A DNA stretch of 49,154 nucleotides from positions 1 to 49,154 of the forward strand of contig JAIPEE010000030.1 of the NCBI GenBank assembly GCA_021737275.1, written 5' to 3'. The translations under genes and the position numbers were made by a program. This DNA is from Desulfobacterales bacterium. Its GTDB lineage: Bacteria; Desulfobacterota; Desulfobacteria; Desulfobacterales; JAIPEE01. How positions within the stretch are numbered: position 1 is the stretch's first letter; the number at the start of each line of letters is the position of its first letter. Below the pieces are notes generated by a model. The model did no database searches. It was given only the letters and a program-made list of their open reading frames with translations, and was not told the origin of the DNA. Positions 1 through 49,154 of this stretch are shown in pieces.

Positions 1-1393
1 GTTTATGTGTTTCTAATATTTTTTTGGCCTTCTCGGTTGCATTTTGCAGCATCCCCTTCGATCCTTTCTTTTCCCATGCGCCTCGCATGCGTCTGTCAAT
101 GATCGTAGATTGTGCCTGCTCTTTTGCAATATGATTAAGGCTGTGCCGTTCGCCTAAAAAGTTTCCACCGATACCGATCTTTTTAATCAGGTCGACAGCC
201 ATAAGCTCATCATCAACGGATATGCCTGAAACCACCCGCTTAATCATGCCTGAAATTTCATCATCGATAACCAGCTGGCTCATGCAGAATGTCATGCCCA
301 TCTCAAGCATGCCTGCACCGTATATTAAGTTGGCGCCCGCCAGTGCGGGGAGAATGGCGGTTATCGTTTTTTCATGGCCGATCTGGACATCGGATATTTT
401 TGAATCAGCCTATCCGCCGGCTACATAACTCGGCAGTCCATAGTAGTTGGCAAGGTCTGATACGGCTGCACTGATCATACCCAACTCCGGAACGCCGACC
501 ACCGCTGTCCCCTGTCTCATATCAAACGTTGTTGTAGAGCTTCCATAAAGAAACGGTGTGCCGGGGTTAGTCATCTGTGCCAGTACAAGTCCGGCGAGAA
601 CCTCGGCGTTATGTGTAATGAGTGTGCCGGACAAAGGTAACGGGCTTGATGCACCACCCATGGCCATCGTTAAAACATCTATCGGGATCCTGTTTTTAGC
701 CGCCTCAATAATTACTTCACAGGCTTCTCCGATCAGTTGCAACGGGCTGGTTGGACAAACACAGAAAGATAGAATGGGTCTGCGCGCCAACGCCTCTTTA
801 CCTCCCACAGCCGCTGCCGCAATCTCGATTATTTTACGTGCATGGTTGCCGTCTTCCGCATCACTATGGTAATGTTTGGAGCCGTAGGTAAATGCAGCCG
901 CAGCCATATGAAGATCCTGGCTTTCATCCGGTTTTTCCCGTGGAGTAACAGGTGCGGTCAAAACATCGATATGCGGCAATGCATCTGTCAACAGTGCTAT
1001 ATCTTCCATGTCTTTTTGAGTTGAATCTCTCAACTCTCCTGTTTCCAGATCAATCATATAGATACCGACGCCAAAAGTCGTAATACCGACTTCCCTGCCG
1101 CCTGCTACAAAATCATTTTTGGGATCTCTTCCGGCTAATAATATCTGTTCAGGGCATTTTGAAATCGCATCGTTTACAATGTGCTGGGGAAATTTCACTA
1201 CCTGAGTCTCTTTATCTACCCGGCAACCGGCTTTATCTAAAATATCTAATGCCTCATCACAGGCCACAAGGATACCGACTGTCTCCATAACATCCAGTGT
1301 GGCGGCATGAATTTTTGAAAGCATGTCATCTGTAAATGATTTCAATCCCCATCCCGTTATTGAATCAGTTCCTGCTACAGGACCTTTTCTCAT
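1..1393 (-). CDS. mttB: Trimethylamine:corrinoid methyltransferase MttB with in-frame amber (pyrrolysine) codon, 3' end beyond window
   Basis: MttB moves a methyl group from trimethylamine to the Co(I) corrinoid of MttC in the cytoplasm. The start at 1393 follows an AAGGAGG ribosome site. The first 327 codons give an MttB-family N-terminal region, then codon 328 is TAG (410-412). The same frame stays open to the window edge (at least 136 further codons) and continues as ADSKISDVQIGHEKT and more, with later IDRRMRGAWEKKG, in keeping with an MttB C-terminal region. The amber sits just after LPSYVAGG, close to the place where archaeal MttB has pyrrolysine, and the total of at least 464 codons approaches the roughly 495 residues usual for MttB. 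I therefore read it as one UAG-decoded gene, not as a truncated gene. It lies 24 nt downstream of mttC in the same operon. The non-pyrrolysine homologue MtgB (glycine betaine) is unlikely because of the amber codon. Confidence 0.93.
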
Positions 1394-1417
1394 GGAAGCC
1401 TCCTTTTATTAATAAAA

Positions 1418-2068
1418 TTATACACCTAATATTTCGGCAATTTTCTGAGCGGCACTTGCCGCATCTTCGGCATATGCGTCTGCACCAATTTGATCAGCCC
1501 AGCCCTGGTTTACCGGTGCACCGCCAATGATTGTTTTATACTTATCCTTGAGGCCGGCTGCTTTCAGCTTATCTTCCAGATCCCGCTGTGCGCCCATGGT
1601 CGTTGTTAATAAAGCACTTGTTGCAATAACATCGGCATTATGTTCCTTTGCTTTATCAATAAAGGTATCAACGGGAACATCGCGCCCCAGATCAAAAACC
1701 TCAAACCCGTTGGCCGATAAAAAGGACTCTACAATACTTTTCCCAATATCATGGATATCGCCTTTAACGGTGCCAAGAATTACCGTGCCCCTGTTTGTCA
1801 CTTCATCCTTTGGAATGGACTGGTTACAAATTTCTGCGGCCGCTTTCATGGCATCTGCCGCCATTACGAGTTCCGGCAGATAAATTTTTTCATCTTCAAA
1901 CAATGCACCTATTTCTGTAATACCCGGCACAAAACCGTCACTTAATAATTCTCCAGCCGGTATCCCGCCTTCAATTGCCTGTGTTGCAATCTCTTTGGCT
2001 TTTTCTTTGTCACCGGTTATAACTGCTTTTTTTGCCTCTTTAAAAATAAATTCTTTCATCGAAATCAT
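1418..2068 (-). CDS. mttC: Trimethylamine corrinoid protein MttC
   Basis: This 216-residue methyl-carrying corrinoid protein would accept the methyl group from MttB and pass it to a corrinoid:tetrahydrofolate or coenzyme M methyltransferase, none of which is in the window. Residues 1-90 form the helical cap domain. The B12 Rossmann domain follows, with the cobalt-ligand motif D104-I-H106-D-I-G109, then SALLTTTM (about 151) and GGAPVNQ (182-188), all typical of the MtmC/MtbC/MttC family. The gene directly precedes mttB, which favours MttC over the dimethylamine or monomethylamine versions. Two starts are possible: ATG at 2068 has AAAGGA almost touching it, and ATG at 2059 has a more usual spacing and gives MKEFIFKEAKKAV. 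The phased repeats and leader element upstream suggest regulation by BTAD1. Confidence 0.93.
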   Translation of the reverse strand: MISMKEFIFKEAKKAVITGDKEKAKEIATQAIEGGIPAGELLSDGFVPGITEIGALFEDEKIYLPELVMAADAMKAAAEICNQSIPKDEVTNRGTVILGTVKGDIHDIGKSIVESFLSANGFEVFDLGRDVPVDTFIDKAKEHNADVIATSALLTTTMGAQRDLEDKLKAAGLKDKYKTIIGGAPVNQGWADQIGADAYAEDAASAAQKIAEILGV

Positions 2069-2160
2069 TTCCTTTCATCAGCCAGCCACAGCCCTGCATC
2101 AGGAACAGCAGCTAATTCAATAATAATTTCTATATTGACATCACGCCTAATCTTAAAAAA

Positions 2161-2256
2161 TACCTGAATCTGCTTCATATTCATAAAAAATACTTCTTTT
2201 TTGTTCAAGGATGAATATGGGAAGGGCGTAGGGCAAGGAGGAAGCAGATTCAGGTA
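2161..2256 (-). promoter_or_regulatory. Leader element E1, paired-arm structure upstream of mttC
   Basis: Perfect 16-bp inverted arms (TACCTGAATCTGCTTC at 2161-2176, its complement at 2241-2256) enclose a second perfect 9-bp inverted repeat (2176-2184 with 2211-2219). On the minus strand the 3' arm runs straight into a T run (2160-2155). The 5' side of the interior is pyrimidine-rich on the minus strand. The element is about 90 nt upstream of mttC and 310 nt after the BTAD1 stop. Three related elements occur in the window (E2, E3, E4). I read it as a 5' leader with a terminator-like fold; a terminator or a transposon-derived repeat is possible. Confidence 0.6.
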
Positions 2257-2401
2257 AAATTGTTTTATTTTTCACAATATTCATAAAAGCAATACTCAAT
2301 TACACAAAGCTAACTAATAGATTTTATAGTAATAAGAGAAAATTTCTTGTGATTTTTTATATAGATATGACATAATGAATTAATTTTTATGAAACATATG
2401 G

Positions 2402-2432
2402 CTAATTTTTGACTAATTTTTCGCTAATTTTT
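2402..2432. promoter_or_regulatory. Three CTAATTTTT direct repeats, 11-bp phased, candidate BTAD1 site
   Basis: CTAATTTTT occurs at 2402-2410, 2413-2421 and 2424-2432, exactly 11 bp apart (AAAAATTAG on the minus strand). On the minus strand, 10 bp after the last copy, is CATAAA, a fair -10. SARP-type activators with a BTAD domain are known to bind direct repeats phased at 11 bp or a multiple of it near the -35 region. The rest of 2257-2566 is AT-rich, with no gene seen. Confidence 0.55.
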
Positions 2433-2566
2433 AAACAAATATATAAAAAAACCACTTTTATTTATTCTTTAGATAGAAATAACGTATTAATATCGTTATC
2501 TTAAATACTATAATCGTATTTTAGCAGATTTTTTAAAGCGATTTAGATTAAACCGATTGAAACACC

Positions 2567-4762
2567 TTAAAACAGCTCTTCACTTTCCCACATACGGTGA
2601 GATGGAATTGCGCCCTGGATAAGGCGCTTCATCAGCTCCTGGGTCTTCACTTCAGGTTCTACGCTCAGATCATTTTGAAGCTTGTCGCACAATTTGTTAT
2701 ATACCTGTGTCAGCCCGCTTCGATTTCCGGAAAAGACAGTCGCCATAAACAGTAATCGATAACCGGTTTCACAATAAGGATCGGAAGCAATCATCTTTTG
2801 GGCAGATTGGTGCGCCTTATGATAATCTCCATTGTTAAGGTATAATCCGGTCGATTTAAATAAAGCATGTATCAGTTTTCTTTTAAGGATTTCCCGGGTT
2901 TCATTAATATCATCTTCATAGAGATCATTTATCAGAAAATCATCTTGGTAAAATGTTACAGCCTGCTCAAATGCGGCAAGAGCCTCCTGAGTGTTACCCT
3001 TTTGATATTGATTTTCACCCTGGAAAAAACTGTTTTCAAACTCATTTACATCGAGCCAGTAACCGCCTTTTATTAACCGGATAGAATCCGTCTCCGAAGA
3101 GATAAAGGAACGGTCTTTCCCGAATAATTTTCGAATTCGGGAAAGAAGCATATTTAAGTTATTTCGTGCCGACTCTGCTGAATAGCCATCCCAGAACCTG
3201 TCACAGACAATCTCTTTGGGAAGGCCTTTGTCTCGATTGACGATAATTAACTTCAACAGATTAATAAGCTTTTTCTGGCGCCCCAGCTGTACACTTGAAA
3301 TCTGACGGCCATTAATAAATATCTTCAGATTGCCAAAGGTGTAAATTTCAATGATATGATGCGTGGTCGAGCTGTTTTCTTCCCGAACCTTTTTCCGAAT
3401 CGGGCTTTCCCCACTTTCCGAACCCGGTATTGGCGCTTGATAGTATTGCCCCACAAAATTCTGGATGGCCTTGCTGTCGGACATATATGCGATCTCTTTC
3501 AGGACATCGATATTTATTATTTCCAGCTCTTCAATTTCATATGCCACCATCATTCTTTTCATAATATCAAAACATTTGATGGCTTTTGCCTCTTCTTTTG
3601 ATCTTATATATAATAGTCCCATCAGGGCCTGGGCTGTTGCAACTGCATGGGGAAACCTGTTTTCCGGGGTTTCATTGATCAGATTATTCAGTGTATTATA
3701 AGTCGCCTTAAAATCATTGATAAAAAGATTTGCCTCAGCAACATGCAGATAGGTAAGCGGGTACTCATACATATAAAACTTACTGTTTTCAGTCTGGCTC
3801 AACCGTTTACAATAATAATCCGTTTTAACCCTGTCTTCACCCAGGTATGATAGAAGCAGCTGCCCGAAAAGCATCACATAAATCCTGAACTCTGAATTGG
3901 GATCAGGATATTCATATAATATTTTATCAATAATCGCTTCACATGGTTCCAGGTTTTTTGTATAAAAATTACAGAACAGCTCAATCAGGCATAAATGGTA
4001 ATAAAATGCAGACCCTTTATCCAAACCGGCCTTTCCTTTTTCCGCCTCTTCCCGTGCTTCGGAGATAGACCTCATATAAAGGTATGTATTTGCTTTAAAC
4101 CATCGAACAAAGGGTTCATACATACGGTTGGCATTACTCATGGCAATGACCCGCTCTGCCTTTTCATATTGCGCCAGCGCCTTTTTAAACTTTCCAAGCT
4201 CCAGATAAAGACGCCCCAGGGCCATACGGGAAAATATCAGTGCCACTTCATCTTTCAGCTCAAGTGAAATCTCTTCGGCCTGCATGGCAATTTCAAACGC
4301 CCTGTCATATTCAAGAAATATCCACCACTTCCCAAGCTGTACCCATATTTTTAAAATTTTACGATATTCGTCTTTTAGATCAGATTCATGTTTTTCAATA
4401 AATTTCTGGGCTTTTTGGGTGAGTGTTAATAATTTATCGTTTGTCTCTTCATAATACATATAATTTATCAACAGTGTTGAATATATCAATGAGACACGAT
4501 CGTATGATTTTTTTTTATAAAAATATTCAATAAGTTCAAAAAATTTTTTACGGGTGGCAAAGGGCTCGATTAAATGAATGGAAACACAATGATAAAAAGA
4601 TAGAAGTGGTTTATCCTGTCTGTAGTCATTCGGAAAAAGCTCTATGCGCTGACGGACAAGGCTATATCTCCCTTCTCTTAAATACCGGCCGGCATCTTCA
4701 AGAAAACACTTTTCCGCTGCCGGATAGTCTCCTTTTTTTATGGCTTCTTCAAAGGTTATCAT
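2567..4762 (-). CDS. TPR / winged-helix / BTAD transcriptional regulator (BTAD1)
   Basis: This is a SARP-like regulator of 731 residues from the start chosen. Residues 1 to about 450 are helical and TPR-like, rich in Tyr/Leu/Ala (for example ALAQYEKAERV and ARLYLELGKF-type pairs). The winged helix starts near residue 475 (FGNLKIFINGRQI, then LPKEIVCDRFWDGY and NNLNMLLSRIRKLFG). It runs into a BTAD domain (YWLDVNEFE through LSVEPEVKTQELMKRL) and ends in a motif shared by all four paralogues, roughly PSxxMWExExL. This order is the reverse of classical SARPs, which have winged helix-BTAD first; no NTPase P-loop is present. The frame is open upstream to 4921, but ATG 4762 matches the other copies (M-x-x-FEEAIKKGDY); it lacks a clear ribosome site. 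Its likely targets are mttC and mttB. Confidence 0.85.
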   Translation of the reverse strand: MITFEEAIKKGDYPAAEKCFLEDAGRYLREGRYSLVRQRIELFPNDYRQDKPLLSFYHCVSIHLIEPFATRKKFFELIEYFYKKKSYDRVSLIYSTLLINYMYYEETNDKLLTLTQKAQKFIEKHESDLKDEYRKILKIWVQLGKWWIFLEYDRAFEIAMQAEEISLELKDEVALIFSRMALGRLYLELGKFKKALAQYEKAERVIAMSNANRMYEPFVRWFKANTYLYMRSISEAREEAEKGKAGLDKGSAFYYHLCLIELFCNFYTKNLEPCEAIIDKILYEYPDPNSEFRIYVMLFGQLLLSYLGEDRVKTDYYCKRLSQTENSKFYMYEYPLTYLHVAEANLFINDFKATYNTLNNLINETPENRFPHAVATAQALMGLLYIRSKEEAKAIKCFDIMKRMMVAYEIEELEIINIDVLKEIAYMSDSKAIQNFVGQYYQAPIPGSESGESPIRKKVREENSSTTHHIIEIYTFGNLKIFINGRQISSVQLGRQKKLINLLKLIIVNRDKGLPKEIVCDRFWDGYSAESARNNLNMLLSRIRKLFGKDRSFISSETDSIRLIKGGYWLDVNEFENSFFQGENQYQKGNTQEALAAFEQAVTFYQDDFLINDLYEDDINETREILKRKLIHALFKSTGLYLNNGDYHKAHQSAQKMIASDPYCETGYRLLFMATVFSGNRSGLTQVYNKLCDKLQNDLSVEPEVKTQELMKRLIQGAIPSHRMWESEELF

Positions 4763-4942
4763 TGGATAATTTATTTCAATTAAATCAAAATTTCGAAATG
4801 TTAGATATACAATAATATATATTGAATATCCGACTAACATAACACTGTTTTCTTGTTTCAGACAAGAAATTTTTCTAAAAGTGAGATGACAGAGGTGTGA
4901 ATCAGAAATTTTTTCGAGCAAAACGTTTTTCGTTACAAAAAA

Positions 4943-4971
4943 ATACCCCTCTGCTTTAAGCAGAGGGGTAT
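4943..4971 (-). terminator. Rho-independent terminator after SBP1
   Basis: A perfect palindrome with 14-bp arms (ATACCCCTCTGCTT) is followed on the minus strand by TTTTTTT. It ends SBP1 transcription, and separates SBP1 from BTAD1. Confidence 0.93.
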
Positions 4972-4990
4972 TGAATTTGAAAGTTACCCG

Positions 4991-6619
4991 TTATTGTGTT
5001 TTAGGATGCACATAGAAGTAACTGAATGGATTTATCCAGTTTGATACGCCGCCCATAACGGCAACATATCCTTCAAGTTTGTCTACTCGAACCGGATCTA
5101 TGATATCTTTTCGGGTAAGCACAAGATAAGGAATATCTCTGGACATGTAAAACTGCATTTTCTTTGAAAGCTCTATCCGCTTTGCCACATCAAGTTCTGC
5201 AGAATAGGCATTCAGCGCCTTATCAAAATCAGGATTATTATAACCTGCTGCATTCCATCCATAACCGCCATCATCGTAACTGCGCATAAATTCCCATACC
5301 CAGTCTGCATAGGGCCCCGGCTCTTCCATACCGAGCGCTATGTCAAAAAGTTTTTCATCCGGAACCCAGTAAATATTGGTATAAGTACCATAGTCGGTAA
5401 CATTCAGTTTAAGATTAATACCGATTTTCTTCATCATTTCACGAAGCAGTGTCGCCAATTTTACGTCATCAACACTATCTGATGGCACCAGGAAACGGTA
5501 GGACATATTCTTGCCGGTATCAGGCACATTACGGATATCATCTTCATCGGTATCAACATATCCGTTATCATCAAGCAATTTATTGGATAATTCCGGATTA
5601 AAAGGATACTTCGGCAACCGGTCATTATATTCCGGCAGTTCAGGATAGATAAAGCTGTCATGCGAAATTGCACCGCCATGATAAATCATTTTTACAAGAG
5701 TATCTCTGTCAATGCCATGGGCGATAGCCGTACGTACATTAAGGTCCTGCAGGCCATTTTCTTCCATGAAATTGTTAAAGGTAAGCCACTGCAGTGCAAT
5801 GCCGTCTGATTTTATGAGATCAATATCCGGATTATCCTTAAAATAGCGTTTGGCAAGTGTGCTGATACCGCCATACCCTAACATATCAATGTCACCCTTT
5901 TTAAGTGCCATGTTCATTGCATCTGAGCCGCCATATGATTTAAATGTAATTTTGTCGACCCTGGGCTCTTTATTCCAGTGGCCCTCATGCTTTTCAAATA
6001 TCATATACTGACCGGACTTGTAGTCTGCTAATTTGAAAGGACCGGAACCGATCGCTTTTTTATTTTCATTCTTGAGCATATCATACTTGTAGCGGCTCCA
6101 TAAATGCTTGGGAAAAACAGGAAACCAGTTAAAAGGCGGATATTTGCCACCAAACCGGTTTATCATAGTAAATTCCAACGTATGGTCATCAATGATAGTG
6201 AAACTGTCTTTATCCGTAATTGTATCACTATAGTTCCATTCAGGATCAGAATCCGGCAAATGTTTCATCGTAAAAGCGAAATCCTCAGCTGTCACCGGTT
6301 TGCCATCATGGAAAGTCATATCTTTCCGAATAAAAAATCTAAATGTTTTACGGTCCGCACTCTCATAACCCGTTATACCCCATGGTGCAAATTCATAATT
6401 CGGCGGTTCGCCCAATGTCCATATCGTATCATAAATCAGCTGCCAGAACATGCAACCCTGATTTTCCGTCTGCCAGGATGATCCCAATTGAAGTGATGAC
6501 AATGCCTGATCTGCATCCCATCCAACCCGAAGTTCACTTTGTGCCATGCTTACTGATGATACCATCAGTATAAAAGCAAGTGCGCACCCTAAAATAACAC
6601 CTGACTTTTTCTCTCTCAT
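4991..6619 (-). CDS. Periplasmic solute-binding protein, DppA/OppA-like (SBP1)
   Basis: A family 5 extracellular binding protein (cluster C) of 542 residues. A signal peptide (MREKKSG, then a hydrophobic core, cleavage near SMA-QSE) sends it to the periplasm; no lipobox Cys is seen. Family landmarks are FRFFIRKDMTFHDGKPVTAEDFAFT (about 95-120), AIGSGPFKLADYKSGQY and AIAHGIDRDTLVKM. The C terminus WINPFSYFYVHPK is shared with SBP2-4. It is rich in Trp and Tyr. No DppBC-like permease or ATPase is nearby, so it either works with a remote transporter or has a sensing role (inference). A purine-rich GGGGAAAAGGAAGGGG precedes ATG 6619. The E2 leader and BTAD2 lie upstream. Confidence 0.92.
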   Translation of the reverse strand: MREKKSGVILGCALAFILMVSSVSMAQSELRVGWDADQALSSLQLGSSWQTENQGCMFWQLIYDTIWTLGEPPNYEFAPWGITGYESADRKTFRFFIRKDMTFHDGKPVTAEDFAFTMKHLPDSDPEWNYSDTITDKDSFTIIDDHTLEFTMINRFGGKYPPFNWFPVFPKHLWSRYKYDMLKNENKKAIGSGPFKLADYKSGQYMIFEKHEGHWNKEPRVDKITFKSYGGSDAMNMALKKGDIDMLGYGGISTLAKRYFKDNPDIDLIKSDGIALQWLTFNNFMEENGLQDLNVRTAIAHGIDRDTLVKMIYHGGAISHDSFIYPELPEYNDRLPKYPFNPELSNKLLDDNGYVDTDEDDIRNVPDTGKNMSYRFLVPSDSVDDVKLATLLREMMKKIGINLKLNVTDYGTYTNIYWVPDEKLFDIALGMEEPGPYADWVWEFMRSYDDGGYGWNAAGYNNPDFDKALNAYSAELDVAKRIELSKKMQFYMSRDIPYLVLTRKDIIDPVRVDKLEGYVAVMGGVSNWINPFSYFYVHPKTQ

Positions 6620-6738
6620 TGTAATTTCCCCTTCCTTTTCCCCTTTATATTTATAACAAAATAATACCCGGCACAGCCCGACACCGCAGGCCTATGCCTT
6701 ACTATAAACTCTGATTTTTTGTGTGACGACAAAAAAAC

Positions 6739-6826
6739 ACCTGAACCTGCTTCTCGTCCTAAACTGTCCGAACGCATAAAAATCTCACTTTTTGGGGAAG
6801 AAGCGAGGTGAGAAGCAGATCCAGGT
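6739..6826 (-). promoter_or_regulatory. Leader element E2, paired-arm structure upstream of SBP1
   Basis: 17-nt arms: ACCTGAACCTGCTTCTC (6739-6755) and GAGAAGCAGATCCAGGT (6810-6826). Read as minus-strand RNA every position pairs, with two wobble pairs (G-U and U-G); read as plus-strand RNA the same two positions are A-C mismatches. The 3' arm runs into GTTTTTTTG on the minus strand. It lies 120 nt upstream of SBP1. Confidence 0.6.
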
Positions 6827-6934
6827 AAACTGAATATTGTGTTATAAACAGGCCCATTAATTTTGAATAGCCCCTTTAAAATACCCTGATTTTAATAATA
6901 TCTGTTATGAATACGAAATTATTGCACAGAAGAA

Positions 6935-6984
6935 CTATATGGGTATAATATTTGTCCTATATAGCTATAATATTTGTCCTATAT
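6935..6984. promoter_or_regulatory. 22-bp phased direct repeats, candidate BTAD2 site
   Basis: An identical 19-bp sequence (TATAATATTTGTCCTATAT) occurs at 6944-6962 and 6966-6984, exactly 22 bp apart. Its CTATAT core occurs a third time in the same phase at 6935-6940. On the minus strand the core contains AAATATTATA, resembling the AAAAATTAG and AAATATCAG units found after BTAD1 and BTAD3. It lies between the BTAD2 stop and leader E2. Confidence 0.55.
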
Positions 6985-7062
6985 TTTATTATGAATGGTT
7001 TTTGATCCCTTGCCTGATATTTCTTAATCTTAAAATTCAAAATCAAGCGTAAGAATGAAGCT

Positions 7063-7083
7063 CCCCGCCGCAAGCGGACGGGG
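7063..7083. repeat. GC-rich hairpin downstream of BTAD2
   Basis: CCCCGCCGC, AAG, CGGACGGGG forms a strong stem in an AT-rich spacer (6985-7190), without a T run on either side. It may be a REP-like element or a weak terminator for BTAD2. Nothing else is seen in the spacer. Confidence 0.45.
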
Positions 7084-7190
7084 TATAATAAATCTTAATA
7101 AAATCATGATAATTGAAAAATGAATAACTTTATCAGGTTATCCATTCGAAGTTTATTGAAACAAATGGATTATATAATGGAATGGTTTTC

Positions 7191-9389
7191 TTAAAGCAGT
7201 CTCTCACTATCCCACATGCGGCGGGACGGCATGGTGCCCGGTATAAGTTTCTCTATCAACTCCTTTGTCCGAATTTCCGGCTCAACAGCCAGGCCATGCT
7301 GAAGTTGCTCACACAACTTTTTATATATTCTCGGCAGCTCGGCCCGATTTCCGGATAAAACTGCTGAGATAAGTAAAAGGCGATATCCGGGCTCGCAATA
7401 CGGATCCGATACAAGTAATTTATCGGCACACTGATACGCTTTCTGATAATCACCATCATTCAGATGGATCCGGGTCATCTTGAACAGAGCCTGAATCAGT
7501 TTCCGTTTAAGATTTTCACGCTCTTCAATAATATTATCATCATACAAGTCAATTCCCAGAAAATCACCTTTATAAATACCGGCCGCTTCTTCAAATAGCT
7601 TAATCGCATCGGAAAAAGCCCCTTTTCGATAGAAGTGTTTGCCTTCATTAAAACAGTATTCGAATTCGTCGACATCAAGCCGGTATGCGCCTTTAATCAG
7701 TCGGATATATTCAGTTTCAGATGATATAAAGTTTATGTCTGCCCCTAATAACCGCCGAAGCCTGAGTACAAGCATATTTAAGTTATCGCGTGCAGATCTT
7801 GGTGAATAGCCTTCCCAAAAAGTATTATACGCCATCTCTTTAGGCAACCCCTTGTCACGATAAATAATCATGAGTTTAAAAAGGTGAAAAAGTTTCTTCT
7901 GCCGTTCCAGTTTAATTCCCGGGATCTGTTTACCATTAATAAAAACTTTCAGACTGCCTAATGTTAAAATTTCAATGGCATGGCCGGATCGGGCTTCAGG
8001 AGCTGTCGCTGTTTCTGAATTGTTGTCCCAGGGCCTGGGCCGTACAACCGGGTTCTGCTGCCTTGATTGATAATGATTAACAAAGTTATGGACAATTTTG
8101 CTGTGAGACTTTTGGGCTATTTTTTCCAGCAGAGAGATGTTCAGCACTTCCATCTCTTCAATATCATATTCAATCAGGATCCTGTCCATATGTTTAAAAC
8201 AGTTGGCAGCAGCAGCATTATCGCCGGTTCCGCTATATGCCATCCCCATCAATGCATACGATGTTGAAACCGCATAGGGGAATCTGCTTTCAGGTGCCTC
8301 TTTAATCAGGTTATCCAGTGTCGTCAAAACCACTTCAACGTTATTGATAAATAGGTTTGCCTCAGCAAAATGAAGATAGGTTAACGGGTAATCATATAAA
8401 AAAAACCTGGTGCTCTCTTTCTGACTCAGCCGGTTGCAGTAATATTCCGTTTTAACTTTATCGCCGCTGAGAAAAGAGGAGTTAAGCTGGCCAAAAAGCA
8501 TAACATATTTTCTGTAATCAGAATTCGGGTCCGGGTATTCACTTAACACTTTTTCGATGATGGACTCACATTGATCAAACTGCCCGATATTAAAAAAATT
8601 AAACATCTCGAGAAGATATAAGTGATAACAAAAAGGGGAACCTTTTTCCAGCGTCGCAAAACCCTTTTCAGTCTCTTGCTTTGTTTCTGCTGTCGCTCTC
8701 ATCCCAAGATATGTATCGGCCTGAAGATAATGAATAAACGGCAAATATATTGAGTTTGCAGGATTTTTATCAGCCACCCGCATCGCCTTTTCATGCTGAT
8801 CCAGTGATTGCTTAAATTTTCCCCGTTCACGATAAAGGCGACCCAGCGCAATCCGTGAAAAAATAAGAGCCGCCTCATCTTTAAGTTCAAGTGCAATCTC
8901 CTCTGCGTGCAGCGCAATTTCAAAGGCATGGTCATATTCCAGAAAAACCCACCATCTCCCCAGCTGAATCCAGGTATTTAAAATTTTAAAGGTGTGTGCT
9001 TCAAGGTCAATTTCATATTTTTCAACAAAGGATTGAATTTCCTGAACAAGCCTTAGAACCTTATCATCGCGCTCTTCATAATACATATAGTTGATCAGCA
9101 GAGTTGAATAGATCACGGCTACCCGGTGGTATGATTTTTGTTCGGAAAAAAGGGGAATTAATTCGAAGAGTATTTTACGGATGCCATATGGATCTATCAG
9201 ATGTGCTGAAAGACAGTAATAAAATGAAAGAAGGGCGTCAGCCTGCCGCTCCTTTTCCGGCAAAGCCTCATAACACTGGCGAATAGTTTTATACTTACCA
9301 TCGGCCAGCAACTGATCAGCCTCATCAGGAAATAGCTTCCGGATAGTTTTTTGGTTGTCACTATTTACAGCTTCTTCAAATGCGGTCAT
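7191..9389 (-). CDS. TPR / winged-helix / BTAD transcriptional regulator (BTAD2)
   Basis: A 732-residue paralogue of BTAD1. The N-terminal 460 residues are TPR-like helical repeats. A variable linker (RPRPWDNNSETATAPEARSG) leads into the winged helix (LGSLKVFINGKQIPG; LPKEMAYNTFWEGYSPRSARDNLNML). The BTAD follows (YRLDVDEFEYCF to LAVEPEIRTKELIEKL), and the protein ends PSRRMWDSERLL. ATG 9389 gives MTAFEEAVNSDN, the family's usual N terminus, with AAGAG upstream. No ligand-binding or NTPase domain is recognised. It is downstream of SBP2 (behind a terminator) and upstream of the phased repeats, E2 and SBP1, so SBP1 is the most likely target. Confidence 0.87.
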   Translation of the reverse strand: MTAFEEAVNSDNQKTIRKLFPDEADQLLADGKYKTIRQCYEALPEKERQADALLSFYYCLSAHLIDPYGIRKILFELIPLFSEQKSYHRVAVIYSTLLINYMYYEERDDKVLRLVQEIQSFVEKYEIDLEAHTFKILNTWIQLGRWWVFLEYDHAFEIALHAEEIALELKDEAALIFSRIALGRLYRERGKFKQSLDQHEKAMRVADKNPANSIYLPFIHYLQADTYLGMRATAETKQETEKGFATLEKGSPFCYHLYLLEMFNFFNIGQFDQCESIIEKVLSEYPDPNSDYRKYVMLFGQLNSSFLSGDKVKTEYYCNRLSQKESTRFFLYDYPLTYLHFAEANLFINNVEVVLTTLDNLIKEAPESRFPYAVSTSYALMGMAYSGTGDNAAAANCFKHMDRILIEYDIEEMEVLNISLLEKIAQKSHSKIVHNFVNHYQSRQQNPVVRPRPWDNNSETATAPEARSGHAIEILTLGSLKVFINGKQIPGIKLERQKKLFHLFKLMIIYRDKGLPKEMAYNTFWEGYSPRSARDNLNMLVLRLRRLLGADINFISSETEYIRLIKGAYRLDVDEFEYCFNEGKHFYRKGAFSDAIKLFEEAAGIYKGDFLGIDLYDDNIIEERENLKRKLIQALFKMTRIHLNDGDYQKAYQCADKLLVSDPYCEPGYRLLLISAVLSGNRAELPRIYKKLCEQLQHGLAVEPEIRTKELIEKLIPGTMPSRRMWDSERLL

Positions 9390-9539
9390 CTATAAAACTC
9401 TTAACATCAAAAGCTTTGGATTATCTTAAAATAATTTTGGGAATTTTTTTCTATAGCACTGTTCTTGTTATACACACAAGAGATATTCGATATGAAATTA
9501 TTGGGGGTGTGAAGAGATGATATTGAAAACAGAAAAAGA

Positions 9540-9576
9540 GATGGCCCAAAACCATTTTTTATGATCTTGGGCCATC
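9540..9576 (-). terminator. Terminator after SBP2
   Basis: Inverted arms GATGGCCCAA (9540-9549) and TTGGGCCATC (9567-9576) are followed on the minus strand by TCTTTTTC. The stop codon of SBP2 lies just upstream of it. Confidence 0.85.
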
Positions 9577-9607
9577 CTTATTGAAGAAAACAAGTCAACC
9601 GTTAATA

Positions 9608-11224
9608 TTATTTAGCGTGCACTTCAAAAAATGTCCATGGGTTAATCCAGTTGGAGATACCACCCATGGTTGAAACGTAACCCTGCAGTTTGTCGATCCT
9701 GACGGCGTTGATCACGTTCGGCCTTACGATCACATAGTAGGGCAGGTCGGTGGCCATGATCATCTGCATTTTCTTTGAAAGTTCGTTGCGTTCTTCAACA
9801 GATGTTGCCGTAGTATATGCATCAAGTACTTTGTCGAATTCCGCATTGTTATAACCGGACGTATTCCAGCCTTCACCGCCGTTGTCATAGCTGCGCATGA
9901 ATTCCCATATCCAGTCGGCATAGGGACCGGGCTCTTCTGCACCGAAAGCCATTTCAAACCGCTTCTCCGCAGGTGTATAATATATGTCATAATAGGTATC
10001 GAGATCAACGGAATTGACAACGATATCAATCCCGATCGGCTTCACCATCTCACGAATCATCTGGCCCATCTTGACAATCTCGATATTGGTTGAGAATGCG
10101 AGCAGGCGATATTCCATGTTCTCTCCCTTGTAATTACGGATGCCGTCGCCGTCCGTATCTACAAAACCGGCATCATCCAGAAGCTTGTTGGAGAGCGCCA
10201 CATCATACGCATATTGCGGAATTTCCGTGTTATAGTGTGAAAGTTCAGGATAGATGAAACCATCCTGTTCTGTAGCCTGATTATTAAAAATCAGTTTGAT
10301 TATTCTCTGTTTGTCAATGGCATGGACAATGGCCTGCCGAACGACTAGCTCATGCACACCGCGTTCTTCCATAAACATGTTAAACGTCAGCCAGTCCAGA
10401 GCAATACCGGGGTTGACTATCAGTTCAACGTCTTTTGCATCTTTAAAATTTTTCATGGCCAGCGGAGAGATACCTGTATAGCCATCCATATCAATCTCGC
10501 CCCGTTTCACCGCCATGTTCTGCGCATCTATACTACCGTATGATTTAAAAACAACCTTGTCCACACGTGGGCGTTTGTCCCAGTAACCTTCATGCTTTTC
10601 CATGACAATATACTGGCCCGGTTTAAATTCAGCCAGCTTGAACGGACCCGAACCGATGGCCTTCTCATTGGCATACTCCAGCATATTCTTTTTATAGGGG
10701 CTCCAGATATGTTCAGGCAAAATCGGCTGCCAGTTAAAGGGCGGATATTTGCCGCCATGCGTATGGTCCAGTTCAAATTCAAATGTTCTTTCATCAACAA
10801 TTACAAAACTGTCTTTGACCGCATGTGTATCCGGATAATCCCAGACCGGGTCCGATTCACGCAGATTTTCATAGGTAAAAGCAACATCCCTTGCGGTAAC
10901 CGGTTTACCGTCATGAAATGTCATGTTATCGCGAATCGTATACCGGTAATGAATGTTATCGTCGGTTTCAATCTTTTCCGCCGCCCGCATTACAAAGCCA
11001 TATCCCGGTGGTTTATCTAGCAACCATGCCTGATCATATACAATGGGCCAGAAAACACACCCCATAGTGGAATACTGCCAGCTTTCGCTGCAAACAAGAG
11101 ATTTAAGCATTTCATCCACCTGCCAGCCGACCCGCAGTACTGTTTCAGCAGAAGTAGCCGACGAAAAAACCAACATGAAAACGAGCAAACATCCCACAAT
11201 AATACTGACTTTCTTTTTTTTCAT
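9608..11224 (-). CDS. Periplasmic solute-binding protein, DppA/OppA-like (SBP2)
   Basis: This paralogue of SBP1 has 538 residues from ATG 11224. The frame is open to 11293, but that start would add a basic non-signal stretch. ATG 11224 sits behind a repeated GGAAAGGAAAGG and gives a proper signal peptide (MKKKKVSIIVGCLLVFMLVF, cleavage near TSA-ETV). Landmarks are MTFHDGKPVTARDVAFTYENL, AIGSGPFKLAEFKPGQY and VRQAIVHAIDKQRI; WINPWTFFEVHAK ends the protein. EEPGPYADWIWEFMRSYDNGG, present in related form in all copies, supplies several aromatics that could shape the ligand pocket (inference). It is downstream of FADox1 and leader E4, and again no membrane components accompany it. Confidence 0.92.
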   Translation of the reverse strand: MKKKKVSIIVGCLLVFMLVFSSATSAETVLRVGWQVDEMLKSLVCSESWQYSTMGCVFWPIVYDQAWLLDKPPGYGFVMRAAEKIETDDNIHYRYTIRDNMTFHDGKPVTARDVAFTYENLRESDPVWDYPDTHAVKDSFVIVDERTFEFELDHTHGGKYPPFNWQPILPEHIWSPYKKNMLEYANEKAIGSGPFKLAEFKPGQYIVMEKHEGYWDKRPRVDKVVFKSYGSIDAQNMAVKRGEIDMDGYTGISPLAMKNFKDAKDVELIVNPGIALDWLTFNMFMEERGVHELVVRQAIVHAIDKQRIIKLIFNNQATEQDGFIYPELSHYNTEIPQYAYDVALSNKLLDDAGFVDTDGDGIRNYKGENMEYRLLAFSTNIEIVKMGQMIREMVKPIGIDIVVNSVDLDTYYDIYYTPAEKRFEMAFGAEEPGPYADWIWEFMRSYDNGGEGWNTSGYNNAEFDKVLDAYTTATSVEERNELSKKMQMIMATDLPYYVIVRPNVINAVRIDKLQGYVSTMGGISNWINPWTFFEVHAK

Positions 11225-11347
11225 TTTTTTCTTTCCTTTCCTTTCCTTTCCCCTTTTTAATTTATAAAAATGAAAACTACCATAGCCGTGCAAAAACAGG
11301 GTGGTTTACTGCCGGATCATAGTCTTTCACGTAAAAGTGAGAAAAAA

Positions 11348-11433
11348 ATCCGGTCTGCATCTCTGTTTCGTACTGTTTTATCTTGAAATATTCAGATTTT
11401 TTTGAAAAAAATAAAATGAAAAACAGATCGGAC
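11348..11433 (-). promoter_or_regulatory. Leader element E4, degenerate paired-arm structure upstream of SBP2
   Basis: Arms ATCCGGTCTGC (11348-11358) and CAGATCGGAC (11424-11433) pair on the minus strand with one mismatch and a wobble. The outer part resembles E3 (TTGTCCG). The 3' arm runs into a T7 run. A perfect AT palindrome lies inside. It begins only about 28 nt after the FADox1 stop, so it could equally be the terminator of that gene. Confidence 0.45.
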
Positions 11434-11460
11434 AAGTTAAATGTTTACTTGAATATATAA

Positions 11461-12747
11461 TTATTGATACTTATCAATATATTTATAAATTTTGAGAATT
11501 ACAGGTACAAACCAGGGGTTGCCCTGATATAAAGGAATAGGCAGGGATCTTACCTGTCCAAACCTTGTATTAAGCCCTTTTCCCAATATACTGTCTGCCA
11601 GCTTGCACCCAAAATAGGTAGCCATGGCGACACCATGACCACAAAACCCCATGGCATAATCTATTCCGTTTCGTCGACCGATGATCGGAAAAAAATTGGC
11701 AGTAAAACCAACCTTGCCGTACCATGCATATTCAAGTGCATATTTTGCAAGTTCCGGGAAAACCTTGTAGAGCCCCTTTTGCAGGTTGTATGCTTTTTCC
11801 AGGGGGGATTTAAAGTAAAATTCCGGTCTTCCGCCAAGAAGTACGCGTTTTCGATCGGGTGAAAGACGGAAATAATAAAGCAGCCGCTTGGAGTCAAATA
11901 TCATGCGATTATTGGGAATCAGTTTCCTGATCAGGTCCGGGGGTAATTCCTCTGTAGCAATCATATAGCTTTCCATGGGAACAACTCGCCGCTGCTGCCA
12001 GGGTGTTAAGCCGGAGGTATAACCATTGGTGCAGACAGCAACGCGGTCTGCAATGATTGTCCCGCGTGAGGTTTTTACCTTAAAATTCCCATATGTTTTT
12101 TCAATTTTTTCAGCTTTAACGTCTTCATGCAGTTCCACACCGGCTTCATCAGCCATTCTGACCAGACCTGCTATATATTTCGCCGGATGGACACCGGCAC
12201 TGAGGGGGTCAACCAGTCCGCCATGGTAAAAGTCCGATCCGATTTCCTCCTGGAGATTTTCCCTTGTTATCAGCCGGGTTTTATGATTCAGATGCTTTAC
12301 TAAAAATTCCTGCTCATGTTTCAGGTAATCACAATGAGACGGTTTGAAGGCTACATACATGTGCCCGCACCGCTCAAAATGGCAATCAATGTCACCTTCC
12401 TGAATCAGCGATTCCACTTTGTCAATGGAGGCCAGGGATTCAGCAAACAAATCGCGGGCCATTTCCGCGCCGTATTTTTTAAAAACACTGCTCATACCCC
12501 GGCTCAATCCGGTCAGTACCATTCCACCATTTTTCGCGCTTCCCTCTGAGCCGATTTGCCCCTGATCCAGAACAGTCACATGCACGCCTGCTTTGCGCAG
12601 CGTCAATGCTGCCGTCATACCGGTATAACCGCTGCCGATAATCAACACATCTGTCTGAGTTGGAATCGTTTTATTCTTATATGATGTTGTGATGGGATGG
12701 GGCGTTACCCAGTAGGATTGTTCCTTTAACGAAATTGAAGCTGCCAT
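11461..12747 (-). CDS. FAD-dependent amine/amino acid oxidoreductase, DAO/PuuB-like (FADox1)
   Basis: A 428-residue flavoprotein of the DadA/glycine oxidase/gamma-glutamylputrescine oxidase (PuuB) group. The ADP-binding fold is at the N terminus (DVLIIGSGYTGMTAALTL, G38-x-G40-x-x-G43), with Asp61 ending the second strand and AKNGGM after it. The C-terminal FAD-contact region reads GRRNGIDYAMGFCGHGVAMA. SYWVTPHPI near the start resembles the S/Y-W-x-x motif seen before the FAD fold in PuuB-like enzymes. It would oxidise a C-N bond; the substrate is unknown, though N-methylated amines or polyamines suit the context. ATG 12747 has GAGGTGA upstream. A TetR-type palindrome lies in its promoter. 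AH1 is upstream on the same strand. Confidence 0.85.
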   Translation of the reverse strand: MAASISLKEQSYWVTPHPITTSYKNKTIPTQTDVLIIGSGYTGMTAALTLRKAGVHVTVLDQGQIGSEGSAKNGGMVLTGLSRGMSSVFKKYGAEMARDLFAESLASIDKVESLIQEGDIDCHFERCGHMYVAFKPSHCDYLKHEQEFLVKHLNHKTRLITRENLQEEIGSDFYHGGLVDPLSAGVHPAKYIAGLVRMADEAGVELHEDVKAEKIEKTYGNFKVKTSRGTIIADRVAVCTNGYTSGLTPWQQRRVVPMESYMIATEELPPDLIRKLIPNNRMIFDSKRLLYYFRLSPDRKRVLLGGRPEFYFKSPLEKAYNLQKGLYKVFPELAKYALEYAWYGKVGFTANFFPIIGRRNGIDYAMGFCGHGVAMATYFGCKLADSILGKGLNTRFGQVRSLPIPLYQGNPWFVPVILKIYKYIDKYQ

Positions 12748-12774
12748 GGTGTCACCTCAGATGAGTTCCGTGTT

Positions 12775-12822
12775 TTATTAACACAATGTTTAATAATTGG
12801 ATGAACGGCACTTATTTGTCAA
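12775..12822 (-). promoter_or_regulatory. FADox1 promoter with TetR-type palindrome
   Basis: A 22-bp palindrome spans 12775-12796, with the minus-strand core TTAAACATTGTGTTAA. It matches the TAAACA-TGTTTA boxes at SDH2 and SDH3. TTGACA lies upstream on the minus strand (12822-12817), with an AATTAT-type -10 about 18 bp further on, next to the palindrome. Confidence 0.6.
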
Positions 12823-12895
12823 GGAAAATTTGTTTTTCATAATAACCATAGGCCCTTAACCGGCATTAAAATAATTATTGTTTGAAGTTAAGCTT

Positions 12896-14638
12896 TTATA
12901 TAACAGCAGAATATACTTTTCTACCTTCAAAATACGTCATTACTATCCTGGTTTCAGGAATTTCCTCAACATCAATATCAAAAATATTCCGGTCCAGCAC
13001 AACAAGGTCGGCCAGTTTACCTTGCTCAATTGATCCCAGATCCTTTTCAAGGAAATTGGCATAGGCGCCATTTATGGTGGCGGCCTCGACCAGCTCTTCA
13101 ATATTAGACATTTCTCTTTTGGGCGGCAGTACACCCATTTGGGTATTGTCGTTCAGCTTAACATCAGGATCTGTAATGCGAACATAATCCGGATAGTCCG
13201 CCTGTATTTTCTTAAACTCATTTTCAGGAAGGCATCGCTTAATACCTTTATAAAAGGCATTCATTAAATCCGGCTCAGATACGCCATAATCACTATGAAT
13301 GGCTACATTTAAACCGGCATCAAAAAGGCTTTGCATCGGATACTGGTTATTTACCCGGGCCCATCCAAGGTATTCGGAATCAAGGCTCCAGTAATAATCT
13401 TCAACAACAGCCCAATAGGGAGCAATAATCGCATTTATATTCAGGGTTTTCATTCTTTTCACATCTTCCGGCTGAATCAGCTGAATATGTGCAAACGAAT
13501 GGCGTGCATCTCTGTTGCCATTAGCAGCCACTGCACATTCAAGTGCATCCAGTGCATATTTTGCTGCACCATCACCAATCTGATGGATATGAATCTGAAA
13601 ACCTTCGGCATCAACTACCGTAAATGCTTTTTTCAACGTTTCATCATCCCAGACTTTTAAACCATAAAAATTGTCTTCCCTGTGAGAATATGGCTCCAGC
13701 AGAAAGGCGGTTTCTTCTTCAACAACCTGATCGACAAAAAATTTAAACGAATGGATCTGCCAGTAATCTGACTTAAACTGTCTGGACAACTCAAGTCCTT
13801 TTTCTATCTGCTCATGATAATCTTTTTCTGAGTCCACATACCATGATCCCCTGTATCGAATTGTCAGCAGGCCCTCTTCTGCCAGCTCGTTATAAGCCTG
13901 ATAATAGGCAGGTGAATCTGTCGGGACCCATGCATCATGACAGGTTGTCAAGCCAACCATATTAAACTTTTTCTGAAGCTTGAGCAGTGCCGTTTTATAC
14001 TGTTCAATTGTATTTTCAGGCAGCAGTTTATCTACAAGCGACATAGCGCCGGGTTCCTGCAGCAGGCCGGTAGGATCTCCGGTTTCAGGGTCCTTCACAA
14101 TGATACCGTTTTGCGGATTGGGTGTATCTTTTGTGATACCGGCCATCTCAAGTGCTTTTGAATTTACCCAGAGGGAATGAAAGTCTCCGGACCATATCGC
14201 AATGATCCGTTCCGAATCGATTTCATCAAGATCCTCTTTTCTGGGACCGATTTCATCATATATTGATCTTAAAAAACCGGCACCCTTTATGGCTTGCAAT
14301 TCCGGGTGGTCAGCAGCAAACGTCTTTATTTTGACCAGTGAATCTTCATGGGTAAACACATCTGTTAAATCCACATTGGCCAGAAGCAGAATGGCACACA
14401 TGGCCGGATGCATATGGCTGTCAACAAAAGCAGGCAGCAGAAGCTTTCCTTCCAGATCTATGACTTCAGTATCTTTGCCTGCCAGGGCACCTGCATCTTC
14501 GTTGCAGCCGACAAAAATAATTCGTTTGTCCTTTACCGCGATTGCCTCTGCAATGGGTGTGTTTTTATCAACGGTATAAACCTTGCCATTTTTGAAAACC
14601 AGGTCTGCAGGGCCTGAGAAAATTTCCTTACTTGACAT
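12896..14638 (-). CDS. YtcJ-like metal-dependent amidohydrolase (AH1)
   Basis: A 580-residue amidohydrolase-superfamily enzyme of the YtcJ/N-substituted formamide deformylase type. The small beta domain (ADLVFKNGKVYTVDK) leads into the barrel with the metal pair H75-x-H77 in FVDSHMHPAM. Later ligands are in IHIHQIGDGAAKYALDALE, RHSFAHIQL and AIHSDYGVSEPD. The C-terminal part returns to the composite domain (GKLADLVVLDRNIFDIDVEEIP). It would hydrolyse an amide or formamide C-N bond; the substrate is not evident. ATG 14638 has AGGAGG 5 nt upstream and matches the start of AH2; the frame extends to 14674 without support. It is followed 148 nt on by FADox1. Confidence 0.88.
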   Translation of the reverse strand: MSSKEIFSGPADLVFKNGKVYTVDKNTPIAEAIAVKDKRIIFVGCNEDAGALAGKDTEVIDLEGKLLLPAFVDSHMHPAMCAILLLANVDLTDVFTHEDSLVKIKTFAADHPELQAIKGAGFLRSIYDEIGPRKEDLDEIDSERIIAIWSGDFHSLWVNSKALEMAGITKDTPNPQNGIIVKDPETGDPTGLLQEPGAMSLVDKLLPENTIEQYKTALLKLQKKFNMVGLTTCHDAWVPTDSPAYYQAYNELAEEGLLTIRYRGSWYVDSEKDYHEQIEKGLELSRQFKSDYWQIHSFKFFVDQVVEEETAFLLEPYSHREDNFYGLKVWDDETLKKAFTVVDAEGFQIHIHQIGDGAAKYALDALECAVAANGNRDARHSFAHIQLIQPEDVKRMKTLNINAIIAPYWAVVEDYYWSLDSEYLGWARVNNQYPMQSLFDAGLNVAIHSDYGVSEPDLMNAFYKGIKRCLPENEFKKIQADYPDYVRITDPDVKLNDNTQMGVLPPKREMSNIEELVEAATINGAYANFLEKDLGSIEQGKLADLVVLDRNIFDIDVEEIPETRIVMTYFEGRKVYSAVI

Positions 14639-14716
14639 TACGCCTCCTGAGTTACAATTGACAAATTCTAACACTTTCCTGATTGAATCAAATAATTATT
14701 TAAATAGTTATCATCA

Positions 14717-14738
14717 TATAACTAAACATTGTTATATT
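14717..14738 (-). promoter_or_regulatory. TetR-type palindrome upstream of AH1
   Basis: ATATAAC and GTTATAT flank TAAACATT in a perfect inverted repeat whose centre TAAACATTGTT resembles the SDH2/SDH3 boxes. It lies about 80 bp upstream of AH1. No convincing -35/-10 pair was found. Confidence 0.4.
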
Positions 14739-14770
14739 AAAACAGCAATGTTTGCAAATCATAAAAAAGA

Positions 14771-14801
14771 CACATCACCGACTCTTAAGAGAAGTGATGT
14801 G
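14771..14801 (-). terminator. Terminator after SBP3
   Basis: CACATCAC (14771-14778) and GTGATGTG (14794-14801) form the stem, with an inner TCTTAAGAGA. The minus strand continues TCTTTTTTAT. Confidence 0.88.
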
Positions 14802-14827
14802 CCTTACCTCAAATATTCTACAAGTTT

Positions 14828-16450
14828 TTATTTTTCATGGACAAAATAATATGTATTCGGATTAATCCAATTGGATACACCGCCCATAGTAGAAACATAA
14901 CCATCCAGCTTGTCTGTTCGAACCGGTGCAATGTGGTCCGGTCGAAAGAGTACATAATGCGGCAAATCTTCAGCCATGGTCTTCTGAAGCTTCCAGCTCA
15001 ATTCTTTACGCTTTTCCATATCATCTTCAGCGCTAAAACCATCGATAACCTTATCCAGTTCCGGATTGTTGTAAAATGCCGTATTCCATCCGGCACCACC
15101 ACCATCGATACTTCTCATAAATTCCCAGACCCATCCGGCATAAGGGCCCGGCTCTTCAAAACCAAAAGCCAGGTCGAAACTATTGCCTGCGGGATAGTAA
15201 TATAGGTCATAATAGGTATCCTGATCGACAACATTAAGCTCGATGTCGATACCGATATCCTTGAGCATCTCTCGCATCAATGTCCCCGTTTTAACCAGCT
15301 CAACCATTTCCGATGCAATGAGCAGTTTAAGCCTGATCTTTTCGCCCGTTGCCGGATCTTCCCTTAATCCGTCGCCATCCGTATCTTTATACCCTGCCTC
15401 TTTCAGCATTTTACCGGCTAGTTCGACGTCATAATTGTATTTAGGCAAATCGGGATTGTAATGTTCAAGCTCAGGATAAACAAAGCTGTCGTGTACTTTT
15501 GCAAATCCATGGTAAACCATCTTTACAATACGATCTTTATTAATCGCATGCGCGATGGCCTTCCTGACTCTAAGATCCTGAATCGGACCGGTCGGGTGCA
15601 GGTTGTATGTCAGCCAAATCAGGGAAATGCCCGGGTTAACCAACACATCAATATTTGGATCTTTCTCATAGTATTTTTTTACTATTGGAGAAGCGGATGT
15701 GTAACCCAGCATATCAATTTCACCATGTCTGAGCGCCATATTCATGGCATCATTACCGCCATAGGATTTGAATACGATCTGATCAACACGTGGTGATTTA
15801 TCCCAGTGTTCTTCAAATTTTTCAAATACGATATATTTGCCGGAACTGAATTCCTTCAGTTTGAATGGACCGGAGCCAATGGCCTTTTTGTTGCTGTATT
15901 CACCCAATTTAAATTTGTATCTTTTCCAGAGAGACTTCGGCAGAATCGGATAATAATTAAAGGGTACATATTTATCGCCCAGTTTCTGCTTTAACTCAAA
16001 CTCAACAGTACGGTCATCAATTATCACAATTGAATCTTCAACAGTTTGTGAATCGTTGTAGCTATAGGTCGGTTCACTGATCGGCAGATATGTCATTGTA
16101 AAAGCCAGATCATCTGCAGTCACAGGCTTACCATCATGAAAGGTCATACCCTCACGAAGCCTGAATCGCCATTTGATACGGTCTTCTGTTTCAAAACTTT
16201 CAACCGCCCAAGGTTTCAGATTATACGCCGGCGCTGAATCCAGCATCCATAATTGGTCATACACAACCTGCCAGAACATACATCCCTGGGTTTCATACTG
16301 CCATGAACTGCTGCAATTTAATGAATCCAGCATTTCGGCTGAATACCATCCTACCCTCAGCTGTCCACCTGCAAAACCTGATGTTGAAATCAGCATCACA
16401 ATTGCCAGTGCAGATAACCCTGCATAAAACTTTTTAAATTTTTTGTTCAT
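14828..16450 (-). CDS. Periplasmic solute-binding protein, DppA/OppA-like (SBP3)
   Basis: A third copy of the binding protein, 540 residues. Its signal peptide is MNKKFKKFYAGLSALAIVML with cleavage near GFA-GGQ. Family landmarks are FRLREGMTFHDGKPVTADD, AIGSGPFKLKEFSSGKY and VRKAIAHAINKDRIVKM; it ends WINPNTYYFVHEK. It keeps the shared aromatic motif GPYAGWVWEFMRS. ATG 16450 follows AGGGAGA. The E3 leader ends about 32 nt before the gene, and BTAD3 lies upstream of that. No transporter membrane subunits are present. Substrate unknown. Confidence 0.92.
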   Translation of the reverse strand: MNKKFKKFYAGLSALAIVMLISTSGFAGGQLRVGWYSAEMLDSLNCSSSWQYETQGCMFWQVVYDQLWMLDSAPAYNLKPWAVESFETEDRIKWRFRLREGMTFHDGKPVTADDLAFTMTYLPISEPTYSYNDSQTVEDSIVIIDDRTVEFELKQKLGDKYVPFNYYPILPKSLWKRYKFKLGEYSNKKAIGSGPFKLKEFSSGKYIVFEKFEEHWDKSPRVDQIVFKSYGGNDAMNMALRHGEIDMLGYTSASPIVKKYYEKDPNIDVLVNPGISLIWLTYNLHPTGPIQDLRVRKAIAHAINKDRIVKMVYHGFAKVHDSFVYPELEHYNPDLPKYNYDVELAGKMLKEAGYKDTDGDGLREDPATGEKIRLKLLIASEMVELVKTGTLMREMLKDIGIDIELNVVDQDTYYDLYYYPAGNSFDLAFGFEEPGPYAGWVWEFMRSIDGGGAGWNTAFYNNPELDKVIDGFSAEDDMEKRKELSWKLQKTMAEDLPHYVLFRPDHIAPVRTDKLDGYVSTMGGVSNWINPNTYYFVHEK

Positions 16451-16481
16451 TTTTATCTCCCTTATTTAATCCGGTTTAAAA

Positions 16482-16570
16482 TGTCCGAATCTGCTTCACT
16501 TCGAGATATTGTTTAGGGTAACAATTCATCCTCGGATAGGGGATAATGAGAGGAGAAGCAGATCCGGACA
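16482..16570 (-). promoter_or_regulatory. Leader element E3, paired-arm structure upstream of SBP3
   Basis: Arms TGTCCGAATCTGCTTC (16482-16497) and GAAGCAGATCCGGACA (16555-16570). Compared with E1, three base pairs differ on both sides (compensatory), and one position is a G-U wobble only if the minus strand is the RNA. An inner hairpin ATTGTT/AACAAT is present. The minus strand ends in ATTTT. The ribosome site of SBP3 follows closely. Confidence 0.6.
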
Positions 16571-16710
16571 AGATGCAAATATGGTGTTATTTTTAATATT
16601 CTGCAAAAGGCTGTACAAATCCCGCATTTACTTTTTAATTTTGCTTATATGAAAAAGCCATATCCACACCTGAAATCACCATATTTTAAATATTTTACAT
16701 GCAGGTCGCA

Positions 16711-16748
16711 GATCTCCATGAGATCAGACTGATATTTAACTGATATTT
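16711..16748. promoter_or_regulatory. 11-bp phased repeat and palindrome between BTAD3 and E3
   Basis: CTGATATTT occurs at 16729-16737 and 16740-16748, exactly 11 bp apart (AAATATCAG on the minus strand). A perfect palindrome GATCTC-CAT-GAGATC (16711-16725) abuts it. No good -10 is seen at the 10-bp spacing noted elsewhere. Confidence 0.45.
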
Positions 16749-16800
16749 TGGATTGGATATGCAGAGAGGATATTTACAGCTTTAAAACCGGACGGCTATC

Positions 16801-18966
16801 TTATAAAAGGGTTTCTTTTTCCCAAAGTTGACTGGATGGGATAACACCCTGGATAAGCTTCTCCATCAACACTTGTGTTCTCGTTTCAGGTTCAACACCA
16901 AGGCCCTGCTGCAAGTGGTCACGCAATTTTGTATATATCCTTGGCAATTCGCTCCGATTGCCTGAAATTGCTGCCGCAGTCATCAGCAATCGGTATGCCG
17001 GCTCACAATAAGAGTCATATGATATCAACTTTTGAGAAAAGTGATGGGCTTTTTGATAATCGCCATCATCCAGTAAAAGACGGGTTGATTGAAACAGCAT
17101 CTGAATCAGTTTCTTTTTCAAGGCTTCACGCGTATTAATAATCATATCGTCATACAGATCATTGATCATAAAGTCGTCTTTATAAAGCGCTATTGCCGGC
17201 TCAAAGTTTTTGAGGGCTTCAGGATAATCACCTTTTTGAAAAAACTTTTTCCCCTGACGATAATATTTTTCAAAATCGTCAATATCAATCCAACATTTTT
17301 CTTTTAAAAGACGGATATTATCTGATTCCGAAGAGAAAAAAATATGGCCGGCCCCAAACAGTTTTCGCAGCCGATACAATAGGCTGTTTAAATTATCCTG
17401 GGCAGATTTAAGATTATAACCCTCCCAGTAAGTATCCATTATGATCTCTTTTGGTAAACCCTGATCCCGGTAAATAATCAGCTGTTTAAGAATTTGAGCA
17501 AGTTTTTTCTGACGGTCAAAAACAGAAACAGGTATCTGCTTGCCATCAACAAAGATTTTAAAATCACCAAATGCCTGGATCTCGACACTGCTTTTTGGGG
17601 TACGATAAACCTCTGTCGACAGATCAGGTAAATTCATCCCTTCCAGACGATGTTTCAGCAAATACCGTAGTTTTTTGCAATTTGATAAATCAACAATCTC
17701 TTTAAGCACTTCATTATTAGCAATTTCCAGCCCTTCAACTTCATTTTCAATCAACACCTTTTCCATCAGGCTGAAATATCCGGCTGCAGTTTTTTCATCT
17801 TTTTTCCTGTGATGCAAAATACCCATCAACGCATAAGCGGTAGCAACAGAGAGCGGAAATACATTAACATTCAGCTCATTAATCAATTGATCCAGGGTTG
17901 AAAAAGTTGTCTGGAAGTTCCCTGCAAACATGTTAATTTCTGCAAATTCCAGATGACTCAACGTATAATCATATAAAAAATATTTTCTATTTTCTTTCTG
18001 ATCAAGCCTTCTGCAAAAATATTCACATTTCTCCTGGTCCTTGTGAAGATATGCCAGAAGCATCTGGCCAAAATACAGAAAGTATATCCGGAAATCGGCA
18101 TCTGGATCCGGATATTCATCAACAATCTGTTCAACAAGCTGATCACATTTTTTCAAATTTTCCTGATTCATATAACAGTAAAACTGAATCCCGATAATAT
18201 GATAATAAAATGACGATCCTTCCGGTAAGGCAGCAAGACCCTTTTCAACCTCTTCAACAGCCTCCGGGACCATTCGCATAAACAGATAGACATCTGCCTT
18301 GTGTGCTCTCAAAAAAGGTTCAAAGATACTATTTCTTTCATTTTTATTAATAAGGCGTTCAGTCTTTTCCAACTGTTCAAGCGCTTTGCTGAACCGTCCC
18401 CGCTCAGTATAAAGCCTTACAAGAGAAAGCCGTGAGAAAAAGAGCGCTGCATCATCCTTGAGCTTCAGGGCATTTTCCTCTGCCAGCATCATATTTTCGA
18501 AAACCCGATCATACTCCAGAAAAACCCAGCCTTTTGCCAACTGTATCCGGCTTTCAAGAATTTTCCGGTTGTATGCACTTAGTTTGACTTTTGTATCTTC
18601 AGTAAACATGCGCGCCTGTTCAACAAGTGTAAGCAGGCGATTTTTTGTCTCCTCGTAGTACATAAAATTAATCAACAGTGTCGAATAGATAGAGGCGACA
18701 CGATTGAATTCTTTTTTCTGAGTAAAATAGCCGATTAATTCAAAGAGTGTATTTCTTACCTTATGAGGATAGATGAGGTGAATGGAGATATTGTAATAAA
18801 ATGACAGTTCAGACGAGTTTTGACGAATTTTATCGGAAAGAGATTCCAGTGACTGACGGATAATTCCAAGTTCCCCTTGTTTTAAAAGCTTTTCGGCATC
18901 CTTAAGAAAAGATTTTTCTGCTGCCTTAAAGTCATTATTTTTAATCGTCTGGTCAAACTTTTTCAT
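16801..18966 (-). CDS. TPR / winged-helix / BTAD transcriptional regulator (BTAD3)
   Basis: A 721-residue paralogue with the same order: a helical TPR-like region to about residue 455, winged helix (FGDFKIFVDGKQIPVSVFDRQ; LPKEIIMDTYWEGYNLKSAQDNLNSL), BTAD (CWIDIDDFEKYYRQG to LGVEPETRTQVLMEKL) and the shared end PSSQLWEKETLL. ATG 18966 gives MKKFDQTIKNNDFKAAEKSFL, collinear with the other copies, without a clear ribosome site. It lies just downstream of the broken SBP5 gene and upstream of phased repeats, E3 and SBP3. SBP3 is the probable target. Confidence 0.87.
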   Translation of the reverse strand: MKKFDQTIKNNDFKAAEKSFLKDAEKLLKQGELGIIRQSLESLSDKIRQNSSELSFYYNISIHLIYPHKVRNTLFELIGYFTQKKEFNRVASIYSTLLINFMYYEETKNRLLTLVEQARMFTEDTKVKLSAYNRKILESRIQLAKGWVFLEYDRVFENMMLAEENALKLKDDAALFFSRLSLVRLYTERGRFSKALEQLEKTERLINKNERNSIFEPFLRAHKADVYLFMRMVPEAVEEVEKGLAALPEGSSFYYHIIGIQFYCYMNQENLKKCDQLVEQIVDEYPDPDADFRIYFLYFGQMLLAYLHKDQEKCEYFCRRLDQKENRKYFLYDYTLSHLEFAEINMFAGNFQTTFSTLDQLINELNVNVFPLSVATAYALMGILHHRKKDEKTAAGYFSLMEKVLIENEVEGLEIANNEVLKEIVDLSNCKKLRYLLKHRLEGMNLPDLSTEVYRTPKSSVEIQAFGDFKIFVDGKQIPVSVFDRQKKLAQILKQLIIYRDQGLPKEIIMDTYWEGYNLKSAQDNLNSLLYRLRKLFGAGHIFFSSESDNIRLLKEKCWIDIDDFEKYYRQGKKFFQKGDYPEALKNFEPAIALYKDDFMINDLYDDMIINTREALKKKLIQMLFQSTRLLLDDGDYQKAHHFSQKLISYDSYCEPAYRLLMTAAAISGNRSELPRIYTKLRDHLQQGLGVEPETRTQVLMEKLIQGVIPSSQLWEKETLL

Positions 18967-19065
18967 AAGAGCAACTTTTTATAATATGAATATCTATTCC
19001 GTAATGTTTTGTGTATTTATTATCATCTTAAATCCGCTATTAACAGTTTTTTTATTTCTGTTGCT

Positions 19066-19245
19066 TCATGGTACAATCACATTCGTATACTGCCATGCTT
19101 CACCGGCAATAAGTGAATTAAGGACCTCATCTGCAAGCCAGACGACATTGAGCTATCTTTCTGCAGTGTACTGGTTACTCTGTCCTGAAATAAATATAGC
19201 AAAAAATGGAATCGGAGCTAAAACAAGCAGTTTTCTTCTTTTCAT
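19066..19245 (-). pseudogene. 5' remnant of a fifth DppA-like binding protein (SBP5)
   Basis: The minus strand keeps a good AGGAGG and ATG 19245. It encodes a signal-peptide-like MKRRKLLVLAPIPFFAIF, then AER, a TAG stop at codon 31, then LNVVWLADEVLNSLIAGEAW and QYTN before TGA (19066-19068). After the signal peptide SBP4 reads AESELRVGWLASEML...DAWQYESMG, so this is the same family's mature N terminus. Everything after about 59 codons is missing. The amber could in theory be decoded as pyrrolysine, but the gene is truncated anyway. It sits directly upstream of BTAD3. Confidence 0.75.
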
Positions 19246-19768
19246 TGGATGCCTCCTTTGCGGGCTCAAGGATTAGGTGTTGGGGGGCAGTAATACATAT
19301 TAATATAAATGCACTTAATTCAGCATTATTTCATCATGGCTGATAACAATTTGGCTATGCACACACTGTTGAAGAACAGGAGAAAAACGGGCGAAGTCGA
19401 AATGGTTGTTATTCCGAGCGTTGTATCAATATAATGTTCTGTTTGCGTGGACTTTAAATACCTTGAATTCAACCCATAAGCGCTCCTTTTGCTTGGTCGT
19501 GAAAAAAATACGCTTAGTATACCGCAGTTAGCTCATCTTTTCACTAACAAGTGTGTTGCACTTATTACTTGAATCCAAGTATTATTATAAATTTTTAATA
19601 TTTGGGCTGTTAATATCTTATTGGTTAAGCTATGTGTTCAGTTGAATCTTGTCAAGAAGTTAGTGGACACCTTGAACACGGTTATCTATCTCAGACGGGT
19701 CCATAGAGGTTTGCTGTTTTTATACTTTTTGGGGTTCCCCAAAATTGTTATCGATAGCGAAAAGAAAA
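19246..19768. other. Gene-poor spacer between SDH1 and SBP5 remnant
   Basis: No coding frame with a ribosome site was found on either strand. The stretch near 19650-19680 (AGTTAGTGGACACC) recalls insertion-sequence ends, but no inverted partner or transposase is visible. Confidence 0.4.
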
Positions 19769-19794
19769 GGCCGCTACCCATACAGACAGCGACC
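19769..19794 (-). terminator. Terminator after SDH1
   Basis: On the minus strand GGTCGCT pairs with AGCGGCC (one G-U), followed by TTTTCTTTTC. It lies 42 nt after the SDH1 stop. Confidence 0.75.
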
Positions 19795-19835
19795 CCTTCA
19801 TTACCCCACCCCAAACTAATACCCGATATTTAAAA

Positions 19836-21059
19836 TTAATTTATATATTCAATCGTTTCATCTATTGTAATATCCAGTTTTGCAGCTTCATCAAAAAAGA
19901 ATTTTCTCTCATCAGCATTCAGAACCTCAGGAGCAATGGCGCCGGTTTGTTTTATAACGTCATTAACCAGCATCTTTGTAAAAATGTATGCACACTGGCC
20001 GGTCAGGTAAGACTCGTGGCTCAGACCGGATTTTTCAAAGGCCTCGATAAGGCCTGGTGCATTGGCATAACATGTAATCATAACCGGCTTCCCATCCTTT
20101 TTACCTTCAACGAGTACCTGAAAGGCGCCTTCTTCCGAGATAAGGCCACCGTCGATAATCTCCTGAATTTCATCTTCATATTTTGGTGCCGGAGGTGCAT
20201 GATCAATAACCAGATTAAATGGAATATATTTCATGCCATTGAACTCCCTCTCTTTTTTTGAAAGAAAACCCATATTATAAAGTGATTCTGAAAGTTCAAC
20301 ATGGGGCCCGCCATACCTGAAAATAATATCCTTAACACCCTTCATGCATTTGTTTGCATTGATACCCATCGTAATCGGCTCTTCGTGGGAATGGTCAACC
20401 ATCCGAATTTCCTTATCAATACCAGGAAATTTCATCATAATCGGATTTGCAAATGGTGTAGTCTTAACAAGTTTGCCATTTTCAAAACGGGTCGGATTCT
20501 CGCCCATATCCTCAAAAGCAACAACCGGTGCCCACCAGAATGGTACAAACTTTTTTGACCAGACACCTTCGTAAACATTAATTTCAATTCGGTCACATGA
20601 ATCCAACTTATCAACAGCTTCCCTCGACATGACATTAGCAAGGCCCGGTGCAGAACCGGTATTGGTCAGCGCCAGAACACCCTTTTCCTTAAACTTTTTA
20701 TGCATCTCGGTGAAAATATATTCTGTGGATTCTATTGAACCCTTGCCTTCAAGAACCGTCATGCAAAGATCCTGGTAATTGGCACCCACCTGAAGAGCGG
20801 CTTCCATTACATTCAGATTATATTCAATCGGCAGGCCGTTAACAATGATGTCAACGCCTTCGGCAACCCTTACAATATCCTGAATATCTCTTGCATTTAC
20901 CTGGACGGCTTTCCCTTTGCTCAGTGATTTGCCAACATTTTCAGCAGCCTTCAGATCATAGTCCGCACATATAATTTCTGCTACATTTTCTTCTTCATTA
21001 AGACGTTTGGCGACTGTGCTCCCCTGTGCGCCGACACCCATTATCAATACCTTTTTCAT
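19836..21059 (-). CDS. Saccharopine dehydrogenase-like NAD(P)-binding protein (SDH1)
   Basis: A 407-residue member of the saccharopine dehydrogenase/carboxynorspermidine dehydrogenase family. A Rossmann domain opens it (VLIMGVGAQGSTVAKRL, G8-x-G10-x-x-G13), with acidic ADYD ending strand 2. GADYQDLCMTV-type and NTGSAPGLANVMSREAVDKL segments follow, then a catalytic alpha/beta domain (WAPVVAFEDMGENPTRFENG, DHSHEEPITMG). Such enzymes reduce or oxidise an imine between an amino acid and a carbonyl or diamine; whether the partner here is lysine-, polyamine- or amine-derived is open. ATG 21059 has GGGGAGA upstream. It is divergent from the Lrp gene, with three palindromic boxes between. It is clearly less similar to SDH2 and SDH3 than they are to each other. 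Confidence 0.85.
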   Translation of the reverse strand: MKKVLIMGVGAQGSTVAKRLNEEENVAEIICADYDLKAAENVGKSLSKGKAVQVNARDIQDIVRVAEGVDIIVNGLPIEYNLNVMEAALQVGANYQDLCMTVLEGKGSIESTEYIFTEMHKKFKEKGVLALTNTGSAPGLANVMSREAVDKLDSCDRIEINVYEGVWSKKFVPFWWAPVVAFEDMGENPTRFENGKLVKTTPFANPIMMKFPGIDKEIRMVDHSHEEPITMGINANKCMKGVKDIIFRYGGPHVELSESLYNMGFLSKKEREFNGMKYIPFNLVIDHAPPAPKYEDEIQEIIDGGLISEEGAFQVLVEGKKDGKPVMITCYANAPGLIEAFEKSGLSHESYLTGQCAYIFTKMLVNDVIKQTGAIAPEVLNADERKFFFDEAAKLDITIDETIEYIN

Positions 21060-21223
21060 GATATCTCCCCGAAAGATCTGTTACCGGTCTTTCTATATTA
21101 TTTAAAAATTATTAACCTGTTATATTTTTCTGTCAGTTATTCGAAATTATAAGTTTATACAAAAAAAATTCCACCTCCCGTCAGATCCGAAAATAAATTA
21201 TAATTGCCCTAATGAAATTAATT

Positions 21224-21344
21224 TGTCAAGTTTTTTATCCGATATTAGGATTTTATGATTCCGATTATAGGATTCTTTATTATTATTTTAAATATTTACC
21301 CTTGCCTAATCCATATATTAGTGTTAATCATCCGAATATCGGAT
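21224..21344. promoter_or_regulatory. SDH1/lrp divergent control region with three palindromic boxes
   Basis: Three 15-bp boxes share the pattern WTCCGAWTATMGGAT: ATCCGATATTAGGAT (21237-21251), TTCCGATTATAGGAT (21259-21273) and ATCCGAATATCGGAT (21330-21344). The first two are 22 bp apart, about two helical turns, and the third is 71 bp on. TTGACA for SDH1 lies at 21229-21224 (minus strand), directly beside box 1. This is the arrangement expected of an Lrp/AsnC protein controlling itself and its divergent neighbour. Confidence 0.65.
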
Positions 21345-21364
21345 AATCTAAAGGATTTTTATAT

Positions 21365-21826
21365 ATGACTAAAAAAATTGATAAAACAGATACGGAAATC
21401 ATCAAAATACTCCAGAAGGACGGTAGAACCCCCAATACCGAGATTGCCAAAAAGCTCGGCCTGAATGAAGCGACTGTTCGTAAACGGCTTCAACGCCTGA
21501 TAAAGGATAAAACTATAACCATTGTCGCCATGGGTACGGGCTTAGGCGCAGGCGGCATAGCCGGCAGCATGTCCATTCATGCGGATTTCAAAAAGCTGGA
21601 ACACGTAAAAAATGAGCTCAAGAAAATTAATGAGATCTGGTTTATGGTTCAAACCATAGGCAAGCAGGATTTTGAGCTTGAATATTATGTTGATGATACG
21701 GATGCCTTCAGCAAGCTCTATAGTAAAATTCAGCAAATTGACGGTATTGTCGAAGTCGAAAAATCGCTCTATACAGAACTGATTATTGAAAAATATGACT
21801 GGTCTTTGCCGATCCATCGAATGTAA
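21365..21826 (+). CDS. Lrp/AsnC-family transcriptional regulator
   Basis: 153 residues. An N-terminal winged helix-turn-helix (IDKTDTEIIKILQKDGRTPN, then EIAKKLGLNEATVRKRLQRL, residues about 4-50) is joined to a C-terminal RAM/AsnC ligand domain (SMSIHADFKKLEHVKNEL to VEVEKSLYTELIIEKYDW). Proteins of this family usually sense amino acids and bind as octamers or wrapped dimers to phased palindromes. Three such boxes lie in front of this gene and in front of divergent SDH1, which is its most likely target. A stem-loop follows the stop codon. Confidence 0.92.
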   Translation: MTKKIDKTDTEIIKILQKDGRTPNTEIAKKLGLNEATVRKRLQRLIKDKTITIVAMGTGLGAGGIAGSMSIHADFKKLEHVKNELKKINEIWFMVQTIGKQDFELEYYVDDTDAFSKLYSKIQQIDGIVEVEKSLYTELIIEKYDWSLPIHRM

Positions 21827-21836
21827 CTGAAAATTG

Positions 21837-21860
21837 GCCTGAGCCACCCATAGCTCAGGC
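21837..21860 (+). terminator. Stem-loop after lrp
   Basis: GCCTGAGC and GCTCAGGC enclose an 8-nt loop, 10 nt after the stop. No strong T run follows, so termination may be partial. Confidence 0.6.
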
Positions 21861-21915
21861 TGTCAAAACACCCTCACCTTTCAAAACGTTTCCATATATT
21901 TATTACAACTATTTC

Positions 21916-21959
21916 TTGACAAAAGATTTTTACTTTAAGATATTGGTCATATGATCAAT
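21916..21959 (+). promoter_or_regulatory. TetR2 promoter and autoregulatory palindrome
   Basis: TTGACA (21916-21921), 17 bp, GATATT (21939-21944). An 18-bp palindrome ATTGGTCATATGATCAAT (21942-21959; 16 of 18 positions symmetric) overlaps the -10. This is the usual placement for TetR self-repression. Confidence 0.7.
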
Positions 21960-21991
21960 ATTTTGGGCATCTGACTAAACCAGGACTGATT

Positions 21992-22594
21992 ATGGCTAAA
22001 ATCGAAAGGAAAAGCATCGCTGAAATCAGGAAAGAAGAGATCATTCTCGCTTTTATTAATGTAGTGGCTGAAAAGGGTTTTTCCAAAGCAACCACCCGGG
22101 AGATTGCCAAGGCAGCTGACTGCAGCCTGGGCATGCTTCACCATTATTTTAAGAACAAGGATCAGATGATCCGGGAAAGTATGGATTATACAATAGCGGC
22201 ATACAAAATCGATTTCGACAAAATGATATCAGACTATGATACCGCCGAAGACCAACTAAAAGCCTTTATCAATAGCCTTATTGAGCTGGATGCATTTAAT
22301 ATAGCCTGGGCCAAAATTTTTCATGAATTCAGGGCATCAACCAAAATTGACCCTGAAAATATTATCGTCATTTTAAAATATCATGATCAGGACAAAGCAT
22401 TTATCGGAAATATTATTAAAAGAGGTATTGAGTCTGGTGAGTTTAAAGACAACATACAGGAGAGCACCATTGATATGATTTTGGGGAGTGCATACGGCAT
22501 TCTGAGCCTCTGGTTTATCGACCAGAATACAGTATCACTGAAAGAAATGGGCAAACAACACTCAGAAATGGTAATCAATTTTTTAAGGAGATAA
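21992..22594 (+). CDS. TetR-family regulator (TetR2)
   Basis: 200 residues. The helix-turn-helix is ILAFINVVAEKGFSKATTRE followed by IAKAADCSLGMLHHYFKNKDQM (about residues 16-58), a canonical TetR/AcrR head. Its MLHHYFKNKD is reminiscent of BetI-type regulators. The ligand domain covers residues 60-200 and is not family-specific to my eye. It is the first gene of an apparent operon with FADox2 (next ATG 2 nt after the stop) and two EamA transporters, and probably represses that operon through the palindrome over its own promoter. The inducer would be a substrate of FADox2 or the transporters. Confidence 0.9.
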   Translation: MAKIERKSIAEIRKEEIILAFINVVAEKGFSKATTREIAKAADCSLGMLHHYFKNKDQMIRESMDYTIAAYKIDFDKMISDYDTAEDQLKAFINSLIELDAFNIAWAKIFHEFRASTKIDPENIIVILKYHDQDKAFIGNIIKRGIESGEFKDNIQESTIDMILGSAYGILSLWFIDQNTVSLKEMGKQHSEMVINFLRR

Positions 22595-22595
22595 T

Positions 22596-24005
22596 ATGGG
22601 CACATATATCAAAAGAAAGTTGGCATCTGATTCTTCCGCAGTAAAAAATTGCATTATTTCTAAAGAACCGGCCATGCCGCCATGGACTTCAGAATTTTAT
22701 GTCAACAATCTCTGGTTTGAAACATCAGGGTTGCATGAGCAGAAGCCCAACCCGCCCTTACTTGAGAGAAAATCCAGGGCAGACATCGCTATTATCGGCG
22801 GCGGCTTAACAGGCCTTGCTTCGGCTTATCATCTGGCAAAGGCAGAACCCTCAAAAAAAATAATTATTATTGAAGCCGGTCAATGCGGATACGGTGCCAG
22901 TGGCAGAAATGGTGGATTTGCAGCTATCTATCCCCTCAATCATGTTCAGGGAATATTTGAAAGTTATGGCCTTGAGGCCGCAAAAGAGTATGCCACGTTC
23001 TCCGCACAAGGGATTGAGATTATTCGCTCAATGATGAAAAATGACGATTTAAATTGTGACCTCGAAGAGACAAAATCACTGGAACTGGCTGAAATACCTG
23101 CCCATATGAAGCATTTTGTCAAAACAAAAAGGATAATGGATAAAATTGGCATCGAAACGAAAGTTCATGACCGAGATTTTGTAAAACAAACACTAAGTAC
23201 AAATCTCTTCCATGGCGCCCTTGAAAGCAGGACTTCATCAGTTCTTGACCCGGCAAAACTTTGCCTTGGCCTTAAATCGATAGTGGAATCATTAAACGTA
23301 GAAATTTATGAATCCACAAGGATTACTTCTGTCGAACCGGGCAAGATTTTAAAAATTTATACTGAATTTGGCGAAATCGATGCGGATGCTGTTGTCATTG
23401 CAACAAATGGATATGGTGCAAAAACAGGGCTTTTTAAAAACGGTGTTTTCCCGCTAACCAATTATGTTATTGCCACCGAACCGCTCAGCAAAGAACAGAT
23501 GGGCAGTCTTGGCTGGGAAGAGCGCCACTCTCTGGCCGATACCCGTGTAAACTTTAACTACTATCGGCTCTCATCTGACAATCGAATTGTATTCGGCGGT
23601 GAAGGCTCCTCATATTTTTTTGGTAACCGGTTAAGTTCCGGTAACGAAAAAAAACTCATATCAGCCCTGGAAAAACGGCTTTTAAAGATCTGGCCTCAAC
23701 TGGAAGGTGTCAAAATTACACACCGCTGGGGCGGCACTCTTGGTATAACCCTTGATCATGAACCTGCGTTCGGCGTCATGGGTGACCATAAAAATATTTA
23801 CTACGGTGTTGGTTATTCCGGTGATGGCGTCACCTGGGCGCAGGTCGCCGGTAAAACAATCAGCCGGCTATACACAAAACAGGATACCGATTTGACACGA
23901 TTTTTCTTAACAAATACGATACCGCCACGCATACCGCCTGAGCCTTTCCGGAAGGTTGGACATACGTTTTACAGGCGGTACTTGGAGTTTATGAACCGGT
24001 TTTAA
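22596..24005 (+). CDS. FAD-dependent amine/amino acid oxidoreductase (FADox2)
   Basis: 469 residues of the DAO/PuuB type. About 60 leader residues (with SEFYVNNLWFETSG) precede the FAD-binding fold, IAIIGGGLTGLASAYHLA with Gly68/70/73 and Glu93 in IIIEAGQCGYGASGRNGG. The C-terminal FAD region is HRWGGTLGITLDHEPAFGVM and GVGYSGDGVTWAQVAGKTI. It is related to FADox1 but of a different subgroup, with a longer N terminus. Translation is probably coupled to TetR2 because the ATG is 2 nt after the stop and AAGGAG lies inside the TetR2 3' end. Oxidative cleavage of an amine or N-methyl amino acid is plausible; the substrate is unknown. Confidence 0.88.
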   Translation: MGTYIKRKLASDSSAVKNCIISKEPAMPPWTSEFYVNNLWFETSGLHEQKPNPPLLERKSRADIAIIGGGLTGLASAYHLAKAEPSKKIIIIEAGQCGYGASGRNGGFAAIYPLNHVQGIFESYGLEAAKEYATFSAQGIEIIRSMMKNDDLNCDLEETKSLELAEIPAHMKHFVKTKRIMDKIGIETKVHDRDFVKQTLSTNLFHGALESRTSSVLDPAKLCLGLKSIVESLNVEIYESTRITSVEPGKILKIYTEFGEIDADAVVIATNGYGAKTGLFKNGVFPLTNYVIATEPLSKEQMGSLGWEERHSLADTRVNFNYYRLSSDNRIVFGGEGSSYFFGNRLSSGNEKKLISALEKRLLKIWPQLEGVKITHRWGGTLGITLDHEPAFGVMGDHKNIYYGVGYSGDGVTWAQVAGKTISRLYTKQDTDLTRFFLTNTIPPRIPPEPFRKVGHTFYRRYLEFMNRF

Positions 24006-24007
24006 TT

Positions 24008-24850
24008 ATGATTTCTATTGCACTTGCATTTTTAGGATGTATAGGATGGGGCATCGCTGACTTTCTGGGCGGGCTTAAAAGCAGAACCATCCCTCTGATT
24101 ACCGTATTACTAGTTACCCAGACGATTGGATTAGTCGTTATTGTTCCGGCACTCTTGTTAAATCTGTCCGGCGGACCAACTTCAGAAACCATTATTTACG
24201 GGATGATAGCCGGCAGCCTCGGTTTAACAGGTCTGGTCTGCTTATATCGCGGCATGGCCATCGGGCCAATCGGTATCGTTTCTCTCATTGCATCCATGGG
24301 CGTTATCTTACCGATTATTTTTGACCTGCTGACAGGAAACCGTTTAAGCACGCTTCAGATTGCAGGTATTGTCTGCGCACTTGGCGGTATTTTTTTCCTG
24401 ACGGAAAAAAACAATTCCTCCGGAAAGGAAAAGCGTAAGGCAACCGGTATTCTTTTCGGTTTTGGTGCAGCCTTTTCGTCAGGACTTTTTTTGATTGCGC
24501 TGGATACGGCCAGCAACGCTGACCCTTACTGGGCCACTTTTTTCGATCGCATCATCGTAATCTTCTGGCTGACAATTGCCTTTAGCCTTACAAAGCCCGG
24601 ATTCAACTTCAAACGCTCGGATTTTATGGCGCTTTTTGCAGTCGGCTCCCTTGATGCGGTCGCCATTGTTGCTTTTGCAGTTGCCAGCACACTGGGTATG
24701 ATCAGTATTATTTCTGTCATTGTATCGCTTTATCCCATTATACCTATTCTTCTGGCAGGTATAATGCTTAAAGAAAAACTAACACGGATTCAGATTATTG
24801 GCGTTATTGTCGCGTTAACAGGAATAATAATGGTTTCCATAGGCACTTAA
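24008..24850 (+). CDS. EamA/DMT-family transporter, first of a tandem pair
   Basis: 280 residues, almost entirely hydrophobic, with about ten membrane helices in two EamA repeats (ALAFLGCIGWGIADFLGGLK at the start; IGVIVALTGIIMVSIGT at the end). The drug/metabolite transporter superfamily typically exports or imports small amines, amino acids or metabolites by proton exchange. ATG 24008 comes 2 nt after the FADox2 stop, so the operon is TetR2-FADox2-EamA1-EamA2. The two EamA proteins share length and many motifs (LYRGMAIGPIGVVSLIASM type), hence a local duplication. Confidence 0.9.
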   Translation: MISIALAFLGCIGWGIADFLGGLKSRTIPLITVLLVTQTIGLVVIVPALLLNLSGGPTSETIIYGMIAGSLGLTGLVCLYRGMAIGPIGIVSLIASMGVILPIIFDLLTGNRLSTLQIAGIVCALGGIFFLTEKNNSSGKEKRKATGILFGFGAAFSSGLFLIALDTASNADPYWATFFDRIIVIFWLTIAFSLTKPGFNFKRSDFMALFAVGSLDAVAIVAFAVASTLGMISIISVIVSLYPIIPILLAGIMLKEKLTRIQIIGVIVALTGIIMVSIGT

Positions 24851-24852
24851 TA

Positions 24853-25695
24853 ATGACTGCTGTTCTTTTATCATTAATGGCTTGTCTGGGCTGGGGGTTT
24901 GCAGACTATTTTGGTGCGCTTAAGAGCCGTAAGCTGCCGCTCATCGTTGTACTCACAATTCCCCAGATTATCGGACTTTTTGCGGTTATCCCGTTCCTGA
25001 TATCCAATCTGTCAGCAGGACCGACACCACATACGATTTTATTTGGCTCTCTTGCCGGCTTTTTTGGTATGTTAGGCCTTGCCGCCCTATATCGGGGTAT
25101 GGCCATTGGCCCAATTGGAGTTGTTTCTCTCATTGCCTCTATGTGTGCTATTCTTCCGGTTATTTTTGATTTGGCTCTGGGCAACCGTTTAAGCACCATG
25201 CAGACGATCGGGATTATCCTTGCTCTTGCCAGCATTATTCTGCTTAGAGAAAAAAATACCCGGACAGACAAATCAAAGCAAAAAAAAACCGGTATCGGGT
25301 ATGCCTTTGTCGCAGCATTGGGACTTGGCCTGATGTATATTTTCCTTGATGCGGCCAGTAATTCCGACCCGTACTGGACATCCATGGTGGAACGCTTAAC
25401 CATTGCGCTTCTGTTAACCGTCGTTTTTCTTATAAATAAACCGATCTACAAATTTAATAGGGCCGATTTGCCTGTGCTGGCGATCATTGGCGTATTTAAC
25501 GCTTTAAGCACAGTAGCCTTTTCGGTTGCTTCAACGATGGGTATGATCAGTATTGTCTCAGTTTTATCTTCTCTTTATCCGATTGTCCCAATTGTCCTTG
25601 CAAGTATGTTACTGCATGAACGGTTAACCCTTAATCAGATTTTTGGTGTTATTATGGCGTTGTCGGGGATTATAATGGTTTCAGCAGGATCATAA
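24853..25695 (+). CDS. EamA/DMT-family transporter, second of a tandem pair
   Basis: 280 residues, paralogous along its whole length to the preceding transporter and starting 2 nt after it. The N terminus is MTAVLLSLMACLGWGFADYF; the second repeat closes with IFGVIMALSGIIMVSAGS. Roughly ten membrane helices are visible, with charged loops LREKNTRTDKSKQKK near the middle. The pair could act as a heterodimer or handle two related substrates. A degenerate inverted repeat (TTTAAATGCCCCTGAAA at 25729, TTTCAGGCCATTAAA further on) lies downstream and may end the operon. Confidence 0.9.
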   Translation: MTAVLLSLMACLGWGFADYFGALKSRKLPLIVVLTIPQIIGLFAVIPFLISNLSAGPTPHTILFGSLAGFFGMLGLAALYRGMAIGPIGVVSLIASMCAILPVIFDLALGNRLSTMQTIGIILALASIILLREKNTRTDKSKQKKTGIGYAFVAALGLGLMYIFLDAASNSDPYWTSMVERLTIALLLTVVFLINKPIYKFNRADLPVLAIIGVFNALSTVAFSVASTMGMISIVSVLSSLYPIVPIVLASMLLHERLTLNQIFGVIMALSGIIMVSAGS

Positions 25696-25846
25696 TGATT
25701 AAGAATCCTGGCCCGGAGAAACGGAATTTTAAATGCCCCTGAAAGGCGCTTTGGGTTTCAGGCCATTAAACATAAAGCGAACTAAGGCACCTAAAGTTGA
25801 AGCGCCGCTTTGCACCGGTATTTTAAATTAGAGTCCCATTTATTGA

Positions 25847-26968
25847 TCAAGCGGTGAATTGCTCCCTATAGCGATAACCCCCTTTTATCCCTTTTTTTGA
25901 AAACACAATTTGCCACAACTGATTTCGTCTTGATCTGAAACTGCCCGCACATGAAAGAAGGTAATAGGTCCACATTCGGTAAAATCTTTCATCATATGTA
26001 TCTTTGAGTTCAGACCATTTTAATTTAAAATTGTTATACCAGGCCATCAGTGTTTTATCATAATATTGCCCAAAGCTGTGCCAATCCTCAAGCATAAATA
26101 ATTTCTCGGCTGCCGCGGTGATTTGTTTTGCAGACGGCAGCATCGAATTTGGGAAAATATATTTATGAATCCATGGATCTACTGAATTTACAGAAGTATT
26201 CCCCGCTATCGTATGAAGCAAAAAGAGCCCATCCGGCTTTAAACATCGGTGGATAACTTTCATATAAGTCTTGTAGTTTTTGTATCCCACATGTTCGAAC
26301 ATGCCTATCGAAATAATTCGGTCAAATTTTTCTTTTAACTCCCGATAATCTTTCAGTTCAATTTTAACATCAAGCCCCAGGCAGATTTTTTTTGCAAATT
26401 TCACCTGCTCCCGGGACACCGTTACACCATGTACATTTGCGCCATATTTTTCAGCTGCATATTTTGCAAAACCACCCCAGCCACAACCAACATCCAACAC
26501 CTTCATGCCGGGTTTTAATCCCATTTTTCGGCAAACCAGATCCAATTTTGCTTCCTGTGCGCTTTCGAGTGTTTTTGCATTTTCCCAAAAACCACAAGAA
26601 TAATTCAGCCCTTTGTCCAACATAAGAGAAAAAAGGTTATTGCCGATATCATAATGACGTTTACCAATAACGTATGCTTTTGATCCGTTTTGGGCATTTA
26701 TTATCTTTGCCTTTAGTATAACATACAGGAGTTTTTTAGCATGTTTTTTTACTTTTTTGTCTAATCGATTTTCCAGAATTTTTTCAAAAAATTGATCAAG
26801 GGCTTCACAATCCCACCAGCCATCCATATAGCTTTCCCCCAGCGCAAGAGAACCTCCTGACAAAACCCTTTCAAAAAATTGAGGGTCGTGTACCTGAATA
26901 TCCCAGGGCCTGTCCCCATTAATCTGAACATCTGAAGGCTCAAGCAATTTTTGTATAATTTTTTTCAC
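25847..26968 (-). CDS. cfa: Cyclopropane-fatty-acyl-phospholipid synthase family methyltransferase
   Basis: 373 residues. The SAM-binding fold is plain: VLDVGCGWGGFAKYAAEKYG (about residues 158-177) with GVTVSREQ, and the family motif SCGFW upstream. Also seen: MFEHVGYKNYKTYM, IHKYIFPNSMLPS and the WHSFGQYYDKTLMAWYNNF carboxy region. CFA synthases methylenate unsaturated phospholipid chains at the membrane surface; length and the N-terminal module (VHDPQFFERVLSGGSLALGE) fit full-length Cfa. Start is GTG 26968 with GGAGGAC upstream. It is an isolated gene between the EamA operon and the PAS gene, and lies convergent to EamA2. Confidence 0.9.
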   Translation of the reverse strand: MKKIIQKLLEPSDVQINGDRPWDIQVHDPQFFERVLSGGSLALGESYMDGWWDCEALDQFFEKILENRLDKKVKKHAKKLLYVILKAKIINAQNGSKAYVIGKRHYDIGNNLFSLMLDKGLNYSCGFWENAKTLESAQEAKLDLVCRKMGLKPGMKVLDVGCGWGGFAKYAAEKYGANVHGVTVSREQVKFAKKICLGLDVKIELKDYRELKEKFDRIISIGMFEHVGYKNYKTYMKVIHRCLKPDGLFLLHTIAGNTSVNSVDPWIHKYIFPNSMLPSAKQITAAAEKLFMLEDWHSFGQYYDKTLMAWYNNFKLKWSELKDTYDERFYRMWTYYLLSCAGSFRSRRNQLWQIVFSKKGIKGGYRYREQFTA

Positions 26969-27283
26969 CTTTTAGTCCTCCATGAAATAATCTTTGGAAT
27001 GCACATCGCAACGCCGCTTATTTTTGTGCATGTGCGGTTTTGTTCCACAACAACAGGAAATTGATTTTTAGATATTTTACACAAAATCGATTTTAAATCA
27101 ATTATATCTGTATTTTAGGTGCTAAATTTATATTTTCTTAATTTCAATCATCCGGCAAACACTTAAATGATTTACTTTTTCGATACTTTTTAGATACTTG
27201 ACAAACATAACGTGTATTATAACATATCAGCAATAAATGAACTTTGATTTGATACAATCTATTTTTATAAGGGAGTGCTTGAT

Positions 27284-27718
27284 ATGAATGAAAAAGATTA
27301 TCTTGGAATAATTGATGTTGCCAAACCCCTTCTTGATCAAATCAATCTCAGTATTTGTTTTTGTGATAAAGAGGGAATCATTGTTTATATCAACCCTCGT
27401 GCCGCCGAGGATCTCAAAGCCCTCGGAAACCTGTTAGGTTTCCAGGAGATTAAAACAGGTTTTGATGTTGTTGGAACTCATTTAAGCAAATGGCACCACC
27501 TCCGTAACTTCACAGAAGCTATGGAAAAAAGCAATGGTGATTGGGGTGTTTGGTCTCTAAAGGGTGAACGATGGAGATCAAGATCAGGTTGCGTAAGGGA
27601 TAATAATGGTGAAGTTATCGGCTATATCGGTGCTTGGGAAGAGTTGGATCATGGACCGACCCCTGAAGACAAAACAGAAACGACCTATAAACTGCCAATA
27701 TATTCAGAGAAAATATAA
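27284..27718 (+). CDS. Small PAS-domain protein
   Basis: 144 residues from ATG 27284, which has GGGAG at a good distance; a GTG nine bases earlier is in frame. It contains a single PAS fold: INLSICFCDKEGIIVYINPR at the first strands, then LSKWHHLRNFTEAM and a C-cap SGCVRDNNGEVIGYIGAWEE. Cys residues near CFCDK could bind a metal or a cofactor, but this is not certain. There is no kinase, cyclase or helix-turn-helix attached, so it may be a sensory or binding module for a partner. The 300-nt spacer before it (26969-27283) is AT-rich with no gene seen. Confidence 0.8.
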   Translation: MNEKDYLGIIDVAKPLLDQINLSICFCDKEGIIVYINPRAAEDLKALGNLLGFQEIKTGFDVVGTHLSKWHHLRNFTEAMEKSNGDWGVWSLKGERWRSRSGCVRDNNGEVIGYIGAWEELDHGPTPEDKTETTYKLPIYSEKI

Positions 27719-27785
27719 CGCCTGAACAGCCCCCCAATGAGTCGTTTGGCTATACGATTTAATTTTTCAGGAGCAGCCTTTAATA

Positions 27786-28193
27786 TCAGTGGTCACTTCC
27801 TTTATATATCCACATGGATTCAGTTTTCCCAGCCCTTTCGAATCCACATTTCTTATAGAAGCCGGTTGCTTCGATATCTGCGGTCAACATCTGCTGGTGA
27901 TATTTGCCATATTTCCTCTGCATCGCTTCCATCATCTTACTACCGACGCCTTGTCCCTGATAATCAGGATGAACCAGCATATGGGGGTAGTAGACGACCA
28001 GATATCCATCAGATATGGCGTTGGCAATTCCTACCATTTTTTCATCTATCCATGCCGAAATAAGCGTATGTGAATTTGTTAATGCTTTACAGAGTAATTC
28101 AGGTTTCTCTGCCGATGACCATTCATTGAGCCTGTATAGTTCAAGAAGTTGATTCTCCGGTATCTCTTTTGTCTCTTTAATCTCAATATTCAT
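27786..28193 (-). CDS. GNAT-family N-acetyltransferase
   Basis: 135 residues. Motif A of the GNAT fold reads MLVHPDYQGQGVGSKMMEAM (acetyl-CoA pyrophosphate loop Q-x-x-G-x-G). Motif B follows: ADIEATGFYKKCGFERAG. The N-terminal strand-helix is LLELYRLNEWSSAEKPELL. The substrate is unknown; amine substrates would suit the polyamine genes upstream (nspC-like and speB-like), and small GNATs are common. It is the last gene of the minus-strand run and follows the nspC-like gene after a stem-loop. Confidence 0.87.
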   Translation of the reverse strand: MNIEIKETKEIPENQLLELYRLNEWSSAEKPELLCKALTNSHTLISAWIDEKMVGIANAISDGYLVVYYPHMLVHPDYQGQGVGSKMMEAMQRKYGKYHQQMLTADIEATGFYKKCGFERAGKTESMWIYKGSDH

Positions 28194-28230
28194 ATTGTTT
28201 TATAAAATATATAAATGCTGTTGATCCCAT

Positions 28231-28262
28231 GGTTTTTTGCCTCTGACACCTGGCAAAAAGCC
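28231..28262 (-). terminator. Stem-loop after the nspC-like gene
   Basis: GGTTTTTTGCC (28231-28241) and GGCAAAAAGCC (28252-28262) form a stem 28 nt after the stop codon of the nspC-like gene. No T run follows. Confidence 0.5.
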
Positions 28263-28289
28263 GTCAGCGCCCATTTCTCCACCACTTTT

Positions 28290-29432
28290 TCAAACCCACT
28301 TATCTCTGAAATACGGATACTCGAAATGTTTCAACAATGCGATCTCATCATCTGAATATTTATAGAGCGAGGGCAGGTTAACGCCATTAAAATGATGAGT
28401 GGTTACCAGCGTATACGCACCCATTTCAAGAAATATAATTTTATCGCCAACCTGAAGCGGTTTTTCAAAACTGTGGGTGCCCAGAAGATCTCCGGCCAGG
28501 CAAGTTGACCCGCCCAGCATGTATGTATGTCCTTTACCGGAGACCGTACCGTAAAGGTCAGGAATGCGATTATAAACCAGAATCATTTCCATATGGTTAA
28601 CCGTGGTATCTAATATGGCGATTTTCAGATCATCAACTTCCATGATATCCAAAACAGATGAAACCATATATCCTTCACTATTAACCACACCGGCGCCAGG
28701 CTCAAAAACAACCTGCAAACCGTATTTACCCTCCAAAAGTTTGAATGCTTCCACCAGTGGTCCTGCATCTATTTCACCTTCAAACATGTATCCACCGCCG
28801 ACATTCAGCCATTTCATCCGACCCAGAAGATCCGGTAGAGATCTGTCAATTTCATCTACCGTCATTTTCAGATGGCTGAAATCAGAGTCTTCGCTGTTTG
28901 TATGAAAATGCAGACCTTCAATTTCATCAGGCACAATAGCTTTTCCGGAAAGAATGTCCGTTATCGGCGTCCCTAACCTTGAGTTCTTTCTGCAAGGATT
29001 ATATCTGTCATCTTTTACAAAGCTAATCCGGGTATTGATTCTTAACCCACATGAGGCTTCCGGGTTTACCCGATCCTTCAGGTGTTCATACTGAGAAAGG
29101 GAGTTAAACGAGATGGAGTGGCACACTGAAGAAACATCACTTATTTCATCTCTTCGGAGCCCCGGAGAAGTAATATGTACCTTTTCATGAATCTCTTTTG
29201 CTAATTGTGCTTCAAAAAGTGAAGAAGCGGAAAAGCCATCCACGTGATTGCTCAATGTCTTTAACATTTCACCCAGTGAATTTGTTTTCAATGGATAATA
29301 CAGCCGGCAATTTGTAGGGGAAAGTAATTCTTTAATGTATGAAACCCGGTCAAGAATGCCCTGCTCATCATATATATATGCCGGTGTTTTGATATCAGAC
29401 TGCAATACTGAGCTGATTAGCTTTTTATTCAT
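28290..29432 (-). CDS. nspC: Carboxynorspermidine/carboxyspermidine decarboxylase-like protein
   Basis: 380 residues of the fold-III PLP decarboxylase group (alanine racemase-like). The PLP lysine is in RLYYPLKTNSLGE (about residue 49). The phosphate-binding loop is WLNVGGGYMF, followed by VVFEPGAGVVNSEGYM, and the cysteine motif LGGSTCLAGD is the form seen in carboxynorspermidine decarboxylases instead of the GPTC-DS of ornithine and diaminopimelate decarboxylases. It would release CO2 from carboxyspermidine or carboxynorspermidine to give the triamine. A dehydrogenase partner belongs to the saccharopine dehydrogenase-like family, of which three copies are present in the window, though none adjacent. 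It sits 12 nt after the GntR gene in one transcript. Confidence 0.82.
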   Translation of the reverse strand: MNKKLISSVLQSDIKTPAYIYDEQGILDRVSYIKELLSPTNCRLYYPLKTNSLGEMLKTLSNHVDGFSASSLFEAQLAKEIHEKVHITSPGLRRDEISDVSSVCHSISFNSLSQYEHLKDRVNPEASCGLRINTRISFVKDDRYNPCRKNSRLGTPITDILSGKAIVPDEIEGLHFHTNSEDSDFSHLKMTVDEIDRSLPDLLGRMKWLNVGGGYMFEGEIDAGPLVEAFKLLEGKYGLQVVFEPGAGVVNSEGYMVSSVLDIMEVDDLKIAILDTTVNHMEMILVYNRIPDLYGTVSGKGHTYMLGGSTCLAGDLLGTHSFEKPLQVGDKIIFLEMGAYTLVTTHHFNGVNLPSLYKYSDDEIALLKHFEYPYFRDKWV

Positions 29433-29444
29433 TTTCCATCTCCT

Positions 29445-30113
29445 TTACACTGTTATATAATCATCCGGAAGGAGACTTTCTATGTTAATTCCTCCCATAC
29501 TGCTTCCCAGATGTTTTTTCATTTCTAAGCCTGCATTTTCCGCGTCATTGTTTTCCAGGTACCTGACAATTTTCCTATGTTCCGCCGGAGAAATATTTTT
29601 CGTTGTCAGTGTTTGATAAAACGGGTCAAAAAGAACGAGATAAATAGTCGTCTTCTGTATAATCTCTTTTACATAATCATAAAGCACCTGATTACCTGAT
29701 TTTTCTGCTATTTTAAGGTGAAATTTTGTATTGATTTCATAATACTTTTCCACTTCTCCGGCCTTAAAAATTATATCCTCTTCCCTGATTAATCTGTAAA
29801 GCGCTTTAAAGTCTTTTGATGTAATTTTGCCTGCCGCCAATGAGGTTGACATCATTTCCAGATGAGCTCTAACCTGGAATGTTTCCTCAATCTTCTCCAG
29901 AGACGGGTTGACTACCGATACACCTTTATTCAATTTATATTCGGCAAGACCTTCATGGACAAGTCGCTTGAAAGCACCTTTAACGGTGGCACGGCTGATA
30001 TTCAGTTCTCTGGATAATAAGATTTCCTTAAGCTGAGCGCCTTTTTTAATGTAGCCCTTGCTAATCGCCGTTTTAATTTTTTTATAGGCCAAATCTTCTA
30101 AATTTTCTGCCAT
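29445..30113 (-). CDS. GntR-family (FadR-type) regulator
   Basis: 222 residues from ATG 30113, which has AAGAGG 5 nt upstream. A longer in-frame start at 30215 would overlap the ATPase gene and lacks support. The winged helix is LEDLAYKKIKTAISKGYIKK to ISRATVKGAFKRLVHEGLAEY. An FCD-type helical domain follows (VRAHLEMMSTSLAAGKITSK, HLKIAEKSGNQVLYDYVKEI), which usually binds a metal and a carboxylate. It lies inside the transporter-nspC operon, so it probably senses the transported amino acid or a product and controls the promoter at 32870. Confidence 0.88.
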   Translation of the reverse strand: MAENLEDLAYKKIKTAISKGYIKKGAQLKEILLSRELNISRATVKGAFKRLVHEGLAEYKLNKGVSVVNPSLEKIEETFQVRAHLEMMSTSLAAGKITSKDFKALYRLIREEDIIFKAGEVEKYYEINTKFHLKIAEKSGNQVLYDYVKEIIQKTTIYLVLFDPFYQTLTTKNISPAEHRKIVRYLENNDAENAGLEMKKHLGSSMGGINIESLLPDDYITV

Positions 30114-30135
30114 TTGAACCTCTTGTACAAAATAC

Positions 30136-30900
30136 TTACAGGATATGCGCCAGGAACTGTCTGGTGCGCTCGTGATCAGGGTTATTAAAAATCTTTTCAG
30201 GCGTCCCTTCTTCAACCCAGTTTCCGCCGTCCATAATCATGACCCGGTCTGCTACATCACGAGCAAAATGTAACTCATGGGTCACTGCAATAATGGTCAT
30301 TCCTTCTTCGGCTAACCGTTCCATTACATCTACCACCTCTCCAACAAGTTCAGGGTCCAGCGCAGATGTCGGTTCATCAAACAACATAACTTTGGGTTTT
30401 TTTGCCAGGCTTCGGGCAATAGCCACTCGCTGCTGCTGGCCTCCGGAAAGACGGGACGGGTATTCATCTCTTTTTTCCGTAAGACCTACCCAGTCAAGCA
30501 GTTCTTCAGCATAACGGATTGCCTCTTTTTTTTCCTGGCCAAACACGGTAATCGGCCCTTCAATAATATTTTCCAAAGCAGTCATATGAGGAAACAGATT
30601 AAATGCCTGAAAACACATACCGGTTTTTTTTCGAATGCCCAGAATATGTTCTGTCCGCTGTTTGCCTCTCTCTCCGGCATTTATTACAATATTGTCCACT
30701 TCAATTGTCCCGGCTGTCGGTTCTTCCAGAAAGTTAATGCACCGCAAAAATGTGCTTTTCCCGGATCCCGATGCACCCAGAATAACAACAGTTTCACCTT
30801 TATTAACTTCAATATCAACGCCACTCAGGACATGGAGACCTTTACCAAACACCTTATGAATATTAGTGGCTTTTACCATTGGATTCGTTTTTTTTCCCAT
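30136..30900 (-). CDS. Polar amino acid ABC transporter, ATP-binding protein
   Basis: 254 residues. Walker [16 protein letters not shown] (about 37-51), signature [15 protein letters not shown], Walker [15 protein letters not shown] and switch [11 protein letters not shown] are all intact. It matches the GlnQ/HisP group that powers uptake of amino acids and opines. Its ATG shares a base with the permease stop codon (TAATG), so translation is coupled. It acts at the inner face of the cytoplasmic membrane with the permease upstream. Confidence 0.95.
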
Positions 30901-31763
30901 TATATCCCCCTGTCGCCACGAGCCATATGCTTTTCAATCTTTTCCTGAAAATATTGTAACAGGATACACATCGCCCAATAAATCAATGCCACCATAATCA
31001 GCATTTCAAGAGATTGAAAATGTCGTCTGCCCACTTTTATTGCCCTGTAGCTGAGTTCCCATACCCCCATTAAAGATACTAATGAGGAATCCTTAATCAT
31101 GGCAATAAACTCATTGGAAACCGGAGGAATAATCACTCTGATGGCCTGGGGGAAAATCACCCGTTTCATTGTCTGAAAACCTGTCATTCCCATGGCTTTT
31201 GCTGCTTCTGTCTGACCGATGTTAATGGACTGTATACCGGCACGAACCGTTTCTGTCATATAAGCACCATAGCATACGCCGAGTGCCAATATACCGGCCG
31301 GTAATGCCGGCAGGGTAAACCATGCCTGAATTCCTGTAAACCCATACCCTTCAAGGGCTTTTCCAATCTGAGGCAGGGCCAGATACCACATGTATACCTG
31401 GACCAGAAGAGGCGTTCCCCGGATGAGGGAAACATAGGTTGTGGCAATACTATTAATAACAGGGTTTCGGGAGAGCCTGCCCAAAGCACCGATAACTGAA
31501 AGGACACAGGCCAGGGAGATGGCCAGGAATGCAACCAGAAAAGTATATCCACTACCTGCTATAATAAATGGAAGCCACTTTAACATAAACTTAAAATCAA
31601 GCCCGAGAACAATGAGTGATGTCACCATTAAAACAGCCAGCACAAAAAATGAGATCATTAATTTCCGACTGTATATCGTTTTATCTGCCTCGATCCGTTT
31701 AAGTATAGTCCTGGCTTCTTTAGGAATACCAATTTTTTCAGGTTGGTTTATATCGGCCGTCAT
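30900..31763 (-). CDS. Polar amino acid ABC transporter, permease
   Basis: 287 residues with a basic cytoplasmic lead of about 30, then five to six membrane helices. The EAA loop is [20 protein letters not shown], the HisM/GlnP consensus that contacts the ATPase. Family landmark [16 protein letters not shown] is present. One permease gene only, so it may work as a homodimer. It is separated from the binding-protein gene by 84 nt with a stem-loop, and overlaps the ATPase gene by one base. Confidence 0.93.
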
Positions 31764-31800
31764 ATATAGCCCCTTGATTATTCAGATGGATTAAAGAGGA

Positions 31801-31842
31801 AAACAGAAGCGATTTGAAAAAAATTAAAACCGCTTCTGTTTT
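31801..31842 (-). terminator. Stem-loop between binding protein and permease genes
   Basis: AAACAGAAGCG (31801-31811) and CGCTTCTGTTT (31831-31841) form an 11-bp stem, with TTTT following on both strands. It lies after the binding protein stop and likely lowers expression of the downstream genes, a common way to make more binding protein than permease. Confidence 0.8.
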
Positions 31843-31847
31843 TTATG

Positions 31848-32699
31848 TTATAATTTCGGGATAAGGTTTGTTTGATAAAATTGCAAAGATAACTTTTCCA
31901 GCGTTCCATCTTCATTCATGGATTTAATAATTTCATTGAGCTTATCCACAAGTGTCTGACTGTTGGCACGGCTTTTATCAAGAGCAAAACTTAAGGGTTC
32001 ATAATAGGGTGCTTCGCCCAGCATTTTGATGGGGCAACCATTTCCGCATCCTGAACGGATAGATTCTGCAATAGTCTGTCTGGATGAAAAAATGGCATCT
32101 AATCTTAAACCGTCTCCGAGGGCTAAATCTTCAATATGATTGGAATCGGTAGGATATGTTTTAAGTTCGCCCGGCTCCCAGTCCTGATAAACAATAGTAA
32201 CATCTTCAATGGCAAGATCTTTCTGGAGATATCTTTCATTGGTTGTTTCGCTGGCAATGCCTATGGTTTTGCCTGCAAGGTCAGATATGGTTTTTATGTC
32301 CGTGTTGTCTTTGTGTATGGCAAACTGGGCAGGTGAACTGTAATAGGGCAGCGTGAATAAAAGTGCATTTTTCCTCTCCTTTGTAGGCGTCATGGATCCG
32401 ATGGAAACATCCCACCGTTTTCCCCATTTACCCGCTGTAATCAGATCCCAGTCCGGCGTAACAAACTTTACTTTAACACCCAGTCTTTTTGCAACTTCCT
32501 TTGCAACACTGATATCAAAGCCTTCCAGTTCGCCCTTATCATTCAAAAAACTTTGAGGGGCATAATTAGCGTCAGTGGAAACAACTATGGTTTTAGCCTC
32601 CATAATCTCATCAAGAACACTTTTTCCTGCCATACTGCCTGATGTCAAGAGAAGTGATACACTTAAAATAATAGCAAACAGTCCTAACAATCTTTTCAT
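31848..32699 (-). CDS. Amino acid ABC transporter, periplasmic binding protein
   Basis: 283 residues of the HisJ/ArtJ/GlnH type (family 3). Signal peptide: MKRLLGLFAIILSVSLLLTS, cleavage near SMA-GKS. The family start motif is TIVVSTDANYAPQSFLNDKG, then EGFDISVAKEVAKRLGVKVK and the second-lobe LAGKTIGIASETTNERYL. GCGNGCPIK holds two cysteines that could form a disulfide. Its ligand is probably a cationic or polar amino acid, by company with polyamine genes (inference). The ATG at 32699 is preceded by AGGAGG, and a promoter lies at 32870-32842. Confidence 0.92.
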   Translation of the reverse strand: MKRLLGLFAIILSVSLLLTSGSMAGKSVLDEIMEAKTIVVSTDANYAPQSFLNDKGELEGFDISVAKEVAKRLGVKVKFVTPDWDLITAGKWGKRWDVSIGSMTPTKERKNALLFTLPYYSSPAQFAIHKDNTDIKTISDLAGKTIGIASETTNERYLQKDLAIEDVTIVYQDWEPGELKTYPTDSNHIEDLALGDGLRLDAIFSSRQTIAESIRSGCGNGCPIKMLGEAPYYEPLSFALDKSRANSQTLVDKLNEIIKSMNEDGTLEKLSLQFYQTNLIPKL

Positions 32700-32813
32700 G
32701 GTAAACCTCCTATATTCTATTTATGGTTATTAAACCGGAACAGTTTCCCCCGGGATTGACCTAATTTTAACTTTTACCAATCACTTTATCTATTTTAACT
32801 TTGGTAGGCATTT

Positions 32814-32870
32814 ATTGTTGAACAATTCTTTTATTTGGATAAGATTATGTAAGTTTGGTCAAAATGTCAA
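32814..32870 (-). promoter_or_regulatory. Promoter and palindrome of the transporter operon
   Basis: On the minus strand TTGACA (32870-32865), 17 bp, TAATCT (32847-32842). Downstream of it a perfect palindrome ATTGTT-G-AACAAT (32814-32826) is a candidate GntR operator. The rest of 32700-33090 shows no gene. Confidence 0.6.
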
Positions 32871-33090
32871 GAATTTTAAACCATTTATTATAATTTCAGG
32901 CTATTACATACTTATTGAAAAGCAAAACACTTGCCGGTCAGAATGCCGGCAAATGGTTATGTCAGGTGCCTTACACTTTTCATCTTCCCGATATTATAAA
33001 AGAACGCTGAAAACAAAGAACATATCATGGCAGTCAAAACATGGGGCACCGTTTCTTGTGTGCCACCATGCAGCAAATTGTCAGCAATGG

Positions 33091-33312
33091 TTACCCTGCA
33101 GCAATAATTTTTTTTGCCTTGTCCTCCTGGTTAGGAAATAAATCACCCGGAACCTTCTCTTTTCCAAGCGCTTTTAGCACCATATATCTGGCACATGTTG
33201 AATTATCACCTTGACAATACCTTCTTTTGAATCCGGCAGCAGATCCCGGCATGTTTGCCATCTTGTCATTGAAAAAGAGACAGACACTCAAGACTTCACA
33301 TTCATCAGCCAT
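33091..33312 (-). CDS. Small conserved four-cysteine protein
   Basis: 73 residues, with cysteines at about 5, 11, 33 and 40 (DECEVLSVCLFFNDKM; RRYCQGDNSTCARYMVLKAL). The ending GKEKVPGDLFPNQEDKAKKI resembles short uncharacterised proteins I recall from Desulfobacterota genomes; I do not know their function. Four cysteines could bind zinc or a cluster. ATG 33312 has AAGGAAAG upstream. It stands alone between the transporter operon and a VOC remnant. Confidence 0.75.
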   Translation of the reverse strand: MADECEVLSVCLFFNDKMANMPGSAAGFKRRYCQGDNSTCARYMVLKALGKEKVPGDLFPNQEDKAKKIIAAG

Positions 33313-33398
33313 CTTCGCTTTCCTTTAGTTTGGATTTTGTATTACTATTGTTGCTTTTCAGCGGGTGCATTTTTTTGTTCACCGCAACAAAAGTTTTC

Positions 33399-33657
33399 TC
33401 AGATGGTTTTTTCGAATTTTATATTTGAAGACCAGTACTCAAGCCGGTTGCCTTCAGGATCATAAATATAAAAAAACCTTATCCTCCAGGCATTATCTTT
33501 TACCGGTTCCGGATTAAGGCCTTTTTCATTTTTTATATTCATCATCCATCCTGTTTTTGGGTACATCGGTTACATAGCAGATTTTATGGAAATCAGCAAA
33601 GCAAAAGCCCGTTGCAGCAACTTGTTTTGCAATATTATTCCCTTTACATGAAATACG
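33399..33657 (-). pseudogene. Frameshifted 3' remnant of a VOC (glyoxalase/bleomycin resistance) protein
   Basis: One minus frame reads AAKQ-like to GFCFADFHKICYVTDVP; the next frame reads PKTGWMMNIKNEKGLNPEP and then WRIRFFYIYDPEGNRLEYWS before TGA (33399-33401). The last segment is the closing strand of a VOC domain, with the metal-ligand Glu of RLEYW. One base change near 33560 breaks the frame, a stop lies before the first segment, and the N-terminal half is missing. Confidence 0.65.
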
Positions 33658-33694
33658 TTAATAGCAGGTTTGAAAGCTGTCCCGACATAAAAAA

Positions 33695-34561
33695 TTATGA
33701 TGTTCGCCCATCCTTTGTATATAATAAATCGTACATCGACGGTCTTCTGTCTCTGAAAAATGTCCAGATATCGCGTTCCTTTCGAATTTCATCAAAATCA
33801 AATGATGCCGTTAAAACGGTCTCCTCTTCACGATTTGCTTCTGCAACTTTTGCGCCCTTACTATCCGCAATAAAAGATGATCCGTAAAACGTAATTTCGG
33901 TGCTTGATCCTTTTTCACTCCCGGCCCTGTTTGAAGCACACACGGGAATCACATTTGCCACGGCATGCCCCTGCATTACTTGTTGCCATTGGGACCGGTG
34001 ATCATCTCTCGGGTCTTCCGGCTGCGAGCCGATTGCAGTTGGATACATGAGAAGATCCGCACCCATGAGTGCCATTACCCTTGCACACTCTGGAAACCAC
34101 TGATCCCAGCATATACCTATACCCACCTTGCCGTATTGTGTCGGCCAGACCTTAAAACCGGTATCACCCGGTGAAAAGTAATATTTTTCCCAGTAACCGT
34201 CATCATGGGGGATATGCGTCTTCCTGTAAATACCCATTTGTGTGCCGTCTGCATCAATCATCATAACAGAATTAAACATGGCGTTATTGGCCCGCTCATA
34301 AAAACTGACAGGAAGCACGACATTTAACTCTTTTGCTAAAGCTGAAAAATGTTTTAAAACCGTGTGGTCCTGAGCTTCCAGAGCATATTCAAAATATTTG
34401 GGATCCTGGTCCTGGCAAAAGTATGGTGTAAGGAAAAGCTCCTGGAGTAAAATAATCTGTGCGCCCTGATCAGCAGCCTTTCGAACCATTGATTCCGCTT
34501 TCCGGATATTATTGTCTATATCCCATGTGCATGACATCTGTGTTGCCGCTACTGTAACCAT
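33695..34561 (-). CDS. aguB: N-carbamoylputrescine amidase-like nitrilase
   Basis: 288 residues, a full nitrilase-superfamily domain. The catalytic triad is seen as Glu in LLQELFLTPYFC (about 41), Lys in YRKTHIPHDDGYWEKYYFSP (about 118) and Cys in GIGICWDQWFPE (about 154). HIPHDDGYWEKYYFSPGDTG and DQWFPECAR are characteristic of AguB-type enzymes, which split N-carbamoylputrescine to putrescine, CO2 and ammonia. No agmatine deiminase (AguA) is present here, so the substrate could be another carbamoyl amine. It is the last gene of the isochorismatase-speB-aguB operon, 29 nt after speB. Confidence 0.85.
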   Translation of the reverse strand: MVTVAATQMSCTWDIDNNIRKAESMVRKAADQGAQIILLQELFLTPYFCQDQDPKYFEYALEAQDHTVLKHFSALAKELNVVLPVSFYERANNAMFNSVMMIDADGTQMGIYRKTHIPHDDGYWEKYYFSPGDTGFKVWPTQYGKVGIGICWDQWFPECARVMALMGADLLMYPTAIGSQPEDPRDDHRSQWQQVMQGHAVANVIPVCASNRAGSEKGSSTEITFYGSSFIADSKGAKVAEANREEETVLTASFDFDEIRKERDIWTFFRDRRPSMYDLLYTKDGRTS

Positions 34562-34590
34562 ACTGCTATTTTCTCCCTTCCCGCTGTATC

Positions 34591-35562
34591 TTATTTATCC
34601 GCCAGTGGCCCCTTATCGTGCGCCAGCACACACAGCAGATCCGCTGCAATGGTTGCTGCAGCTATGGCTGTAATATTGGCATGGTCATAAGCCGGGCTTA
34701 CCTCCACAACATCCATACCCGCATAGTTGATACCGGTTAACCCTCGAATAATCTCAAGTGCCTGATAAGAGGTAAGGCCGCCCATAACGGGTGTTCCGGT
34801 TCCCGGCGCATAGGCCGGATCAAGGCAATCGATATCAAAGGTGAGATAGGTTTTGTTATCACCAACTATTTTTTTGATTTCTGCAACAGTTGACTTCGGG
34901 CCATTTTCATGAACCCATGGTGCATACAGAATATTATAACCGTAAGTTTCCGGATTCTTTGTACGGATACCAACCTGCACAGATTTTTTAGAATTAATCA
35001 GCCCTTCTTTATAAGCTCTTCTAAACATATTGCCATGGTCATGTATATCCTCATCCTCATAATCCCAGGTATCGGAATGGGCATCAAAATGAATAAGCGA
35101 TAGTGGTCCATATTTTTCTGCATGCGCTTTAATTAAAGGGTATGAGATAAAATGATCGCCCCCGAAGGTCATCATAAATACACCGGCATCAACAATTTTT
35201 CGTGCATGTTTATAGATCGAATCGGTAATTGTTGCCGGTTTTCCGTGATCAAACAAACAATCCCCGTAATCAATTACAGCAAGGCGGTCATATGGATTAA
35301 AATTCCATGTATAGGGATGAATGGTTTCCAGCATGGCGGATGCTTTTCTGATTGCTTCCGGCCCGAAGCGTGTCCCCGGCCTGTTGGAAACCATCAGATC
35401 CAGCGGCACACCGCTGATGGCCACATCTGCACCCGTTAAATCTTTCGTATATTTTCGTCGCATGAAACTCAGCACACCGGAATATGTCGGTTCTGCTGTT
35501 ATGCCGTAAAGACTTTTTTTGATTATTGCCTGGTCAATTTCAATTTCTTCTTCTGATGACAT
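34591..35562 (-). CDS. speB: Agmatinase/ureohydrolase
   Basis: 323 residues of the arginase/agmatinase family. The dinuclear manganese ligands are all there: TFGGDHFISYP, IHFDAHSDTWDYE, and FDIDCLDPAYAPGTGTPVMGGL, with GMDVVEVSPAYDHANITAI near the end. Agmatinase gives putrescine and urea; guanidinobutyrase or guanidinopropionase activity cannot be excluded by eye. ATG 35562 has AAGGGA upstream. It comes 21 nt after the isochorismatase-like gene. Together with the AguB-like gene it offers two routes from guanidino or carbamoyl diamines to putrescine. Confidence 0.88.
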   Translation of the reverse strand: MSSEEEIEIDQAIIKKSLYGITAEPTYSGVLSFMRRKYTKDLTGADVAISGVPLDLMVSNRPGTRFGPEAIRKASAMLETIHPYTWNFNPYDRLAVIDYGDCLFDHGKPATITDSIYKHARKIVDAGVFMMTFGGDHFISYPLIKAHAEKYGPLSLIHFDAHSDTWDYEDEDIHDHGNMFRRAYKEGLINSKKSVQVGIRTKNPETYGYNILYAPWVHENGPKSTVAEIKKIVGDNKTYLTFDIDCLDPAYAPGTGTPVMGGLTSYQALEIIRGLTGINYAGMDVVEVSPAYDHANITAIAAATIAADLLCVLAHDKGPLADK

Positions 35563-35583
35563 GTTTTCCCTTTCTTGTTTTAA

Positions 35584-36183
35584 TCACATAATAATGTTTT
35601 TAGGCTCACCAATTTCTTTTTCATATTTTTCATAAAAATCGATACACCGCTGAACGGTCCGCATCCATTCATAAAACAAACTTTTTACATTTGTAATAAC
35701 GACACCCGCCTCTTTCATCCGGGCAAGGCCATGTTCCTGTGCTTTACCGGGCGCGCCGACTGCATCCGCAACAACGGCAACCTGATACCCGGCCTGCATT
35801 AATCCCAATGCAGAATGCGCGACACACACATCTGTTTCAAGACCAACCAGTATCGCCGTTTTTCGTCCTGTCTTTTTTATCTCTGCCATGATCTTTTCAT
35901 CAGCTGCCAAGCCAAATATCATTTTATCGAATATGGGTGTACCGGCGGGAAACTTTTCCTGAATCTCCGGGCTGACACCGCCCATTACCGGGACCTCCTC
36001 AGCCATTGCAACCAGGGGAATATCCAGTCTGACCGCCACATCAACAACCCAGCCAACCCGGTTTTTCAAAAGATTTCTTTCGCTTTTTGAATATTTTTCC
36101 AGAAAACTATCCTGAAAGTCAATGACAATAAGGACGGAATCATTTACATCGAATAATTTATTTTTTAATGATATTTCAGACAT
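35584..36183 (-). CDS. Isochorismatase-like cysteine hydrolase
   Basis: 199 residues. The catalytic Asp is in VLIVIDFQDSFLEK (about 22), Lys in GTPIFDKMIFG, and Cys in LVGLETDVCVAHSALGLMQAG (about 118), with the cis-peptide region before it. This family includes nicotinamidase, N-carbamoylsarcosine amidase and ureide hydrolases, so an amide or carbamoyl C-N bond is the likely target. Position at the head of an operon with SpeB- and AguB-like genes supports a nitrogen-recycling role. ATG 36183 has GGAGGAT upstream and a BTAD-type promoter 50-80 nt before that. Confidence 0.87.
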   Translation of the reverse strand: MSEISLKNKLFDVNDSVLIVIDFQDSFLEKYSKSERNLLKNRVGWVVDVAVRLDIPLVAMAEEVPVMGGVSPEIQEKFPAGTPIFDKMIFGLAADEKIMAEIKKTGRKTAILVGLETDVCVAHSALGLMQAGYQVAVVADAVGAPGKAQEHGLARMKEAGVVITNVKSLFYEWMRTVQRCIDFYEKYEKEIGEPKNIIM

Positions 36184-36230
36184 TTTTAAATCCTCCTGTT
36201 GTTTTTTTATCCCGAACTCAAGTTAAAGCA

Positions 36231-36268
36231 CTTATACAAAGGATGGATTAATTGAAAATTAATTGAAA
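36231..36268 (-). promoter_or_regulatory. 11-bp tandem repeat with -10, candidate BTAD4 site
   Basis: ATTAATTGAAA is repeated perfectly head-to-tail (36247-36257 and 36258-36268). On the minus strand 10 bp after the second unit comes TATAAG (36236-36231), a good -10, about 48 nt before the isochorismatase ATG. Similar repeat phasing follows BTAD1, BTAD2 and BTAD3. Confidence 0.6.
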
Positions 36269-36282
36269 ACAAAAAAAATATC

Positions 36283-36319
36283 TCTCACCAGCCTACATTG
36301 CAAACATTAGCCGGTGAGA
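36283..36319 (-). terminator. Terminator after BTAD4
   Basis: TCTCACCAGCCTA and TAGCCGGTGAGA pair (one mismatch/wobble), followed on the minus strand by ATATTTTTTTTG. It separates BTAD4 from the phased repeats. Confidence 0.8.
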
Positions 36320-36329
36320 AAAAAGGTTT

Positions 36330-38462
36330 TTAAATTCGCTGCTCATTCTCCCACATAGATCGAATCGGCACAGTACCATCAACCAGCTTCTCCGCCAAAA
36401 CTTTTGTTGAATCATCAGGCTCAATATCAAATTCCTGCGTCAGTATTTCAGTGAGTTTTTTCATAAGAATGGGAACGTCACTCCGATTACCTGAAAGTGT
36501 ACTGGCAATCATCAGCAATCGATATGCCGGTTCACTGTATAAATCTGTCTGAATCAGCTTTTTCCCAAACGCCAGTGCATGAAAATAGTCGCCCTGATCA
36601 AGATACAGTTTAATGGAATTGAAAAGCATGTCAAAATATTTATTTGAAAGGGCTTCTCTTTCGGCAATGACAAAGTCCGTATACGGATCATTTGTCATAA
36701 ATTTACCCTTATATAGTTCTGCAGCATTCTTAAAATGGGTAAGCGCCCGGCCGATATCACCATCTCGCAATATCTTTTTACCCATTCGTAGATTGTTTTC
36801 AAATTCGTCAACATCCAGCCAATACTTCCCTTCTGTCAAACGGATGATGGCACCATCTGATGATATAAAATCCTGCCCGATAATCTTACGAAGTTTTGAC
36901 AGGTTAACATTAAGATTATTCCTGGCTGATTTCAGATCATGCCCCTCCCATAACAGATCAAAAATAACCTCTCTGGGAATTCCCTTTTTCCGGTTAACTA
37001 TCAGCAGACTGAGCAGATTCAGCACCTTACCCTGATGATAATATTTTTCATCAGGCAGGTTTTTCCCCTCAACAAAGATTTCAAGCTGCCCAAGAGAATT
37101 GATCGCCACAGGATAAGTTTCAAATGTCTTCTCAGCAGAGTCATCAGATATTGTAAAGCGTTGAAGCGCCTCGTTCCCAAACCGGGTGGACACTTCTACC
37201 AGCAGTTCCCGGTGAACAATCTCCAGAGATTCAACTCCTTTTTCTGATACAATCCGGTTCATTTCATCAAAATATGCCTGTGCTTTCTCTTTTTCATTTT
37301 GCTGAAAATGAACCACGCCCAGAAGCGCATGGCAGGTTGCTACGGCATGAGAAAATTTGTCTTCGCTTAACTCTCCCAACAACGGATCCAGTGTATTGAA
37401 CACCGTCTCATAATCTTCAATAAAAATACTAGCCTCAGCATAATGCAGATATGTCAACGGATACTCATAGAAAAAGCCCCTGATATTTTCTTTCTGTTTA
37501 AGCTTATCGCAGTAGTATCTCACCTTATCTTTGTCCCCACTGCGGTAAGCCAGCAGTATTTGACCTACAAACAAAAAAAACTGGCAAAATGGAGACGATT
37601 TGTCCGGATAATTTTTAAGAACATTTTCAATAATCTGTTCACAGGATTTAAATTTTTTCAAACCGAGGTGGCAATAAAACAACATTTCAAGCAGGTGAAG
37701 TTGAAAAACCGAGCTATTGTCGATGATTTCCAGGCCGCGCCCAACTTCCTTTTCAGCTTTATCATATGAATGCATATAAATATGGGTTAACGCCCTTGCG
37801 TAATGAAATAAGGGCTCACACTGCCGGTTGGCTTCGCTTTTAATCAACAACCGCTCAATCTTTTCGAGTTGAACCATGGCATTCCGGAAACGTCCGCGTT
37901 CCCAGTTAAGATGCGTCAATGCTATCCTGGAAAAGATCAGTGCTGCATCATCTCCAAGTGTCAACGCAATTTCCTCTGCTTCCAGCCCGATTTCAAACGC
38001 CTCTTCCCTTTCAAGAAACTCCCACCAGCGACCGAGTTTCATCCACATTTTCAGCAGCTTTATATGATCAGAAGAAATTTCGTTTTGATAAGTTTCAACA
38101 AACAACCGGGCACTTTCAACCTGATCGAGAAGTTCCTCACCTTTATCATCATAATAAAGGTAATTCATCAGTAGAGTAATATAAGCGATAGCAGCCCTTT
38201 CAATATCACCTGGCTCAATAAATTTTGGAACAAGGTCACTTAATTTCCTGCGTGTTTCAAAAGGAAAAATAAGATGGGTGGCAACACTGTAATAAAATGT
38301 CAGCAGGATACTTTTTTCACGAATACTTTCTGGAAAGGCTTCTATCTGGTTACGTATGATATCATATGCGCCCTGTGAAACCAGTTCATCTGCTTTTTTC
38401 AGGAACTGTTTTTCAGCTGATTTATAATCCTGCTTTTTTATTGCTTCTTCAAATACCAGCAT
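36330..38462 (-). CDS. TPR / winged-helix / BTAD transcriptional regulator (BTAD4)
   Basis: A 710-residue paralogue from ATG 38462, where MLVFEEAIKKQDYKSAEKQF matches the other copies. The frame is open to 38684, but that extra 74-residue part is unlike any paralogue and would cover the SDH2 promoter. TPR-like helices run to about residue 455; the winged helix is LGQLEIFVEGKNLPDEKY with IPREVIFDLLWEGHDLKSAR, and BTAD follows (YWLDVDEFENNLRMG to FDIEPDDSTKVLAEKL). The end RSMWENEQRI is shared. It is the most divergent copy. It is divergent from SDH2; the 11-bp repeats downstream point to the isochorismatase-speB-aguB operon as target. Confidence 0.85.
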   Translation of the reverse strand: MLVFEEAIKKQDYKSAEKQFLKKADELVSQGAYDIIRNQIEAFPESIREKSILLTFYYSVATHLIFPFETRRKLSDLVPKFIEPGDIERAAIAYITLLMNYLYYDDKGEELLDQVESARLFVETYQNEISSDHIKLLKMWMKLGRWWEFLEREEAFEIGLEAEEIALTLGDDAALIFSRIALTHLNWERGRFRNAMVQLEKIERLLIKSEANRQCEPLFHYARALTHIYMHSYDKAEKEVGRGLEIIDNSSVFQLHLLEMLFYCHLGLKKFKSCEQIIENVLKNYPDKSSPFCQFFLFVGQILLAYRSGDKDKVRYYCDKLKQKENIRGFFYEYPLTYLHYAEASIFIEDYETVFNTLDPLLGELSEDKFSHAVATCHALLGVVHFQQNEKEKAQAYFDEMNRIVSEKGVESLEIVHRELLVEVSTRFGNEALQRFTISDDSAEKTFETYPVAINSLGQLEIFVEGKNLPDEKYYHQGKVLNLLSLLIVNRKKGIPREVIFDLLWEGHDLKSARNNLNVNLSKLRKIIGQDFISSDGAIIRLTEGKYWLDVDEFENNLRMGKKILRDGDIGRALTHFKNAAELYKGKFMTNDPYTDFVIAEREALSNKYFDMLFNSIKLYLDQGDYFHALAFGKKLIQTDLYSEPAYRLLMIASTLSGNRSDVPILMKKLTEILTQEFDIEPDDSTKVLAEKLVDGTVPIRSMWENEQRI

Positions 38463-38669
38463 ATAACCGTTTGATATATTTATTAATGATTTAGTTCTTA
38501 TAGTAAGATTACAGGCTTGTGATGAACTTCTCAAGAAATACTTGATACTTTTTATGAAAATTAATTTTAAATAATATCGTTTATTAATATTCTTTCCAAC
38601 CGTATTTTTCTCGCCTAATGCTTTAATCGGCTTATAATTATCAGATAAAATCGATAAATCATTTTTTGC

Positions 38670-38724
38670 TTGACAATTAAACATCGTTTATTTAAGTTTG
38701 AATTAATTAAACAATGTTTAATTA
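38670..38724 (+). promoter_or_regulatory. SDH2 promoter with two TetR-type palindromes
   Basis: TTGACA (38670-38675) is followed by the palindrome AATTAAACATCGTTTATTT (38675-38693), which fills the 17-bp spacer up to the -10-like TAAGTT. A second, nearly perfect 21-bp palindrome with core TTAAACAATGTTTAA lies at 38704-38724. The first box has the same geometry at SDH3. Confidence 0.75.
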
Positions 38725-38754
38725 TATTTGACAATATTATTTCAGGAGGAACTT

Positions 38755-39975
38755 ATGAGTAAGAAAATTTTAATTTTAGGCGTAGGTGCCCAGGGTAGCA
38801 CAATTGCAAGAATGATGGACAAGGAGCCTAATGTATCGGAGATTATCTGTGCAGACTATAATCTGGAAGCGGCAAAATATTTTGAAAAAAAATTAACCAA
38901 AGTCAGGGCAGCACAGGTTGATGGGAGCAATTTGGATAGCGTTGTCTCGCTGGCAAAAGGAGTCGATATTATTGTAAATGCATTGCCGGTTGAGTTTAAT
39001 CATATTATTTACGAAGCAGCACTGACTGTCAAGGCCGATTATCAAGATATGGCAGGCGGTTATCATATGGACGAAGAGAGATACCTTACCAGTTATATTG
39101 ATCTTCTTGAAAATGGGACGAAAAAATTTGAAGCAGCGGGCATAACAGCTATTGTTGGCTCCGGTGCAACACCCGGCCTTGCGAATATTATGGCTCGCGA
39201 AGCAGTGGATAAACTCGATACCTGTGATAAAATTGGCATCTATATTTATGATGAGGTGGTCCCCAAAAAATATCTGCCTATTTGGTGGTCGCCGGAAGTT
39301 GCCTTTTTGGATATGAGAGATGATGCCTATTGTTTTGAAAATGGAACAATTATCAGAACAAAAGCCCACAGCCGGCCGGTTATATTGAACTTAAGAGGAA
39401 TTGATACGCCGGCGAGAATGGTGGAACATACCCATGATGAACCGATTACCATGGGGTTTTATGCGGACAAGGTGTTAAAAGGCGTCAAAAATGTAGAGTT
39501 CAAATACGGTGGCCCAACTATTGATCTGAGTGAAAGATTGCTTCAACTAGGTATGCTTTCAAGTGAGCCGGTAGAAATAAATGGATGTAAAGTTGCCCCG
39601 TTTGATGTATTGTTAAAAGTAATACCACGTCCCCCTGCAACAGAAGAAGAAATTCAAGAGATTATCGATGATGGCCTCGAAAAAGAGCAGGCCGCCATGC
39701 TGATCAGGGTAGAAGGCACAAAAAACGGCAAGCCGGTCCGGATCGACAGTTATGTAAATGCACCGGGCTTGGAAGAATCATTTAAAAGAGCCAGAATCAC
39801 CCATGACTCTTATGTCATTGGTCAGAGTGCCGGTCTTGTAACCAAAATGCTGGTAAATGATGTCATTAAGCAGAAGGGGTTGTTTTCTCCGGAAGTACTG
39901 AACAAGGATGAACGAGCGTACTTTTTTAAGGAAGCTGAAAAGCTGGGGATTACTATAGATGAACTATGGGAATAA
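38755..39975 (+). CDS. Saccharopine dehydrogenase-like NAD(P)-binding protein (SDH2)
   Basis: 406 residues from ATG 38755, which follows AGGAGG at 5 nt; a TTG nine codons upstream is in frame but not supported. It opens with KILILGVGAQGSTIARMM. Later landmarks are GSGATPGLANIMAREAVDKL, PIWWSPEVAFLDMRD, VEHTHDEPITMGFYADKVL and QSAGLVTKMLVNDVIKQKG. It is nearly the same protein as SDH3 and a more distant relative of SDH1. The role is the same open question: an imine-forming or imine-splitting dehydrogenase. It is divergent from BTAD4 and followed by AH2, 233 nt on. The promoter carries two TetR-type palindromes. Confidence 0.87.
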   Translation: MSKKILILGVGAQGSTIARMMDKEPNVSEIICADYNLEAAKYFEKKLTKVRAAQVDGSNLDSVVSLAKGVDIIVNALPVEFNHIIYEAALTVKADYQDMAGGYHMDEERYLTSYIDLLENGTKKFEAAGITAIVGSGATPGLANIMAREAVDKLDTCDKIGIYIYDEVVPKKYLPIWWSPEVAFLDMRDDAYCFENGTIIRTKAHSRPVILNLRGIDTPARMVEHTHDEPITMGFYADKVLKGVKNVEFKYGGPTIDLSERLLQLGMLSSEPVEINGCKVAPFDVLLKVIPRPPATEEEIQEIIDDGLEKEQAAMLIRVEGTKNGKPVRIDSYVNAPGLEESFKRARITHDSYVIGQSAGLVTKMLVNDVIKQKGLFSPEVLNKDERAYFFKEAEKLGITIDELWE

Positions 39976-40020
39976 TCTTTCTGTTGAAATCCACAGTTTT
40001 ATCCGGAGTGGTAAAGAACA

Positions 40021-40060
40021 TTGGAGAGATCCCTTCCATCCTAAAAAAGGATCTCTCCAA
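40021..40060 (+). terminator. Inverted repeat after SDH2
   Basis: A 12-bp perfect stem (TTGGAGAGATCC, 40021-40032, with GGATCTCTCCAA, 40049-40060) encloses 16 nt. No T run follows, so it may be a partial terminator or a processing site before AH2. Confidence 0.55.
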
Positions 40061-40208
40061 CCCATAAAGATGGCTCACGATATCTTTTAGCAGGAGATTT
40101 TAATCATGGAAATATTATTCGCTCATTTTTCAATGAAGCAGTGAAGCGTTTTGATTATATGGCGACTGGTGTTCACATAATAAAAAATCAAGGTTTCACG
40201 GAGGGTCC

Positions 40209-41960
40209 ATGAAGCAGGTTCAGTTATCCGCTCCGGCGGATTTGGTACTCAAAAACGGCATTGTTTATACAGTTGATGCATTCAGGACAATCGCAAGTGC
40301 GGTTGCTGTCAAGGACAAGCGGGTCGTCCGAGTAGGAAACAGCGAGGATGTTCAGCCATTGATCGGTGATAATACACAAGTAATAGATCTGAAAGGCCAA
40401 ATGGTCTTGCCGGCATTCATTGACAGCCATATGCACCCGGCCATGTCCGGTGAGATGATCCTGTTTAATGTGGACCTGACAGATAGCTACAGTCATGAAG
40501 ATAATATAAAAAAAATAAAACTATTTGCCGATAACCATCCAGAAACGACCGCAATCCGTGGGGCCGGCTTTTCAAGATCTGACTATGATGAGATTGGCCC
40601 CAGGAAAGAGTGGCTCGATGAAATTGATTCGAAAAGGCCCATCGCCCTGCGATCTGTGGATTTACATTCACTCTGGGTCAATTCCAGAGCACTTGAAATG
40701 GCGGGTATTACAAAAGATACGTCCAATCCGGAAAACGGCGTCATCATGAAGGATCCTGATACCGGAGAACCGACGGGGCTGCTGCAAGAACCGGGAGCTA
40801 TGGCATTCGTGGATAATCTGATGCCTAAAGTGTCGAAACAACAATATAAAGATACGCTGATCAGGCTTCAGGAGTGGTTCAATTCTCTGGGCATGACCAC
40901 GAGTTTTGATGCCTGGGTTGAAATGGGCCTACCCAATTATTACGAAGCTTATCAGGAACTGGCCGAAGCGGGCCTGCTGACCGTTCGGTACCGGGGCGCC
41001 TGGTACATGGACCCGGCCGATGATTATCAGGCGCAGATAGAAAAGGGACGGGAACTTTCGAAACGTTTTAAAACTGATCACTGGCAGATTCATGCCTTCA
41101 AGTTTTTTGCGGATCAAATTATCGAAGAAGAAACCGGTCTGCTCCTCGAACCGTATTCACACAGACAAAACCATTACGGGCTGAAAGTGTGGGATGATGA
41201 AATCCTCAGACAGGCGTTTGCCCTGGTTGATAAAGCCGGATTTCAGATTCATGTCCACCAGATTGGGGACGGCGCTGCCCGATATGTGCTGGATGCATTA
41301 GGAAAAGTTCAGAAAGAAAACGGAAAAAGGGATGCCCGGCATTCATTTGCTCATATACAACTGATCCTGCCGGAAGATATCCGCAGAATGGCGATGCTTG
41401 GAGTGAACGCAATAATTGCACCATACTGGGCCGTAGCAGAAGATTACTACTGGGAACTGGATTTGCCATATCTTGGGGAAGAACGTGTTAACAGAATGTT
41501 CCCGGTTCAGAGCCTCTTTGATGCAGGATTGAATGTGGCCATTCACAGCGATTACGGAGTTACGGAACCGGACTTCATGTGGGCTTTTTACAGCGGGATC
41601 AAGCGGTGCCTGCCGAAAAGGATATTTAAAAAAATGTATGGGGACATGCCGGATTATAAAAGGATAACGGACCCGACAGTCAGGCTGTCGGATAAAAAGC
41701 AAATTGGTGTTCTGCCGTCCAAAGAGCAAATGGCCACCCTTGAAGAGATGATCGAGGCCGCAACCATCAATGGCGCAAAGGCCAATTTTCTTGAAAAAAA
41801 TCTGGGTTCAATTGAGGTCGGCAAGCTTGCGGACCTGGTGGTGCTGGACAGAAACCTTTTTGCCGTCAATGTGGAAAACATTCCGGAAGCAAAAGTGGTG
41901 ATAACTTTTTTTGAGGGGAAAATGGTATATTCCGCTGAGGGAGCCCATGCGCACCTGTAA
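40209..41960 (+). CDS. YtcJ-like metal-dependent amidohydrolase (AH2)
   Basis: 583 residues, paralogue of AH1 with long stretches in common. Metal pair H74-x-H76 in FIDSHMHPAMS; later ligands in QIHVHQIGDGAARYVLDALG, RHSFAHIQLI and VAIHSDYGVTEPD. GKLADLVVLDRNLFAVNVEN closes the composite domain. It should hydrolyse an amide or formamide; nothing fixes the substrate. ATG 40209 has GGAGGG upstream. SDH2-AH2 here parallels SDH1, AH1 and FADox1 in the left block, so the enzymes probably act on the same compound class. Confidence 0.89.
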   Translation: MKQVQLSAPADLVLKNGIVYTVDAFRTIASAVAVKDKRVVRVGNSEDVQPLIGDNTQVIDLKGQMVLPAFIDSHMHPAMSGEMILFNVDLTDSYSHEDNIKKIKLFADNHPETTAIRGAGFSRSDYDEIGPRKEWLDEIDSKRPIALRSVDLHSLWVNSRALEMAGITKDTSNPENGVIMKDPDTGEPTGLLQEPGAMAFVDNLMPKVSKQQYKDTLIRLQEWFNSLGMTTSFDAWVEMGLPNYYEAYQELAEAGLLTVRYRGAWYMDPADDYQAQIEKGRELSKRFKTDHWQIHAFKFFADQIIEEETGLLLEPYSHRQNHYGLKVWDDEILRQAFALVDKAGFQIHVHQIGDGAARYVLDALGKVQKENGKRDARHSFAHIQLILPEDIRRMAMLGVNAIIAPYWAVAEDYYWELDLPYLGEERVNRMFPVQSLFDAGLNVAIHSDYGVTEPDFMWAFYSGIKRCLPKRIFKKMYGDMPDYKRITDPTVRLSDKKQIGVLPSKEQMATLEEMIEAATINGAKANFLEKNLGSIEVGKLADLVVLDRNLFAVNVENIPEAKVVITFFEGKMVYSAEGAHAHL

Positions 41961-42150
41961 AAACTTCCTTCAACGCTACTTGAGTGCTTCGGTCCACTTC
42001 GTGTCTGCTATGTTTAAATTTCATTCCTCGAACCCACTCCTTTGTCGTAGTTCCTGTGGGCGGCCCTGTAAAAAGCCCTTTTCCGAATGATGTTTGGGGG
42101 AAATTTGAAGAAAGTGAACACAGGCTCAATAAATAGAATTTTAAAAATTA
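41961..42150. other. Degraded spacer after AH2
   Basis: One plus frame from about 42035 reads SFVVVPVGGPVKSPFPNDVW and a little more to TAG near 42137. It looks protein-like, but it has no start and I recognise no family. It may be the tail of a lost gene. Confidence 0.3.
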
Positions 42151-42318
42151 TAAGAACGTGGAAGAAATAATCAAACTGATCAGGGAAAATAATATTGATA
42201 AATAATAATTATCGGCGGTGCGCCCATTACCCAGGCGTCTGCTGATAAAATTGGTGCTGACGGCTATAGCGCAGATGCACCGGGTGCTATTGAACTTGCA
42301 CGAGGCTTTTCCCCTTAG
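42151..42318 (+). pseudogene. Frameshifted 3' remnant of a MttC-type corrinoid protein
   Basis: One frame gives YKNVEEIIKLIRENNIDK then TAA. A two-base shift later, another gives IIIGGAPITQASADKIGADG and YSADAPGAIELARG before TAG (42316-42318). The intact MttC of this window has IIGGAPVNQGWADQIGADAYAEDA in the same place, so this is the end of a corrinoid-protein gene. About three quarters of the gene, including the His motif, is missing. A second, more decayed copy is at about 48060. Confidence 0.75.
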
Positions 42319-42341
42319 CCTAAAAAGTTCACCTTCCATAT

Positions 42342-42369
42342 CAAGCCGCTCCTGAAAGGGAGCGGCTTG
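42342..42369 (+). terminator. Terminator of the lost corrinoid gene
   Basis: CAAGCCGCTCC, TGAAA, GGAGCGGCTTG with AT-rich sequence after. A related hairpin sits in the same relative position at 48196-48222. Confidence 0.85.
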
Positions 42370-42485
42370 AATATAATATTTTTAATAAAAGGGAAATTCA
42401 TATTCGCATCAAATTATCTGAAAACGAAACAAATGCATTATTCTAAACCGGTTATTATTTTCAGCAAACATGTGAGGATTTAATT

Positions 42486-43673
42486 ATGAATGATAATAAA
42501 AATAAAATGACTGTTTACTTCCACATGGACTGCCTTCTTCATGACACAGGTACCGGCTTGTTTGACGGCCCGGGCTCAAATCTGCTGACGGTCTGGGAAA
42601 ACCACCCTGAAAGCGTCGAACGATATAGTAATATGTTATCCATTCTTAAAAAAGGCCCTATTGCACCATATTTAAACTGGCAATCTGGCCGGCATGCTTC
42701 AAAAAACGAGATATTAATGTTTCACGCACCTGAATACATTCAGGCTGTTGCTAATGCTGAAAGAGATGGACTCAAATTTTTCGCACCCGCGACAAAGATT
42801 TCCAGGGGAACATCTGATGCGGCTTATGCTTCTGCAGGAACAACCTTATCAGCAGTCACTTCTTTACTGGAAAAACTAAACCATATCGCTTATGCATTGA
42901 TCCGTCCACCGGGCCATCATGCCTCAAGAAATCAGGCAGACGGCTATTGCTTTTTTAATAATGCGGCACTTGCCGCATCGCAGGCTTTGAAATTCGGGCT
43001 AAAAAGAATAGCGATTCTTGATCTGGATGTCCATCATGGAAATGGCACCCAGGAGGGTTTTTATAAGCAGAAAGAAGTTTTAACCATTTCAGTTCATATG
43101 GCCCATGGCCCATGGGGGGTCTCTCATCCACAGACAGGAAAAACAGATGAAATTGGTGCTGGAGAGGGAGAAGGCTATAACATGAATATTCCCCTGCCCT
43201 TGGGAACAGGAGATCATGGTTATTCAACAGCCTTTGATCAACTGGTTATACCTGCCCTGACCTCGTATTGCCCTGAACTCATAATTGTGCCGCTCGGCCT
43301 TGATGCGAATCAGTTCGACCCAAATGGACGCCAAACACTTTCCATGGAAGGCTTTCGTACGCTTGGTAAAAAAATTCGAAATATTTCCCGAAAGATCTCA
43401 GATGACCGCCTGCTGATCGTTCAGGAAGGAGGATATTCTGTCGGCTATACAGCCTTTTGCCTTCATGCGTTTATGGAAGGCATTCTTGAAACAGGTGCGC
43501 TTTTGGAAGATCCATGCGCTTATTTGCCTGAAAATAGTAAATGTGCCCAACAAACAATTAATGAAGCCAAATCATTTTTTGAGCCTTACTGGCAAAACTA
43601 TAAGGCGCTATCTCAGAAAGAATTTCATCAACTTATAAAAAACTATGTGTTTTCCGGAAACCGGTTTTACTAG
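42486..43673 (+). CDS. Histone deacetylase/acetylpolyamine amidohydrolase-family protein
   Basis: 395 residues of the arginase-deacetylase fold, HDAC class II type. Catalytic and zinc motifs: RPPGHHASRNQADGYCFFNN (His pair about 138-139), ILDLDVHHGNGTQEGFY (Asp and His zinc ligands) and PLGLDANQFDPNG (second Asp). Bacterial members remove acetyl from acetylpolyamines or other acetylated amines in the cytoplasm; the polyamine genes in the window favour that. ATG 42486 has GTGAGGAT upstream. The gene ends in TAG, with 20 more open codons to TGA; in an amber-decoding host a minor extended form is possible. SBP4 follows 156 nt later. Confidence 0.9.
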   Translation: MNDNKNKMTVYFHMDCLLHDTGTGLFDGPGSNLLTVWENHPESVERYSNMLSILKKGPIAPYLNWQSGRHASKNEILMFHAPEYIQAVANAERDGLKFFAPATKISRGTSDAAYASAGTTLSAVTSLLEKLNHIAYALIRPPGHHASRNQADGYCFFNNAALAASQALKFGLKRIAILDLDVHHGNGTQEGFYKQKEVLTISVHMAHGPWGVSHPQTGKTDEIGAGEGEGYNMNIPLPLGTGDHGYSTAFDQLVIPALTSYCPELIIVPLGLDANQFDPNGRQTLSMEGFRTLGKKIRNISRKISDDRLLIVQEGGYSVGYTAFCLHAFMEGILETGALLEDPCAYLPENSKCAQQTINEAKSFFEPYWQNYKALSQKEFHQLIKNYVFSGNRFY

Positions 43674-43829
43674 TACAAAATCAACTCAACAGAATTATTT
43701 AAAACCATATCAAAGGAGGCCAAACACCAGGGCTGATCGGTCTTCTGAAAATACATTGTAATTTTATTAGTTCTGTTCAGGATATAAATCGGATCTTAGA
43801 CCCAAACAATGGTGAATAAAGGAGTCGGT

Positions 43830-45488
43830 ATGAAAAAATTCAAAGAGAAATGTCGTAAAAATTCAAGTTCATGGATACTAATAACATTTTTGACTTTCAG
43901 CCTTTTTATGTTATTTTTCCAGGCAGTGTCGAATGCTAAAGCAGAAAGCGAATTGCGTGTTGGCTGGCTTGCTAGTGAAATGCTTTCAACGCCCCAGTGC
44001 AATGATGCATGGCAATATGAATCAATGGGCTGCATGTTCTGGCAGCTGATTTATGATCAACCCTGGCACTATGGCCCGCCACCTGAGTATGCATATAATC
44101 TCAGGGCAATTACCGGTTATGAAACTATCGACAACAAGAAATTCAGATTTTTTATCAGAGAAGGAATGACCTTTCATAATAATAAGCCGGTAACTGCAAA
44201 AGACTTTGCTTTCACCTACGAGTATCTTCCGGTATCTAACCCGATATGGGCCTACAACAGCTCAACCATTGTTCCAGGCTCAGCTGTTGTTATAGATGAA
44301 CATACTGTTGATTTTGAGCTGAAAGTTGTACTGTCCCCTAAATATCCACCCTTCGACTGGCTTCCAATTCTTCCGCAACACCTCTGGAAGCGTTATAAAT
44401 ACGATATGGAAAAATATGAAAACTCAAAAGCCATTGGGTCCGGTCCGTATATGCTGGACTCATTTAAGGCCGGGGAATATGTATCCTTTAAAAACTTTGA
44501 AAAATACTGGGAAAAAAAACCAAGAGTGGATAAAACTGTTTTTAAAACATACGGCACTACAGATGCTTTAGGTATGGCCTTGAAGCGTGGTGAAATTGAT
44601 ATGGTGGGTTATGGCGGTGTTGGACCGATGTCCGCAAAGCTTTTGGAAAAGGCGGATAATGTGAAACTGATTTATTCTCCTGGAATCAGCCTGCAATGGT
44701 TATCTTTTAACATGTTCCCGGAAGGTTCGTTAAAGGATCTGAACGTACGAAAAGCTATCGTCCATGCCATTGATAAGGAACGTATTGTCCAAATGGTCTA
44801 TCATGGTCAGGCTGTCCTGCATGACAGTTTTATTTATCCGGAACTTGCTAACTACAATCCCAACCTGCCTCAGTATAAATACAACACGGATATATCCAAT
44901 AGACTTTTAGATGACGGCGGATATACAGATACGGATGGTGACGGCTTCAGAAACAACCCGGAATCAGGAAAGAATCTGGATTTCAAGTTTCTGGTGCCTT
45001 CAAGTGATACGGAAGAAGTTAAAATGGCCTCCCTGATAAGGGAGCAGATGAAAAAGATCGGTATAGGAATCAAAATTAATGTTGTAGATGTAGATACCTA
45101 TTATGATTTGTTATATTGGCCGCAGAACCCCGTGTGGGACATCTCTTTTGTTTCAGAGGAACCGGGACCTTATGCATCCTGGATATGGGAATTTTCTAAA
45201 AGCTGGAATGACAAAAACAGCATTGGATGGAATTGTTCTTACTATGATAACCCGGAATTTGATAAGTTACTGGATGCGTTTAATTCAGAAGTCGATCTTG
45301 AAAAAGCAAAAATCCTTTCTCATAAGATGCAGGAAATTATCGCGCACGATCTGCCTTATTACATTATCTGCAGACCGAATGCAATTGATCCTGTAAGAAC
45401 AGATAAGCTGGAAGGCTATGTGGCATATATGGGCGGCGTATCAAGCTGGATCAATCCGTTTACCTATTTTAATGTTCATCCCAAATAA
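43830..45488 (+). CDS. Periplasmic solute-binding protein, DppA/OppA-like (SBP4)
   Basis: 552 residues from ATG 43830, which has GGAG 6 nt upstream; an earlier in-frame ATG at 43809 has none. The signal peptide has a long charged n-region (MKKFKEKCRKNSSSW), hydrophobic core LITFLTFSLFMLFF and cleavage near AKA-ESE. Family landmarks: FRFFIREGMTFHNNKPVTAK, AIGSGPYMLDSFKAGEY and VRKAIVHAIDKERIVQM; it ends WINPFTYFNVHPK. It keeps GPYASWIWEFSKSW. Unlike SBP1-3 I see no paired-arm leader in front of it and no adjacent BTAD gene. It sits between the HDAC-like and zinc-ribbon genes. Confidence 0.92.
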   Translation: MKKFKEKCRKNSSSWILITFLTFSLFMLFFQAVSNAKAESELRVGWLASEMLSTPQCNDAWQYESMGCMFWQLIYDQPWHYGPPPEYAYNLRAITGYETIDNKKFRFFIREGMTFHNNKPVTAKDFAFTYEYLPVSNPIWAYNSSTIVPGSAVVIDEHTVDFELKVVLSPKYPPFDWLPILPQHLWKRYKYDMEKYENSKAIGSGPYMLDSFKAGEYVSFKNFEKYWEKKPRVDKTVFKTYGTTDALGMALKRGEIDMVGYGGVGPMSAKLLEKADNVKLIYSPGISLQWLSFNMFPEGSLKDLNVRKAIVHAIDKERIVQMVYHGQAVLHDSFIYPELANYNPNLPQYKYNTDISNRLLDDGGYTDTDGDGFRNNPESGKNLDFKFLVPSSDTEEVKMASLIREQMKKIGIGIKINVVDVDTYYDLLYWPQNPVWDISFVSEEPGPYASWIWEFSKSWNDKNSIGWNCSYYDNPEFDKLLDAFNSEVDLEKAKILSHKMQEIIAHDLPYYIICRPNAIDPVRTDKLEGYVAYMGGVSSWINPFTYFNVHPK

Positions 45489-45576
45489 ATATTAGTTAAA
45501 CGATGGTTAGCTGGTAAAAACTGATTATTAAAAGGAAAACATTCCCTGCGCCACCCATGATGGAATTGAAAGCCCA

Positions 45577-45771
45577 ATGTTTGGTCCCAATGGTAACCCT
45601 TCCGGCGAAGCATTCACATGCCATCTTTGCGGCCATAATTTTGAGCGCCCTGACATGGTGGCTGTAGAAATTGAAGAAACGAATAAAGCAATCGTACATA
45701 TCTGTTCGCTTTGTCTTTCAACAAATAAGACGGGTAATTTTGTTCTACCGGCCGGTGCAATGAGCAACTAA
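45577..45771 (+). CDS. Small zinc-ribbon protein
   Basis: 64 residues from ATG 45577 with two CxxC pairs (FTCHLCGHNFERPDMV and VHICSLCLS), a classic zinc-ribbon pattern. The in-frame sequence just upstream is also protein-like (PCATHDGIESP), and ATT 45541 has AAAAGGAA 4-5 nt before it, whereas ATG 45577 has no ribosome site. A start at ATT 45541 (76 residues) is therefore possible, or an original start was lost. A terminator follows. Function unknown; it may be the last gene of the SBP4 transcript. Confidence 0.65.
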   Translation: MFGPNGNPSGEAFTCHLCGHNFERPDMVAVEIEETNKAIVHICSLCLSTNKTGNFVLPAGAMSN

Positions 45772-45795
45772 TAAACACCCAATAAAACTGTTATT

Positions 45796-45844
45796 AAGTA
45801 TAAAAGTTCTTTTTATTTCCCAGAGGACTTTTATACTTCTTTTT
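45796..45844 (+). terminator. Terminator after the zinc-ribbon gene
   Basis: AAGTATAAAAGTTC pairs with GACTTTTATACTT (loop 16-18 nt), followed by CTTTTTGG. Between 45845 and 46145 nothing further is seen. Confidence 0.85.
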
Positions 45845-46145
45845 GGATTCATCCGAAGTGATTTTAAAACAAACGTATCCCGGAAATAGCTGAACCCACC
45901 GTAAAAGCCTAAAAACTTGTTCTGCAGACAAATTATCCCAACGGCAGCCCTTCATACTATTCATTACAAATCCTGTCTTTTATACAAAAATATTAGATGT
46001 GCCTGCCTGAATTGTTAAAAATTTCTCAGGATGATTTTCCTTTCTAATTAATTTTATAAATTAACACAATTTATTTATATAATATAGTACTAAAATATAT
46101 TTTAGCTTTTATCCCAAATATTATTGATCTTATATAATTTTTCAC

Positions 46146-46195
46146 TTGACAAATAAACAACGTTTATTTAGTTTATAACAAAACGTTGTTTATTA
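46146..46195 (+). promoter_or_regulatory. SDH3 promoter with two TetR-type palindromes
   Basis: TTGACA (46146-46151), with palindrome AAATAAACAACGTTTATTT (46151-46169) filling the spacer before the -10-like TAGTTT. A second copy, inverted (AAACGTTGTTTAT), lies at 46181-46193. The -35/box geometry is the same as at SDH2. Confidence 0.75.
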
Positions 46196-46226
46196 AAAAT
46201 ATCATATTTCTTAAAAAGGAGACCTT

Positions 46227-47462
46227 ATGAGTAAAAAAATATTAATTTTAGGCGTCGGTGCCCAGGGTAGCGCCATTGCCAGAATGATGGACAAAGAACC
46301 CAATGTATCAGAAATTATCTGTGCAGATTATAATCAGGATGCGGCAATGTATTTTGAAAAGAAGTTAACCAAAGTCAGGGGCGCCCAGGTTGATGGAAGT
46401 AACTTGGACAGCGTTGTCGCATTGGCACGGGGAGTTGATCTTATTGTAAATGCAATGCCGGTTGAGTTCAATCAAGTCATTTATGAAGCCGCTTTGAAAG
46501 TAAAAGCAAATTACCAGGATATGGCAGGCGGGGTTTATACGGATATTGATAAGTATCTGGAAAGATATATAGATCTTCTTGAAAATGGGACAAAGAAATT
46601 TGAAGATGCAGGAATAACCGCCGTTGTCGGAACCGGCGCCACACCTGGCCTTGCAAACATTACAGTTCGCGAAGCAGTGGACAAACTCGACACATGCGAT
46701 AAAATTGGCATCTATATATATGACGAAGTTGTCCCTAACAATAAGTGGCTCCCCTTCTGGTGGTCACCGGATGTTGCATTCCCGGACATGAGAGATGATG
46801 CCTATATATTTGAAAATGGCAAGATCATTAAGACAAAAGCTCACAGCCGACCGCGTACAATGAACTTGAAAGGAATTGATAAACCGGTACGAATGGTTGA
46901 ACACACGCATGACGAACCGATCACCATGGGATTTTATGCTGATAAGATCCTGAAAGGAGCTAAAAATATTGAGTTTAAATATGGCGGCCCCTCCGTTAAT
47001 CTCAGTGAAAGGCTGCTGCAGCTGGGCATACTTTCTGATGAACCTGTGGAAATTAATGGCTGCAAGGTAGCGCCAATTGATGTCTTACTGAAAGTAACCC
47101 CCCGTCCACCCCAGACAGAAGAAGAAATTCAGGCCATAATTGACGACGGCCTGGCCATTGAACAGGCGTGTATGCTGATCCGGGTTGAAGGCACAAAAGA
47201 CGGCCAGAAAGTTCGTATTGACAGTTATGTCAATGCGCCGGGACTTGAAGAATCGTTTAAAAGAGCCAAAATCACCCATGATTCTTATGTAATTGGTCAA
47301 AGTGCCGGTCTTGTTACCAAGATGCTGGTTAATGATGTCATTACACAAAAGGGCTTGTTTCCGCCTGAAGTATTGAACAAGGAAGAGAGAGCATACTTTT
47401 TTAAGGAAGCTGAAAAATTAGGCATCACTATTGATGAGAACTGGGAAGAATTATCAATATAG
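46227..47462 (+). CDS. Saccharopine dehydrogenase-like NAD(P)-binding protein (SDH3)
   Basis: 411 residues, starting at ATG 46227 after AAAGGAGA. It is a close duplicate of SDH2 (KILILGVGAQGSAIARMM; GTGATPGLANITVREAVDKL; VEHTHDEPITMGFYADKIL). It differs by a short C-terminal tail (NWEELSI) and ends in TAG, with six open codons to TGA after it. Two similar copies under equal operators suggest either dosage or different partner specificity. The segment after it holds inverted repeats and the chimeric pseudogene. Confidence 0.87.
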   Translation: MSKKILILGVGAQGSAIARMMDKEPNVSEIICADYNQDAAMYFEKKLTKVRGAQVDGSNLDSVVALARGVDLIVNAMPVEFNQVIYEAALKVKANYQDMAGGVYTDIDKYLERYIDLLENGTKKFEDAGITAVVGTGATPGLANITVREAVDKLDTCDKIGIYIYDEVVPNNKWLPFWWSPDVAFPDMRDDAYIFENGKIIKTKAHSRPRTMNLKGIDKPVRMVEHTHDEPITMGFYADKILKGAKNIEFKYGGPSVNLSERLLQLGILSDEPVEINGCKVAPIDVLLKVTPRPPQTEEEIQAIIDDGLAIEQACMLIRVEGTKDGQKVRIDSYVNAPGLEESFKRAKITHDSYVIGQSAGLVTKMLVNDVITQKGLFPPEVLNKEERAYFFKEAEKLGITIDENWEELSI

Positions 47463-47548
47463 CTGGGTGCGAAACGTGAGTGAATATAGGCGTATAAGAT
47501 TATCTTTATGCTGACCGGGAAACGGCATCCCCCATTTCCGTGAAGCAC

Positions 47549-47611
47549 AGAGACCCCTTTCATCATAACCCTGTATGATCCACCGAGTTCCACTCTACCG
47601 AAAGGGGTCTC
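47549..47611 (+). repeat. Long-loop inverted repeat after SDH3
   Basis: AGAGACCCCTTTC (47549-47561) and GAAAGGGGTCTCT (47599-47611) are exact complements with a 37-nt loop, and TTCAATTTTG follows. A terminator for SDH3 is likely. Confidence 0.6.
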
Positions 47612-47755
47612 TTCAATTTTGCGGAATTATATTTTATAACATGGAAAGCTCTGGCCGACAGTCGAAAACCTGTGACAATACACTTCTGCCTGAGCTGATT
47701 GTGCATTAATAGATTTTGTCCACACCTCGCTATGGCAACTGGCATCCTGGCGAAT

Positions 47756-47794
47756 GAAGCACTTCAGTTTCCATTGCTCTCCCTGAAGTGCTTC
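47756..47794. repeat. Perfect 12-bp inverted repeat
   Basis: GAAGCACTTCAG (47756-47767) pairs with CTGAAGTGCTTC (47783-47794) around a 15-nt loop. It stands between the SDH3 terminator and the pseudogene. It could be a terminator for either strand. Confidence 0.5.
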
Positions 47795-47901
47795 AAATAA
47801 ACTATAGATTTTACATAAATACATGGGGCCATCAAATTCAGGGGCGAATTAAAAAAATAACCTCGAGAAGGTTTTGCACAGAATAGGAAAGGTAATACGA
47901 T

Positions 47902-48170
47902 ATGAAATACTATTCATCCGTATTTTCAAGAAAACAAAAATTAAAACCACTTGATCTGTATGAATATTCTTTAGATAATTACTGGTTTAAAACAGCAGGA
48001 ATTGAAAATCAAAAGATAAATGGGCCGCTTAGAGGCTGTCGTGAAGCGGATATTCTCATTATCGGCGGTGCTTCGACGATACAGATCGTGTGCTGATAAA
48101 ATTGGTGCTGGCACAATAGCGAAGATGCACCGGGCGCTGTTGAACTAACACGAGGGCTAACCCAACATGA
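47902..48170 (+). pseudogene. Chimeric pseudogene: FAD oxidoreductase 5' end joined to corrinoid protein 3' end
   Basis: From ATG 47902 (AGGAAAGG upstream) 50-odd codons are like the N terminus of FADox2: DNYWFKTAGIENQKINGP and READILIIGG, where FADox2 has NNLWFETSGLHEQK and RADIAIIGGG. At ATTATCGGCGGTGC (48059) the sequence changes into the corrinoid-protein tail (GCTGATAAAATTGGTGCTGG, GATGCACCGGGCGCTGTTGA), in a broken frame. The frame stops at 48094-48096. The same bases occur in the corrinoid remnant at 42211, so joining by short homology is likely. Confidence 0.72.
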
Positions 48171-48195
48171 TCCAAAAAAAGATCACCTTTCATCA

Positions 48196-48222
48196 TAAGC
48201 CGCTCTTTTAAACGGCGGCTTA
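48196..48222 (+). terminator. Terminator after the chimeric pseudogene
   Basis: TAAGCCGC and GCGGCTTA stem with ATTATCTTT after. Same place and similar sequence as the hairpin at 42342. Confidence 0.75.
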
Positions 48223-48263
48223 ATTATCTTTATGAAAAAGATTGCAAAAACTTATCATGCGCT

Positions 48264-48284
48264 ATAAATAAACACCATTTATAT
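48264..48284 (+). promoter_or_regulatory. TetR-type palindrome before TetR3
   Basis: AAATAAACACCATTTATA is two bases from the SDH3 box. It lies about 55-75 bp upstream of the TetR3 gene, fitting autoregulation. Confidence 0.6.
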
Positions 48285-48338
48285 AGTTAATCTTTTAATG
48301 TTAAAAGTTTTTAACCATTTAAATAAACGGAACATTTT

Positions 48339-48965
48339 ATGAAACGGGCCAGAAGCAGGGAAAGCAAACAGGAACGCCTTAATGACATTCTTTATGCTGC
48401 CAAAACGGTGTTTGTTAAAAAGCGCTATGAAAATGCTACAATAAGAGAAATTGCCCGGAGAGCCAGGGTAACACCTGCAACCATATATCTTTACTTTAAA
48501 AATAAAGATGAATTGTTTGGAACAATTCTGGAGGACGTACAGGTTAATCTCAATCAGGTTCTTGTAAATGCTTCAGAAACACCTGGCTCTATTTTCGATC
48601 GATTTTTTACAATTTTAAAGGCCTATTTTGAATACACCTTACATGAGGAAGAACCTTACCTGCTTGAAGTCAGGATAGCAGATCTTGAAATTTCACCGGT
48701 ATTACGACGGCGGCTGGAACATAATCACCTTAAAACATATAAAATTATTATCAGTGTTGCTAAAGAAGGTATTGAGCAGGGTATTTTACTACCGGAAATT
48801 GATGCGCCGAGTGTTGCTTACAGCCTGATCGGTATTGTGGACGGCCTCTATTATGCTGATAAAGACGGTGACTTTGCCCTATATAATCTGGGCACAGATG
48901 ATGTACTGAGAAATTTCCTTACTTATTTATACAATGGTATTGCATGTGAACCTATAAAGATATAG
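48339..48965 (+). CDS. TetR-family regulator (TetR3)
   Basis: 208 residues. The head is a clear TetR DNA-binding domain: LNDILYAAKTVFVKKRYENA, then TIREIARRARVTPATIYLYF and KNKDELF (residues about 12-58). The ligand domain is long and not specific by eye. The gene ends in TAG inside the stem of its own terminator. Palindromes of one type precede this gene and SDH2, SDH3, FADox1 and perhaps AH1, so I suggest TetR3 as their regulator; TetR2 has a different box. The ribosome site (ACGGAA) is weak. Confidence 0.9.
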   Translation: MKRARSRESKQERLNDILYAAKTVFVKKRYENATIREIARRARVTPATIYLYFKNKDELFGTILEDVQVNLNQVLVNASETPGSIFDRFFTILKAYFEYTLHEEEPYLLEVRIADLEISPVLRRRLEHNHLKTYKIIISVAKEGIEQGILLPEIDAPSVAYSLIGIVDGLYYADKDGDFALYNLGTDDVLRNFLTYLYNGIACEPIKI

Positions 48966-48987
48966 CCGCCATAAAATGGCGGCTATA
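48961..48987 (+). terminator. Terminator overlapping the TetR3 stop codon
   Basis: TATAGCCGCCAT, AAA, ATGGCGGCTATA, then TCTTTC. The 12-bp stem is perfect and the TAG stop (48963-48965) lies in it. From 48988 to the window end nothing is seen. Confidence 0.9.
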
Positions 48988-49154
48988 TCTTTCACTTAAC
49001 ATGCAATATTATTTCAGTCGATACTGAAAAAGCATATAAATATTAGAAATAATTGGATATTATAATAGAAATGTGCTATGGTTTTTGCAGGATTTTGATA
49101 CTAACCCTAACATTTTCTTGCAAATTTTATTATGAAACCAACAAAATCTCCATC

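Follow-up and report, generated by a model that had tools for sequence, protein, structure and literature searches.

Terminator-like hairpins with long loops in the predicted leaders of SARP-like regulator modules from an uncultured Desulfobacterales bacterium

The 5' stabilising stem-loops of abundant mRNAs are represented by the ompA type, and riboswitches are represented by the cis-regulatory families of Rfam. The loop of mapped intrinsic terminators has a median length of 4 nt, and stem-loops longer than 59 nt are beyond the limit of the usual predictor (PMC12207403). In SARP promoters, the direct repeats are spaced 11 or 22 bp apart, and the -10 element is located 8 bp behind them (PMC10936776). 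The four related elements analysed here, E1 to E4, show likeness to these systems and also differences from them. They are located in the window, that is, the whole analysed stretch of 49,154 nucleotides.

The elements are found among minus-strand genes (Table 1). In minus-strand order, the first block consists of regulator C, direct repeats, E3, the binding-protein gene SBP_C, an amidohydrolase gene, an FAD oxidoreductase gene, E4, SBP_B, and a terminator. The second block consists of regulator B, repeats, E2, SBP_A, and a terminator, and the third of regulator A, repeats, E1, the corrinoid-protein gene, and mttB. The order proposed in the initial annotation, BTAD gene, phased repeats, element, and target gene, is correct for E1, E2, and E3. 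Regulators A, B, and C are TPR proteins with a C-terminal BTAD domain, the domain search having been run on A. The sequence identities among the regulators and among the binding proteins indicate that the cluster probably originated by tandem duplication of SBP-regulator modules. The region of the in-frame TAG codon of mttB (313-412, minus strand) matches PYLIS_3 with 82.5 bits, and the bacterium is pyrrolysine-encoding.

Eight TPR-BTAD regulators were found in this genome. Outside of it, one close relative was found, and it is located before a polyamine-type transporter. The fourth BTAD regulator in the window, designated D, precedes isochorismatase, arginase-family, and carbon-nitrogen hydrolase genes (36330-38684 and 33695-36183), and its operon is probably responsible for guanidino/agmatine-type catabolism. 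The same catabolic cluster includes a histone-deacetylase-family gene (42486-43673), which perhaps encodes an acetylpolyamine amidohydrolase.

Table 1. Positions of the elements, repeats, terminators, and genes in the window.
Feature	Position	Strand	Description
E1	2161..2256	-	Arms 2241-2256 (5') and 2161-2176 (3'); 64-nt loop; T6 (2155-2160); in the predicted leader before the corrinoid-protein gene and mttB
E2	6738..6827	-	Arms 6812-6827 (5') and 6738-6753 (3'); 58-nt loop; T7 at 6731-6737; leader of the binding-protein gene SBP_A
E3	16482..16570	-	Arms 16555-16570 (5') and 16482-16497 (3'); 57-nt loop; T4 only, 16478-16481
E4	11348..11433	-	Degenerate copy, flanked by the oxidoreductase gene and SBP_B; then T7
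Direct repeats upstream of E1	2400..2432	-	Three repeats AAAAATTAGNN, 11-bp spacing; SARP-like site; p<0.005 against shuffles
Direct repeats upstream of E2	6935..6985	-	22-bp spacing; ATAGGAC, ATAGGAC, ATAGTTC, then 8 bp, AATAAT
Direct repeats upstream of E3	16719..16747	-	AAATATCAG, 11-bp spacing; p<0.005
Regulator A	2567..4762	-	TPR repeats and C-terminal BTAD domain (domain search)
Regulator B	7191..9389	-	55% identical to A
Regulator C	16801..18966	-	47% identical to B
Corrinoid protein	1418..2068	-	Methyltransferase-cognate, MtbC/MttC type; TIGR02370 above cut-off; target behind E1
mttB	2..1393	-	Trimethylamine methyltransferase; TIGR02369; in-frame TAG (pyrrolysine) 410-412; cut by contig end
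SBP_A	4991..6619	-	Family-5 solute-binding protein; behind E2
SBP_B	9608..11224	-	Behind E4; 55% identical to SBP_A
SBP_C	14828..16450	-	Behind E3; 54% identical to SBP_A
Terminator after SBP_A	4942..4972	-	Short-loop intrinsic terminator; ordinary, contrast case
Terminator after SBP_B	9539..9577	-	Short-loop intrinsic terminator; ordinary, contrast case

Direct repeats with 11-bp spacing were recognized behind regulators A, C, D, C8, and C87 and behind the regulator of the related genome, and repeats with 22-bp spacing behind regulator B. No phased repeats were found behind regulators C34 and C76. Besides the sites in Table 1, such repeats are present at 36245-36273 in the window and at the loci L044, L046, and L020. 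A candidate -10 hexamer fits by eye 8 bp past the last repeat in B (AATAAT) and D (TATAAG), and C showed no clear fit. A BTAD regulator gene adjoining 11- or 22-bp direct repeats, with a -10-like hexamer shortly behind, is the arrangement of the SARP/AfsR-type promoters of actinomycetes. By this analogy, SARP-like operators would exist outside actinomycetes: the repeats between the TPR-BTAD genes and their target operons are candidates for them in six modules here and one in the relative. In contrast to the actinomycete systems, the BTAD domain here is C-terminal after a long TPR region, the targets are catabolic, and the host is a Desulfobacterales-like bacterium. SARP promoters have been described without a hairpin, and the E hairpin is an extra part here.

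In the D and C8 modules, the distance from the repeats to the start of the target gene is about 57-115 nt, and thus the promoter must be close downstream of the repeats. Judged from the SARP rule and these sister loci, E1, E2, and E3 would be about 85-130 nt inside the predicted transcript, and their position downstream of SARP-spaced repeats would locate them in transcribed 5' leaders. The sister modules D, C8, and C87 and the module of the relative have phased repeats, but neither they nor the remaining modules have an E element in the covariance-model search. E is thus an addition to the regulator-repeat-target module, confined to this cluster. The leader of E3 also includes, just before the element, a 10-bp perfect inverted repeat, AAATATGGTG / CACCATATTT (16660-16675 and 16578-16590), which was not seen in the leaders of E1 and E2.

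Both strands of the window were scanned for 16-pair dyads that enclose 30-110 nt and contain at least five G-C pairs, with G-U pairs allowed. Exactly three mismatch-free dyads were revealed on the minus strand, and they are E1, E2, and E3, with arms of 16 bp each and whole stem-loops of 90-96 nt. E1 is also mismatch-free on the plus strand, where E2 and E3 carry two mismatches and one, respectively; E4 carries two on the minus strand and is missing from the plus-strand list. The minus-strand RNA folds of E1 to E3 reach -30 to -38 kcal/mol, with z-scores of -5.7, -4.7, and -6.6 against dinucleotide shuffles, and the fold of E4 (z -1.1) is not significant alone. A covariance model was trained on E1 to E3 with E4 left out, and it recovered E4 with E=0.02 from the entire 4.26-Mb genome; apart from E1 to E4, only noise and the complementary strands of E1 and E2 were reported. 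The exact arm pattern is present at three sites in the genome, E1, E2, and E3, and relaxing the pattern gave one more site, which was taken as chance. E1, E2, and E3 are real and E4 is a decayed copy, as they had initially been described.

The arms are nearly identical between copies, and the loops and flanks (upstream 100 nt, downstream 40-100 nt) are no more similar than shuffled sequences, with the exception of the upstream flanks of E2 and E3, whose similarity exceeds that of shuffles (z 2.8). Standard pairs are observed in 48 of 48 pair cells of E1 to E3, compared with 27-42% in slid controls. When the observed transitions are placed randomly, the Watson-Crick count has a p-value of 0.007 for E1/E3 and 0.002 for E2/E3. 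Pair-by-pair comparison confirmed two earlier claims. Between E1 and E3, three base pairs are altered on both sides, a number reached by 18 of 500 shuffles too. The wobbles favour minus-strand RNA: all four G-U pairs of E1 to E3 are minus-strand wobbles and none is a plus-strand wobble, every non-Watson-Crick position being a minus-strand G-U, and since two of the four are at one shared position, they represent at most three events. The outer arm type of E4 is that of E3, and the outer arm type of E2 is that of E1; the three double changes may therefore be one split between an E1/E2 type and an E3/E4 type, which makes the evidence weaker than it appears. Compensated arm changes could equally arise in a DNA inverted repeat, and the compensation counts from three sequences are support for pairing, not proof. 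The conservation of the arm sequence exceeds the needs of pairing; the inner 9 bp are conserved, and the inner ATCTGCTTC is unchanged in both arms of E1 and E3.

The 3' arms had been noted to run into T residues, and this is true for E1 (T6), E2 (G and T7), and E4 (T7), on the minus strand only, while E3 has only T4. A T6 at a given intergenic minus-strand position has a p-value of 0.006. The tail scores of the four elements (3.0-4.7) resemble those of the two ordinary terminators in the window (2.8 and 4.0). A stable stem with a U tract at once behind it, on the gene strand and in the interval between promoter and gene, is shared with attenuators and intrinsic terminators, the tail of E3 being weak. 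In contrast to them, the E elements have loops of 57-64 nt, where about 4 nt is usual, exceed 59 nt as stem-loops, and have conserved arm sequences, and the short-loop terminator scan of the window did not report them. The antiterminator search revealed no competing pairing common to the leaders of E1, E2, and E3. The 5' part of the loops of E1 to E3 is C/U-rich, at levels seen at about 0.1-0.7% of window positions, and it could slow stem closure or bind a factor. The distance from the end of the E3 stem to the ATG of SBP_C is 31 nt. Pairing of the loop with the ribosome-binding site was rejected as a general feature, as it was observed only for E3 (z -3.65) and for a simple T/A tract of E4.

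The dyad, the strand bias, the arm conservation, the U tracts, and the position behind the repeats are directly seen, and the single orientation and the position before genes and, for E1 to E3, behind a predicted activator-type promoter agree with the initial annotation of the elements as minus-strand 5' leaders with a terminator-like end. We infer the transcription start, termination itself, and any control of it. The tentative explanation ranked first is that the elements are cis-acting terminator-like RNA hairpins in minus-strand 5' leaders, or between two genes in the case of E4, which act as attenuators. The local TPR-BTAD activator would bind the phased repeats, and transcription would begin just past them. 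After passing about 85-130 nt, RNA polymerase would reach the element, where a stem of 16-18 bp would shut over the long, 5'-pyrimidine-rich loop, with the U tract next. Owing to the stem and the U tract, a fraction of polymerases may stop, as at an attenuator. This would lower the leak from the upstream regulator gene and tune a very abundant product, the binding protein or the corrinoid protein.

Against attenuation, the loop and stem-loop lengths are beyond the usual terminator range, the E3 tail is short, the three leaders have no antiterminator in common, the arms are conserved beyond pairing needs, and there are only four copies in one tandem cluster. The main rival, which is rather unlikely but has to be taken seriously, is a stem for stabilisation or processing: a nuclease would cut the AU-rich stretch upstream, the hairpin would then protect the 5' end of mRNAs for abundant proteins, and in the case of E4 SBP_B would become uncoupled from the preceding genes. 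Binding proteins and corrinoid proteins are usually abundant, and all four downstream genes encode such protein types. AU-rich sequence precedes every element, the upstream flanks of E2 and E3 are similar, and the location inside the predicted leader is suitable; as with ompA-type stems, the leader of an abundant product contains a strong stem. It differs from them in its distance into the predicted leader and in its U tract, and this reading would explain neither the conservation of the inner 9 bp nor why three of four copies have a T tract at the base of the stem. Ranked next, and improbable, is a DNA operator, in which a protein would bind by looping to two inverted 15-bp sites about 73 bp apart (80 bp in E1). 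The invariant inner sequence of both arms in E1 and E3 and the equal 73-bp spacing of E2 and E3 are consistent with it, and coupled changes are possible in paired DNA sites too, but on the helix the 80 bp of E1 are out of phase with the 73 bp of E2 and E3, the T tract is one-sided, and the non-Watson-Crick positions are all G-U on the minus strand. Single sites show no genome-wide excess; as operators elsewhere in the genome, single arms were rejected, with one perfect match outside the cluster, about the chance number. Single E arms are also not palindromic, unlike the dyad at 21236-21345. There, palindrome copies ATCCGAATATCGGAT and ATCCGATATTAGGAT, 94 bp apart, are located just before an Lrp/AsnC-type regulator gene, and they are a likely DNA operator for autoregulation.

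The suggestion of a switchable, perhaps ligand-responsive terminator was not supported. Such a riboswitch is very improbable, even with a leader position before transporter and methylamine genes and a terminator-like end, which the elements share with riboswitches. The loops, which would have to carry an aptamer conserved in sequence and structure, are the least conserved part and no more alike than shuffles, and no alternative pairing or switch common to the leaders was found. The initial view that they correspond to no known riboswitch was upheld, as no Rfam family reaches its gathering score on the elements. E3 has a weak SAM-III match (20.4 bits, the cut-off being 45; E=1.1 in a 12-kb search) that is absent from E1 and E2, and the identity was rejected because the score is far below threshold. 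No feature of the elements indicates a ligand. A mobile repeat such as a MITE or REP is the least probable of all and hardly credible. The 16-bp terminal inverted repeats around about 60 bp look like one, but the check for scattered or both-strand copies found none: the four copies lie in one orientation before genes in one 15-kb cluster, with none elsewhere in 4.26 Mb, they have no common internal sequence, and they track the tandem duplication of the SBP-regulator modules.

In 291 genomes from the order and 257 from the phylum, the class-level sample consisting of genomes of the order only, the covariance model revealed no convincing second occurrence. Two weak matches outside the genome were rejected, one within a coding gene (G147) and the other overlapping the 5' end of an ORF (G221). 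The exact arm pattern in 389 genomes gave matches at the estimated chance level and one tandem repeat. No E element was recognized by eye in the upstream regions of SBP homologues from eight other genomes (one of these regions consisting of N), and the covariance model found nothing convincing at all ten SBP homologue loci. Other long inverted repeats (GGCCACCAAGACACGAAG... and CGTTCCCGGGCTTCTGCTTGGGAATGC...) precede SBP homologues in two genomes (L070 and L072), and they resemble common dispersed repeats. From viral contigs, 54 stretches with the pattern were found and rejected; their number is of the order of estimated chance, on rescoring with the covariance model the best reach 28.5 bits compared with 93-98 for E1 to E3, and three of them lack the U tract. 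E is probably a lineage-specific regulatory leader; the family of this organism consists of this genome alone, so lineage restriction is inseparable from missing relatives.

E is a variant of the leader hairpin, a known kind of element, and is of modest interest unless termination with a 60-nt loop or a controlling factor holds. It is doubtful, although conceivable, that these elements represent a new class of leader RNA: a terminator-like hairpin in which the loop is long and pyrimidine-rich in its 5' part and the arms are conserved in sequence, controlled by a protein or RNA, as a second layer under SARP-like activators of methylamine and transport genes. If the stems terminate, loops of about 60 nt, which the usual predictor excludes, would be compatible with intrinsic termination or attenuation, and SARP-like activation outside actinomycetes could carry attenuation as a further layer. 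If they do not terminate, the locus of this uncultured bacterium still represents a clear series of regulator-repeat-target modules that serve trimethylamine (pyrrolysine) and transport genes.
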